This document shows positions 1 through 64,000 of a stretch of DNA of 64,000 bases, piece after piece (the stretch's first letter is position 1; each line of letters starts with the position of its first letter). This stretch comes from Saururus chinensis (lineage: Eukaryota; Streptophyta; Magnoliopsida; Piperales; Saururaceae): assembly GCA_035235625.1 (NCBI GenBank), contig CP141142.1:46417644-46481643 (forward strand). The letters are read 5' to 3'. The translations under genes and the position numbers were made by a program. The notes beneath the pieces are model-generated. The model made no database searches, was not told the DNA's origin, and saw nothing but the letters and a program-made list of their open reading frames with translations.

Positions 1-320
1 TCATCAAACAGTTGGTGTCTTTTAAGTCTTTCTTCCTGTCCAAGTCTATAAAAGGGGGAAAGTCAGTTGTAAGAATCAGTTTTTTAAAATTCGAAATTGA
101 AGATAGCTTGTGTTCTGGGATAAGCTCCAGTCCTTTGCTCATGGAATTGAGTAGCTTTGTGTGTTGTGGATTTAACGCAGATCTGTACTCTGTGGAATCA
201 GGGATAACTCCTGAAGTGGAGTTTTGTAATCCTTTCTTTCTCTCAACTTTTCCATTCAAAGACTTCCAGATTTTGTATCCAGTTTTGTAGTTTTCTGTTC
301 TGTGTTGTATCCTGTGATCC
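1..320 (-). CDS. Possible partial exon, unknown protein (runs off left edge)
   Basis: On the minus strand one frame stays open from a possible splice acceptor (CTAG before position 320) to the window edge, about 106 codons. The translation is hydrophilic and protein-like, with segments such as NYKTGYKIWKSLNG, SKGLELIPEHKLSS and DFPPFIDLDRKKDL. The opposite strand is also open here but reads like antisense (Phe/Ser/Leu-rich). I do not recognise the family. It lies downstream of the VIRILIZER exons on the same strand, yet it does not match the part of VIR expected next, so it could be another gene, an exon carried in by a transposon, or chance. Confidence 0.3.
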
Positions 321-348
321 TAGTTACATCATAATTACATCAAGGAAT

Positions 349-563
349 ACATTGGTTGGAAGTGTGCCATTTCATATACGATATTAATAGAGGATTGGAC
401 ATAAGTCCATTTAACACAAAGTTATATTTGAGCACATGCCAAAGCTGACTCATCTGGGAATTACTCAATCATATCTAAATATACATTGGTAGAAAATGTG
501 TCATGTCATGCAGCGATTATGGGAGGGTTGGACACAAGTCCATTAGTCAAAAAATTATATTTG
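349..563. repeat. Diverged tandem duplication, two copies of about 82 bp
   Basis: Copy one (349-430) and copy two (483-563) share acattggt, a tgtgYcatktcat block, a gaggRttggacaYaagtccat block and a closing ttatatttg. They are separated by about 50 bp and clearly diverged. No coding content was seen. The second copy abuts the LINE fragment that follows. Confidence 0.5.
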
Positions 564-591
564 CTAAGCAATCATATTTAAGTTAAATCTG

Positions 592-1247
592 GGTAATCCG
601 GGCCAGTCTGGCAGTGGCAGTGTGGTGAGAAATAGTGAAGGCAAAATCATGATAGGTTTCTATCAGTATTATGGTTTGTCCTCCAATATGGTTGTTGAAG
701 CTAAGACAATACTGGAAGGTTCGAGATATGCTATCTCATTTCACTTCCTTCCTCTAGTGGTGGAATCCAATTCTCTGCTACCAGTTAGAATGGTGCTTGG
801 TTCTTTTTCTATTTCTTGGCCTTTGAGAACCACAATCAGGGAAATTTCAGATTTGATTAGCTCTCATCCAATTATTGTGCATCATGTTCTCCGTGAAGCT
901 AACGCTGTTGCAGATTTTCTAGCTTCTTATGCCAGTGTCAAGAAACTCTCCAATCTGTTTTAGGCGATTCAGGATGAAGGTGAATTAAATGAAGGGGTCT
1001 AAACAGGAACAAGCAGGGTCAAGCCTCTTAAAGGTCTACCCTCCCATGACAGTTTGGAATAGTGGAGCTTCCGGATAAGATAGTTAAGTGTTTTGTTCTT
1101 ATTTTCATTAGGTCTTTTAGGTTTTTGTGTATCTCGGGGTAAGGTCTTATGTACCCCTCCTTTTCTTGTACCCCAGCTCTTCTTTTGATAAACTGGTAGG
1201 GGTCTGCCTAACCCCTTCAAGGTGGTTTTGATATAACAAAAAAAATA
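592..1247 (+). mobile_element. 5'-truncated LINE: RNase H end plus 3' tail
   Basis: From 592 one frame reads GNPGQSGSG then VVRNSEGKIMIGF and ends at a stop at 961-963. This matches the plant RNase H domain (RVT_3 type) at the C-terminus of LINE ORF2. Late segments VVEAKTILEGSRYA, VVESNSLL and VLREANAVADFLAS correspond to the usual E, D and H/N-A-D motif blocks. After the stop comes a 3' UTR typical of plant L1 elements, with a TTTTGATAAA-like stretch and an A-rich tail near 1228-1247. No reverse transcriptase or endonuclease is present, so this is a dead 5'-truncated copy. It lies in intron 3 of the VIR-like gene, opposite to its transcription. Confidence 0.75.
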
Positions 1248-1663
1248 AGTCTTGTATTTGATGCACAGGATATTCTAAGGCTTTAATTAAATTGAAAACG
1301 AAGGGAAACAAGGAAAAAAATCTTCTAAAAAAAGGCTCACAAGGCACGGAAACAACAAATCAATGAGCTCCACTGTCCTTCCACCTATCTTTAATTACTT
1401 ATTCTGTTAATAATTTAATGGGGTTGTGATCCAAGCATTGACCAAACTAATACTCCACCCAAATCAGTTGGTATAACTGAGACGTTTTATTCATCAACAC
1501 CTCCTTATCCCAAGAAATCTGGATTTATTAGCATCTATGCCTTCATATATTGCTATCAGAGCCTCAGACTAATAAAAGATCCTGATATTTGTAGGAATTT
1601 CGAGATGGATATTGAAAAAAAACATCTACAGGAACAAATGAGATAAATATCCAAACTATTTAT

Positions 1664-1957
1664 TGGATAATTTGGTACTTTGGCATGGTAATCTCTTAAG
1701 GTTTGATATCCATGGTTTGTTCCTAATAGCTTGAGCTTTGGTGGCAACTTGGTTTCTAATATGGTATCAGAGTCAAAAGGTCATGCGTTCAACTATCACC
1801 CTTGCATCTGCATGTTTTGTTCTATCAGTTAAATCATGCTTGCCCATGCAGGGGGAGTACTGAATAATTTGGTAATGTGGCAATGGTACCAGTCTAGGCT
1901 TAATTGTTGAGCCGTTACTTAATAATTCGAGTTTTTAAGGTGACTTGGTTTCTAACA
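1664..1957 (+). mobile_element. TRIM (miniature LTR retroelement)
   Basis: Two direct repeats of about 97 bp flank a short interior: 5' LTR 1664-1761 (TGGATAATTTGG to TTCTAATA) and 3' LTR 1861-1957 (TGAATAATTTGG to TTCTAACA). Directly after the 5' LTR is TGGTATCAGAG at 1762, the standard primer-binding site complementary to initiator tRNA-Met. Just before the 3' LTR is a purine tract, GGGGGAG. The interior is only about 99 bp and non-coding. The two LTRs are visibly diverged, so the insertion is old. Flanking target duplications are not clear. Confidence 0.72.
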
Positions 1958-2756
1958 GTATATATTTTCCTCAAGTGACTTTTTCAACTCACATATAACC
2001 ATGTAAAGGTCCAATCCTCTGTCCAGCGTAGAAATCTATCAGCTACACCAAAGATTTATGTCCCAATATGAGCCTGGTATCAAGTCCCAAATCAAGCATG
2101 CAGGTGCAAGCCTTGTAATCAAGATCAAGAATTAAGATCACCACCATCACCAGATGCCTCTACTCTTCCTCGCAGGGTACTCCAAATGTCAATTGCCATT
2201 GCTGCCAGACAACCCCACTGTCCCTTTCTGGTCTCTCTCACACGTGTTCTCTCTCTATCCCTCTTCATCATCACCCATGCAACATTTCATCACAAACCTA
2301 TCTCTCCTCACCCTCCCTCCCCCAATAACCCAATCTCACCTCCCCTATGCACTTCTCTCCATCTCCCTCCTTTACACTCTACCATCTCTCCAGAAGACTC
2401 TCTCTCTCTCTTTGATCTTTGTATATCATTCTCCTTTCTGGTTAATCGAACATCTATGCACAGATTTAAAAATTCTACATTATGTGGAACCCTTATATGA
2501 GGCTAGTGATTATAAGACCGAATTCTAGTGGTCCTAAACTGATGAAAGACTGAGATGAAGACACTTCTGTTTATCTATGTATATGTACATGTATCCTCTC
2601 ATCTTCAGTTTTTTCTTCTTCCTTCTCAAGTTTGATAAAATTGTAATCCGCCCACAGGCCTCATTACTCAAGCCAATAAAGTTGGTAATTAGAAGAGTTG
2701 CTAACTAGAGGAAGAAAAAAATGATGAAAGTAGTATCAATCAAATAACACATATAC

Positions 2757-4932
2757 CTCAACTTCCAATGCATTAGATGAAGAATGTGAGTACAAGAAAG
2801 GCTGGCAAAGACGCCGAAACTGTGCCTCCCCTTCACACTGAACAAAGATTTCCAAAGCAAATGATGGAGGTGAAGTAGCCCTGAAAAATGTAGCATCCAG
2901 AATAAGGATGCATTATAAACATCCAGATAACATAAAACGTGGGTAATATCAAAAGTGAGTTCATATGCAATTCATGGAGATTCATAACATGTAATTTCAT
3001 GTCCCTGGCAACTAAAACATACAGTTAACAGATAGTTGAAACCCTTTACAATTCCAGTAACCAATCTATAAAACCAACACATTGGCAATTCAAACATTTC
3101 CTCATCAAGTATCATGAATGCCTTCATTGGCATGGTTACATAAATTAATGTCCCATTAGAGGACGGTCGCGATAGATTTTATTACCACAATCACACAAAG
3201 CACAGAGAAAACTGCATTCGTTGGCGGGCACAATTTTTTAGTGCGACAAATTTCTTCTGCTTCAGTTGCTTTCCACTACGGTGCTTGTGACAATTACAAA
3301 ATTTCCCTTCTAAGTATTGTGATTGTGATTTTTTTTTCCGTACTTCTCAACCTGTGCAAAATTTCCCATACGTCATTTCTCTTGAACTTAGGCACCATTG
3401 TGGGCCCATTGCCCATCCATCTTCCTATCCATCCTCCTCAATAACTAGAACTTCTGACCTAGCCATCATCGTCTTCTCCCCCTCCAACCGACTTCCCAAC
3501 CTGTAAACATGTTGCTTGTCTTGTGCATAATCACGTTTTTGTATCCTGTTATCCACACGAAAGAAATTTTTTCTCTGTAACGTCTTTCATGTTTTGCTTA
3601 TAATCATGTGTACCCTTATTTTTTTCCTGTTAATGTGTTCGGTCTTTTGTCTCAAATGATTTTTGTTTTCTTTTGCTTGTGATCATTGATGTCTTTTTTT
3701 TTAATGTTCCCTATACAATCATTCATGTAATGTGTCTCATGCAATTAACTCACTAACGAGCAAAAATTATAGTAAATTTACATTTTTCTCTCTCTTTGCT
3801 TTTATCAATGAAAATTTTCAGTTTTATCAAAAAAGTACAAGAACAAGTAATAATGTGCTTTTATAGATCAGAACGAAGATGGCATAAGTAAGAAACATAT
3901 GATTTTACCATCATCAAAAATTTTGTGTTCATACAACCCAAAAGTACAGAAATTTCCTATTAAGACTACTGCACACATTCAAATTACAACATAATTCAGA
4001 TCAGATAATGAAAATAAAATTTGGACAAGAGAACAATTAATCATCTTGCTTATACTGAGAACATATTCTCTTCAATTATTCTCTCTTCTAATCATAAGTT
4101 AGAATGGGTTATCCTATTCAACTTGACTTGTGAGACCCACAAAGACTTCATGCTGGCACTTTTATGGGCTTAATTTGTCTTGTTCTATTATTTGGCTTTG
4201 CAAAGTGTGCAGTTAGACATTACATTTTCCTCTGCTACTAGTAAAAGTGGCATGGCAAGCAAAAGTCCAAAGAAATAAAAAAGAATGTTAGACTTCAGCT
4301 GAGGTGAATATCTTTTGAAAGTTGATGAGGTAATAAATGGAAATCTTCTTGAGAACAGTACCTACAGAAAAGAAGTAAATTGAAGGTGTCGCAATCCTCA
4401 GGTTGAACGAGAAATTCAACAGAAATAAAACATAAAACAACTTCCAACATAAGATCCAAAATTGGATGGAGAAGCTACTATTAGCATTATTCGTCTTTTC
4501 CGAATGCTATTGTTTAAACATCTTCATTCATCTTTGGCGATTGCCATTGAACCATATTCGGTGTACTAAAGTCAAGATTTCAAATTTTCTAAGATTTCAC
4601 CACCGTCATTCCCATATTGAGTCCTAAGTTGCAGTGCACAACTATCTACCAACACAAGCACAAGTTGAAGCACCATGTAAAGTACCTATGACACAATGAA
4701 GCTTTCAGACAATACTAGGGACATATAGTCTCAAACCAAACTATGATCTACAATGAATGTGTGCCATAATAATATGGCAAATGAAATGTAGGAAGATGCA
4801 TGCCATGTAACAATTGGGATGTAATTATAGTGTAACTAGAATATAAAACTTGTTACATGGTGTACTTACATGTTATTATACAGTAATTTATATAGTATGT
4901 AGGCACTTGCATACATTTTAGTTTTGTTACTT

Positions 4933-4963
<31 letters not shown>

Positions 4964-5541
4964 GTGAAAAAAGTTTATATGAGCCCGGGCTCATAAACCC
5001 ATGAGTATTATGGGCCACCGGATGTAAATCCGACAGCCCATAGAGCCCAGGCTCACGTAGGCGAATATGAGCCCAGGCTCATATGAACGGGACTCTATAT
5101 GGAAAAAGTTTATATGAGCCCGGGCTCATATTCGCCTTCGTGAGCCCGGGCTCATATTCGCCTACGTGAGCCCGGGCTCTATGGGCCGTCGGATTTACAT
5201 CCGGCGGCCCATAATACTCATGGGTTTAAAACCCATGAGTATTATGGGCCGTAAACCCAACAGCCCATAGAGCCCGGGCTCACGTAGGCGAATATAAGCC
5301 CGGGCTCATATTCGCCTACGTGAGCCCGGGCACATATTCGCCTTCGTGAGCCCGGGCTCTATGGGCCGTCGGATTTACATCCGGCGGCCCATAATACTCA
5401 TGGGTTTAAAAACCCACGAGTATTATGGGCCGTAAATCCAACAGCCCATAGAGCCCAGGCTCACGTAGGCGAATATAAGCCCGGGCTCATATAAACGGGA
5501 CTCTATACATATATATATATCTATATATATATATATATAGA

Positions 5542-5574
<33 letters not shown>

Positions 5575-7914
5575 TCGCCTACGTGAGCCCGGGCTCATAT
5601 TCGCCTACGTGAGCCCGGGCTCATATTCGCCTTCGTGAGCCCAGGCTCATATTCGCCTTCGTGAGCCCGGGCTCATATTCGCCTTCGTGAGCCCGGGCTC
5701 ATATTCGCCTTCGTAATCCGACGGCCCATAGAGCCCGGGCTCACGTAGGCGAATATGAGCCCGGGCTCATATAAACGGGACTCTATATATATATATATAT
5801 GTATGTATGTATATATATATATGTATGTATGTATTTGCATGTATATGTGTGTATTTGCATGTATGTATGTATGTTTGTTTGTATGTATGTATTTATAATC
5901 ACATACCTTCCGGAATGTGGTAAAAAGTCGAAAATTCACTAATTAAGGGAAATGAGAATTTATTTTTCATGAAAAAAAAAGTCACACATGACTAACGCAG
6001 GACAAAAAGGAAGTCTTGAATCTTCGTTCAATGGAGAGGGATAATTTTCCCTTGGGGAAATTTTGTTCTACACAAGAAACCACAGCAAATCCTCAAAATT
6101 TATAGGGAGTTGGGGATTTTTCCCCCCTCAAAGTGGGGAAATAAAATCCCCTGCAAATAGCCTACCTGTAAATTCAAACTGACAACATATCATTGTCCCT
6201 TTCACTCGAACAACAAAATGATATAGTGCTTTCTCATCGTCATCTACGCCGTAGCCTAGCCATCAGAAGCCAGCAACATGGATTCCATATAACCATTTGA
6301 CTCGTTACGATCACAATGATAATACATAATCCAGATGAAAATATAGAAGCAAGATTATTATACCACGTGCCCTTCTTGATGCAATCCTCCAAGGAGGAAA
6401 TAATAATTAGATAACATCATCGTTGTCATGATATGCCTTTTCCCTATTATCTGGTATTGGCTTCATAAATGATAGTTGCAAGGGAAACATTGATATGGTC
6501 TATCTTCCATCAAAAAGCTGGTAACACCAAACTGATTTTGCATGGAAGCATGACACAGTTATAGTTCTTCATTTGCACCAAACAAATCATCCACAAAGTT
6601 TTTTTTATAAAATATTCACTTCCAAAAATAGGCCCATCTTAATTGAATGCATATGATTATTTTCAATAAAAGCCTCTCAATGGAAGAAGTAATCATGAGG
6701 ATGACTGAAGCTAAGATCTTCAAGTAACATCAGATGATACGGCACAGCACACCTGAGCATAACAATGTTTATTTCCAGAAAAGGGCCATTTCTTTCAAAC
6801 AAAGTTAACTTTTTCCTAACAAATTTAATTTTGCGTACCCATGAAGAATTTTCCAGTGTAAACTATCCAACTAGACACGAAGCCATCCAGTCCCATGAAG
6901 AGCTAGTTAGATAGTCTACAAATTACAATATCTGCCCCAAACTTATTGAACAATCTAAAAAAACCACACAAATCCATAAAACAATAGGAAATGTATCATA
7001 CCCAACAACTGTTACTAGAGAGGAAGCTGAGGATGCATTCTGTTCGAGGAACTCACAAGCAGTGATAACAACGGGTTCAGAAAAAATAATCTGCAGATAA
7101 AAAGCAAGATAGAGAAAAATAAAGAATCATCAATAAAAAAAATGTAGGCAGAGAAAAACAGGAATGCACACAACAGCACAACAAAATGAAAGAAAGAAAA
7201 GAATGATCCAAGAAAAGGAGTGCGCAACAAATGCAAATTAACAGAAATTTAACTCTGAATATGCACTTAATATCAAACTTTAAAAGCTAATAAATCATTA
7301 AAATAGATATTTGAATAGTATAAACCCAGTTTCATTTTGGGTTCCTGAATGTGAACCCACAAAACAGGAATGTGAATAAGAGCCCATACTTTCTCAAACT
7401 CTGCAACCATTGAACCTGGAAACAGCTTATATTATAAGAAAGACATGTTAGTAACATACACAGCTTACTACATCAAAACACTCATACACACACACATCTT
7501 ACTTCCTAATTCTCTTATCTTCAAAGCCGACATACTGAACTAATTAATGGTTGCTTATGAACCAAACAAATTATAAAATGGTTATAACTCACCACATATA
7601 AAACTGGACGAAACAGAACTGCATTTTTCAACAAAAGATTGCGCTTACAAAGCTACGAAGTACACAAGACAGGAACCATAACTTCATTCATTCAAAAAAT
7701 CAACTACATATCACCCAGGGAGTACAACCCACGACCAATACACACAACACTCCAAAGCGACAACAACGCTCCCCGCTCTAACAACTCCTCCGTCCGTCCC
7801 TTAAAAGTGTCCCATTTAGATGAGAGGGGAAGAGCTTACCTCGTCGACGTACTCGTCGAGGTGGGGGTGAACAAAGGACTGGGCGAACAAAACGCAAGGC
7901 TCCGGCCGCCCCAT
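2757..7914 (-). CDS. VIR: VIRILIZER (m6A methyltransferase complex subunit), first three exons
   Basis: Exon 1 is 7914-7840 (starts MGRPEPCVLFAQSF, ends DEYVDE, donor GTAAGC). Exon 2 is 7090-7002 (IIFSEPVVITACEFLEQ onward, acceptor CTGCAG, donor GTATGA). Exon 3 is 2880-2757 (ATSPPSFALEIFVQCEGE, then FRRLCQPFLYSHSSS and ALEVE; acceptor TTTTTCAG, donor GTATAT). Phases fit (0, then 2/1, then 0). Together they encode 96 residues that match the N-terminus of plant VIRILIZER, the large scaffold of the nuclear N6-adenosine mRNA methyltransferase complex (with MTA, MTB, FIP37, HAKAI). The full protein is about 2,000 residues. The next expected segment, beginning AVVTNHLVV in homologues, was not found between 1 and 2756, so either intron 3 extends past the left edge or the copy is truncated. 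Confidence 0.85.
3480..3835 (+). mobile_element. Possible LINE 3' end in VIR intron 2
   Basis: The stretch ends with TTTTATCAATGAAAA, CAGTTTTATC and an A-run at about 3828-3833, which is the usual look of plant L1-type 3' UTRs. Upstream is T-rich sequence without a recognisable coding domain, so the left boundary is a guess. It lies in intron 2 of the VIR-like gene in antisense orientation. Confidence 0.3.
4963..5793. repeat. Palindromic GAGCCCGGGCTC element cluster inside (TA)n
   Basis: Three adjoining copies (about 4963-5099, 5100-5510, 5570-5793) are built from alternating inverted half-units. The parts are GTTTATATGAGCCCGGGCTC ends, TATTCGCCTACGTGAGCCCG blocks, and GGGCCGTCGGATTTACATCC / ACTCATGGGTTTAAAACCC centres. 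Exact or near-exact palindrome centres lie near 5229 and 5408. One side reads AAAAAGTTTATATGAGCC, the other TATATAAACGGGACTCTATA, giving imperfect inverted ends. Every gap is (TA)n or (TATG)n microsatellite (4932-4963, 5504-5570, 5788-5890). No ORF is present. It resembles MITEs that insert into TA microsatellites (as described for Micron in rice), but I do not recognise this family. It lies in intron 2 of VIR. Confidence 0.75.
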
Positions 7915-8271
7915 CTGCGTCGTCCTCCTCAGCTCCCGTGCTCCACTGCTTAGGGTTTCTTCAAGGAGCAAGCACCATTACTTGTCCGGTTCGCGTTAGG
8001 TTTGCGGGAGGTTGCCGGTGGGAGGCAGGAGCGAGCGAGGAGGATTCGGGAGCAGGGCGGAGAGCAGATCGAAAGCCTCCCAAGCGAGGTCTTTTCGTCT
8101 CTGCCGGCGTTATTGGGAGATCACTTGCGATGCGACTACGAACGCCAGATGACTGGCTGGCGGACTCTTTTCAGTGGGACCCTTTGGTGAGGGCAGGGAC
8201 CACAAGTGTTGCTCCCCACGGCTACCCTGGATAGGTTCGCAACTCCGTACACGCTTTGGGTCCTTTCGAAT
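7915..8271 (-). promoter_or_regulatory. 5' UTR and core promoter region of VIR-like gene
   Basis: This is the GC-rich interval directly upstream of the VIR start codon, carrying AAACCCTAA (telo-box-like) about 30 bp before the ATG on the minus strand. No convincing TATA box was seen, which would fit a housekeeping gene. The GC content falls abruptly at 8272, where a repeat begins. Short ORFs here do not look coding. Confidence 0.4.
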
Positions 8272-8594
8272 TAGGGATGCGGGTCGGGTTCGGGTATGAT
8301 TTTACCGAACTCGAACTCGATACTATTTTAAGAAATGATAAATTTAAAATTAACACTTAATTGAATTTAAAATTCAAACCCGATCCATTAAAGTCGGGTT
8401 TAATTTTATCTAAATATACAATATTTATATTTAAATTTTATTTGGGTCGGGTTTTTTTAAATCCAAACCTAAAATTATTTAGAAAATGGTAAACTCGAAT
8501 AGGTATTTGAGTTGAATTTAAAAACTCAAACCCAACTCATTAGGGTCGGGTCGGGTCGGGTTTTATAATATACCTGGCCCGAGTGGCATCCCTA
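8272..8594. mobile_element. Small TIR element rich in GGGTCGGGT
   Basis: The element begins TAGGGATGCGGGTCGGG and ends CCCGAGTGGCATCCCTA, so GGGATGC forms inverted ends flanked by TA on both sides. The interior alternates GGGTCGGGT-like stretches with AT-rich DNA and has no ORF. It is about 320 bp, a MITE by size; the superfamily is uncertain. It sits immediately upstream of the VIR promoter. Confidence 0.55.
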
Positions 8595-8650
8595 TTTCTA
8601 ATAGGGTGAAGTTCAAAACGGTGGAGACTAAGAAATTAAAATATTTTTTT

Positions 8651-11043
8651 AGAAAAAATTATATAAATAATAATAAAAAATAATTACTAAAATAGTGTTT
8701 ATTTTGATCACATAGATAGCAGCAAAGCGCGGGCACCTATACGGCATTTTTTCAATTTTTTTCAAATATCATCCTTTAGAAGGATAAAATCATTTTTAAG
8801 TTGATTTCGTCGACGAAATCACCTAACTTGACATTTTTTTGGTGGGGTTTAAGTCCTATTGTGTAAATTTAAAGGTTAATTTCGTTTCTGCAAATGACAA
8901 AATCACTTAACTTTGCCCTTTTCAGCTCAAATTATAAGTTCACACTAACTTTGTTATTGTCAATGACGAAATCTAGTTAAAGAAATTTTAAGATTAAGTA
9001 GGTAGGAAACATGCTAATATCCACACAATCAACATATAAATCACATGAATATTCACACATCAAGTGATTAGAAAATCTATAAAATATATAAATTAAATAT
9101 AATATTCTCAAAATGTTGAGTTTACAAAACAAGTATATAACAACTCTAAGTCGTTCTCCCTCTCCTACCCCTACGACCTCGACCCCGACAGTATTGTACT
9201 GGCTCCTCCTGGTCTACATAAGTAACAGATGGCTCACCCCAAACACACCTATGAAGATAATGGGATAGGATCACACGAGCTGCCCAAAATGGTCGCCAGG
9301 CTAGGTCAATTAGATTCAATTGCAGGTCAACTCAGGTTGACCTAGTTTTCCTATCTATTAGATTAAATATAAAGTTATGTTTAACATTCACACAAAACCT
9401 TTGTAACTCAGTTGATAGAATCGGAAACATCAATTATCTAACGGTCTGGGTTCGAATCTCGCCTCTGAACATATTTTTTGAGGAGCATTATAAAGTACAT
9501 AACATACATTAAATAAAATAGTTGCATAAAATGTATGTAATAAAATTGTTGTAGCCTAGTGGGTTACGTAGGGTCGGTGTTCTGAGAGCGCGAGTTCGAA
9601 TCTTGCTAAAAACCTTTTTTTTTCACTAGAACGTTAAACCAATTTGATCCTGGTAAGTGGGTCACTGGTTCAACTAGCTGGGTCGTGTTGAACCGATTGG
9701 GTCAACATAAACTGTTAAACTAGAAGAACCAACCCGGTTTATCAACCAAGTCCAGCTGAACCGGTCCGACTGACTGGGTCGATCCTGGTTTTAAAACACT
9801 TTAAAGGAGGAGAACCAAGTGTTGCAAATGAAGATGGAATCCATGGAGCATGCCCCAACGGTGTGTAAGCTACCTCGTCAATGGGATAATGTCCAAGAAC
9901 ATCTGCAATAACCGACTGAAGTAGTGGCAAGCTACAAAGGACAGCCTCATGGTGCACGTTGATCGACTCACATAATGCTAATAAGACCTCACCTAAAGTA
10001 TCAAGTGTTAACTGCGTCAATCATCGCGTGGTAGAATGTATATTTGTGTAATGGGCAAATACCATTGCATATACGGGCTATGAACATCACGTGATGTTGT
10101 AGCCATCTCGCCTCGGACAATAGTGGCTCTCCTATTATCCCATCGAGTGATATATGTTGCATGATGTGCAGCCCAATCAGTAATATGGCGGCCTTGTCGA
10201 GTGATCCGTGGATAAACTCTACTATACAAGGAGGGATATCTTACTCAAAGTTAAATTGGAGCATCACACGATCAGACATGTGCAACTCTACAATCACAAA
10301 ACATATAAACGACATTCGAGATAGCCACATCTCTTCCCTCTATACAAAGACGAGGTAACTCAACCAACACCTCAGGCAAGTATGGCTGCCAAATGACTTG
10401 CACAATTTATAAGTATAATTAGTTTTTAATAACCTTACATTGCTTATATTCATTATATTAAATGTGATAATGAAATGTAATTACCTAATAAGGGCGTTGG
10501 TGGTCTAATCTTCTCTATACAAACATAGGACTCCTTGTGAATTTTTGTTTTTTCTCCTCCCAACATCCCACCTTAAGGAGTAAAATTTAACACATAAATT
10601 AAACAAATCCACATTAAGCTATGTTTAAAATATAAGTATAAAAAATATATACCTAGCTCCTAATGGAGCACCCTCTACTACGTGCCCCATACAATAGTTA
10701 GTCGGCCGACATGTAAATGCTTCCACGACCATAGCTATGTCACAAAATATCAACATAAACTCAGCCCACTTTAGCCAAAAAACACAAAGTTAGGTGATTG
10801 TGTCCTTCACAATGATGAAATCGCCCTAAAGAGCATTTATTCCTTGTGAAGAATGAAATCAGAACGAAATCAACTTACACTTAATTTTGTCATTCGGAAT
10901 GACGAAATCTATTTTTAAAAAAAAAAAAGTCACGCAAGCGTCAATGCTACGTGGCCAAAATAAACACCATTTTAGGAATTATTTTCGCCACTTTGCTATT
11001 TTGGTAATTATTATTTTTTAATATTATTTATATAATTTTCCCT
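8651..11043 (-). mobile_element. Non-autonomous PMD-MULE derivative
   Basis: The ends are inverted copies: AGAAAAAATTATATAAATAA at the left against a right end whose complement reads AGGGAAAATTATATAAATAA, continuing with TAATTACYAAAATAG. Inside each end are TTTCGTC/GACGAAA palindromes. The interior, read on the minus strand, holds only the C-terminal half of the PMD gene: the exon with VGRPT near 10700, the ESINVHHEAVLCSLPLLQSV segment at 9742-10020, and an RGRG-rich tail near 9160. The transposase and the PMD N-terminus are missing, so this is an internally deleted derivative of the type at 59.9-64 kb. No target duplication could be matched. Confidence 0.7.
9275..9805 (+). mobile_element. 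Insert with two tRNA-like modules (SINE-like)
   Basis: This segment interrupts the PMD 3' region of the surrounding element. It holds two Pol III promoter-like modules. The first (9401-9470) has an A-box-like TAACTCAGTTGATAGA and a B box GGTTCGAATCTC. The second (9549-9612) has TAGCCTAGTGGG and GAGTTCGAATCTTG, followed by a T-run at about 9614-9622. The rest is rich in GGTCAAC/GAACCGGT motifs and closes with TGGTTTTAAAACACTTT. Neither module folds as a convincing intact tRNA. It could be a dimeric SINE, or a MITE carrying SINE copies; exact borders are uncertain. Confidence 0.5.
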
Positions 11044-11419
11044 AGAAGGGTGACAAAATTTTCATTGCATGCTTATTTTTTATTTATTTTAGAGATTTTT
11101 TATATTACCTAGTCTAAGATGTAAAAATTTTACATTCCCTGATTTTATAAAAAATAATTCATAAAATCAAGACACGAAATTTTTAAAAATGGAATTAAAA
11201 TACACCTACAACAAGGGTTAAAATTATGTAAACCCGTCAGTAATGGCATATAAGCTAAGACGTGGTTGGAGCTAAGTGGCGATTTATAGTTTCTAATCGG
11301 CGATTCCCATTTGCAGCAAATTTTGATTTTCATTCCGTGATTGTTGACCTCTATCACTTCATCAGTTATCCCGCTTCTCCAATTTTTGATCGAAAATTTT
11401 TATTAAGAAACCATCTACT

Positions 11420-14165
11420 TATGATGAACTTGATATGCAAGTAGTTAGCAGAGTTGGGTGGGATCGAAGGAGATGGAAAATTACTATAAAAATATTATAT
11501 TCCGATATTTGGATGGAGATTAGGACTAATATGTGTAGATGATGATGCATCAATAAGACAAATGTTTCACCATTCATCTCACATATTTTGTTTTGAGTTA
11601 TTTCTCAATAAAGAGGCCCGAGTTTCTAGGGAAGGGCGGAGTGCTAGTAGGTGTTCACACAGGAGCTCGAAAAGAAATGTGAGCAGTGGAAGAATATGCA
11701 AATGCCAGTGGATGATGATGAAGAATAAAATTTATTGATGACAGTACCTTCAAATGAACTCCATAGGTTGTTTGCACCTATTGACAATGGAAGTAGACCT
11801 AATTGAAGGTAAGGTTTATTAAGTTGTGAATCCTGTATGAATCTTATAATTGTCGATGAAAATTAAGATGTTGAATTATGAATTTTATGTGTAATGTGGA
11901 AGGTACACATCACAAGCACACGAGACATTTAGCCTTTAAATGCCTCAAGGTGGTGCGTGGTATGGAACTTAAAGCTCAATGGGCATTCATTACCCCTACA
12001 CAGGTGTTGGACCATCCAATCCAAGGTAAAATATATATTCATAAACGAATCTAACATTTTTAGGTTTTAAAGAAGTGTTTTAAGTAATATGAAATAGAAT
12101 ACATGTGTGATATTTATGTGTAGGGGAGCCTATGTCCATGATGATGACATTGATGTAAATGAGGCCAATGAAGGTGAAGATAGTACTAGTGAATCAAGTG
12201 AAGAAGAGTATGACATGAATGAAGAAGGTGTTAGAGGTGAAAAGGTGCTCAAGAGGTGGTTGACGGCGAGGGGGATGATGCATTAGACAATGCAATTTTT
12301 GTAAATAACATGAATGTGGATGATGAAGAACCGCCATACTATGACAGGAGGAGCCAATCTATGCACATATCATAAATGAGGAGATAGATGTTGCAGTTAA
12401 TTATGTCATGGATATGGAGCAACAAAACGAAGAAGAGAATTATATGTTGAGCGCATCTTTGAGGATAAAGAGACATTTGTCATAGCCTTGAGGGAGGTTT
12501 CAATTAAGAATCATATCCAATACAAGGTTCTACGCACAAATATGTTAGAGTATACAATGAAGTGCATTGATAGTACTTGCCCTTGGAGAGTTCATAGATC
12601 AATGAATAAGGGTGTATGGTACTTTAAATTAAAGACATATGGAGGTGACCACACTTGTAGGAATGCCCAGCTTAGCATTGATCATATGTAGTGTAGTGCA
12701 TCATTTGTTTCCAAGGTCATAATGCCCGCCATCTAAGCCGAATAACTCTCACACCAGGTGATATTATTCAAAGAATGAATGAGAGGTTCCACATTGACAT
12801 TTCTTATAAGAAAGCATGGGTGGTAAGAAATATGGTCATAAAAGCAATTTATGGGGATTGGGTTGAATCATACAAATTGTTTTCAATGTACCTCAGGGCA
12901 GTGCAAGATGCGAATCCCTGTACCTACTACAACTTGGAGTCTGATAAAGTAACTATTGAAGATGGTGGCCCATACAAGAGATTTAAGCATATGTTTTGGG
13001 CATTTGGTCTGTCTATAGTGGGGTTTCGGCATTGCATCTTAGTGATTGGTGTCGATACCACTCACTTATACGACAAGTATCTTATGGCTGCAACTGCTAT
13101 AGACAGGAACAATGGGTTATTTCCTCTAGCATTCGAGATAGTAGCAAAGGAAGATTATGTTAATTGGAAATGGTTCTTAAGTCAATTGAGGGATAATGTA
13201 CTGATATGATGAATGTCACAATCATTTCATATCGACATAAGGGGCTTCAGAAGGCCGTGCCTGAGATTCTTCCCTCGCCATTCTTCTACCATCATTACTG
13301 CATCTATCACATAAAGGCAAATTTTAAGAAGTAGTTCAAAAATGATACACTAACGAACTTGATTGGGACAATGGCCAATGTACTGATAGTAAAATAGTTA
13401 ATGCTAAAATGGACTTCATTGGTTAGGAAAGTCCCAGGGCAAAATAGCTCCTCTTAGGAGAAGGATTGCATCTTGAAAAATGGTCTCTTGCTCACGATGG
13501 TTTTAGAAGATTTAGCATGACGACTACAAATATGGTGAAAAGTTTAAATATCGTCTTGAAGGGGGCACGAGGATTACCCATGTAGACTTTAGTGTCAGCT
13601 ATTTTTTATCGGGTAGTAAAATTCTTCATTAAACGATCTTGTGCTTCGGATGCCATGGCCACCCCGTATACTCCCATAGTGGAAGGGATAATTAGAGAAC
13701 AAACAAGTAAATTTGGGGAGTATATAATTAAGAGGATCAACCGCAATGAGTACGAAGTGATGTCCATGCATGGCAGAAGGGTTGTGGTGAATGCGGTTCA
13801 TCATACTTGTACATGTAATTTCCCTTAAGTCTATTTGTATCCTTGCTCACACCTTCTTGCCATGTAGGGAAAGTGGCGAGAGCCTATACATGCAGGACTT
13901 TATTACACATCGACTGCTTATAGAAATGTGTACTCCGCATAAGTCTACTATCCTCGTGGTCAGGAGTTTTGGGAAAGAGATATGCCTTATGTGTTATTAC
14001 CTCCAAAAGCAACAACACAACCTGGTCGCCCACGATCTGTCCACATTTAGAATATAATGGACCGTGTGACCATGGAGAGAAATGGTAGAGCAGGGTATAA
14101 AGGTGGGAGGTGCAAACAATCTGGGCATAATAGTAAAAGATGTAGAAACCCTCCTATTGATTGGT
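11420..14165 (+). pseudogene. MuDR/mudrA-type MULE transposase, decayed
   Basis: Domains appear in the family order. An N-terminal region lies near 11450-12300, with long acidic Asp/Glu stretches. The MuDR DNA-binding domain is at 12488-12691 (IQYKVLRTN, CPWRVHRSMNKGVWYFK, GDHTCRN). The MULE catalytic core is at 12775-13209 (VIGVDTTHLYDKY holds the first Asp), continuing at 13210-13400 (RHKGLQKAVPEILPS, YHIKANFKK). A SWIM zinc finger lies at 13592-13828 (ending CTCNFP) and a CCHC-like knuckle near 14108 (CKQSGHNSKRC). Several stop codons and frame changes separate these blocks, and the second catalytic position reads SYR rather than the usual SDR, so it cannot be active as it stands. Confidence 0.75.
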
Positions 14166-14249
14166 AAACATATAATTAGACTATGAATTTTTATTTACTT
14201 TCTATTTTAGATATGACTATATGTTCCTCGTACTTCTCAATTCTCCACA

Positions 14250-17200
14250 GATCATATGGAGCCTTTTTACGGGCCAAGCCCCATTGATGAGACAGTACTT
14301 GTCTAGCAGGAGTTGCATAGGTTGGCTTCTATTTGGCTAGGAGAGGTATTCTAACTGTTCATGAATGTTATTTAGTTTTTTAGACTATTGTTACGTTGGG
14401 TTATAACATTTTAATTTATTATAGGACCCCAAGTGCCTTGAGTGCACCAAACATTTTAGATATCTCCGACAATGGCACGTAGATGAGCGTATTCTACCTT
14501 ATATCAAGCGAGCAGGATTTGGACATTTTATTCATATACAGTACTTTCGTCTCGATAGGCCTTTACTGACAGCTCTTGTCAAGAGATGGAGGAGGAAGAC
14601 TGTCACACCCCTGGGTTTTTCAAACCATTTTCCACAATTTTCATGAAATTTTGCAATATAACGACTGTAATTTCTGAAAATTGTCGAAAATTGAAACATG
14701 TGAAGATATTTTATATTTCTCACATCATCAATTTAAAACTACACAACTTGAATTTTTCTCTTAAATCGTCGAAACACATTAGCTAATCACCCCGAGCGTG
14801 AGATCAAACAAATACATGTAAAATCACAAGTGCCATGGCCATGGGCTTAAATACACATCTCCTAGGCATAGCCGAGTACAAGTCCGATAATAGTCCAAAT
14901 GTAAACAGTCCAAAATAATACATGCATAAGCTCTCAACTCGCCCAATACATGTATAGTCCAAAATTACATCAGATCGTGGTATAACTAAACAAATGAAAT
15001 TAAACAGTCAACAATTGACCTGAAGTCTGTCCTCTCCTCCATAACTAAGTCCCGCCTACGAAGCTCTCGTGCTTGGACCCGCAGAAGTCACTGGAGGATC
15101 TAATATTCAGTAGAAGGAAAATGAGTATTTTCATACTCAGTAGAAAATACCCAGTAGGGGATTTCTAAACAATGAACTTGTAAGTCTAAACGTAGCTGCA
15201 TTCATGAAACATAACATGATACAACAAAACATGAACAATCAAAGTCTCTCAATATATGATGCTAATAACCATACATATAACACGAACTCATGTTCGTCCC
15301 ATCTTACCACACAATCCTACACATATACATACACTTACTGTCTTACTCATATTGTCTTACTCAAACTCTTACACTTACAGTCCTGCTCTTACAGTCTTAC
15401 TAAACACATACACTTACGATCGACAACTAGGGCTCATTATCAAGCTAATCAACTCCAACGTCGACAAAAAGGAATGCCACTTGGGCGTCACCTTAACCTC
15501 TGGAGAGTGCTAGACGCCATTGACTTTTCCAAAGGTAAGGCACACCTATGCTTATGGGGCACAAGATCAAATAGGTAAGAGTAGTTCCATGATACTACTT
15601 ACCTGAGCGTGCAAACATAAACGCCCACACATTAGAGCCATATAATCGCCCACACTTTAGGGGTCTTATAGTGCCAGTGCCACTCTTGGGCAGAATTCAT
15701 ATAGTGCTCTCAATAGAGCATCAAACGTCTAAGATTAAATATAGCACACAGACAAACTCCCGCAGGATACACATCATGGCTAGACATGAGAAATGCTTTG
15801 CAGATTAATCACCAGCTAGTTCAACCACGGAACTTAATCCGTCTAACTACTAAAGTCTCAAACTCACAAGGTTAACATTTTAGTTTTACTTAACATTCCA
15901 GTTTGAATTAAATACTTTATGCTCATGTAATTTTCCTTTGAAATCGTACTATCATAAAGTCTCCTAGTAAACTCAAAACTATGTCTGTTTGCAAGCTTTC
16001 CGCTCATTGCATCAAAGCCTTATTCAATCCAAACTAATTTCAGCCCATCAAACATACACATATCAATGCTATTGATATAAACATCCACCATTGTGCACGT
16101 CAATCCACACACATTTAACCAAACACTACTTACAAATATAGCACATCCAACATATGCATAAACCATTGCATCAGCATGCAGATAATTTATCTTACTAGCA
16201 TGCAAATAATTACACTCTAAACATATACAATCCATCATTTGTCGAGCTAATAACATGTCATATAATTAGCATTTGCATAAGCTGATGTCATACCATTATA
16301 CACGATATCCATAGCATTACGTATTATGAAGCATGTAATTAAATTGGCCCTAGCATGCATTCTAACATACCAAGCACATTGTGATAGAATTACAAGTTCA
16401 AAGCTCCCTACCTTGTTTTTTTGGAGTGTATGACTATTGTCGGGGTGCACAACTATGGCTGCGTCAATGGCAAATTCAGCGAACCCAAGCGTCGCTTTCT
16501 ATAAAATGAGTTGCACATGGTTACAAAAGTGTCGTAGGCTTGTAGGGGTTTCTGCGATGAATGGTTCGGTCCGATTCAACGCCCGTCGATCTCCATGCCT
16601 CCCGTCGACACGTACAAGAGGCTGTGGGGGTGGACATTGCACCCAAAAGGGCTGATATGCAAACCCAAATTTAGTGCAGTGTCTAGCTCCACCGTTAGTC
16701 ACCAGGCATTGTGGCGAATCGTCGGAAGCCAAAACCGTCCTGGTTAGAGGTCGACAATCGTGGTTTTGGAGGCCAAACCCCACATATAAGAGCTAGAGGG
16801 GTGTGGGTTAAGGTAGAGAGGTGAGGAGGAGGATAAATAAGGCGACAGTGGCCAGCCACGGCCGCCGGCAAAATAGGAACCGACAAATGGGGGATGGCTG
16901 GAGATGAGAAAGGAGGGCGCTGGGAGGAAGCCTCTGACTGGAGGAAGGGTGGAGAGGTGGTGGCCGGCCGAAAATGGTGCACAACGGTCACCAAACGGTG
17001 CTCCTACGCTCCAAATGGCCAAAACGGTGAAAAATGGGCCAAAATCCGGTAGTGCGAGGAGGAACAAAGAGGAGACGGCGATAGTTCTAGTCGGTACCAC
17101 CAGACTCATGGCAGCCGGGTGAAGCTAGATCTAGCAAGAAACGGCTGATTCCAACAACGGAGGAGGCGTGACGAACGGTTTGGAAAAGCCCTCGGTTTTC

Positions 17201-19590
17201 TTCACAGGCTGGAGTTTTTTTCGGAGCTTCTCGAATGAACAGATGGGTCGTGGGTTTTCAGCCACGATTCACTATTCATTTATATACTTTTTAATTGAAC
17301 ACACATCCAGGGACGGAGCCAAGAGTTCAGATGAGGAGGGGCAAGTTTGAACATAGAGGGTTTTTCTGGAGCTTCTGTACACGTGCCACACCTCCCCTAC
17401 TGTTTCCAAATGCTAGTAAACACTTCGGGCCCACCTTTTTTGCCACAAAGCCTCCCTCTACGTGTCAAAGCCGTATTTTACATACCAAAGCCTCGACTTA
17501 TGTGCCAAAGGTGTATTTTAGGTGCAAAACCCCTTTTTGCGTGTCGAAACCCTCTCTTCACACCAAAGGTTTAATTTACACGCAAACCTCTCCACTTACT
17601 CTTAAGCTTCAAATGTAACACCACGTACACATATATATGTGGAACAAAATACAAGTTAATGATAAAGGACAACTTTATTTTTCTTTTCCACAAAAACAAG
17701 TAGAAACCCAGAAAATCCAGGTCATTACAAAGACACACATTTCACCTACCTTACGGGGAGATGTCCATCACTCTTATGGATATGGTAGTTTTTCTAGGAC
17801 TTCGCATCGATAGAGATGCGATGACAAACATGACAGGAGGAGGAGATTTAGATTTATTAGTAAGACTCCTTGGTAGAGCTCCTTTTCCTACAGTGATGCA
17901 TGGTAGCCAAGTGAGCCTTAGATGGCTCTTCGGTGAGTTTCATGCACTCCCAGCAGATGCCACAGAGATAGTGATTGAGTAGCATGCACATGCATATTTA
18001 TTATATTTACTTCGGGCTACGATATTTGTGGATAACATGACTAGCCATATTCATGTTGCGTATCTCTCCCTCCCTGCGGATTTATACATGGCGGGCACTT
18101 ATGCATGGGGCAGTGCCACTTTTGCATTTTTATACAAAGAGTTATGGAAAGCATGTCAGGCCATGACTTCAGAGATTGCAGGTTGTCTGACCATTCTTTA
18201 GGTAAATGAATTCGTTGAAGTTAATATATTTAACATGCATAATTACTTCGCATTTTTTAATAATTTTTATAATATTTTGTGACACATCTATAGTTGTGGG
18301 AGCATTTACATGTCGCCCGACCAACTATTGAGATGGGCCACGTAGTCAAGGGTGCTCCATTAGGAGCCAGCTAGGGTTTTTTTTACACTTATTTTTTTAG
18401 CATAATTTTATTTGGATGTGCTAAACTTATGTCTTGAACTAGACTCCTTAAGGTGGAATGTTCGGAGGAGAAAAACCGAAAATCCAAAAGGAGTCCTCCA
18501 TTTGTATAGAGGAGAGTTAGACCACCAACGACCTTATCATGTAATTTCATTTCTTTATCAAATTTCATATAATGATTATAAGTTATGTAAGGTCATTAAA
18601 ACTTAATTATGCTTATCAAATGTGTAGGTTATTTGGTAATCGTACTCGCCTACGGTGTTGATTGAGTTACCTCCTATTTGTACTGAGGGTCGAGATGTGT
18701 GGCTCTCTCGAATGTCGTTGATCTGTTTTGAGATTGTCGAGCAGTATGTGCTAGATCGTGTGATGCTCCAGTTTAACTTGGAGCAAGAAGTCCCTCCTCG
18801 TACCATAGAGTTTGTCCATCGGATCACTCGACAAGGCTGCCATATTACCGACTGGGCTCTACATCATGCTGCATATATCGCTTGATGGGATAATAGGAGA
18901 GCCAGTATTATCCAAGGGGAGATGGATACAACATCGCGAGATGTTCATAGCCTGTATATGCAGTGGTATTTACCCATTACACGGAGATAAATTTTACAGT
19001 GCGATGATGTAGAGGAGATGACATATCAGGCAAGGGGTGCATCTGAGGCAGCTTTGGTAAGTATATCTTAGTTAATTATATAATAATATTTTCTTATTTA
19101 TGAATTTTAGTTTATTTTTTTAAAGCTTGGTTTAGTTCGACAGACACATGCGCATTTGACTAACGTAATTAACACCTATACTTCGGGTGAGGTCTTATTA
19201 GCATCATGTGAGTCGATACTCCAGCAACATGATGATGTCCTTCATAGCTTGCCACTACTTCAGTCGGTTATTACAAACATTCATAGACATTATCCTACCA
19301 ACAAGGCAGCTCAAACACAGTTGAGGCACGATTCATTCCCTGATATTTCATCTTCATCAGCAGCACCTCGCTCTCTTCCACGTTTATCATCTCCAGTTGC
19401 TCCACATCTAGCCTACCCCGGCCAACTTCGATAGTATATCATAGATGACAACGGACAACTTGTGGTGAGCCATCTGTTACTTATTCGAAGTAGGAGCAGG
19501 AGAAGCAGGAGCAAGAAGAGCCAGTACAACACCGTAGGGTGATGGTCGGGGTCGAGGCCATAGGGGTAGGAGAGGTAGAACGACTTAGAG
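14250..19590 (+). pseudogene. Plant mobile domain (PMD) gene of the MULE, interrupted
   Basis: The family is PMD (often annotated 'serine/threonine phosphatase 7 long form homolog'; relatives include MAIN and MAIL1). Visible parts: HRLASIWLGE (about 14315-14345), ECTKHFRYLRQWHVDERILP then GFGHFIHIQYFRLDRPL (14424-14600), MSITLMDMVVFLGLRID (17761 on), LWEHLHVARPT (about 18294), LDSLRWNVRRRKTENP (about 18435), the ICFEIVEQYVLDRVMLQFN exon (about 18650-18885), and the LLASCESILQQHDDVLHSLP exon (19156-19434). It closes with an Arg/Gly-rich tail near 19570. A solo LTR lies between the second and third blocks, and in-frame stops occur in addition. It follows the transposase on the same strand, so the two were probably mobilised together. 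Confidence 0.75.
14601..17729 (-). mobile_element. Long solo LTR (Ty3/gypsy, Tat-like), inserted in PMD gene
   Basis: It runs from TGTCACACCCC to GGTCATTACA (TG..CA) and is flanked by a perfect 5-bp target duplication AAGAC (14596-14600 and 17730-17734). At about 3.1 kb without a gag-pol interior it is best read as a solo LTR. The orientation is inferred from similarity in layout to the LTR at 62692. A GC-rich stretch at 16.4-17.3 kb probably represents the transcribed leader part. It is fossil only, with no protein domains seen. The perfect target duplication suggests a moderate age. Confidence 0.7.
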
Positions 19591-19849
19591 TTGTTATATG
19601 CTTGTTTTGTATACTAAAACATTTTTGTAAACATTGTATGTAATTTGATGTGTTGATATTATTGTGTTTTATATGTTATTTTCGTGGAACATATGTGATG
19701 TTATACATGGATAGATTTATATGTTTTGTGTGGAACATATGTGATCTTTATAGAGGGATAGATTTGTATGTTTTCTGTGGAACATATGTAATGTTATACA
19801 AGGACATGTGTTTCTTCCGATTTTAAGTTCTCTAAAAAAAATTCATAAG

Positions 19850-20015
19850 TTTTTGTCCTTTCAAAGGACGAAATTTTCCACTACTTAATAGCGGGACATG
19901 TTCAAGTGTTGTGATTTCATCCTTACGAAGGATGAAATCATTGTAAAACGAATTTCATCCTTGCAAAGGACGAAATCACGTTTAAGTTGATTTCGTCCTT
20001 CGCAAGGACGAAATT
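19850..20015. repeat. Subterminal TTTCGTC/GACGAAA palindrome array
   Basis: Several short inverted pairs follow one another: TTTCATCC..GGATGAAATC, TTTCATCC..GGACGAAATC and GATTTCGTCC..GGACGAAAT, each with a 4-8 base loop. The same type of array occurs near the ends of every PMD-MULE copy in this window (around 8.80, 10.80, 26.40, 27.07 and 60.03 kb), so it belongs to the element's ends and not to the host. Confidence 0.65.
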
Positions 20016-21571
20016 TGTAAGAACTCTTGTCTTAAACCGGTATAGTTTCAATTTTATTTATTATTTAATCATCATTATGTGGTTTAAGCCGTTTCTAATC
20101 AATTTTGATGATTTTCAAAAATAAAGGTGGTTTCCAAAGGTTTTAATCAAAACTAACTCCACTTTTATGAGTTTTAAGTGAATTTGACTCAATTGTGATT
20201 TTTTTGTATTTTCTCAAATTTTTCAAAAATTAGGGTTTAGCGGGGGACCCCCATGTGGGCCCCACGGTTGAATTTGGGGGTTTTGATCCAAAATGCCCAA
20301 ACATTAAAACAAGTCATTAGAAAATTTTTCCCGACTTAATTTGGGTTTAAATTGCCAAATTACCTACTTTTAGTTAAGAATTTTATTTATACCCAAAGTT
20401 TTAATTAGGTCTTACCTATTTCCATTTGGCAAAGGGCCGAGTCAGAGAATCAAGAGCCTAATCCCTGTTAGGCCAAAAGAGGAAGGTGATTATAGGTAAG
20501 ATTTTCTTAATTTTTTCTTAATCATTACGGTTTTCATAAACTTCCCCTAATCTCATCCTTTTCCATTGATTAAATTTGTTTTCAAGCCATTAAATCACTG
20601 ATTTACACCTCTACTTCAAACCCCGGCTTTCAAATGATTTCCAAGTTTAAATTGGATTTAGGTGGGTATTAACAAAAAATCATGTTTTTGGAAGGTTTCA
20701 GAGGTGATTAAAGTGCTAATCCGACTCAAAACAAGGTGAAAGGTATTGGGTTTTAATCTCAGCCTTACTCTGTTTGCAAATCTCGATTTTTATGTGTTTT
20801 TCTTGAATGAGTTTCATGTTTAGGGCTTTAATGGTAGATTAATAAAAAGATAATCTGTTGCATTAATTTCTTAGGGCTCGAATTGGAAATAGGTAGATTG
20901 GAAGGTTTAATTAAATTTTTATGATATTTGAGGCTTGGAATAGAGGTTTTAAGTTTGTTTGATGGTGTCTTGGTTTTGTTTTCAAAGTAGAGAAGATGAA
21001 CCAGATCTGCTGTTATAATGATCGATCGCCCTCACAGGCCGATCAATCAGCCAAATGACATTTCAGGCTGATTTTTAGGCCAGCCAATCGAACGCCCTTG
21101 TAGGCCGATCGATCAGCTACACAACATATTTTGGACATTTCATTTCCTTGGCATATTTCGATATTTTTACTCCCAAATGTGGTTTCTAATGTTTATGTGG
21201 AGTGTTTTGAGTTAGAATAAGCTGCTAGAAGGTTATGTTATTTATGTTGAGATTTATAAAGCATGTTTAACTATTATATGGAATTACATGTTGATGGTTA
21301 GACATGTTAGTATTGATCTTCTTGAATCTATGGTTGATGAATTCTAATGTCTCAAGCATGCTTCTAGGAAGGTTATGGTATGATAACGAACTAATGTGTC
21401 ATCTTATAGTATTAATAAATTATGGGCGAATAGTGATATTATGTGTTAGTTTCATGTGTAGATTAAATATGCTTGTAGGAAATTGAGCATTTGATTTCAC
21501 ATGATTGGAATGACGGTTTTTGGATGGATTTCACCCATAACTTCAGTTAGGAAGTTTGTTTAGATTTCATC

Positions 21572-24500
21572 TGTAATGTTCGGGAATTTTCTAAATTCCC
21601 GAAGTCATCCACAGGGAAATTAGGGTGTTGGGTCTCTTGATATTATTATGGGAATAACTTGATCATCAGTTGGAATTGGTGGCTGAATTGTATATAGATG
21701 GAAAATAAACGGAAAGAGCTTCGAAATGCCACCAAAAACGCACAAATCGGAGTCCGGATGAAGGAGATACGACTATTCAAAGTTGAACATATCGCATAGT
21801 GCCTGTTTACCCGATTTAAACGTGCAACTGGGCCATTTAAGTTGTTTTGTGGGCCCGATTATTTACTGTTCCGAAATTGGGTTTTTGGGGCCCAATTTCT
21901 CAAGGGATTAGGCCCTAATCTCATGCCTATAAAAAGAATTAATTAGGGCTTTTTTGGGGAGAACTTTGGACAGTGAAAAAGATGAAGGAATTTTTCGACG
22001 AGACTCCGGCAAAATGTTGGTGATGGTGGTTCGACGACAAATCGGCAATTGAGGTAGGATCCTTATATTAGACTCGAAGTAAAACTTGGCGGAAGTTTTG
22101 GTTCATTAAATCTGAATGCAAAGGATGATTTCTGCAACTACTATTTCAATAGTTTTAACCTTGCAACGACTGTTCTTAAAATTTTAAATCAGTGATCTTT
22201 CCATTTGCCGACTTGTTCTTTCTCGGCGGAGACCGGCCGGTCACTGGCTGGACTTAGAGCCAAGGTGGTCAGAATCACCATTGGATGGCGGGCCGACCAA
22301 TCTCAGCCCTGCGCCCAGCTGAGGCGACGGCTAGAACGGCCGATAGTAAGTTGCGGGAAGGCGAAGCCTTTGGGCCATCGGACGAAAAGGGAATAGCCAC
22401 CAACTGCCGGTGGGGCCAGAGCCAATAGAATCGCCGCTTGACGTCGATTCATCCTGGCCTACCCCTGCGGCTGGTATTATGCCGGCGGCGGTTGGCAGAC
22501 TCGGCCACGTAGAGGGATCCAGATCCGATCTGGGCGCCACTGGGCGGAGCATAGGAATATGGGCTTCCGCCTCGGCAGCCTTGGAGTGGGCGACTTTGCC
22601 CATGCCAAAAAGCCGGACCGGTGGCGGCGGACGAGTAGTCCAGCCATTGCCCGCGACCCTACGAGCATCTTCGTGAGGAAGACAACCATAGGTGGGTCAG
22701 CGAGTCTGGCCCGATTTCGGGCCAAACTGCTGACCCGGCTCAGGTTGGTTTTTTAAAAAAAAAGGAAAGAAGAAAGAAGGGAGTGAACCGGGTCCGGTTT
22801 AGGGGGCTAAAAGTGTCGAATAAATTCTAAAAAAATATGCATGTATCTGGAGAGGTTTGGGATTATTTTGACGGAGTTTCAGCTTAGAGAAAAATCCTAG
22901 AGACTATGAAATGACCTTTTTACCCCTATTAGTTAATTATCGTATAATATTAAATTACTCGAGTTTGAGGCTCTGGTTCATGGGCCTATGAGTGGATCAA
23001 AAAATTAGGGAAATTCTCAGTGATAGTTTAATGGGTATCACAATTATAGGCCAAACTTTTTGGTGAGTAAAAATCCCAGTGAGTGGGTAATTGACCTTCT
23101 TGCCCCTAGGGTTAATCGTAAACCGTTAAGTCAACCTGGGTCAGTTCAAGGGGTTCACAACCTCGTCACACGTCAGGAAAATTACATAGAGTCTGTGAAG
23201 GCTAGTAGTACCCTTGAGTTGAATTTTGGACCCATTAGATGCCATTAAGGTCTTAAACCAAATGACATAAATACCCCTTAGAGTGGACCGCCCACATTCG
23301 TGTGAATGGACGCGTAAGTCGGTCTGAGAGTGGAGCCTTGTGAGAGGTCAATGACTTAAATCAATAGAGGGGCAGTAAAATGACTAGAATGACCCAAGGG
23401 AGGGTATCCTACCCTAGGTGGTAAAATTACCCTAATGCCCTTAGGGGTAATATATTATATTTCTGTCGAAACGGATGACCTAGTGAATTAAGAGTTAGGG
23501 TACCCTATAAATGACTTCAAAAGGAAGGAGTATGACCAGTAAGTGACACGAAGACCTTATCGGGTCACAGTGTCACGGGAAATAAGGGGTAGAACCCTAA
23601 TTCTCAGGTTTAAAGCAGCGTATTCTACGTGTCTGCAACCGAGTGCACCGATTGACTAGAGTGTTTTATATGCAACTCGCGGGATGTGTTAGAGTTGTTT
23701 ACACTCTTGGGATTTAACTAGCTAAGCCCTAGCCCTGCAAATAAGTGCAACAGGCTTTTATTCATTATTTATGCACTGGTGTGAATGCACATTATTTATA
23801 TTGATTATGTTGATGCATGATTTTATTATTGATGTTTTAAATTATATCAGAAACTTAAGGTTAATAAAGACTAATCAAGAGATTTTGGTTGTCGTTGGAT
23901 TGAGGGGAGAACTCCTAATTAAGATAATGACTAAAATACCCTCTTTAGGGTTCAGACTAGTTCATAGAGTGAACGGGGCCTTGACATAAAATTTGACCTT
24001 AGTTAATTAATCGAAGGTGATTTTGGAATGTTCTCTAAGTCATAGCTCAGTGGATGAGCTATTTATTGGGCCGATTCACAAAGTGAAGTGGACCCGAATG
24101 GTTGAGTGAATACTTGACTGGATAGAAATAATCTAGTCTAAGTTCAGATGTTTGGGGGAGTCAATGGTCATAAAGACCTGAGGCTTCTATGGATACATTA
24201 GTAATGTCTTATAAGACATTTTCTCCCAGAGTTGAGATGCTGGAGATTGCAATATGCTTCTTCATCGCCACGACGGTTTGGGTATTGACCATAGGGTCTT
24301 TACCGCGGGTCTCCCGCCGGTCTTCCTAGGACTATTTAGTACGTACGAAAAGCGGAGTTGTATGAGCATCATGGAAGGTTTGTGCTTCTAGCCAATCTGT
24401 GTCCATGAGCACAGTTGGGATCCTCTTCTCTAAATTTGTGGCAGGCTATTGAGAGCCATGAGGATTTGGGTCAAGTAGTTAAATAGTCTACTCCAATCTT

Positions 24501-25089
24501 GCTATAGGGATTTGCATGTGTTATGCTATGCTTCTTAGGATAGAGTAGTTTCTAGGCAAAACTACGTCTAGATCCAATCTTGTTGGAAACATTGGAGATG
24601 TTGTCTGATGAGTATGTAAGCAACTAACATCGGGTGATGTTGGCCCGATTCGAAAAATATTAATTAAACCTTTTGTCCTTTGGAAGCTCTTCTCATGATA
24701 GCGGGGAGATTCCATTGTTGTTGTTGTGGTTGCTTCATTTGGTTGGTTGTAGATTCTCCAGGGGACGACAAGTGACCAAGACAAACGAGCACAAGAAGTG
24801 TATGCATTTCTGCAACTCCGGTATGTAAGTGTACCTTTAGCGTGAGAGTCAACTTGTTATTTATTTTCAGATGGATGACGAACTTGTACTTAGATGGATG
24901 AGCTATTCTTTATGAATTTTCAGATGTGTAATAATATCATATGATTTAATATTCGTATTTGTGAACCTCAGTTATCATGGCTTGGATATTTAATCGAATG
25001 GGTTGTTTTGTATTTAAGAAAGAAAGAAAAAAATTGCTACTTATCGTTCATGCTATTTAAAAATGCTTTTAAAAATCCGAGTCGTGACA
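21572..25089 (+). mobile_element. Long solo LTR (inner), nested in the outer LTR
   Basis: It runs from TGTAATGTTCGGG to GAGTCGTGACA with a perfect 5-bp duplication TCATC on both sides (21567-21571, 25090-25094). At about 3.5 kb with no gag-pol it is a solo LTR. A CAATTGAGGTAGGATCC-like leader near 22050 and its 3' end are shared with the LTR-like segments at 30418-34592 and 58705-59844, so they form one family. The GC-rich part (22.2-22.75 kb) contains only fortuitous ORFs. It is the youngest of the three nested insertions by position. Confidence 0.75.
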
Positions 25090-25589
25090 TCATCAAAGTA
25101 TATGTGTATTGCTTTGTGAGCTATTGTCAAAGCATGGTCATGTGTTGAAGAATGTATGAACACACACACACACATGTGGGGAATTAATCATGAAATTGTG
25201 GTTGCTTATTACTCGAATATGATGCATGTGAAGACTAATGGGAGCACATTTCATGTATTGGAATTCACATTGAGATTGCTCACGTATGTATCATGTTGCA
25301 TGCATCATGAAACGGATTTCATGAATGAGACTTTACCGATGTTTAGCCGTTGTTGATCGATTGGATGTAATGATGTGAGATTGCGTGTCAGATTAGTTGA
25401 TTGTTGGCTTAATCGGAACTTGGCTAGTTCGAAAGGACATGATTTCGATTTGAGTTCCTGTGTGGAACATGGATACTCCCTGGGTTGAGTCGATCTAAAC
25501 CGTTGATGCAGTTAAGATTTATTTATTAAGACAGTCAAACCTGGACCCTGAGAATCCATAGTGGTATGCCTTCGTGCATTGGCTACCAC

Positions 25590-25890
25590 GTGTTCTAGGT
25601 TCCACGTGTGGGATTTGGACTCTCTTACCCCAGAGATGTCCAGGGCGAACACATTGCTCTAGGTTTCTGTAGGGAATTCAGACATTCTTGGCCAGGATTG
25701 TCAAGGGCGAGCATACCTGGTCTAGGTTTCCGTAAGGAATTTGGACCTTCCTTTTTGGATCGTCCAGAGCGAGCAGAGAAGTTGACTACCCCAAACACTC
25801 TAGGTTTCCGTAAGGAACTCAAACTATGTCCAGATTGGGCGATGCCCTAGGTTTCCAGTTAGAAAACTGGACCACGTCCAGGGCAGGTGA
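25590..25890 (+). repeat. Tandem array inside LTR (about 50-80 bp unit)
   Basis: About five degenerate units each begin TCTAGGTTTCCGTAAGGAA or similar and carry a GTCCAGGGCGARC block. The same array appears in reverse complement at about 63760-63930 in the other LTR of this family, so it is an old part of that LTR and not a local expansion. Confidence 0.6.
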
Positions 25891-26598
25891 TATGATTGTA
25901 TTTGATAAGTATAATTTATACGTTATTTTACCCTTAATTATTCTATTTTCTAGTCTCATTTAAGAGTTAATATAGGTTAAATAATGAGAAATTAATTTTA
26001 ATTAGGTTAGAAAAAGCTTCCATGATGATTTGAATTAAATTGGCTTATTTTGCATATTCTTCATTGGCGTTCGAACGATCTCACTTACCGTTCGATCGGG
26101 ATAACGTGATTTTGAAGAAAATTCAGTTCAAGCGTTCGAACGGGCATGCAGGGCGTTCGAATGGGATAACGCGCAGTTTCCTTATTTTAGCCAATTTCGA
26201 GTCTTTTTCATATTGGACTCATTCCTACGGATCTTATGCTACTCTGTTAGGTGAATTGCCCGTTAGAGGGGCTAAGTCTTCCGCAATATGATAATCCGTT
26301 AAATTTTGTCGCTCACGTGTGCTGACCAGCCCTTATACCGGGCTCGGCTCATGTCGGGCGGAGTCGGGGCGTGACAAAATCCATTGCGGGTATTTTGTCA
26401 TTCAGAAGGACAAAATCAACTTAAACCTGATTTCGTCCTTCCAAATGACGAAATAAAAAAAAATTAAAAAGAAGGCCACACAGGCGCCAGCACTTGGCTG
26501 ATGCCTACATGGCCAAAAGCAACACCACTTTGAAAAATATTTTCCAAAGTGTGAACTTTCAGTAATTATTTTTTAATATTATTTAAATAATTTTCCCT

Positions 26599-26929
26599 AC
26601 ATCATATTACGAGTCTTCGGCTCAAAGAACATATATCATGGATGATAATACGATATGACAAATATTGTGTTATAGTATATATAATATGGAGCATACTGTA
26701 TTATGGATCACCGATTAAAAAAACCTATCATGTTATCGTATATGTAATATAGATCATAACATATAATTAATAATATTTACTATTGACATGTCATGTTATC
26801 ATATATGTGATATGTGTCATGTCATATTATGGGCCGCTGGTGCAAAGAACACATAGCATGTTATCGTTTACACCATATGGTGTATATCCTATTATCAATA
26901 ACATGTCATGTTATATATGAGGGAAAATT
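26599..26929. other. AT-rich spacer with repeated catgttat motifs
   Basis: This lies between two MULE termini. It is full of catgttat, tatcgtatatgt and similar degenerate repeats, but has no ORF and no recognised element. Confidence 0.4.
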
Positions 26930-27953
26930 GTATAAATAATTTTAAAAAAATATTTACCAAAACAGCAGAGAGAGAAAAATAATTACCAAAATAGTATTCG
27001 TTTTGGCCACGAAGGCGTCAGCCAAGCACTTATGCTTGCATGACTTTTTTTTAAAATTTTTACAATTTCATCCTTTACAATGATGAAATCAATGCACTTG
27101 ACTGATTTCGTCGTTCTAAAGGACGAAAACTTATTTCATTACATTGTACTGAGAATGACGAAATCAATAATGAATTGATTTTACCCTCTCTTTTCTCTCT
27201 CTATTCACTCTCTCTCATCTCTCTCTCTCTTCACTATCTCTCCTCTTTCTCTCTCTTCACACACACACACTCTCTCTCTCTCTCTTCACTCTCTCTTCCC
27301 TCTCTCTCCTCATTCTCTCTCTTCTCTCTAATCACTCTCTCCTCTCTTGTCTCTCTCTATTCTCGCCTCTCTCTTTTCTCTTTCTTCCCTCATTCTCTCT
27401 CTAGACTCTCTCTCCTCTATCTATTCACTCTTTTTCCTCTTTCTCTCACCTCTCTCTATTTGCTCAACCTCTCCTATCTCTCATCTCTTTTTCGGCTCTC
27501 TCATTTTTCTCTATTCTCTTTATATTCTCTCTATCATCTTTTCTAAATGACAAAATCAAAAAGATAAAATCATGAAGAATTAAATTAAAATTTTTTATTC
27601 TTCCCTTACTTCTCTTTAGAGTCGGGGCTTACGCTCACATACATGAGAGAGACAAGAAGAGAGATATAGAAGAGAGATAAAGAGGTGAGAGTGAAAAGAG
27701 AAGATAGAGGAGAAAGTGAATAAAAAGAGAAGAGAGAGAAAGATGAGAGAAAGAAGAGAGAGAGAAGAGAAAGAGAGGATAACATGAATTCATTAGTAGA
27801 AGGACGATATCAAGTACATTGATTTCATTATTCTAAATAACAAAATTGTAAAAAATTAAAAAAATGATAGAAGAAAACAAAAATAAATACTACTTTAATA
27901 ATTATATTATTTTATAAATATTTTAAAAAAATATTATTTATATATTTTCGCTT
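26930..27953. mobile_element. Small PMD-MULE relative with (CT)n and (GA)n core
   Basis: The left end AGGGAAAATTGTATAAATAA and the right end (complement AAAATATATAAATAATATTT) resemble the MULE termini, and a TTTCGTC/GACGAAA block follows at 27060-27165, including TTTCGTCGTTCTAAAGGACG. The core is a (CT)-rich microsatellite at 27182-27545 followed by an oppositely oriented (GA)-rich run at 27630-27780. No gene is present; it appears to be a non-autonomous derivative. Confidence 0.5.
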
Positions 27954-28279
27954 CGTCTTATATTTAGAAGAGATACTTTTACTTTGTAAGGCAAGGTTAG
28001 CAGACTCCTCATCCATGGGCTATAACCACGCCAAAATCAATACATTCAAGTACTCCGGGCGTCGGGCGTTACTGTGTATCATCGTCAGAGTTTCTGTAAG
28101 TGCCGGCCAGCTGGCGATACGCGTCCGGCTAAAATTGCCACTATCTCGTCTCGTGACACATCTCATGCCCGGACTGCAACCCCGCCGCTTGGCCTCGCCG
28201 CAATGCAGATTTATACTCCAATGAGTCCCCCAACATAGAAATTCAGCGACCAGTAGACAGAAAGAAATTGATTGCAAGA

Positions 28280-28636
28280 ATGGGAAGTGCTGCAATGGCT
28301 GTCATCGTCATTTTCTTGTGTGCTACGACCGCTGCAACTGCAAGTGAAGGTATGATCCTCTGAGCCCTTCTCCCTCTCTTGCTCCCATGTCTAAACCCAT
28401 GACTGCCTGAACATGCATGCTTACCTCTTTTTTCGATCCCAGTGATGGTGCCGGGCCCAGAAATACGTTGCTGTGGGGTTTACAAGTTTGGGGGCTCATG
28501 CAACACACATTCACGCAAGGATAATCACTTTTGCCATGAAATGTGCAAGCAAGGCGGCTGTTTCCGTGGAGGGAGATGCATTCTTACACCTGACCATCAA
28601 AGCTGCCGTTGCACCTGCCCACCTACAAATCCGTAA
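28280..28636 (+). CDS. Defensin-like secreted Cys-rich peptide (two exons)
   Basis: Exon 1 is 28280-28349 (MGSAAMAVIVIFLCATTAAT..), exon 2 is 28443-28636, and the intron is GT..AG with phase 1. The 87-residue product has a clear signal peptide (about residues 1-21) and a mature part with ten Cys at 33, 34, 43, 54, 58, 63, 69, 78, 80 and 82. C54-x3-C58 followed by C78-x-C80 is the cysteine-stabilised alpha-beta signature, with Gly-Cys contexts (GGCFRGGRC) before it. An intron just after the signal peptide is the standard layout for plant defensin-like genes. The usual plant defensin has eight Cys; the vicinal CC pair and the CRCTC end are extra. Likely secreted, with a defence or signalling role, but no function can be read from the sequence. 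It stands alone between transposon blocks. Confidence 0.75.
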
Positions 28637-29755
28637 ATTAAGCCAGAGATGAGACAAAATAATGCAGTCGATCCATTGATCTCATGTGATGCTTATCTCT
28701 ATGAATAATACTGCACCATTCCTGGGACCCTTTTTGTTTGATATGTTAAATTAAATTAAGCCATAAGACACTACTAGCTAGAGACAGCCTCATTACTAGC
28801 AGAATAAGCATCTGGCTTTGTTTTATAAAATGGAATAAGGAAAGCGCACAGACTGATCATCCTCATGATCTCTTCGACGGGCCATTAGTTCTGAAAATTA
28901 AGAGATGGATCAGTTTCGGTTGCAAGCTTATGCAATCGCGGTGCAGTGAAATCGATCAGGCCAGTAAAAGAAAGATGTTTTTATCATGACTAATTAACTA
29001 TCATTTCTTCTAATCAGGCATGGGTTTTCAGTACATGGCAATTGTTTCTCCCTACCAATACTGGGTAAGTCACAAGCTCATGTAATGCCAATTCAGTCAA
29101 CGTACACCATTACATCAAAAATATTTTCATGACCACAATACATAATCATAAACAGTAACCAGTAAACATGTAACCAGTGGACGTGTGCAGGAGTATGTTA
29201 GATTCAGTTCTCAAGTTTCTCTCACCAAGAAGTGCTAATATGATAATCTTTTATCTCTCACCATTTCTTTGAATCTCCCATTATTTGTCATGGTCATTAA
29301 GCTTATTATTGGTCATGAAACTTATTATTGGTCATCAAGTTTTAAAATTTGGTCAGCCTAAACCTAAACAAGTTCATTCAATTTTGAAATTGATTTCACC
29401 GGCATCCTAGAGAAAACCTCTCCCTCAGCATGCGTGCATTAAAACGAGTCTTCTAGTAAACAATTGAACAGAACAACATGTGGGGATGCAAATATAGTGA
29501 AAAAAACAGAAGACTGATCTATGTACACCGAAAAAACCCCAAAAAGACTGGTATAGATTGAAATAAAACGCAGCTAAAATAGCAACAGATGGTCAGGCAG
29601 ATAGCCATCAAAATGAAGATAACTTGAGGCTCAAACAAAAAGACATAAGAGACTTCAAGTAATTTATGCCAAAAAACACTCCAAGAAATTACCGCGTATG
29701 CTTGTAATGACATACGCACTCATGATCCAATCAATTAGTTGGTATCTTCTGCGTA
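28637..29755. other. Spacer downstream of defensin-like gene
   Basis: AT-rich. I see no convincing exon. A short direct repeat (cttattattggtcat, two copies at 29303-29335) is the only internal structure noticed. Confidence 0.35.
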
Positions 29756-30417
29756 TAATGGTGCATTTGGCAACATGGATTTAAGGGGTGTAACTTTTAA
29801 ATACATGAGAGTTGGTCTAAATTTTATGTTTGAGAACTCGTCTTGAATGGGATTTATTTTTGGCCTAAATCTCAACATTTTTTTTGCCATTATTAGTTAT
29901 AGAAACACACAATTTAAAAATCGCATAATGGGATATGTTCTTTTGAAATCTCATAATTAAGAGATTTGCTTACTTTATTCGTGACCTTGCTTCTTCTCTC
30001 CCACAAGCCCCTTCAACTAATTTCTATCTGACTTCTCTCCCACAACCCCCTTCAACTAATTTCCCTCAACTTCAACTAAGTTCTTTCTGACTTTAGCCTC
30101 TTCTCCCCAACCCTCTTTAAAGTGGAATTAGGTTGTGCTTGTTAGCCATGTAAACCCCTCACCTTCATATATTCTAACCTCAAATGACATCATTGTTGCC
30201 TTATATCACTGTTATTTAAGGAACCACCTCCATCTCATTCACGGGATCAATGAACTACCCAACAACTAAATGAAAATTAAGTAAAAGTTAATTTCTTTCA
30301 CACTTTACAAAAGTAAGAATTAGTATTTTAAGTACTATTAAAATATAAATATAAATTAAACCCATTGTAAGTTTTTTAAATTTCACCAATAAAATTATAT
30401 TGTTCCCAAACATTAAT

Positions 30418-33400
30418 TGTAACGTCTATGAAATTTTAGGTATTTTTTTCAATAAAATCTTATTATTTTTATTTAGATTTTTTGGAGGATTTTTGAAATT
30501 AGGGTATACATAGCATTTTTGAGTTGTGCAAAAGGATCTAAAGGGCAATTAGGTGAATGACGAATCCATTAATTTTGGGGAGTCTACCCTACCCAGATGT
30601 CCTTCTCTTACTTAATTATGTCTTTATCCAATTAAGTCTTAATTTCCCCCTAGACTTAACCTTTACCCTAATTGAATTTTGGAAAAATGTAGTGTTTTGG
30701 GAGGAAGAAGGTGGTCAACGGCGAGGCTCCAGCTGAGGTAGATCTACGGCAAACCGACAACTAAGGTAGGATCGCCACCTTAATTAGTCCTTAAGTCAAA
30801 ATTAAGTAATGTTAATTTAGGGGACAATTGAATCCGTTGTGAAAACTTAATTATTAGTAATAATTAATAAAATAACCAGTGAAAAGGGGGGTAGCCGAAC
30901 CACCGGCTAGCTTCCGTTAGCTAGCCAATTTCCAAACTGCCGGTCAGACACCTTGCTCCGGCCAAACCCCTAGTTGGCGGTAATTAATGACTAGGGTGTG
31001 CGGTTTTGTCATTGGGGAGAAAAACACAAGTCATTTTTTCCCTGATATGCTCTTCTCCGGCCAGAGGGTCGGCCTTGAACAATGACAACATCTGTGAGAT
31101 GAATCCAAAGATTCCAACTTTGTTCTTGTGATGGATTCCCCTTCCGGCGGGCCGTCACAAGCAGGTGGTTTCCGACGTCTCTCTCTTTCTCTCTCCTCGT
31201 TTTCACTATTTCCATCAAGTTGCAGAGGATTTGCCACATGATGGTCTAGCGGGTCGCTATCATGCACCTTCTGCCCTTTGCACTTGTCCCACTCTAGTGA
31301 ATTCCCACCGCCTTCCAACTGGTGATCCATCGCGCTTAGTCACGGCCGGCCACTGATTCCTGAAGCTTCCCACAAACCTCTGGTGGTGACATGCAGGGAA
31401 GGTGCAATGGCATGTGCATGTAGACGGCGGTTGAGAACTTCTCAGCCACCTCCTTTATGATTCCTAGTGGTTTGGGCAGTGGGCTGCCGTATCCTGACCG
31501 AGAATCCTACGCCTGGTGCCTGTCATCTTCTTCCTCCAAAAACGGCTCGGAGGGGAAGAAGATGACGGTTGTAGGTCAGGCCCATGGCCAACCCTGCCCG
31601 CAATCGGGTCACCGTGGGTCAGCCCCAACCAGTTCACTGAGCTAGGTGTTAGCCCCTCAACTTTTTCCATAGAGAAGGGGGCGGCTACCCCCTAGACTTG
31701 GCAGCGGACAACCAAGTCAGCCTGAGCGATGGACACCCTAGGCAGCCCCTTAGACACGGATGGATGTTGGGAGTAGCATTGGAGCGATTCTGGATGCGTA
31801 CTCGCCTTGCAGAGCAAGTTGAGGAATAGTCTCTACGCATGCAGGACTCTAGGTGGCGAGCTGGGTGCCACAACCCCTTAGGGACAGACTCCTAAGGCAG
31901 CTAGGATTCACTTATGCAGTGCAGCCAAACTCCTAGCGCGAGTAGGAATGAAGGCAGCAGGTTCCTTGGATGGCTCAGACTCTTGAAGGCAGCAGGACGC
32001 TGGACTCCTAGTCGAAGATGAACTCCTTTGGTTTCCTGATTTGGACTAGGGCTGCTGGCTAAGGGGGAGATAGTTGTTCGGGGTGAGACTCCTTGTATGG
32101 GTGGGCACTAGGACCGGCCTATGGCTAAGTCTATATAAAGGAGAGTGCAAGGCGGCCATGACTAACAAATACATTGTGATTGCGAACCAGAGTGCTATGA
32201 GAGAGAGAGAGTGTGTGTGTGTGTGTTGCGGTCTGGTTGATCAGCCCTTGCCCTCTCCCTGCCCTTTTATATTGACATACTAATTTACATAGCGAAGGGC
32301 GGAGCCCCTTTGCACTAGAGATGACTTGTGTTTGCTGATTGTTTGTTCCCTTGCGCATACGAGTGGGAAGGTTGCGAGAGATTGGTTGTTGGTTGTACGG
32401 CGCAGCCAAGCCATCACGAGGATGAACACTAGGCAAAGCTTCGTGGCATGACACTAGGCCTAGCGGGCCGGGTTTCAGGGCCCAGGACACATTTTAGAAA
32501 ATACAAAAGAAGAAAAATAGAGTTGTTTCTGTTTTTTAAAACATGAGAGGCTAGTCTAAGTGCATGCAAACACAATTAAGTATATAACACCGCTAATATA
32601 GTATGTACACATGTAATATGGTACATATGTATTATTTTCAAAATTAAGCTTAAATTTTACTTTTCTTTTGGCATGAGCCCTACCCAAAGAGCATATTGGG
32701 CTCCTTAGTGACCCTTTTTGGGTTCAAGTTTTATTGATTTGATGTATGTGGATAATTAAGCCTTGTGAATCAATACATCAAGATTAATGGAGATTAATTG
32801 ATAAGGGTAGAGGGCTTTGGATTGAGAATTTGACACCTATTCAAAATAAAGACTGCAATACCCTTGGTGGGGGTCAAGAATTGGTTCGTGAAGTGAACAA
32901 GTTTTGACCTAATAATTTACTTGGTTGATGAACCAACGGTGGTTTTAGGGTCTTAACCTAATTTGATGAGACTAATAGGGTTGGGGTTGATTTATGAACC
33001 TTACCTCTATTGATGAGCTGTTAATTTAGCCACGTAGTTGCACCTCCCTGTGGAGGGAGCTCTGCTTTAGTTAGGCTCATCATTGATCTATTGAAGATCG
33101 TTTAGTGTATACATAGTCATAATCATTGACATCTTGCTCGATTAACATCTCTTACCACTTTTGTTTATGTGCAGTTATGAGTCATGCCCTTCCACTTCGG
33201 TAATGATTAAAAAAAAAAAAGTTTACTTCGATTGTGCGATAGATAAGGTATCCAAAACCCCTAGTTTCGAACATCTTCTAACCATTGGTGCTTGTTCCCA
33301 AGCAAGACCCTAGGAATATGGCCAAAAGCTTCATGCCTTGCCTGGTCTTCCAGCTTCCGCCAGTCATAGGGTAGTGAAGCGGACTATTCGTGACACATGC

Positions 33401-34592
33401 TGGGGCGCACACACATGTGTAAATGTTGTATACCAAGTGTGCATGCATTTCGGGAACTGCCTATAGTGTTGCACACCATTTTTGTAGGCGTTGCAAGGAA
33501 GGCCCGCAATGTTGCACAATATGTATGTGCAATGTTGCACATAATGCATGCAATGATGCGTATACATTGTTGGCTATGTTGGGACACATGGTCGGCTAGC
33601 ATGTATTTAGATTGTTAAGATGTCACCTCCCCCCTAAACAGTGTTGGAGAGTCTTGTGGAGTATTTTGGGGCCGTTTGACAAACTTTGAGGGAACCATGT
33701 CTGTACAACCACTTTGGCTGCCACTCCAGCAGAATGCAAGAAATCTCTTATGCTATATAGGGGGGATATGATGAGCTAAGTTGTTAAATTGTTGGTATGA
33801 TGTCTAGCCTTGTAACCGGTTGTCTCAGATGGTAACGAAGACTTGTTGTGTTGCTAGCTACAATGCCATGAGCCCCGTCTAAGCGGACTATTTGTGACAC
33901 GCTGCTCTTTAGGGGTTCGGTTGGGAGACGACACCTCTTGGTGGATTATAGGGCTTCATCATGGATGTTTCCTTTGCGGGTGGTCTATGGCGAGTTGTAT
34001 CATTTGTTACTTAGGATGACATTTGATGTATTTGTCTGTCTATCTATCTACGAGATTAGGCGTGTTAATAGTTTTTATAAAGGGGAAACTGATGGGAATT
34101 TATAATAATATTATTTGTGATAATTAACACAATTAAAACCCTAAGTGGACTCACATAATATGCAATGATTTTTTTGCATTGTTATTCTACTATCCTATTG
34201 CGTATTTGTATCCTTAGCGACCTAATTTTGTAGGTTTTTTCTGTGAGGACTAGTGGTATTAAGGCTCAGCATTTAGATTGAGGTTGACATACATCTAGTA
34301 GGATTTAGATATATTATTTCAGTACATTTTAGATGATTTTAATAATAGCAAGAAAGCCAACTTTATTTAATTGCTTATTTTCATATAGATGTAAGACTTG
34401 CACTTATATGGATGATTTACTTATTTATAAATTTTAAATACCTTTATGTTATAATATATTTTGTTATCCATGTTTATAAACCCTAATGATCATGATCTAA
34501 ATATTTAGTTGATTAATTTAATTTTAAAAAAATTATCATGATTTATTACATATTTTTTATTAAAAAAAGTTTTAAAAATCCGAGCTGTGGCA
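30418..34592 (+). mobile_element. Long LTR, relative of the 21.6-25.1 kb LTR
   Basis: It starts TGTAACGTCTATGAAA and ends ATCCGAGCTGTGGCA; the flanks TTAAT / TTTAT differ at one of five positions. It shares a leader (CCGACAACTAAGGTAGGATC near 30750) and a 3' end with the inner LTR at 21572-25089, but is more diverged and so older. It is about 4.2 kb, longer than its relative, partly because of a foreign GC-rich segment around 31.65-32.5 kb. It is fossil, without coding domains. Confidence 0.55.
31650..32490 (+). other. GC-rich segment with TATA box, likely nested insertion
   Basis: The base composition differs from the surrounding LTR. It contains a good TATA box (CTATATAAAGG at about 32132) followed by a leader and a (GA)n(GT)n run at 32198-32227. 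This looks like the promoter part of another retroelement terminus. Borders and family could not be fixed, and ORFs here are not convincing. Confidence 0.3.
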
Positions 34593-34696
34593 TTTATAAT
34601 CTTGAATGCTAATTTTAAATTTTGCATGGTTTAAATTAATGTAATTATAAAATACATATAAAAAACAAAATTAAGGCTACCAAACACACCCCCGAA

Positions 34697-36675
34697 TGAT
34701 TATAAGAAAATAATTTTTGTAATGAGACCTAGCATGGTACATAGAGGCTATAGCCATATATCTACCCCTTAAATAGCTGTGCACTGCGTTCGTACCATGG
34801 CAAAATCTCATTTACCAAGGTCACGGACTAGTTATGGAGCCCCTTCTAGACACAGATGTGTCGTTTTACAGTTTAAAACTTCATTTTTATTATCAAACAC
34901 ACCGAGTCAAGTACATTTTTTTAGTTTTGTGAGTCAAATTTCATATGGAATCAAAATTAAAATACTCCAAAATGATTCCATGACTTTTCGAGCCACACAC
35001 CAAAAACTCATAAGGAGGCTAATGACTCCATTTTCCTAACAATAATTTTTAAATAAAATTAATAATATGAGACGAAGTTAATTTTTTCAAAATAAACTAT
35101 TAATATAAGATTAGTGAGTATTGGTTAAATATTTTACTTGTTAAAAAGATCGCAATGTCATAAACAAATTTTATTTGTTTATAACACTTAAAAAATGAAT
35201 GTATTTTCTTATTTTACTAAAAGCTACTATTTTGTCTATTATTTAAAATTTTAATACTCTATCTATCTTAAATTAATAAAAAGTTATTTTATGTTATTAA
35301 TTTTATTTTATTCAACTTAAGTGGTTAAAAACTTAAAAAAGAGTAGCATAATTCATAAGTTTATTTTCCCTTCAAGTGTGGGTTTTATCATAAAATAAAA
35401 ATTACTCCATCAAACTTATGTTAATAATTATATTTTAAAAAATAATTAATAAATACGCATGAACTCTATGCTTAATTAAAACGTAAAAAGCTCTTAATTC
35501 TTAAAAGATACTAAGACGGGGGAGGCACACACGGCGTGGAGCCCACGACTAGAGGAGATTCCGCGGGAATCACGCCGTTTTTTTTCTTCTTTTTTTTGTG
35601 CAAAATCGGGCCGGTGGATGACATCACCGACGCGCCCGCGTAAAATATGCAATAAGCATAATGTTTGTCTTCGCAGGATCTGATTTGTTCCCCAGAAAAT
35701 ATTATCAGTTTTGAGCCGTCGATTAATGGAACATGGTCTGTTAATAATAGAACCACGTTATTGCTGGAACAAAAACTGCTCGTGGCAATATTAGTAAGGC
35801 CGGCAGAAGTCAATAGACTCTTGGCGTGGCCAATATACGCATGACAAACTTATTCAGTTTTTCATCAATGTCCCCAGTTTCAAAATTATTTAGAATTACT
35901 TCTCCTATGTTTCTCATATACGAGAAACTACCTTCATATTTTGTAATATTACAAAAAATTTAAAGGTTGGAACCCCTCAGGCCTCACCGAATCGCCTTTT
36001 TAATTACACATTTATTATTTAGTTTTTGACAGCCATATCAATTTATATCATATTAGTTTTAGTTAACAAACACGGTCCTAAAGAACAAAAGTCAAGATTT
36101 TGAATTTTTAACCTCTTGGCCATTTACAGGGATTATATTATGAGGTTAAAAATAGTAATTTTTATTAAACGGTAAAATACTGATACTCTCAATAAAAAGG
36201 AAATTAAATTTACCATATTAAATACTAAACTATTTAAATTAAATAAAATAAAGTTACTAAATATTATAAAATATTTTTTTATATAAAATAGAACTATTAG
36301 TTTAAAACGGCATTATAATGGGATTAACGGTGGGACATGGTGTTTTATTTTTATTTAATTATGTGACGGGAGGGAGCAGAGGCAAGATAAGACTAAAATA
36401 AAGGAGCTCGTTGAATAACAATCCTAAAACATGAGGGTCTTCAAGTGTTAAATCCAATGAAAATCTTTCTAGAAATTTAACTTCATCTTCCTCCTCCTCA
36501 GACCGCACTCCCATTCGGCGCCTTCGTCTCGGCTGTGGAGGCGCAGCTCACCGCGTTATCCTGCTCCTGCCCCCCGCTAGAGAATTGCTTGATTGCGTCC
36601 AGATCCGTAATCAGGCCTGATTAGGAGTCAGGGGGCGCCCGCGGCGGCGGCAGCTCCTGTAATCGGAACCCGATT
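34697..36675. other. Upstream region of XXT5-like gene, with MITE relic
   Basis: AT-rich to about 36420, then a CT-rich, increasingly GC-rich stretch that is probably the 5' UTR of the XXT5-like gene. A decayed Stowaway-like element is recognisable at about 35253-35410 (tactctatctatcttaaattaat .. gagtagcataattcataag). No clear TATA box was seen near 36400. Confidence 0.4.
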
Positions 36676-38055
36676 ATGGGCCAAGAGGGCTTTGCCCTTA
36701 AGCGACCCACCGCAGCCTCGCTCCCCACCGCCGCCCGGCCCGGCGGGCGGAGCAGCGGCGGCGTACTGCCCCGAGGTCGACAGATCCAGAAGACGTTTAA
36801 TAATCTCAAGATCACCGTCCTCTGCGGCTTCGTCACTATCCTCGTCCTCCGCGGCACCATCGGTGTCGGCAACCTCTCCACCGGCTCCGACCCCGCCGCC
36901 GACGAGCAGCGAGTCATCGAGGAGACCAACCGCATCCTTGCCGAGATCCGCTCCGACGATGGCGACGACGACGAAGACCTCAATTTCTCCTCCTTTGGCG
37001 GCAATGCTACCGCCGCCAACGCCACTGCCTACCGGCTCGGGTCGAAGATCATGGACTGGGACCAGCAGCGGAGGAAATGGCTGCAGGAGAACCCTCAGTT
37101 CCCCAACGTCGTTGCGGGGGGCAGGCCGCGGATCCTCCTCCTGACGGGCTCACCGCCCAGCCCCTGCGACAACCCGATCGGCGACCACTACTTGCTCAAG
37201 GCGATTAAGAACAAGATCGACTATTGCCGCCTACACGGCATCGAGATCGTGTACAACATTGCGCACCTGGACAAGGAGCTGGCCGGGTACTGGGCAAAGC
37301 TGCCCATGATCCGCCGCCTCATGCTTTCCCACCCGGAGGTGGAGTGGATCTGGTGGATGGACAGCGACGCCCTCTTCACCGACATGGTCTTCGAGCTCCC
37401 CCTCCACAAGTACGACGACTACAACTTCGTCATCCACGGCTACCCGGACCTGCTCTTCGACAAGCACTCCTGGATCGCCCTCAACACCGGCAGCTTCCTC
37501 TTCCGCAACTGCCAGTGGTCGCTTGACCTCCTTGACGCCTGGGCACCCATGGGACCCAAGGGCCCGATCCGCGACGAGGCCGGCCGTGTCCTTACCGCCT
37601 TCCTCCAGGGCCGCCCGTCATTTGAGGCTGATGACCAGTCGGCCCTGATCTACCTGCTGATAACGAAGAAGGATGAGTGGATGGACAAGGTTTACGTCGA
37701 GAACTCGTACTATTTGCACGGCTACTGGGCGGGGCTGGTGGACCGGTATGAGGAGATGCTGGAGAAGTACCACCCGGGCCTCGGCGACGAGAGGTGGCCG
37801 TTCGTGACCCATTTTGTTGGGTGCAAGCCCTGTGGATCGTACGGGGACTATCCGGTGCAGAGGTGCCTGAAGAGCATGGAGAGGGCGTTCAACTTTGCCG
37901 ACAATCAGGTGCTTCAGATTTATGGGTTTAAGCACCGGGGGCTGCTCACCCCCAAGATTAAGAGGATCAGGAATGAGACGGCCACGCCGTTGGAGACCGA
38001 GGACCCGCTCAAGCTAAGGCATCCGACGTTCGGGGACCGGTCTCAAAACCGATAA
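36676..38055 (+). CDS. XXT5: Xyloglucan 6-xylosyltransferase, XXT5 type (GT34)
   Basis: A single-exon 459-residue type II Golgi membrane protein. It transfers xylose from UDP-xylose to the glucan backbone of xyloglucan. Short cytosolic N-terminus with LPRGRQIQKTFNN just before the membrane segment (about 45-64, ITVLCGFVTILVLRGTIGVG), then a stem with an acidic run (94-101). The GT34 catalytic domain starts near 150: ILLLTGSP (153-160), NPIGDHYLLK, HGIEIVYN, then WWMDSDALF with the DxD motif at 229-231, GYPDLLF, LNTGSFL and FVTHFVGCKPCGSY (376-389). Close agreement with Arabidopsis XXT5 over nearly the whole length, including EETNRILAEIRSD and the C-terminal PKIKRIRNET, supports XXT5 over XXT1/2. 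Start and stop fit the family length; nothing is broken. Lack of introns and high GC are notable beside the AT-rich surroundings. Confidence 0.95.
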   Translation: MGQEGFALKRPTAASLPTAARPGGRSSGGVLPRGRQIQKTFNNLKITVLCGFVTILVLRGTIGVGNLSTGSDPAADEQRVIEETNRILAEIRSDDGDDDEDLNFSSFGGNATAANATAYRLGSKIMDWDQQRRKWLQENPQFPNVVAGGRPRILLLTGSPPSPCDNPIGDHYLLKAIKNKIDYCRLHGIEIVYNIAHLDKELAGYWAKLPMIRRLMLSHPEVEWIWWMDSDALFTDMVFELPLHKYDDYNFVIHGYPDLLFDKHSWIALNTGSFLFRNCQWSLDLLDAWAPMGPKGPIRDEAGRVLTAFLQGRPSFEADDQSALIYLLITKKDEWMDKVYVENSYYLHGYWAGLVDRYEEMLEKYHPGLGDERWPFVTHFVGCKPCGSYGDYPVQRCLKSMERAFNFADNQVLQIYGFKHRGLLTPKIKRIRNETATPLETEDPLKLRHPTFGDRSQNR

Positions 38056-41000
38056 TTTGTTGATCAAAGATTGCGTCTTTATATTTATAATGTTGAGGTA
38101 TGTAACCTTGTAGTTCAAAAAACAAAAGTCATTATTTTTTCCCTCTACATTATGCTCATAGTTGTTAAATTTTGCCTCCTTTATGTATCACAAATTCTTT
38201 TTTTATTCCTAATTTTCCATTTTGTTGTTGTTTGCTAGCAAATAGCATTTCATAGTGAGATGGTTTTTTGGGCAATCTTTCATAGTGGGATCGATCCTTC
38301 TTATATTGTAACTACTTCAAAAAAATTTCCTCAACTTTTGTTGATTACGTATCTGTGCAGTTGCCCTACAGCTTGGATGAATCACAAGCATGCTCATGTA
38401 TCCATTAGAAGAATAGTGATTGGGACAATTCAGTCTTTTAATTAATAACCTCTAACTGTGATTGTTTGCTTTTGTAGTAAGAAGTAAGAAGATATTGCCC
38501 GGTAACTAGTGTCTCCCAAAGTCATATTCTGCAGCATTCAGTGAGTGAACAATTTTTTTTAAGAAAAAAAGAGGTTCCATTAACAAGTTTCATATGGTTC
38601 GTAAAAGTATAAACTTCAGGATAGGAAGAATTCAATGTGTTGAGTCAGCTTATCTCAAAGTTGAGAGGTAAGTTTAACGCTCTAACATTCCAAATTTCAT
38701 TGGGTTTGGATTTGTTGTGGCTGTCTTGTACAAATATTCTTATTCCGTCTTGCATTCATATTATGGTGTGGGTGTTTCATTGTGTTCATAGAGTCAATAT
38801 GCATGGAAGGGGATACCTGAGAATCTGAAATTTAGGCGTGGGAAGATTGCAGTTTACTCGTTCTTGGACATGTTAATTGCTCATACTTAGTTTGTGATTC
38901 TGAAAATGTATTTACTTTTCTGAAAATAATATCTTGTTGTGGATCACATCCTTGCTGAATTTATGAATCTGAAAATATATTTACTTTTCTGAAAATAACA
39001 TCTTCTTGTGGATCTTATCCTTGATGAATTTGGGGGATTGGTGTGTATTTTTTGTGAACATGCAGAATGAGAATGGAAATATGGAATCTGTATTTCAACC
39101 CTTAATAGCTTGGATTAGGTGATGATGATGTACTCATGTTCTATAATTTTATGTTTATCTCCAATTTATATTTCTCAATGTTTTATATGATATTTGATTA
39201 AAACTGTAGCTAAAAGGTACATTGGAGAGTTCATCTTTTGGCCTTGCAAGTTTTAACTTTTAGTGAAACCTGTCTGGATATAAGCTGACATAATGTATCT
39301 GTCATCTTGTAGCATATATAGGTGATAAGTTGAAGAAATTCGTCTTTCCTTTTTCTGTGTATGTTTGGTTTGCCCCAATGTATGCAGGCATTTTCATTAT
39401 TGATGGTCTATATTAACAAATTCCACTTGATAGAAACACATGGCAGTGATGTTGTTGACTCATTTGGAGGCTTTGTAATAGCAGTCCTCAGTCCTCTGCC
39501 ATCCGAATGATCCGATCATGTTGAATTACCTGATAATGGATGCGTAAGCTGCAACTCTTGTACATTTTATTTAAATCATAATCGATGCCTGTTTCAGTAA
39601 TCTGACATTGGGCGTGCTGCTTTTCAAATTCTTATGCCTGAACTGGTGATGTAAAATCTGTGTCAAGGTTTTTATAGGGTGCCGGTACTGGCACTTTAAT
39701 GACGCAAATGTTGAGATGAAGATTCATCTTCATCATCAAACACCTTCTGAAGTTGTTTGAATATTCTTTGCTTGCGGGCAATAAAATACCCACATATTTT
39801 AACATAAAAGTAGGAGGAAATATTTCCAGGGTCACATATCGTTTGTGTACAATGCTAATAATCCGTATTTCAACCCTCATTTCAAGACCGGGAAATTTCT
39901 ATATGTTTGTCATAAAATTCAATGCATAAAAGGAGCAAATGATGTGATATCTTTTATGAGGGAATTCATACGTGTTATGAAGATTGGAATGCATTTATTG
40001 AAGATGAACATGTGAACATGTCAATCTTGCTATTTCTGTATTTTGGACACATTATCGGACTGTTTAATCATGGTCATTATATGGAAATATTTTGTTTCGT
40101 TGATATTCTTCTCCATCATTTGGTAGAGAAAATACTGTGCTAATCCCGGTGGTTAGGGTCATCATATTGGTGTGGAATATGTGAAATGGAAATGGCCAAT
40201 TCTCCTCTCTTTTGCTTGGCGCGTTTGACATCTCAAAGATTGATTGCAAGTGCAATATACTATAGTATGGACGAATTCTGGGTCTTGGGCCCGATCGAGT
40301 AATCCTCCCCTTGAGGACAAAAGCCTCATGGCTGACGTTTGATATTGGATGCATTATGCTCCCTGGAGGGAGACGTTTGACGTTTAATGTCGCTCAATTA
40401 TGCACTTGTAGTAAAATGGTGTGAACTGATATTGGAGGTTTTCCTTCTTTTTTGCTGAAGGCCAATTAGCAAATGATACTGGAGGCATCTCTAACAACCT
40501 CAAAGTTTTGATAGAAATGCATCAGTGCTATGCAAAAGTATCAACCTCGCACTGGAATCAACTTGTATTTAGCTAATTTTTCTCACCTGCGTAGCGTATT
40601 ACTGGTCGTTCAAGAGAGAGCCTCACGAATTTGGAAGTTTTTTTCTAGATACTTGGCATGTCCAACTTTGGGCACGAGTATGGATTTGGAAGATGCAATC
40701 TATTACAAGAACCAATAAATGCCAAATGAAAAGCATCTTTGCTAACTACAATTTAGGTAGTCTTCACTATTTACCAGCACTACCTGGTATCCATTTAAGC
40801 AGGACATGGTTTACACCCCCTTCAAGATTCAGAATTAGAAAGGCAACAATCCCACCATGAAAATGATAGTGCTATGAAGCAACTAAACAGTTTCACCTGC
40901 CACATATCTCCCATTAAGTGAGATTGTTTAGAATCACTGTAGATATATCATGATATACACAGAGAGGAGATTACTTTTTTCAAAAATTCTAAACGTTGAG

Positions 41001-41136
41001 AACTGCACATTTAATATATAGATACAGTTGAATGCTAAAAAAATTTGCCCCTAGATCCTGAAATTTCCATAGGCCAAGCTGCTGATGCATCTAGTGTGGT
41101 GTCAGGGAAGCGCCTCCTTAAAATTCCATTAAACCA
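38056..41136. other. Spacer between XXT5-like gene and membrane protein gene
   Basis: About 3 kb of AT-rich DNA. It includes the XXT5 3' UTR (first few hundred bases) and, at the right, the 3' UTR of the convergent gene. A short direct repeat (tgaaaatrtatttacttttctgaaaataayatctt, near 38900-38925 and 38970-39005) is present. No additional exon could be supported. Confidence 0.35.
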
Positions 41137-44100
41137 TCAAGCCCTCCTTAAAACCTGAACTTTGCAACGTGCAGATATTGCGTCATTTGCTTCAGCAATT
41201 TGATGCAAGAGTTGACTAATCTTCTGCACAATGTAAGGCAACTTTGCACCGTGAGATACATAACTGAGAAGATGATTCATGCCCAAAGAAACATACAAGG
41301 TGTAAGTGCCAGCCTATAAAATGCATTCCGACTGTAAGATCAACCATTTAAAGATCCTAAGTTGAAGAAGCCAACATCCAGAAACTAAATAATATCAGTA
41401 TTCTCCCTTCAACTGATGTGAGAGCCGAAAATTAAGTCCACTTTCTTTTCCTTCTATCAGTGAGTTTTACAACTATCAGGTCACATACCATGTCTCTCTC
41501 GCTCGACATTTTCCTTTGCGCATTCCAATTTGGGATCCAGAAAAAAAGTTGGCAAAGTAACTTTTATGTAATAAGACATATTATATAGCATGCCATACCT
41601 CATTCATTTCTGCAACTTGACGCACTAGCAGACTGATTCTCTGCAGATTAGCAAACAAAGCACGGGTATCAGCACAGAAAGAACTCAGGCAATAAGATGT
41701 ACGTTAATCAAAACCCATTGGTGCTGACAATTCAGAACAATATGCTTCAACATGTTGACCCATTGATTCGATTTAGAAATCGGGCAATTTCAGGTCATCT
41801 ATGTCAGCTTCAATCACTATCGTAGGTCAAGGTTTCATCACAGAGAGAAACATTACTCCTGATACAGTCCTAAACCTATGGAAGTTGTGATGATCTACCC
41901 AAAGGAGACATTCTGCTCAAAAGGAATTATGACCTATATAACCAGGACTAACAAATACCCATGGATGGGCAATGTCGCCAAAGTTTGATCATCTGATGTT
42001 ACCAACAACACATCCTGTTTTGGTCCAACACCTATAAAAGTCACAATCACATCACCCATATAAGCAGGACTAAAAATTGAACTATGGAACCACTTACCAA
42101 TATCCCCAAATGAAACCAAACAAAAAATTTTAGTCAACAGACTTTAAATTTATTACATAAACCACACAATTTTGTCTCAACTGCTCATAAGAAGAAACTA
42201 ATAATGTACGTAGTTTAGTCCAACAGTAAATCTTTACTAGAATGACGATTTTGTTGATTACCATCCCAGTAATTCCAGTTTGTAATTCCCATTTTTTCAA
42301 GAACGTACAAAAATATTTTTTTCTTCAACATGCTCATCCAGGAAGTACCTTTCTGCGTAAGTTCAACAGAAGAAAACTACCTATAGAACTTAAATGACAA
42401 CTAGATAAAATGTGTCTAATGGTAGGGCATATCAAAAGAGCTCCCTTCAGCTTATATGCATTAATTGCCAGGTACTTGTATTTCTGCTACATTTATAGCT
42501 CAAACTGGTATTTTTCTTGGGTGTAGAGCTCTTGACTCAGATTTTTCCATCTAAGCACACAAACCTAGCGAACAATCTACAAGTACAGGGAATCTCCATT
42601 TATCTTACCTGCTACTAAAAGTGCCATGGATTTACAAAAAGCTTCGAGTGACATTGCAATTGGGAACTAATGAGTATGTAAAGAGAAGAATAGGCAATGC
42701 TTGAAACAGCAGACTTGACTACCCACAATGTGAGACTCCCTAACACATTTGGATCATAAGCTTCTAATCAAAGATCAGATTTTTTTATAATATCTAATTA
42801 GAGTTTTAGGCTCCCACATTGTCTGATACTTTTTTTCATAATTGAAATGTGACAAAATACAAAATATTTGCATGCAATTAAACCTTATTTGCCATCAAGC
42901 CCCACTCAAGTGTGTGAGATGACCAGCTAACTACAAAATGCTAGATGGACTAAAATCATTATTTATTATTTTACTTCAGTTACCACTCCTCCTTTTACGT
43001 AGATAGCTGCTTTGGGCTTCACCAACACATTACTTACCATATAGTTTTGGTCTACAAGTCAACAGTTAAAGAGTATTTACGCTGTTACTGATTCTCAGCC
43101 TTGCCTTATCAATTCTAGCTACAAAGTACAATAACATATGAGTAATTTGCAATTTCAACTCAACCTTTGTTTTCTTATGTGAACTTGTTCATAAAACCAG
43201 ACCAAATCAGAACATGAAGCAAAAGGAAACAACATCTCTTTCTTGTTTTATCATATGAAAAGTGAATCAGTCACCTGTTGAAGTCCTCAACCGCCAAGTA
43301 ACTACCAATTATGATCTAAATACTGATTCCAATAAGACTAACAACAAATGGGATTCCCTAAACCCAGCTCGTGATATACACCTCCGTCCTAAATTAATAG
43401 CTCCATTTGACAAAAAATTTGTTCATATTAATAGCTTCATTTTGTTCAATTTAAGTGGTTGTGTGCTTAAAAAAGAGTATCATAAGCTTATTTTCCCTTC
43501 TCTTAGATGTGGGTGGCACCATTCAATAAAAACCACTATTTTTCCAAATGTAGCTATTAATATAGGACGGAGGGAGTATACTATATAGAAACAGAATTAC
43601 TATTTGATTTCTAAATCGATCACCCTCGTCTTAGGTACGACCCATTCATCCTAAAAAAACAGTATCTCTTTTTTGTTATTCTCTTTGATGATACGGACAT
43701 CAGTATAAAGAAAACAATAAGTAAAATGGATCATCGGCAAAAGTACTCAGAAACGCACACGCAATCATGGGTACCCATCACATGAACATGAAGATGAACC
43801 AACCAATTAAATATGACCGTAGTTGTGAAGTTGAAATTCAATTTTTTCTTTTCCCGCTTACCCGGTTCTTATCCTGTACGAGAAGCAGCAAGGAATCGCT
43901 ATCACTGGCACGCCTCCGCCGCCGTGCCCTAATGTACCACAGCATCCCCGCCAGACCCACCACGGTGGAACCGCCGAAAGACAACCAAATTGCCCTCCTT
44001 CCTATACGCCTGGCGCGGTCAAAGACACGGAGAAGCAGAAGCTTAGAATACAAAAGCTGGAATCCCAACCTCAGGCGCTTCCAGAAGTCCTTTCTGACCT

Positions 44101-44377
44101 GGACCCACATGCCAGGGGCCGTTCGGGGAGCGCCCGGCTCGGCCTGCGGCGGCGGTGGCTCAGGCGGGGCGTCGGGCTGGACGAGCAGGCCTTCGTGTCT
44201 GGAGGGCGGGAAGACGGAGGCCAAGTCCTCAAAGGCGGGAGGAGGCATGGCGGGGTCTACCACCTCCCAGTCCCGACCGCCGCGGGATTGTGCGTCGCCG
44301 CCGGCACCGGCGCCGGAGGAAGGAGGTGGCGGGATTTGCTCCCAGTCTTTGATGGCCCACTCCGGAGCTTCGCTCAT
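41137..44377 (-). CDS. Small single-pass membrane protein, three exons
   Basis: Exon 1 is 44377-43862 (172 codons, donor GTAAGC after QDKNR), exon 2 is 41640-41599 (42 nt, acceptor CTGCAG, donor GTATGG) and exon 3 is 41223-41137 (acceptor GTGCAG, ends VLRRA and TGA). All junctions are phase 0, giving 214 residues. Layout: N-terminal MSEAPEWAIKDWEQIPPPP, a Pro-rich loop (64-90), an amphipathic basic part (96-128), one membrane segment (about 131-149, LSFGGSTVVGLAGMLWYI), an Arg cluster (150-156), then a heptad-like C-tail. Exon 2 (RISLLVRQVAEMNE) and the start of exon 3 (KISQLLHQIAEAND) are clearly related, as if one mini-exon had been duplicated. I believe it belongs to an uncharacterised plant family with a WEQIP-type N-terminus; function unknown. 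Other mini-exons in the 2.2 kb intron cannot be excluded. Confidence 0.75.
43377..43578. mobile_element. Stowaway MITE in intron 1
   Basis: The ends are TA-CACCTCCGTCCTAAATTAAT and GGACGGAGGGAG-TA, inverted, with TA duplication on each side and a length near 200 bp. This is the classic Tc1/mariner-derived Stowaway form. It sits in intron 1 of the small membrane protein gene. Confidence 0.85.
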
Positions 44378-44888
44378 CCTGATGGATATAGGAGCGGTGA
44401 TGAATCGATAAGTAAGCTCCAGCCTATAAGGAAGGCCACTACTGTTAATGGGCCCCCACTATCTCAAATTGACGAACTAGGTTGAGGGCCCAGACAAGTT
44501 TTGTGGGCCTTCTTTTATAGGATGGCCATCTCAGATCTTTCTTCGTCCAACAATCTCTTTCTTCCTGATATTTATAGCTGACATTCACATTGGCATTGCA
44601 GTTCAAAGGGATAGAATTATCTTGGATGGACGCATCTAATTCTACTTAGGGCTCTAGTATATAAAAGGGCAGTTCGCTATCTATATACAATTGCCCTCTT
44701 TATGTACCATACTCGAGGCCTTATATGCACTGATTACAGGGTTCTAGTGAGGGCGTTGGTTAGGAAAATCTTTTTCATCTTGGATATTGTAATAACGAAG
44801 AATAAGAGGTGGCTACTGTACACATAACACAAACAAATGCAAGAAATTGATGACACAAACATTTACTATGCATGAAAAGGATATATAC

Positions 44889-45114
44889 ACGAATGAAGCA
44901 TTTTTTATGCTCTACGAAGAATGTGAGCTGACCGTAAGGAACGCCTGAGAGGCATTAATTTTTAAGATCGATAGCGCACATGGTAATGCACGTTAGTGTA
45001 AGTATTACTCACGTTAATGTGCATTATCGTATATGCTATCGATCTACGCCTCCTAAACATTTCTTACGCTTGGCTCATAGTAAGCATGGAACATAAAAAA
45101 CGCTTCTATACACG
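44889..45114. repeat. Long near-perfect hairpin (foldback element)
   Basis: The left arm (GAAGCATTTTTTATG, GATCGATAGC, TAATGCACGTTAGTG) pairs with the right arm across about 220 bp, with a centre near 45003 (GTAAGTATTAC) and only scattered mismatches. No ORF is present. It is either a foldback MITE or a hairpin RNA locus; the arms lie close to the 5' side of the membrane protein gene. Confidence 0.7.
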
Positions 45115-46106
45115 AAAGGTGTAATGGAATCACTAGTGTCATTCACTAAAATTGCTTCCAAACATGGGCCTGACATCGATTACCAGACTAAACACTCCTT
45201 ATTAATTGATAGGAAGACGAAAACCACTGTAACAAATTGAGAGGGAACAAAAAGACCGTTGTAAAAATATACCCCTTGCAAGGACAATGAACTACAACTG
45301 CCTCCACAGACCTCTACACAATCTACCAACCACAACTTGGACTTCTACGTAGCTACCAAGAAGTGAAAAGCCAGAGGGTGGGCCATTCCTATGATGGGGA
45401 CATAGAAGGCGGTAGGTAGACAAGAGAAAAGGGGGAAGAAAGCACAACAAAAAAACAATATCAGGATGATAGAAAACCCTACATATATTACTAAGCTATC
45501 ATTACTAAGTTTATGGTTTTGGAAGCATTAAGCATATTTACCTCATAAATAATAAATGCATGATATTTTTTTGTTCTTTTAGATTGTATACATACTTGAC
45601 CATTTCTAAGAAATTCCATATATTGTTAATAATCACACATTTTAAGGTCATAGATGGTACAATCATAAGATTGATTATATGGCCCTTATTACTTATTTAC
45701 TTCCTATTTTTCAATTCTAAAATATATTTATGTTACAGTTCCTTTTTTCGTATGTAGCGTTAATTTTACTATTGCATTTTTTTCTTTTGATCAAAGAAGA
45801 TAAATTTTTAAAAATTTTATGAGACCTAATATTAGATCGTGAATAAAAATTATGAAAGCTTTCATATTGCTTAGCCGTATGTTCCCTTTCCTTCCTCTTT
45901 AAAGACTCATCATTATGATGCATTGATTTTGAATTGTCATTACCCTTCATTGAGAGGCCTCATCCTATTAAGGGGCTTTCTCCTTCAATGGCAGCTGTGA
46001 TTTGAGGACAAAACATAATTAGTTAAGTTGATACAATCATTTGTTAAGCAAATCCAATAGAAACGAAAAAACAAAAGGGAAATTGTTAGTGATGGAAAGG
46101 TACTAA

Positions 46107-46931
46107 ATGGGCGTTAGTCGTTATGTATTTCATATTACAATTCATCGATTTCAAATTACAAAGTTAGTCGTTTGGGATTTGGAGCGCGTATTTCAGAATG
46201 ATGTGTTAGTCATTTGGGATTCCGTATGTGCATTTTAGATTACCCTGTTAGTCAATGCGAAAGCGATTTCAAAACTCGTACATTTCAAACCCCAACTTAC
46301 AACATAAAATAACCTTCACTTGTGGATTTTCAATTCCGACCCCAACTCATGTGATTTAAAAATGCACGCATCGGGCCAAGGGTCTCTCCTCCATCATATT
46401 CTCCTCTGCAACCCCTTAGAAAGACAAATTCGTTAACGGCTAGGGTGACGGCCTTGCCATTACTAGTCTGAGGGGGGCCAAAGGCCAGCTAGTGGTGGTC
46501 GGCGACCGGCGGCACTGCTGTTGGTCACAATGCACAAAAACAAAGGGAAAAAGAGGGCCGAACAGAGTTTTACCTCACGCCAGTGAGAGCGAGGATGGTG
46601 GTGCTCAAATGTCGTCCTCTCCGGGGCAATGCTGGAGGCCAATCAGCCGGCGGCAGCCGCAATGGATCAAGAGAAGGAAGGGTGGGCAGTTTCGTCGGGC
46701 TGAAACGAGAAAAGATGAGAGATAAGGGTGGACGATCGGTGGGGCCATGCCGGGGTGGTGGCGACGGTACCATGCCAAGGCCGGCCAATGTATTTTATCA
46801 TGCATTCTAAAACCTTAGGATTCTGGTATGTAGTCTGAAATCGAGCATCTGAATTGCAGGATTTTAATATGCATTTTGAAATCAAAAATCTAAAATACAT
46901 CAGTTTAAAATACAGAACGACTAACGCCCTG
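46107..46931. mobile_element. Tourist/Harbinger-like TIR element with GC-rich core
   Basis: The inverted ends GGGCGTTAGTCGTTMTGTATTT are flanked by TAA on both sides (46104-46106, 46932-46934), the target duplication of PIF/Harbinger elements. The element is 825 bp. The outer parts are AT-rich and roughly inverted (TTTCAAATTAC / TTTTGAAATC motifs). The middle, about 46400-46790, is distinctly GC-rich and may be captured or inserted foreign DNA. ORFs in the core are short and overlap on both strands, so no gene is called. Confidence 0.55.
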
Positions 46932-47086
46932 TAAGTGCACAAATGTAGTGGTGGCACATGATAATCACATGAGAGAATATTGAACCGTAGATGAAGCAAA
47001 AAATGATTGACGTTATTGTAACAAATTATTAAAAAAAAAGAGAAACATAAAACACTGGACATTAGCAAATTATCAAAGGATAAAAA

Positions 47087-47411
47087 TGTTATGACCTCCT
47101 AGGGGTCGGCTCTACATTCAAGTCTACTTAAGTTAGAATTTAATTATTATTAAAAATATTTTAAAATAATTAGGAGTTTATTCTTATTGGGTTTGGACTA
47201 ATATTAGAGGCTTATTTTAATTAGAAGTTCTATTAGAATTAGGATTCTTATTTATCTATAAATATTTAAGGGCTATGCCCTAATTGATTTACTCAAAAAT
47301 TAATAGAGAAATAGATTAGTTATTTTTGTTTAGCCTCTTTAGCCCTAATCCTCTCTCTTTCTCCCATTAATTTCCATCTAATTTGTCATGCATAGACATC
47401 AGTTTACAACA
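47087..47411 (+). mobile_element. Small solo LTR, Ty1/copia-like
   Basis: It runs from TGTTATGACCTCC to GTTTACAACA with AAAAA on both sides (47082-47086, 47412-47416). It contains a TATA box (CTATAAATATTTAAGGG near 47255) and a leader with a CCTAATC and CT-rich stretch, as in copia-type LTRs. It is 325 bp. The target duplication is low-complexity and so weak evidence by itself. Fossil, non-coding. Confidence 0.6.
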
Positions 47412-47843
47412 AAAAATTGGCCAAGCCAATAGCAAATAATTGGCTAATAAAATAAGTTTCCGTAATTTAAGTGATCTTAGCTAATAGGTTTATTTGCCTT
47501 TTGTTACTTTTTTATAGCAGTTTCTTGTACAAATTTGGTGATATTTTAGATTTCTACTAAAATTTTGTTGTTAGCAGTTATCTATGGTTTAATGAGGAGA
47601 TGTTTGGCAAAAGAGTTTCACAATTTCAAAGTTGTGGAGTTGCCAAACAGCTCATAGATTGACTACTTTTTCTTGGTACGCATCGATTGAAAACTTGGTT
47701 GCATATTTTTACAACTGATCATGCCCATCACCCCTTAATTTCATTTACACAGCACAACACACCAATGTTTTTCGTCAATTATCCCACAGATTCTCCTCCC
47801 TATGATTGCATCCTCAGCAATTAAAATTTACATGATAATCCAG

Positions 47844-48421
47844 TTATTGATGCCATTTATACAAAGGTCTATTACACATCACACACTCAGGTAGCTTGAG
47901 CCAAAACTCTGAGCACAAGAGGTGCGAGCAGGCTGCCATCTCTTTCACGTCATCAAAGCCCATGCAACCACCACAATCTTCACACCTTGGCACACACCAG
48001 TAGCAGCTGCAGCCGAGCCTTTTCCATAAAAACTAATAAAAAAAGTTTCTAAGACTTCCCCATGCTACCCTGTGATCACATACAGTAGTGAAAGAATCTC
48101 ACGGCAAAAGGAAGACTTTTCCATGCCACACAACTTCCAGTGAAAAAACCCAGCAGGCCTGATGTAAACTTGGACCTTCATCTTATTTGATGGATTTGAA
48201 AGTTTAAATGGGAATCATTTTAAAAAAAATATGAATAAAAGAGCTTACCAGTGACAATTTATCTTCATTTTTGTGCCTTATGAATGTGCCCTCTCTTCGA
48301 AACCTTCCTGATCCCACTTTCTTTGGACCCAGGTGGGGAAATTTTATCGGACAATGATCTACATGTTTCTCATTCAATCCTCGAGGAGTGCCTACAAGGG
48401 GGTTCACTGTACCTTCACTAT
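47844..48421 (-). CDS. Putative Cys-rich protein gene (last two exons)
   Basis: Exon A (48421-48249) follows a TTTATATAG acceptor and ends at a GTAAGC donor. It encodes about 57 residues including VDHCPIKFPHLGPKKVGSG and FRREGTFIRHKNEDKLSL. Exon B (48032-47844) follows a T-rich ATTAG acceptor in matching phase 0 and encodes 62 residues plus TAA. Exon B has ten Cys: GCSCYWCVPRCEDCGGC, then AACSHLLCSE and PECVMCNRPL. The frame is blocked upstream of each acceptor, so both acceptors are needed. I do not recognise the family; the Cys spacing is not the defensin pattern and could be a metal-binding or disulfide-rich domain. A first exon should lie above 48421 but I could not identify it. Confidence 0.45.
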
Positions 48422-51400
48422 CTATATAAACCAAATAATATTTTTAAAAAACAATTATATAATTAATTGGTTTCCATGTTTGTACTGATATTACAAGATA
48501 AAAATGAAATTTGACATAACAATAATAAAAAGTTGAAAGAAAAATAATAGGTATTTTTTTTACAACTCAGTACCCCCCACACCCCCATATAATTTTACTC
48601 GTGTCACCCCAACACCCCAAAACTTCTGGAGGTTTTTTGGTGAGTTATACCCTCCGCCAAATAAAATTGATTTGGACGGAGGCCTTAAGTTCCCGTCAAA
48701 TTTTGCATATTGTGATGGTGACTACCTCCTGCCAGGAGTTTTTTAGAAGTTTTTAAGTTTCGTTGTGGGAGGTACCCACCAACAAATAAAACTGCATTAT
48801 ATAAAGAATAAAGGTCTCTATTAATGTCTACATATTGTGGCAGTGACCTCTACCTACCATAAACTATTTAAAAATTTTCTGAAGGTTTTTTAGCAAGGGT
48901 TACCATATGTCAAATAAAGCTTATTTGCACAGAGATCGTAGTTCCCCGTTAAATTCTATATATTTTTTGGCGGTGACTACCCCTCATCATAAATTATTTA
49001 GAAATTTTTCAAATAAGTAGCAGGGTAAGGGGGAGAAGAAAAATGATCATAAAAAATGAGTCACAAGCAAGGGGGAGAAGGAAATAGTTAAAGAAAGAGA
49101 GCCACAAGCAATGAGAGAGATGAAAGAGCTTACGCTAAAGGGGGGAGATTAGGAATGGGGCATTGAAATGGTATAAATAAAATTAAATTAAATAGTGGGG
49201 GATGGAGGGTATTTAGTAATTTGTTTAATTTTTTTAAGGTGTATAAAATATAGGGGACTTGAGTAAAAATTCTGGGGAAATAGCCACATTCTTTTTTTTA
49301 TTGGTTTCCCAGCAAGTAATTCACTATGTTTACCATAATTTTTTTATAACTACTTTATATACCATTGAATTGCTTGTGATAGTGTTATTAGTTACTTGGG
49401 CTCCTCCAAGTGAGAAGGCGTCAAGGAGACGGCCAAGCATAATAATTGCCCAAAGCCAAAGGGTCCCCCCTCATCAACCATTGAACCGACGAAACGGTGG
49501 TCCCTTCCCTCGCTTGGGCACAAGCCCACGGATGTACGCTCATGTTGTTGACAGGATGACAGCATCCTACTACTTCTTCACGTGCTCCCCTTCCCTTATG
49601 TGTGATGCTGTGCCCTCCACCTGTTTTTTTTGGCCCTTTTACTCTACTTCCGATTTCAAGAATTCATTGTGCAAAGAAAATCTTTAAAATTGATTGATAA
49701 GTGGGTCAGTCACAGCTAAGCTTAGATGGAGATTCCTGTAATGACACCATATAAACTAAGATACACATATTTTTTTAATTATATTTAAGAGGAGGAATAT
49801 TATCCACCAACATTTGCCAAGTTAATATCATTTACAACAAAATTATTCATACGAGATAATTGAGGTTTTTAAAAAAATGATTGAAAATTGCGCAATCAAG
49901 GAAAAGAACAAAAATTTTGAGGCCTCTTTTGGACAGAGCTTTCCGCATGCAGCAAAGGCAAGGCACTTTCCCGTTTGGATTGGTTTTTTGTCTTATTTCT
50001 TTTATGAAAAGAGAATCAAAAGAGGAGGGTATTTGGTAAATAAGAAAAGAAAATGATCTTTCTTGTAGAGCCCTCCTCAAAGGAAAACTCCGAAAGATGC
50101 TTTTTGTAGGGGAAAAAATTCATTTCCGGCACCTTTATGTTTTTTATTAAAATAGCCATCCCAAACATACTAAAGTCGGAATTCCAATTTTAAGTCTTTT
50201 AAGTGACATTTTAACTTGGGGTGACCCCTTAATAGGACGGAAAATGTTCTGCTTCATGGAGAAAGCCAGGGTCAAATAATGAATGAATACGATCATCCCA
50301 TAACAAACTACAAGAGGAAAGTAACAAAAAAGATCTCTCTCTTTCTCTCGTACACACATGATGAAGTATTTTTATACTCTACTTTGACCATGAGCCTAGT
50401 ACAAGGAATGTATAGGAGCTCTTTATTTACAAGATCGACGATGCACACACTATCATATATTAACACTTGTAATACTAATATTTACATATATGCCATTATA
50501 TAGGTAGGGTATGGGTAACCCCTTATCCATATACATGTATAAGATCGCATACACATATATTTTTTAATGTTAAAACATTATCACCTGAGTAGCACAACTT
50601 ATTAGGTAAAAAGGGGGCCCACGATGGGTTTAGGAAGATGCATACTCCAACAAATTCCCCTTTGGGCCCAGATGGAGCCATAAGCTGGGGCCCAGTATAA
50701 TGTGGCTGAAAAAATTTGTATCAAGGGATGTCATAAAATACAAACTTCTCACGTCCCCATCAAACCACTTGTTTGGCCTCAGCCGGTTGGTGGTAAGTCC
50801 TATCTCCTGCTGTTTAAGAATAAAGACTAGTGGGCAATCAATTTGAACTTTGAAGGTCGCATCCATTGGGATTAATTTCAACATGGAAATGAGCTAATCA
50901 TGATGATGAGAAGGGCTTCTTTGAGAGCATTTTCAACGGTGAAAACTTAGCTTTTTTCAGCTCCGTCGGTCTTCGCTTGCCCAATCCAAAATAGGTAAGG
51001 TATGGGTAACTCCTTATCCATACATATTATTTGTTACCAAAATTATATATAAAAATACACTTGTATATATCAAAGGATAATATCTTATATATGAAATATT
51101 TTAAAATATTTTATATTTTTATTAAAATATTTTATATTTTAATTAAGATACATTGTATATGTTTTGAGAAATATATATAAATTTATAGTACAAACTTATG
51201 GTAGAGAAAATAGAAAAATATGCGGTCAATCTTTTGTAACTTCTTATGTTATACTTGTTACATAAAGTGAAGTTTGTATATGCAATATTGTGTATGTCTT
51301 TATTGGATTGAACTTGTAATACATTGGATAAGTTTTTAAAAAATATAAATTATTTACAATAGTTTAATTATATTATTTTTTTATTTATTGATCAATTGGT

Positions 51401-51633
51401 TGTTTACCTGTTACCCACCCATTTACTCGATGAACAATAGGTAATAAATGGGTAATAAGTAAAGTATGAGTAAAATATTTAGAAGCGGGTAAAGTATGGG
51501 TAAAATATTTGGAAGTGGATATCGATGCGGGTAAAGCCTTACCTGACCTATACCCTACTCATTCACACCACTACTTGAAATATAGCTTTTCTGATGAGGA
51601 AACAACGATACATCAAGACTCTTAAACTCTATA

Positions 51634-51837
51634 TACTCATTTTGTCCCATATTAATAATTTTATTTGAAAAAATAATAATATTTAGTTAATAATGAATTT
51701 ACATTTAAAAGAAGGAAAAATAAAGTTATGATACTCTTTTTTAATTACCTTGTCACTTAAATTAAACAAAATGTAGCTATTAATATATAACATTTTTTTT
51801 TGTTAAATTGAGTGATTTATTTAAGACGGAGGGAGTA
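51634..51837. mobile_element. Stowaway-type MITE
   Basis: TA-CTCATTTTGTCCCATATTAA at the left and AAGACGGAGGGAG-TA at the right form inverted ends of a 200-bp element with TA duplications. The interior motifs (gatactcttttttaa, cacttaaattaaacaaaatg) recur in the other copies. Confidence 0.75.
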
Positions 51838-52175
51838 TATGAACTTAATTATAATTTATTAATTAATACTACTATTCAACAATTGATGATTTTTTTAATA
51901 ACTTCCATTTTGGTCCCTTGATTGAGATTGAATTGCATCGTTTCATGGCATTGGCATGTGCTGACGATGATCTAGGAAATTTAAGGTTGAGCAAACTTGT
52001 GTGTATTTTTTTAAAAAATTTGACATTCTAAAATGAAGTTGATATATGAGTACCATCATCTCTTTCAAAAATCTCACCATTAAACTTACTATGTGCATGT
52101 GCATTACTACTATTAATTTGTTGGCCCTACTATATTGAAACACATTGGTTATACCTACGGTAAATTCTAGAGTGA

Positions 52176-52320
52176 TACTCCCTTTGTCCTAAATAAATAA
52201 CTACATTTGGCAAAAGAGTTTGTTCCATATTAATAGCTACATTTTGTTCGATTTAAGTGATTAGGTACTTAATATAGAGTATCATTAGCTTATTTCTCAT
52301 TCTCTTAGATGTGGGTACAA
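52176..52320. mobile_element. Truncated Stowaway-type MITE
   Basis: The left end TA-CTCCCTTTGTCCTAAATAA is intact and the interior follows the family (ttgttcgatttaagtgatt, gagtatcattagcttattt, cttagatgtgggta), but the right end is missing. Confidence 0.65.
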
Positions 52321-54133
52321 GAGACATAAGTATTGAAATGACCTACCAATTTGTTTAAAATCATCATCATGTAGTTTAACCCAATTTCTTGAGGACAACA
52401 AAATTTTATTTTATAAGTATTTATTTATTGATTAAATTTTGCTATCCCTAACACTCATGCACTATCATCAAGGAAGCACGAATACGGATGCTGGACACAT
52501 GTACGACGATGCAGCAATTTTCAAAAATTCATGATACAATAGAGGGAGCACATGTATTAAAATATTATATATTATATATTTTTAGGAAAATTTTACATAA
52601 GTAGTTTTTCTTGAACTTTTTTATAAGTCACACGCATACAATACGTTTCTCAATAATAAGTCTTTAATTTTTTTCTATATTATACATGTTCAAATTTACT
52701 CATTTTTTACACTATTGAAAAGATCTTGACAAGTACTAATCAAAACTAGTTCTAAATATAAAGGGCACATTCATGGTGCAAAGTCCCACAATCCTCTATA
52801 ACTTAGGGCAAGCTTGTGAAATTTGGACTCATAATTACTCATTATGAAGGTATTTAGGTTAATATAGTATTTATAATAATATGTACATATAATTTATTAT
52901 CATTATAATATTAGAAGCATATATTCTTAGTGTGCAAGGGAGGTTTTATCTCTAATTTATTTTATTTGTTATCGAATTTGCATTTACATATGTATTACAA
53001 TAACACTAATTATAGGGTTATGTTGAAAACCTAGACCCAACCCAATCTAGATGAAATTGACCCGAGATTAACCCGGGTCAGCTCAAGTCCAAGAAAAATA
53101 TACTCAAATAAATCTCACATCGGGTTAGGTTAAACATGTAAAAACCCAAAACAAGACCCTACTTATGTTCCTAATTAACTTATAAAATTATATTTAACTC
53201 AATTTAATTTTAATTACTAAAACTGAATGGACCATAGAATCTCAATTTCTATTTTGGTTTATAGGGTCCTTGGTTTCTATCTCGAGTTAAATCTGAGAAT
53301 TTTGGTTCCCATTTCGGGTTGAGTCAGCTAAATTGCGTTCCTAACCCGACCCGCCGCCCTAACTAATTCTGACTCTACTTTATTCCAAATTTCAAACATA
53401 TGCCCACGATTATAGACCTTAATCACCCCACGAACAAAATTAACTATAAAGGTCTCCAAAATTCCAACCATTAGGAAGCGGCAAACCTCCATATGACCGT
53501 AATCTCTTTAATGTAAACAGTCCTTGCTGCAAATTCGAAAAAAGTATGTCTAATCCATCTCCAATTTCACCATCAATCTCCAATCAGCATTTCAGTCTTG
53601 GGCATGCAGAATGACTCATACCCCAGCCAAGCAAAAACCACTACACAAAATCATACAATATGAGCATTGCACATGCCAGTTCCCATTTCCCACAATATGA
53701 TACAAACAAGTACAAACTTATCTTGGCACAAAAAAAAGTACAAACTTATATTATCTTAGTACCAAAAAAGGAGTACAAACATAATTTTTTGTTTCCAAAA
53801 GGCAAAAATGCTATACATCCACAATGACTGTTTTAATAATGTTTTTAAAAATGATGCACAACACTATTTCACGTAAATTTTCCGTGCGAGGTGATAAAAG
53901 CCTGCAGTCAGAAACTTTTTTTGTGGGTTGGGAATGCAGTCAGAAACTTTAATAGCATGTGTGTGCAGTCCACAGCCAAAAAGTACACAACTCTCCATGA
54001 GATATTAATTACAAAGTACTGTACCATATGCTATTGCCAGGCAGCAATATACTATTGCCAGGCGGGACCAGCAAAAGGGGCAAAAACGGAAGCCACAGGT
54101 ATAAACAAAGGTTAAACCCGTAATTAACGTCAA

Positions 54134-55132
54134 TCAGTACACTTTTTTGGAAAACAAAGTCCTCAGACTAAACAGAGCTCCTCCGTTACCGTTACCGTTT
54201 ACGTTAACCACGCCCGGCCCGGAGCCTGTCTTCCCGCCACCGGCGACAGAACCGGCATCGCCACCTCCATCGTTGTCGCTCCTGCAGCTCATCTGCTGCC
54301 GGTACCCGATGCACATCGGCACGTTCAGGTTCAAAACCCTAACCCTATTACTGCCGGCGGTGCTGCTGGGGCCAGCGGGAGCGGCGGCAGCGGCGGCGAT
54401 GGGGCTGGGGTCCTTGCTCTTCCCACCCCGGCGCCGGACGTGCCAGACGGGGCTGTTCCGCCCGACGTGGACCCCGCGCGCGGGGCTGGCCGGCGTGAGC
54501 TTCCTCGCCGACGACTTGGACTCGCCGCCGGAGTTGCTCCGGGAGCAGGGCGCGCTGCTCACCTTCCTTGGCGTAGTGGGCACGGCCTTAGGGCGCGGAG
54601 CCCCGTTACCAGCCGAGCGGCTCCGGGAAAAGGGCCAGATGTTGATGTTCAGATCCGCGGCGCCCGGGACGACGGATCCGGAACCGTGCCCGCCGCCGCC
54701 GAGCCCTCTCCGCTCCTTGTGCTGCTGCTTCTTCTCCTCCCCCGCCTTCCGTTCCCCACCTAACCTGAAAATATCCTTCCACCGCTTCGACGCCGAGACC
54801 CCAGCCGGGGCCGGTTCGGGTTCCGGCTGAAGGTCGGGAGGGGCAGGGACGGAGGAGGGCGGGGGGCCAGCGGTGTTCAAGGGAAGGAGGAAGCCGTCGA
54901 CGAAGAGCTCATCAGCGGGCGAAAGATGGGTCTCGGAGAAGGAGAAGTTTCGGAACTTCCAGAACTCAAACTCGGGGGACGAGGAAGCGGAAGCCGAAGC
55001 GCAAGAATCTTGCTTCTTCCTAGGAGAAGCCGGAGCGCCACCTTGTAAGCCGAAGCCTCCGCCTTCGCCGCCGCTACTACCACCACCACCACCTGCATCC
55101 TTGTTGGGTTCATCGAGCACTTCCTCCTCCAT
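54134..55132 (-). CDS. MAKR-like plant-specific protein (332 aa)
   Basis: A GC-rich, intronless gene. The start is set at MEEEVLDEPNKD (55132), because the 95 in-frame residues upstream are low-quality and read like 5' UTR. Conserved blocks in order: FEFWKFRNFSFSE (55-67), PADELFVDGFLLPLN (72-86), SKRWKDIFRLG (115-125), NINIWPFSRSRSAGN (162-176), SSAPCSRSNSGGESKSS (192-208), GVHVGRNSPVWHVRR (220-234), VLNLNVPMCIGYR (266-278), and the C-terminus SLRTLFSKK. The PADELFxxGxLLPL box is shared with membrane-associated kinase regulators (MAKR/BKI1-related). Basic, Ser-rich linkers suggest phosphoregulation and peripheral membrane association, which is inference. Function in this subfamily is unknown to me. 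Poly-Gly and poly-Ala tracts lie at 14-26 and 246-252. Confidence 0.8.
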   Translation of the reverse strand: MEEEVLDEPNKDAGGGGGSSGGEGGGFGLQGGAPASPRKKQDSCASASASSSPEFEFWKFRNFSFSETHLSPADELFVDGFLLPLNTAGPPPSSVPAPPDLQPEPEPAPAGVSASKRWKDIFRLGGERKAGEEKKQQHKERRGLGGGGHGSGSVVPGAADLNINIWPFSRSRSAGNGAPRPKAVPTTPRKVSSAPCSRSNSGGESKSSARKLTPASPARGVHVGRNSPVWHVRRRGGKSKDPSPIAAAAAAPAGPSSTAGSNRVRVLNLNVPMCIGYRQQMSCRSDNDGGGDAGSVAGGGKTGSGPGVVNVNGNGNGGALFSLRTLFSKKVY

Positions 55133-56318
55133 TGAGACCAACCTGAAGAGAGCGGAATGCACGGACAGCTGGGGATGGAGCTGAGTGGATGTAGGAGCAG
55201 TGTGTGTTGTGTGCGGGGGAGAAGAGAAGCAGACACTCTGTGCTGCACATGGATATCGTACACTCGCGGGGCCCACCCTAGCGATTAAAGTGGCTGGGGG
55301 TGAGAGAGAGAGAACGAGTGAACCAGTTGCTTCGGAGTTTTGCTCAGGGTTTTTGTTTGGTGTGGGTGGCTGTAACAACCCGTGGGGCCCGTTCCAACAA
55401 AATCCAACTCGGCACACCTAAAATATTTTTTTTTCTTTAAATGAATGATTTTATGTTTATATGAAAATCTAAAAGGCCAATAGAGACAAGGGGAGTGGAA
55501 TGAATGAGGCCAACAAAATGGGAAGAAGGGGACTAAGTAAAGGAAGAAGATGAGGATGGAAATAAGAGGAACCATCAAGTAGAGGAGAGAAGAATGGATC
55601 ATGTAGGATGCCACTAGTTTGGGTTTTTTTAGAGCATTGTTAAACTCCACTTATGACCATTTAATTAAAACTCAACCCTAAATTCGATCTGGCCGACCTG
55701 ACTTGGCTTGACCTGATTAAGTTTTAACACATTATTTTCTTATTAGCGCTTTCTCATCTCATGAATGGGAGGTAGTCATGTCGCCGGCCATCCCCCCTAT
55801 GTTATTACAATGCTTCTCAATTAACAACTTCTATCCTCAAGTTAGGTTAATTTTTCTTTCAATTTATTGGGTTTTTATTACTTTAACTCTTATATTAGCT
55901 TAGTTAGTTCTACAGTCTCATGTGCCCACAGGAACAAAACGTTTACACTAGGTTTTGATTGGACAAAACAGGTTGGTCAGAGTGAACTTTGTTTTGAGGC
56001 CCACATGTTCTGTCTAACTATAACCCAATTATAGGTTTTGTTAGAGAGATCTGTTTGGTATATATTACTACCCTTCTTTTATGTACACAATGGTGAAACA
56101 TGTCAATATAGCAATGTATAAAAAAAGAAAATAGTTTTCTTACTCTAAAATTGTCCAACAGACCCTACAATTGAGTTTTAATTTGACATAAAAAAGTGGA
56201 GACCTCTTTATTGTTATGTAAGACCCACTTTTTTTAACAACCCAAATGTAGATTTTGTTAAACATATTCAATCCAAAATTATCAACACAAAAAAAATGAT
56301 AAATACATAAGTAACTAA

Positions 56319-56523
56319 TATTCCATTTGTTTCATATTAATAGTTATATTTGAATATATATTAATTTTTATTAAATAGTGAAACCCACATTTAAGAGGAT
56401 GAAAATTAAGCTTATGATACTCTTTTTTAAGAATCCAACTACTTAAATTTAACATAACAAAGTTATTAATATGGAAACAAATTTTTTTGTCAAATAGAGC
56501 TATTAATTTAAGACAGAGAATAT
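56319..56523. mobile_element. Stowaway-type MITE, diverged
   Basis: TA-TTCCATTTGTTTCATATTAA at the left and AAGACAGAGAA-TA at the right. The interior shares gatactcttttttaag and the acttaaatttaacataac block with the copy at 51634. The ends are worn, so it is older. Confidence 0.65.
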
Positions 56524-57384
56524 GTCAAACAAAACCTTATTACTCCAAGTTTTGTTAGAGAGATAAATGAGTCATTTGGAGTTTTGTTGGATAGAATCTT
56601 TGGAGAAATATAATTCTTCAAAAAAAAAACATCTTAGCTTACCTGTATGAAGTGGATTGACATGCTCCATTGACATTGGCTCCACATGGACCACAACCCA
56701 AAACGACACAATTGTTAGTGAAATTTCAGTTTCATGTATGTGGTGTATTCCGGATTCCAAGCCTTTTCAAAACTCTTTCCTTTCTTGGTAAAAGCTTTTA
56801 GGGAACATTTGGCCTAAATGCCTTGTGCATCACATCCTTAAGTGGAGCCCTTTGGTTGACTACCAAACTGAGAGAGGCTCTGTGGGGGGGTCACTTGTAG
56901 TGTACATCACCTCTATTATTGCTTGGTCATTACTCACTTTGGTGGCCCTATTCTCATGTTTTATGATCACTCCATCGCAATTGTCTTTGCCATACTCCAA
57001 GACCCACTGCACATGGACTAGGATGGTGTTGTCCCCTCTTTGTGATAAAATGGGTAAAGAAGTTAGGCACAGTTGTCCCTAGTGCCCAAATTTGTAAGGA
57101 TTTTTAGATTTAAACAAAAAAATAATATGAATGGAGTCTCATATTAAAATTTTATGTTCAGTATGATAAGAGACATCGGATCATGATCTAATGACTTGCG
57201 TTAAAAAAGGGCGGGCAGGTGATTTAATGCTTGACCTATGAGTAACATGAGAATCACACAGCCGGAATGAATCTTGCGCACGCACATATGCATACATAGG
57301 ACATATGTAAAAGGGATCTTAATACCAATATGTGTAATAAATTGCATCATTTTTATATTATTAAATAATTTTTTAAATAAAAAA

Positions 57385-57470
57385 TACTCCCTCAGTTTTA
57401 TTTAATAATTTTATTTAATTTTTTAATATAAATAAATAAAGCTATTGATGTAAGAGGAAGGGAATCTATT
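57385..57470. mobile_element. Stowaway-type MITE fragment
   Basis: TA-CTCCCTCAGTTTTATTTAA at the left is a good Stowaway end. The copy is only about 85 bp and ends in a worn GATGTAAGAGGAAGGG. Confidence 0.5.
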
Positions 57471-57881
57471 GCTAAACTGGTGACGGAGATGGATGCGAGA
57501 AAGAAGAGGAATTTTGTTAGGATACATGTGCATTGGTGGAGTGGGACCCATCCTTTGTGTACATCTAGTGTCACGTGATGTGTGTAGCAGGGCAGTCTTT
57601 CGCTTTCTTCTACATGGGTGGCCCGATTTGTACGAAAATTTCATTTTGTTTCTTTTTGTCAGGGCAAGGGCAGCTTTGCACGGCAAAAATTACCTTCTTA
57701 ACGACCATCTCATAGAATTGCACCAGCTTAATGAAAATGGTGAGTTACACATTTGAAAGATTTAACTGCATTTGGTCATTTCCACACTTCCCTGTTAATT
57801 AGTATTCGAAATATTTGACTATAATTGGTAAATAAGTTTACAAATGAATTAATGATTGGCCATTAATTCTTGTAACATTTG

Positions 57882-57997
57882 TAAACTCTCTTTGTCCCAT
57901 ATTAATAGCTCTATTTATTTTTTTTAATTTATTTTAAAAATTAAATAAAACTATTAATCTAAGTTACAATGAGTACTAATTTAAGATAGAAAGAGTA
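57882..57997. mobile_element. Short Stowaway-type MITE
   Basis: The left end AACTCTCTTTGTCCCATATT and right end AAGATAGAAAGAG-TA form worn inverted ends of a 116-bp copy, about half the usual length, so probably internally deleted. Confidence 0.5.
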
Positions 57998-58704
57998 CTA
58001 ATTTGCCAAGAAATTCAATATCCCATAGGGATTTTGCCTATATATGACATTTTGCCTATCAGCTTGGGAACAATTTAGCGAAACCACCATAATTTAGTGG
58101 CAAAAAGTACAAATTTGCCAATAAATTCATAAATTTCGAATTAGTAAATAATTCTCATTCTTTTCACATGTATCTTGCATTGTTTGAGGAATTCGTGACA
58201 ATTAACTTTTTAACCTAATTAGCAAAATGGTCATTTTTTTTACTTAACATACTAACAAACAAACAAACACCGTAGAAAGCCACTTATCCAATAAGAGGAG
58301 GAGGCCTCGGGCCTCCCAATTTAATATTTGTAATTTTTAAAATGTAATTTATGTGTTATTATTTTCAAATTTATATGGTCGATTTTCTTTATGTTGTGGG
58401 CCCAACTTTTTAGGGTGACAATTAGTTAACCCTAGCAAGAGATACTATGGGTTACTCTATTAATAAAAACCATGGTAGTGCCTAGTTAAATTGTCTCATA
58501 GCTAAGTGAAGGGCTTCGTGGGCCCCACTCTTCTACTCCATGGTCCATTGCCCTTGACCTCCCCTAAACACGGGCCCATGACCATCGCTAGCCAACCCAT
58601 TGATCACCCCATCAACTGCCACTTTGACCAAGATAATTTGGACCACTTAAACATATTTCACTTACATTTTTTATGCCGAAACCTATTTGCATTCTCATAA
58701 AGAT

Positions 58705-59844
58705 TGTAAAATCCACTACTCTTGTAATTTTTGGATATTTTTTTATTTTCTTTAATATTTTTTGATAGTTTTAGATTTTTTTTAAGTAGGTATAAAGATA
58801 AGAAATTAGGTCATGCATAAGGAGATGGGAGCCCAATTGAGGGACATCCAGGTGGGAGTTGACTCCCACTCTAGGGAGGCATATATATTCTCCTTTTTGT
58901 GAGAGAAATATGTTGGTAATTTTGGTACATCCCTATGCAAGACAAGAAAAGACAAGAGTTGGGATGATCATTCCTTACAAAATATAAAGTATAACATTTT
59001 TTTTATGTGTGAGATAATTCTATCTTGATTAATTAAGACTAGTCTTTATAATTTGTGATAGGATGGTGATGATTATTTAAAATTTAAATCATTTGATTAA
59101 TTCGCAAATAGAGAAGCCAACTTAAAATTTATTAAAAGAAAAAGAATTGTCATGAAAAGTGGCTACAAATTGAAAACATAAAATATAATAATGAAAACTC
59201 CTTATGCAACACAAAATTTCATCGGCTTGAATATGACTTCCTCTTCTTTCTTCACTTGATGCAACACCTTTTTTTTGTCTTTAAGTTCCTCCAGCTTCTT
59301 CAATTTTTTGATTGAATGAAGACCAAGGTTTTTTGGAACTTCGGGATTGCCTTTAGTGGAAAATGAGCTTCAAGATTTTTTGTGAAAACTTTTGTATGTG
59401 TGGAGTCTTGATGAAGTATTTTGTAGATTTTGAAGCCCTCCTTGTGTAGGAGTAGGGGGTATTTATAGTAGCATGCATCAGTTAGATATTAGAGTAGTGG
59501 GGTTAAGGTTGTGGTAAGTATTTTAAGGTGGCAAGGACTAGTAAGTTAATGACCAACGAGTATGGGGTTTAGTTCATTGTTTCTGCAATTGTAGTAAATA
59601 ATTGTATCTTTGGCGTGAGAGTCATATTTATGATTTGTTTTTAAATTGATAACAAACTTGTAATTAGATGGATAACATGTTATTTAAAGATTTTATAGAT
59701 ATGTAATTATATCACATATTTTGATATTCGTATTTGGGAACCTCAATTATCATGACCTTTTGCTTTGTATTTATATATAAAAAAATCTTCATGATTTACC
59801 GTTTGTGTTATTTAAAAAGTGTTTAAAAAATATAAGTCATGACA
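58705..59844 (+). mobile_element. LTR remnant of the 21.6-25.1 kb family
   Basis: It starts TGTAAAATCCACTAC and ends TATAAGTCATGACA. The last 270 bp follow the 3' end of the LTRs at 21572-25089 and 30418-34592 (gatggataac, gatattcgtatttgggaacctc, ttatcatga). It is much shorter than those, and its flanks (AAGAT / ACCAT) match poorly. Old and broken. Confidence 0.5.
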
Positions 59845-60027
59845 ACCATTTCTCACATATTTTGGTCCACAATATTTAATTGGGAAAATTATTAAAATAA
59901 TAATTAAAAAAATATTTACCGAAATATACCACTTTGGGAAATATTTCCTAAAGTGGTGTTCATTTTTGCCATGCAGGCGCCAGCCAAGTAGCTGGCGCCA
60001 GCGTGGTTTTTTTTTTTTTTTTTTAAG

Positions 60028-60205
60028 TTGATTTCGTCGTTTAGAATGACGAAATTGATTTTAATACGATTTCATCGTTCTAAACGACGAAACCGTTTAT
60101 TAAGTTGATTTCGTCGTTCTCAACGACGAAACTGCCATACTTGGATGATTTCGGCGTTCGGTCTTGGAACAACACTGATTTCGTCGTTTAGAACGACGAA
60201 ATCAA
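60028..60205. repeat. Subterminal TTTCGTCG/CGACGAAA palindrome array
   Basis: At least four inverted pairs are present: GATTTCGTCGTTTAGAATGA followed by CGAAAT, then GATTTCATCGTTC..AACGACGAAA, GATTTCGTCGTTC..AACGACGAAA and GATTTCGTCGTTTAGAACGA followed by CGAAATC. Each could form a short hairpin or serve as a paired protein-binding site. Compare the arrays at 8.80, 19.85, 26.40 and 27.07 kb. Confidence 0.7.
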
Positions 60206-60327
60206 ATTAAATTTTTTTAAATTTACCCTTTAAATTAGATTTTATCACCTGTCCCTGTTCATTCATTCATGTCCCTGTTCATTCATTCAAACACAGATGT
60301 ACATGCACAAATTCATTCATTCCACCC

Positions 60328-60413
60328 ATAACAAATATCACCATAACAAATATCACTATCACAAATATCACCATAACAAATATCACTATCACGAATATCA
60401 CCATAACAAATAT
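60328..60413. repeat. Short tandem repeat, unit CATAACAAATATCAC
   Basis: About five to six 15-bp units with small changes (cataacaaatatcac, tatcacaaatatcac) lie just after the PMD coding end on the minus strand. Confidence 0.75.
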
Positions 60414-60479
60414 AAGTAAAGTACATCATAGAGGAGTAACAAATACAATACATCACAAGTAATATCATAATCTCCTACG

Positions 60480-62691
60480 TCCTCGTCCTCGACGGTGGTG
60501 TACGAGCTCCTCATGATCTACCTCTAGCTACGGCCGTAGGCGTGGCTCACGGCTCGACCGGGCTGGGGCTCGGGCTGCGACTCCATGTCAGGCTCCTGCT
60601 CGGGTGGTACAATACGAGCTGGCCGATGTCGTCTATAATATAAAATCGGATCTGGTTGCGGTACATGTGTAGTGTCTGGAAATGATGAACCTGGAGGAGA
60701 ACTATATGCTGCTGATGATGATGGAATATCAGGGCATGAAGAGTGCATCGGCTGCGTTTGAGCGGCCTCGTCGACAGGATAATCTCGATGAACATCCGTG
60801 ATCACTGAATGAAGTAGTGGTAAGCTACGAAGGACATCATTAGACGATCTAATCACCGACTCACATGCTGCTGCTAAGTCCTCGCGCGAAATACAGGTGA
60901 CAAGTGCATCACTCAAATACGCATTAGTATGTCGAAGCTGACGAAGCTATAAAAAAATAAATTAAATATTAGACAAATAATTAAAACGAAATAAGAAAAT
61001 AATATATGCCTTAATTAAGAAAGTTGTACTTACTAAAGCTGCCTCAGATGCTCCCCTAGGCTGATATATCATCTCCTCTACATCATCGCGTGGTAAAATA
61101 TATCGCCGTGTAATCGGTAAATACCAGTGCATATAAGTACTACGATCATCTCGCAATGTCGTAGCCATCTCCCCTCTAATAACAGTGGCTCTCCTATCCT
61201 CCCATCGAGCAATATACAACACATGATATATAGCCTAGTCGGTAATATGGCGGCCCTGTCGACTGATGCGATGGACATCCTCGACAATAGAAGGTGGGAC
61301 CCCTTGCTCCAGGTTAAACTGGAGCATTACACGATCTGGCACATACATCTCTATAATCTCGTAACATATTAGAGGGGTTCGAGAAAGCCACACCTCTCGA
61401 CGTCCGTGCAGAGTGGAGGTATCACAGCCAACAAGTCCTCCGAGTACGGCTGCTAAATAATCTATACAATATATAAAGATAATTTAGTTTAAATAACGAC
61501 AATTTTTTTTAAAATCATTACATAAAAAAGTTCAACATGTTAATAAAATTACCTGGTATGGCCGCTGGTGGTCTAACTCCCCTCTATACAATCGGAGGAC
61601 TCCTTGGGGATTTTCAGTTCTCTTCTTCCGAACATTCCACCTTAAGGAGTTAAATTTAGGAAATGAGTCCAACATATGTACATAAAACGTTGATTAAAAA
61701 GTAATGTGGTAAACATAAATACAACCTACCTTGCCCCTAATGGAGCACCCTCGACAAAGCGACCCATCTCAGCAGTTGGTCGGCCGACGTGTAAGTGCTC
61801 CCACGACCATAACTATGTCATAAAATAGTGATAACAAATATTAGAATTAAAAAATTATACGTGACTAAAACACCAAGTAAAGTTACACAATTAATTACCT
61901 GAAGAAGGGTCAGACAACCCGCAATCCCCGAGGTCATGGCCTGGCATGCATTTCCTAACTCTCGGTATAAGAATGCGAGAGTAGCACTGCCCCATGAATA
62001 AGTGCCAGCCATGTCAAAGTCGGCAAAGAGAGAGAGATACAAAACATGCATGTGGCTGCTCGTGGTATCCGCAAATATGGTGGCTCCAAGTAAATGCAAT
62101 ATATAGGCTCGTGCATGCTGCTCGATAACTATCTCTGTAGCATCGGCTGAGAGCTCGCGAAACTCCTGTAAGAGCCATCGTAGGCTCACTCGGCTACCAC
62201 GCATCACTGTAGGAGGAGGAGCTCTACCAAGAAGTCTAACTAATATATCTGTATAAGCTTCTCCTGTCATGCCTGTCACCGGACGTCCATCAATACGGAG
62301 TCCTAATAGAACTGCCACATCCATGAGCATGATGGACATCTCTCCATATGACAAATGAAACGTTTGTGTCTCCCTCCTCCATCTCTCAACAAGAGCTGTC
62401 AATAGAGGACGATCGAGACGAACATACTGTAGATGAATGAAATGGCCGAATCCCGCTCGCTCGATATAAGGTAACATACGCTCATCTATGGGCCAATGGC
62501 GGAGATATTTAAAATGTTCGGTGCACTCAAGGCACCTGGGGTCCTATAATAAATTTTAAAATTATAACATATCGTACTATATCAACCAAAAGAAAATAAA
62601 ACAAATTTTAAATTTAGTTATCATACCTCTCCTCTCCAAATAGCAGCAGACCTATGTGACTCCTGCTGTATGAGTAAAGAAGGGTCACTCG
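60480..62691 (-). pseudogene. PMD gene of the second MULE, minus strand
   Basis: Read on the minus strand. An upstream exon part with SLLIQQESHRSAAIWRGE (about 62691-62632) is followed by a donor GTATGA. The main exon 62540-61900 holds RYLRHWPIDERMLPYIERAG, FGHFIHLQYVRLDRPLLTAL and SIMLMDVAVLLGLRIDG. Then LWSWEHLHVGRPT (about 61815-61731), NSLRWNVRKKRTENP (about 61650-61570), the CTDVERCGF / PDRVMLQFNLEQGVPPS / MHWYLPITRRYI exon (61440-61035), and LVTCISREDLAAACES (60916-60524). An in-frame TAG at 61235-61237 replaces the Trp found in the copy at 18.8 kb, so at least one break exists besides the LTR insertion upstream. It is the best preserved PMD copy in the window. Confidence 0.7.
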
Positions 62692-64000
62692 TGTCACGCC
62701 CCGGCACCGCCCGACCCGAGCCGAACCCGGTCCAAGGGCCGGTCAAGCGCACGGGGGCGACAAGAGAAATTGAAATACGGTTTAGCGGAAGACTTAACCC
62801 TAATTACGGGCGATTTAACACAATTACGGAGTACGCACACCACTTTGAGCAAGAGTAAATAAGTAGAAAAGAAAGAGAGTTGCTTAACTCAAAATAAACA
62901 ACTAGTCTCAAACCCACATGCTTAGTTTAACCATAGCCCACTCTAGGCTCCAAAATAGGTCTTAAACAACACAAGTGTATAACATAGCATGAATCAAAAT
63001 GAGAACTATACACAAAGGTTCTAAACATAAAACATAAATCAAGGAAAATAAGTCTCATAAGTGGACTCCACGATCACATCTACGTCGTCTCTGGTCTTTC
63101 CTCGAAGAGGAGATCCTGTCTGTCTGCGTGTCGCACCACGCAGCCCCAAAACAAAACATAATAAAGAGGGGTGAGTTTAAACAAACTCAGCAATGGTTTT
63201 TAATATACTATCATCATCGGAAACACGACGGTCTATCAACATAACTAGTCAAAGCAAAGATTGACAAGATGTATCATTCCCTGATCACACAATTATAACA
63301 TATAAACATGCATATAGTGTCTAACTCACACTTTCTGATCATGCATTCATAACTCATAATCCTGCATATAGTAACTCAATCACGCTTTCTGATCATGCAT
63401 TCATAACCCATAATCCTGCATATAATATTTCAATCACATTTTCTGATCATGCATTCATAACACATAATCCTGCATATAATATCGCATCCATTCTTGCACG
63501 ACAAACGTGTCAAATCACATGATACACAATCATGCATAGCATACATCCCATACATGCATCAACATAAAACAAGAATGCCTCCATCAAGGAGTAAACACAA
63601 TTTGTGTCACACAGACAAGGCCACGAAGGCGTGTCATGGTCCAAATTCTACACAATAATTTAGTGTCACGGAGACGGGGACACAGACAAGGCCACGAAGG
63701 CGTGTCGTGGTCTAAATTCTACACAAGAATTTAAGAAGGTCGGGGTTGTCAATCCCTAAAGCTGCTCGCCCTGGACGATCCTGGCCAAGGAAGTCCTATT
63801 CTCACGAAGAGAATCTAGAGCAGGGGTGTTCGCCCTGGGACATCTCCTGCGGTAGGGGAGAGACCGAATTCCCACATAGGGAACCCTAGAACACGTGGTA
63901 GCTGGTGCACGGAGCGTACCACTCTGGATTCTTAGGGTCCAGAGACAATCATAATAATCTCAATCCGCAAGACAAGTACATAACTCGTCCCCATATATCT
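62692..64000 (-). mobile_element. Long LTR (Ty3/gypsy, Tat-like), runs off right edge
   Basis: It begins TGTCACGCCCCGG after ACTCG (62687-62691). Read in reverse complement it matches the 3' part of the LTR at 20016-26376, including the GCTCGGCTC..GGGGCGTGACA end and the TCTAGGTTTCC array. Tandem repeats inside are three 55-60 bp units with TTTCTGATCATGCATTCATA (63329-63482) and two units with GACAAGGCCACGAAGGCGTG (63623-63732). Whether it is a solo LTR or one end of a full element cannot be seen. Fossil. Confidence 0.65.

Follow-up and report, generated by a model that had tools for sequence, protein, structure and literature searches.

A GC-rich array of foldback units in the TA microsatellites of a VIRILIZER-like intron, probably derived from a microsatellite-targeting MITE

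A 64,000-nucleotide stretch of Saururus chinensis contig CP141142.1, here called the window, contains an array of four rearranged foldback units set among TA microsatellites in an intron of a VIRILIZER-like gene. We propose that the array probably derives from a non-autonomous foldback MITE that targets TA microsatellites and is probably Mutator-like, and that local recombination then reshaped it. Most likely, the element represents a new family of the known kind of TA-targeted MULE MITEs, which it resembles in their described architecture. It could already be listed as a repeat family of its host.

The array was recognised by its palindromes. With up to two mismatches allowed, the whole 64-kb window contains 19 GAGCCCGGGCTC-like matches (12 exact, seven with one mismatch), all of which lie inside the array at 4981-5768, so that 818 bp hold all 19. 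In 100 shuffles, the whole window gave a mean of 0.68 and at most 3 matches. This bears out the palindromic element in TA microsatellites that an earlier note, made from the sequence alone, had described. Likewise, of the 21 perfect palindromes in the window with at least 12 bp and a GC content of at least 0.4, 12 start within 4966-5783; without the GC filter the numbers are 35 of 107, with many TA tracts among them. The GC-rich blocks also stand out from their AT-rich surroundings as claimed, with a GC content of 0.53 and 0.59 in two measured stretches of the array versus 0.36 and 0.39 around it. The CpG observed/expected ratio is 1.16 in 4965-5786 (linker included), compared with 0.31 in 1-4960 and 0.71 in 5800-64000. 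Outside the array, the ratio of the left part is thus less than half that of the right.

All six perfect TA tracts of at least five units in the 64 kb are found at 4940-5822. Tracts of at least four units are less exclusive (6 of 14 at 4900-5850), as are those of at least three (8 of 85). Module tokenisation showed that (TA)n cuts the palindrome cluster into three TA-delimited blocks, A, B and C, which share one set of modules. The interval first given for the element, 4963-5793, is thereby adjusted: the modules occupy 4966-5783, and the TA tracts lie at 4933-4963, 5504-5574 (the TRF extent around the B-C linker) and 5784-5822. The features are as follows.

4933-4963, no strand: left flanking TA microsatellite (TRF period 2, 15.5 copies)
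4966-5095, plus strand: block A (module tokenisation), with left end, one palindrome, an internal deletion into the centre, and a complete right arm and right end
5096-5100, no strand: A-B spacer TATAT, 5 bp
5101-5503, plus strand: block B (module tokenisation), a head-to-tail dimer of the foldback unit that shares one outer palindrome at 5296-5307
5112-5131, no strand: 20-bp perfect palindrome ATATGAGCCCGGGCTCATAT, left outer end of block B; identical 20-mer at 5753-5772
5180-5242, no strand: hairpin module TATGGGCC..GGCCCATA and central dyad ATACTCATGGGTTT-A-AAACCCATGAGTAT (module tokenisation, DNA folding)
5504-5570, no strand: B-C linker, 67 bp, TA microsatellite with C and G interruptions
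5571-5783, plus strand: block C, with left end lost, 26-bp palindrome-and-spacer repeat expanded, centre deleted and right end complete
5784-5822, no strand: right flanking TA microsatellite with TATG interruptions

The module alphabet consists of the left end L, the palindrome P, a 14-bp spacer S (complement s), a 34-bp hairpin module H, the dyad C-A-c and the right end R. L is GGAAAAAGTTTATAT or GAAAAAAGTTTATAT, S is ATATTCGCCTACGT or its ..TTCGT variant, and R is ATATAAACGGGACTC. In block A the order is L P c H P s P R. The order in block B is L P S P S P H C c H P s P S P S P H C c H P s P R, and block C starts with S P S P S P S P S P S, continues with the end of H and closes with P s P R. 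The modules tile the blocks with few leftovers, namely 'AT' at 4993-4994 and, at the hinges, the bases 5228 and 5408-5409. The H modules of two right arms (5243-5269 and 5424-5450) are 7 bp short, and a partial H lies at 5715-5730. Inverted-repeat search and tokenisation both confirm that inverted half-units alternate. Among the perfect palindrome centres previously named, GGGTTTAAAACCC is not perfect: it has 13 nt, its reverse complement is GGGTTTTAAACCC, and it is where the arms of a long inverted repeat meet at a one-base hinge. Eight of the 45 TGGGCC/GGCCCA occurrences in the window, which we take to be TCP-type sites, lie inside the array, where the hairpin module alone accounts for them.

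Three copies had been counted, and three TA-delimited blocks are indeed present. However, they hold four units, because block B is a dimer fused through one shared palindrome. Its outer, shared and outer P start at 5116, 5296 and 5477, a spacing of 180 and 181 bp, and TRF reports 5112-5492 with period 180, 2.1 copies and 96% matches. All four units are rearranged and none in the array is intact. In block A, a deletion from the first P into the centre has removed most of the left arm. Block C has lost its left end and centre and contains six spacers and five palindromes, compared with two spacers per left arm in B (TRF 5571-5714, period 26, 5.5 copies, 97%). The units are non-nested, as none interrupts another, and all four have the same orientation. 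The earlier statement that each copy is bounded by (TA)n is borne out at the outer flanks and at the 67-bp B-C linker, which are TA tracts; the A-B spacer is only TATAT, and the left end of block C is truncated into the TA tract, which it enters at a common ATAT.

The right end AACGGGACTC is followed by TATA in all three blocks, while the left end AAAAAGTTTATATGAG is common to two of the three. We took the element ends as AACGGGACTC/TA on the right, which can also be given as CTCATATAAACGGGACTC plus TA, and GAAAAAGTTTATATGAG. The foldback arms are inverted repeats of 88 nt with 95% complementarity. Their outermost 7 nt match poorly: GGAAAAA stands against GAGTCCC from the opposite strand, an odd feature in a terminal inverted repeat. 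If the left end is taken to start at GAAAAA, the ends read GA..TC. By arithmetic on the modules, which is not a reconstruction of the ancestor, a complete unit would measure about 222-229 bp. It would consist of a left end, repeats of palindrome plus 14-bp spacer, a hairpin module, a one-base hinge and a mirror-image arm with the right end. The 20-bp palindrome also occurs in one-mismatch forms at 4977-4996, 5065-5084, 5292-5311 and 5473-5492. ATATGAGCCCGGGCTCATAT is its own reverse complement and therefore has a direct orientation at both ends of a unit. Palindromic ends that are both direct and inverted repeats are a mildly new trait compared with the known kind.

The array lies in the second intron of the host gene, on the minus strand, as defined by translations with gt/ag borders.

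7914-7840, minus strand: coding part of exon 1, followed by gt
7090-7002, minus strand: exon 2, between ag and gt
7001-2881, minus strand: host intron, 4.1 kb, second intron of the VIRILIZER-like gene
2880-2757, minus strand: exon 3

The translation of the joined exons starts with MGRPEPCVLFAQSFVHPHLDEYVDE.., which in our judgement resembles plant VIRILIZER. The joined exons match Pfam VIR_N at 17.6 bits (E 0.0027), below the cut-off of 27.7. Submitted one at a time, the three exon frames matched nothing in Pfam, and no solved structure matched the joined start. In 1-3000, no further exon besides exon 3 was recognised. The placement in a VIR intron that had been assumed is thus backed by the gt/ag borders and the VIR-like start, but not by a domain match above cut-off; judged by its sequence, the host gene is likely VIRILIZER.

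The array has several traits that have been described across TA-targeted non-autonomous MULE MITEs, though not all in each of them. The comparison drew on excerpts of three papers, covering MuTAnT of Medicago (PMC4486113), SaTar of guayule, rice, sorghum and citrus (PMC5907723) and Ac-mMITE of pineapple (PMC8449440). Taken together, these families, which range in size from about 200 bp to 1.9 kb, have TA flanks and foldback arms, form non-nested arrays and include defective copies and fusions. The array matches them in its TA flanks, its non-nested units, its foldback arms and, if the left end starts at GAAAAA, its GA..TC ends. The resemblance to microsatellite-targeting MITEs seen earlier is the best-supported reading. 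It rests on a foldback unit whose recurring ends lie at the only perfect TA tracts of at least five units in 64 kb, and on the adjacent, non-nested arrangement published for such elements (PMC5907723, PMC8449440).

According to the excerpted text, SaTar elements (including rice Micron, which is rSaTar2) are also short, have inverted ends, lie mostly in (TA)n and form modular non-nested arrays, and some are fused by deletion of the linking satellite. They differ in being described as dispersed families of ~230-1900 bp that often form mixed-family arrays; the comparison is by description only. The excerpts contain no mention of internal palindrome modules in SaTar (all PMC5907723). MuTAnT of Medicago truncatula is a 292-bp foldback type with long arms built of modules, TA flanks and a share of defective copies of about a quarter; by its legend, a dot plot displays four similar segments. 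Its TIR mask GGGGTTTGCTAGAACA is unlike the array ends by eye, and 9-nt duplications are shown for it (PMC4486113). In the array, no target-site duplication can be read, because the copies sit inside TA repeats. Foldback/FARE-type MULEs of Arabidopsis share the long palindromic arms, as described in PMC4486113 and not by sequence. Ac-mMITE-1 and -2, again compared by description only, have (TA)n flanks, mostly GA and TC as first and last bases, and sizes of 210-270 and 510-570 bp. Clusters formed by adjacent insertion comprise 46.1% of their full-length copies, and 18% of the microsatellite-targeting group lie in introns. The 53,014 elements reported correspond by arithmetic to ~9 per 64 kb, and four units in a single window are too little to exclude such a density (all PMC8449440).

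How the array grew can be envisaged in three steps. First, a transposase supplied in trans would insert a unit into a TA tract, and the tract may also expand; the guayule paper, citing maize work, states that the TA repeats next to an inserted element can grow afterwards (PMC5907723). Second, more adjacent insertion, or exchange between TA tracts, would give several head-to-tail units. Third, recombination or single-strand annealing of neighbours would remove 'right end-(TA)n-left end', resulting in a dimer with one common palindrome. Here, the anatomy is visible in block B, and the mechanism is the presumed part. Slippage of the 26-bp unit would produce the expanded block C. Since each arm ends in the 20-bp palindrome, the two ends repeat each other both directly and in inverted form, and neighbouring units could recombine; one exchange or annealing between them would leave exactly the anatomy of block B. 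The earlier proposal of growth by fold-back or by insertion into the element's own flank survives in part. Adjacent, not nested, insertion can explain the arrangement of A, B and C, but recombination between palindromic modules, or slippage between them, accounts better for the B dimer and the 26-bp expansion. A mixed model with some insertion and some recombination is most likely. The guayule paper doubts plain cut-and-paste and offers a speculative model of circular intermediates with recombination (PMC5907723).

Comparison of the copies bears on the balance between these processes. Over the last 69 bp of the right arms (54 for B1), to which the comparison is confined, four differences separate each of the pairs A-B2, A-C and B2-C, and B1 differs from B2 at 2 of 54 and from A and C at 5 and 4, respectively. 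The units are thus separate copies. An AAGCCC variant and a deletion of 7 bp in the right arm occur in both halves of B, so B1 and B2 are close kin. The spacer variants run T,A in the first half and A,T in the second, and B is therefore not a fresh exact duplication. Across 671 module positions we counted 18 substitutions, 11 of them transitions, including six from CpG to TpG/CpA; this count omits the H modules 5243-5269 and 5424-5450 and the partial 5715-5730, and counts the TACGT/TTCGT variant six times. Together with the CpG ratio, the CpG transitions suggest that the array DNA may be fairly young and partly methylated.

A single insertion followed by purely local tandem amplification, through unequal exchange via TA tracts and palindromes, is a serious contender, though we rate its chances at somewhat below even. 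It is compatible with a mobile family and differs in how the array arose. The common orientation of the four units (chance 1/8 if random) favours local amplification, as do the deletion and AAGCCC variant shared by B1 and B2. Two G-to-A changes common to A and B2 and absent from C (one is also in B1) point to local kinship, although CpG sites can change in parallel. Left flank and B-C linker both carry TATACATATA towards the left and TATATGT towards the right, which is suggestive only. On the other hand, the right arms of A, B2 and C are equally distant, A has neither the B-specific 7-bp deletion nor AAGCCC, and C lacks AAGCCC and has its 7-bp site deleted. Moreover, the excerpted pineapple study reports clusters of TA-targeted MITEs as independent insertions (PMC8449440).

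Alternatively, the array may never have been mobile, but be a local foldback or minisatellite that arose from unique sequence by hairpin-primed replication slippage, with the TA repeats stemming from the same instability. The tandem 26-bp and 180-bp repeats and the unlike outermost ends would fit this scenario. So would the lack of another copy in the 64 kb, where the best match to the array is a 17-bp stretch (E 0.55), and in non-plant collections, where none would be expected. GAGCCCGGGCTCATATTCGCC and two further 20-mers had no match in viral contigs, and a distant search of a plasmid collection gave none; these collections are not of plants, and such a miss says little. Among genome contigs, GAGCCCGGGCTCATATTCGCC matched one, from an Acidobacteriia MAG (L001), which we take as chance and not as a relative, because all 20 BLAST rows listed fall on one 21-bp site. 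As a text string, GAGCCCGGGCTC was not found in the literature, and among the matches listed for six shorter strings none was about plant repeats, judged by listing. One known locus and no second copy in the window also count against the MITE reading, in which mobility is what we infer. Nevertheless, discrete left and right ends recur abutting TA, the foldback unit has MITE size, and its architecture is like that published for TA-targeted MITEs, which makes a non-mobile origin unlikely.

The element could also be a MITE of another superfamily, e.g. Tc1/mariner, whose TA duplication would likewise be invisible in a TA tract. TA lies outside the right end in three of three blocks, and no test of the array fixes the superfamily. 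However, the array end is unlike the Stowaway terminus, CTCCCTCC. In the view suggested by the MuTAnT paper, several unrelated families of DNA transposons came to target TA (PMC4486113), but in the excerpted papers those with an assigned superfamily count as MULEs in the case of MuTAnT and of guayule and rice SaTar, and as likely Mutator-derived in pineapple, and we regard this alternative as rather improbable. An assembly artefact in which palindromes and TA repeats were wrongly joined, although such DNA is generally hard to assemble, is very improbable, as the units carry private substitutions and the block borders fall at consistent element ends.

MuDR-type transposase pieces lie in the window at 12401-13206 (DBD_Tnp_Mut with E 1.2e-09, and a MULE domain with E 1.9e-05 whose 25.5 bits fall short of the 27.6 cut-off). 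As the autonomous partner, this neighbouring MULE gained no support: no ends shared with the array were found, including among the 25 of 40 inverted-repeat pairs listed. The ends of the array element are found nowhere else in the window, and none near these pieces, which leaves the MULE a candidate partner at most.

The window contains further repeats and genes. At 8647-11047, nested inverted repeats of 28-45 nt (75-87% complementary, ~1.9-2.3 kb apart; 25 of 40 pairs listed) enclose minus-strand frames at 9745-10244, one of which resembles frame 60527-60946 by eye; the whole is probably a long-ended DNA transposon of ~2.4 kb. A 39-bp tandem repeat at 60020-60132, TTTTTAAGTTGATTTCGTC.., has its start in common with inverted-repeat arms near 8.8 kb (8793-8811), which suggests related element ends. 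Another tandem repeat, of 54 bp and 3.8 copies, lies at 63281-63483. A plant mobile domain (PMD, E 1.4e-48) is encoded at 61821-62543, and frame 14425-14643, which has no Pfam match, looks like the start of that frame by eye. The RNase H-like fragment at 568-960 (RVT_3, E 1e-14) is probably a retroelement remnant. A GC-rich open frame at 36625-38052 belongs to the GT34 family (Glyco_transf_34, E 1.5e-62) and is presumably a xyloglucan xylosyltransferase.

The very stable hairpins expected in the VIR pre-mRNA hold as a prediction. The VIR-sense strand folds at -633.3 kcal/mol, compared with -293.7 (sd 5.5) in 20 shuffles (z -62), with uninterrupted helices of 64, 58 and 39 pairs; folded as DNA, four sub-blocks gave z of -6.7 to -12.7. 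It is thus strongly predicted that the array folds into long hairpins in the pre-mRNA, and small RNA from them is a possibility. Rfam returned 50 matches up to E=1 at 4700-6100, none reaching its gathering score (top row MIR810, 70.2 of 170). We therefore rejected a known microRNA precursor or gene and attribute the sub-threshold matches to generic hairpin likeness. The array is probably without host function, a coding role being judged from reading-frame lists only.

Arrays of TA-targeted MITEs are already known, but without a settled mode of formation. The present one is predicted to be a source of long intronic hairpins; should the element occur in this intron alone, it would be a local curiosity. 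More tentatively, as a reading less likely than not, we suggest a MITE family with self-complementary arm modules, in which neighbours in TA tracts fuse into end-sharing multimers by ordinary recombination. At its boldest, this reading has the palindromic ends themselves as the drivers of fusion; block B fits it exactly, as a single case. With its point of fusion traceable to a single 20-bp palindrome, the array offers a simple and testable recombination step. If true, the bold reading would lead from a mobile element to a palindromic satellite, with no transposase required once the first insertion has taken place.
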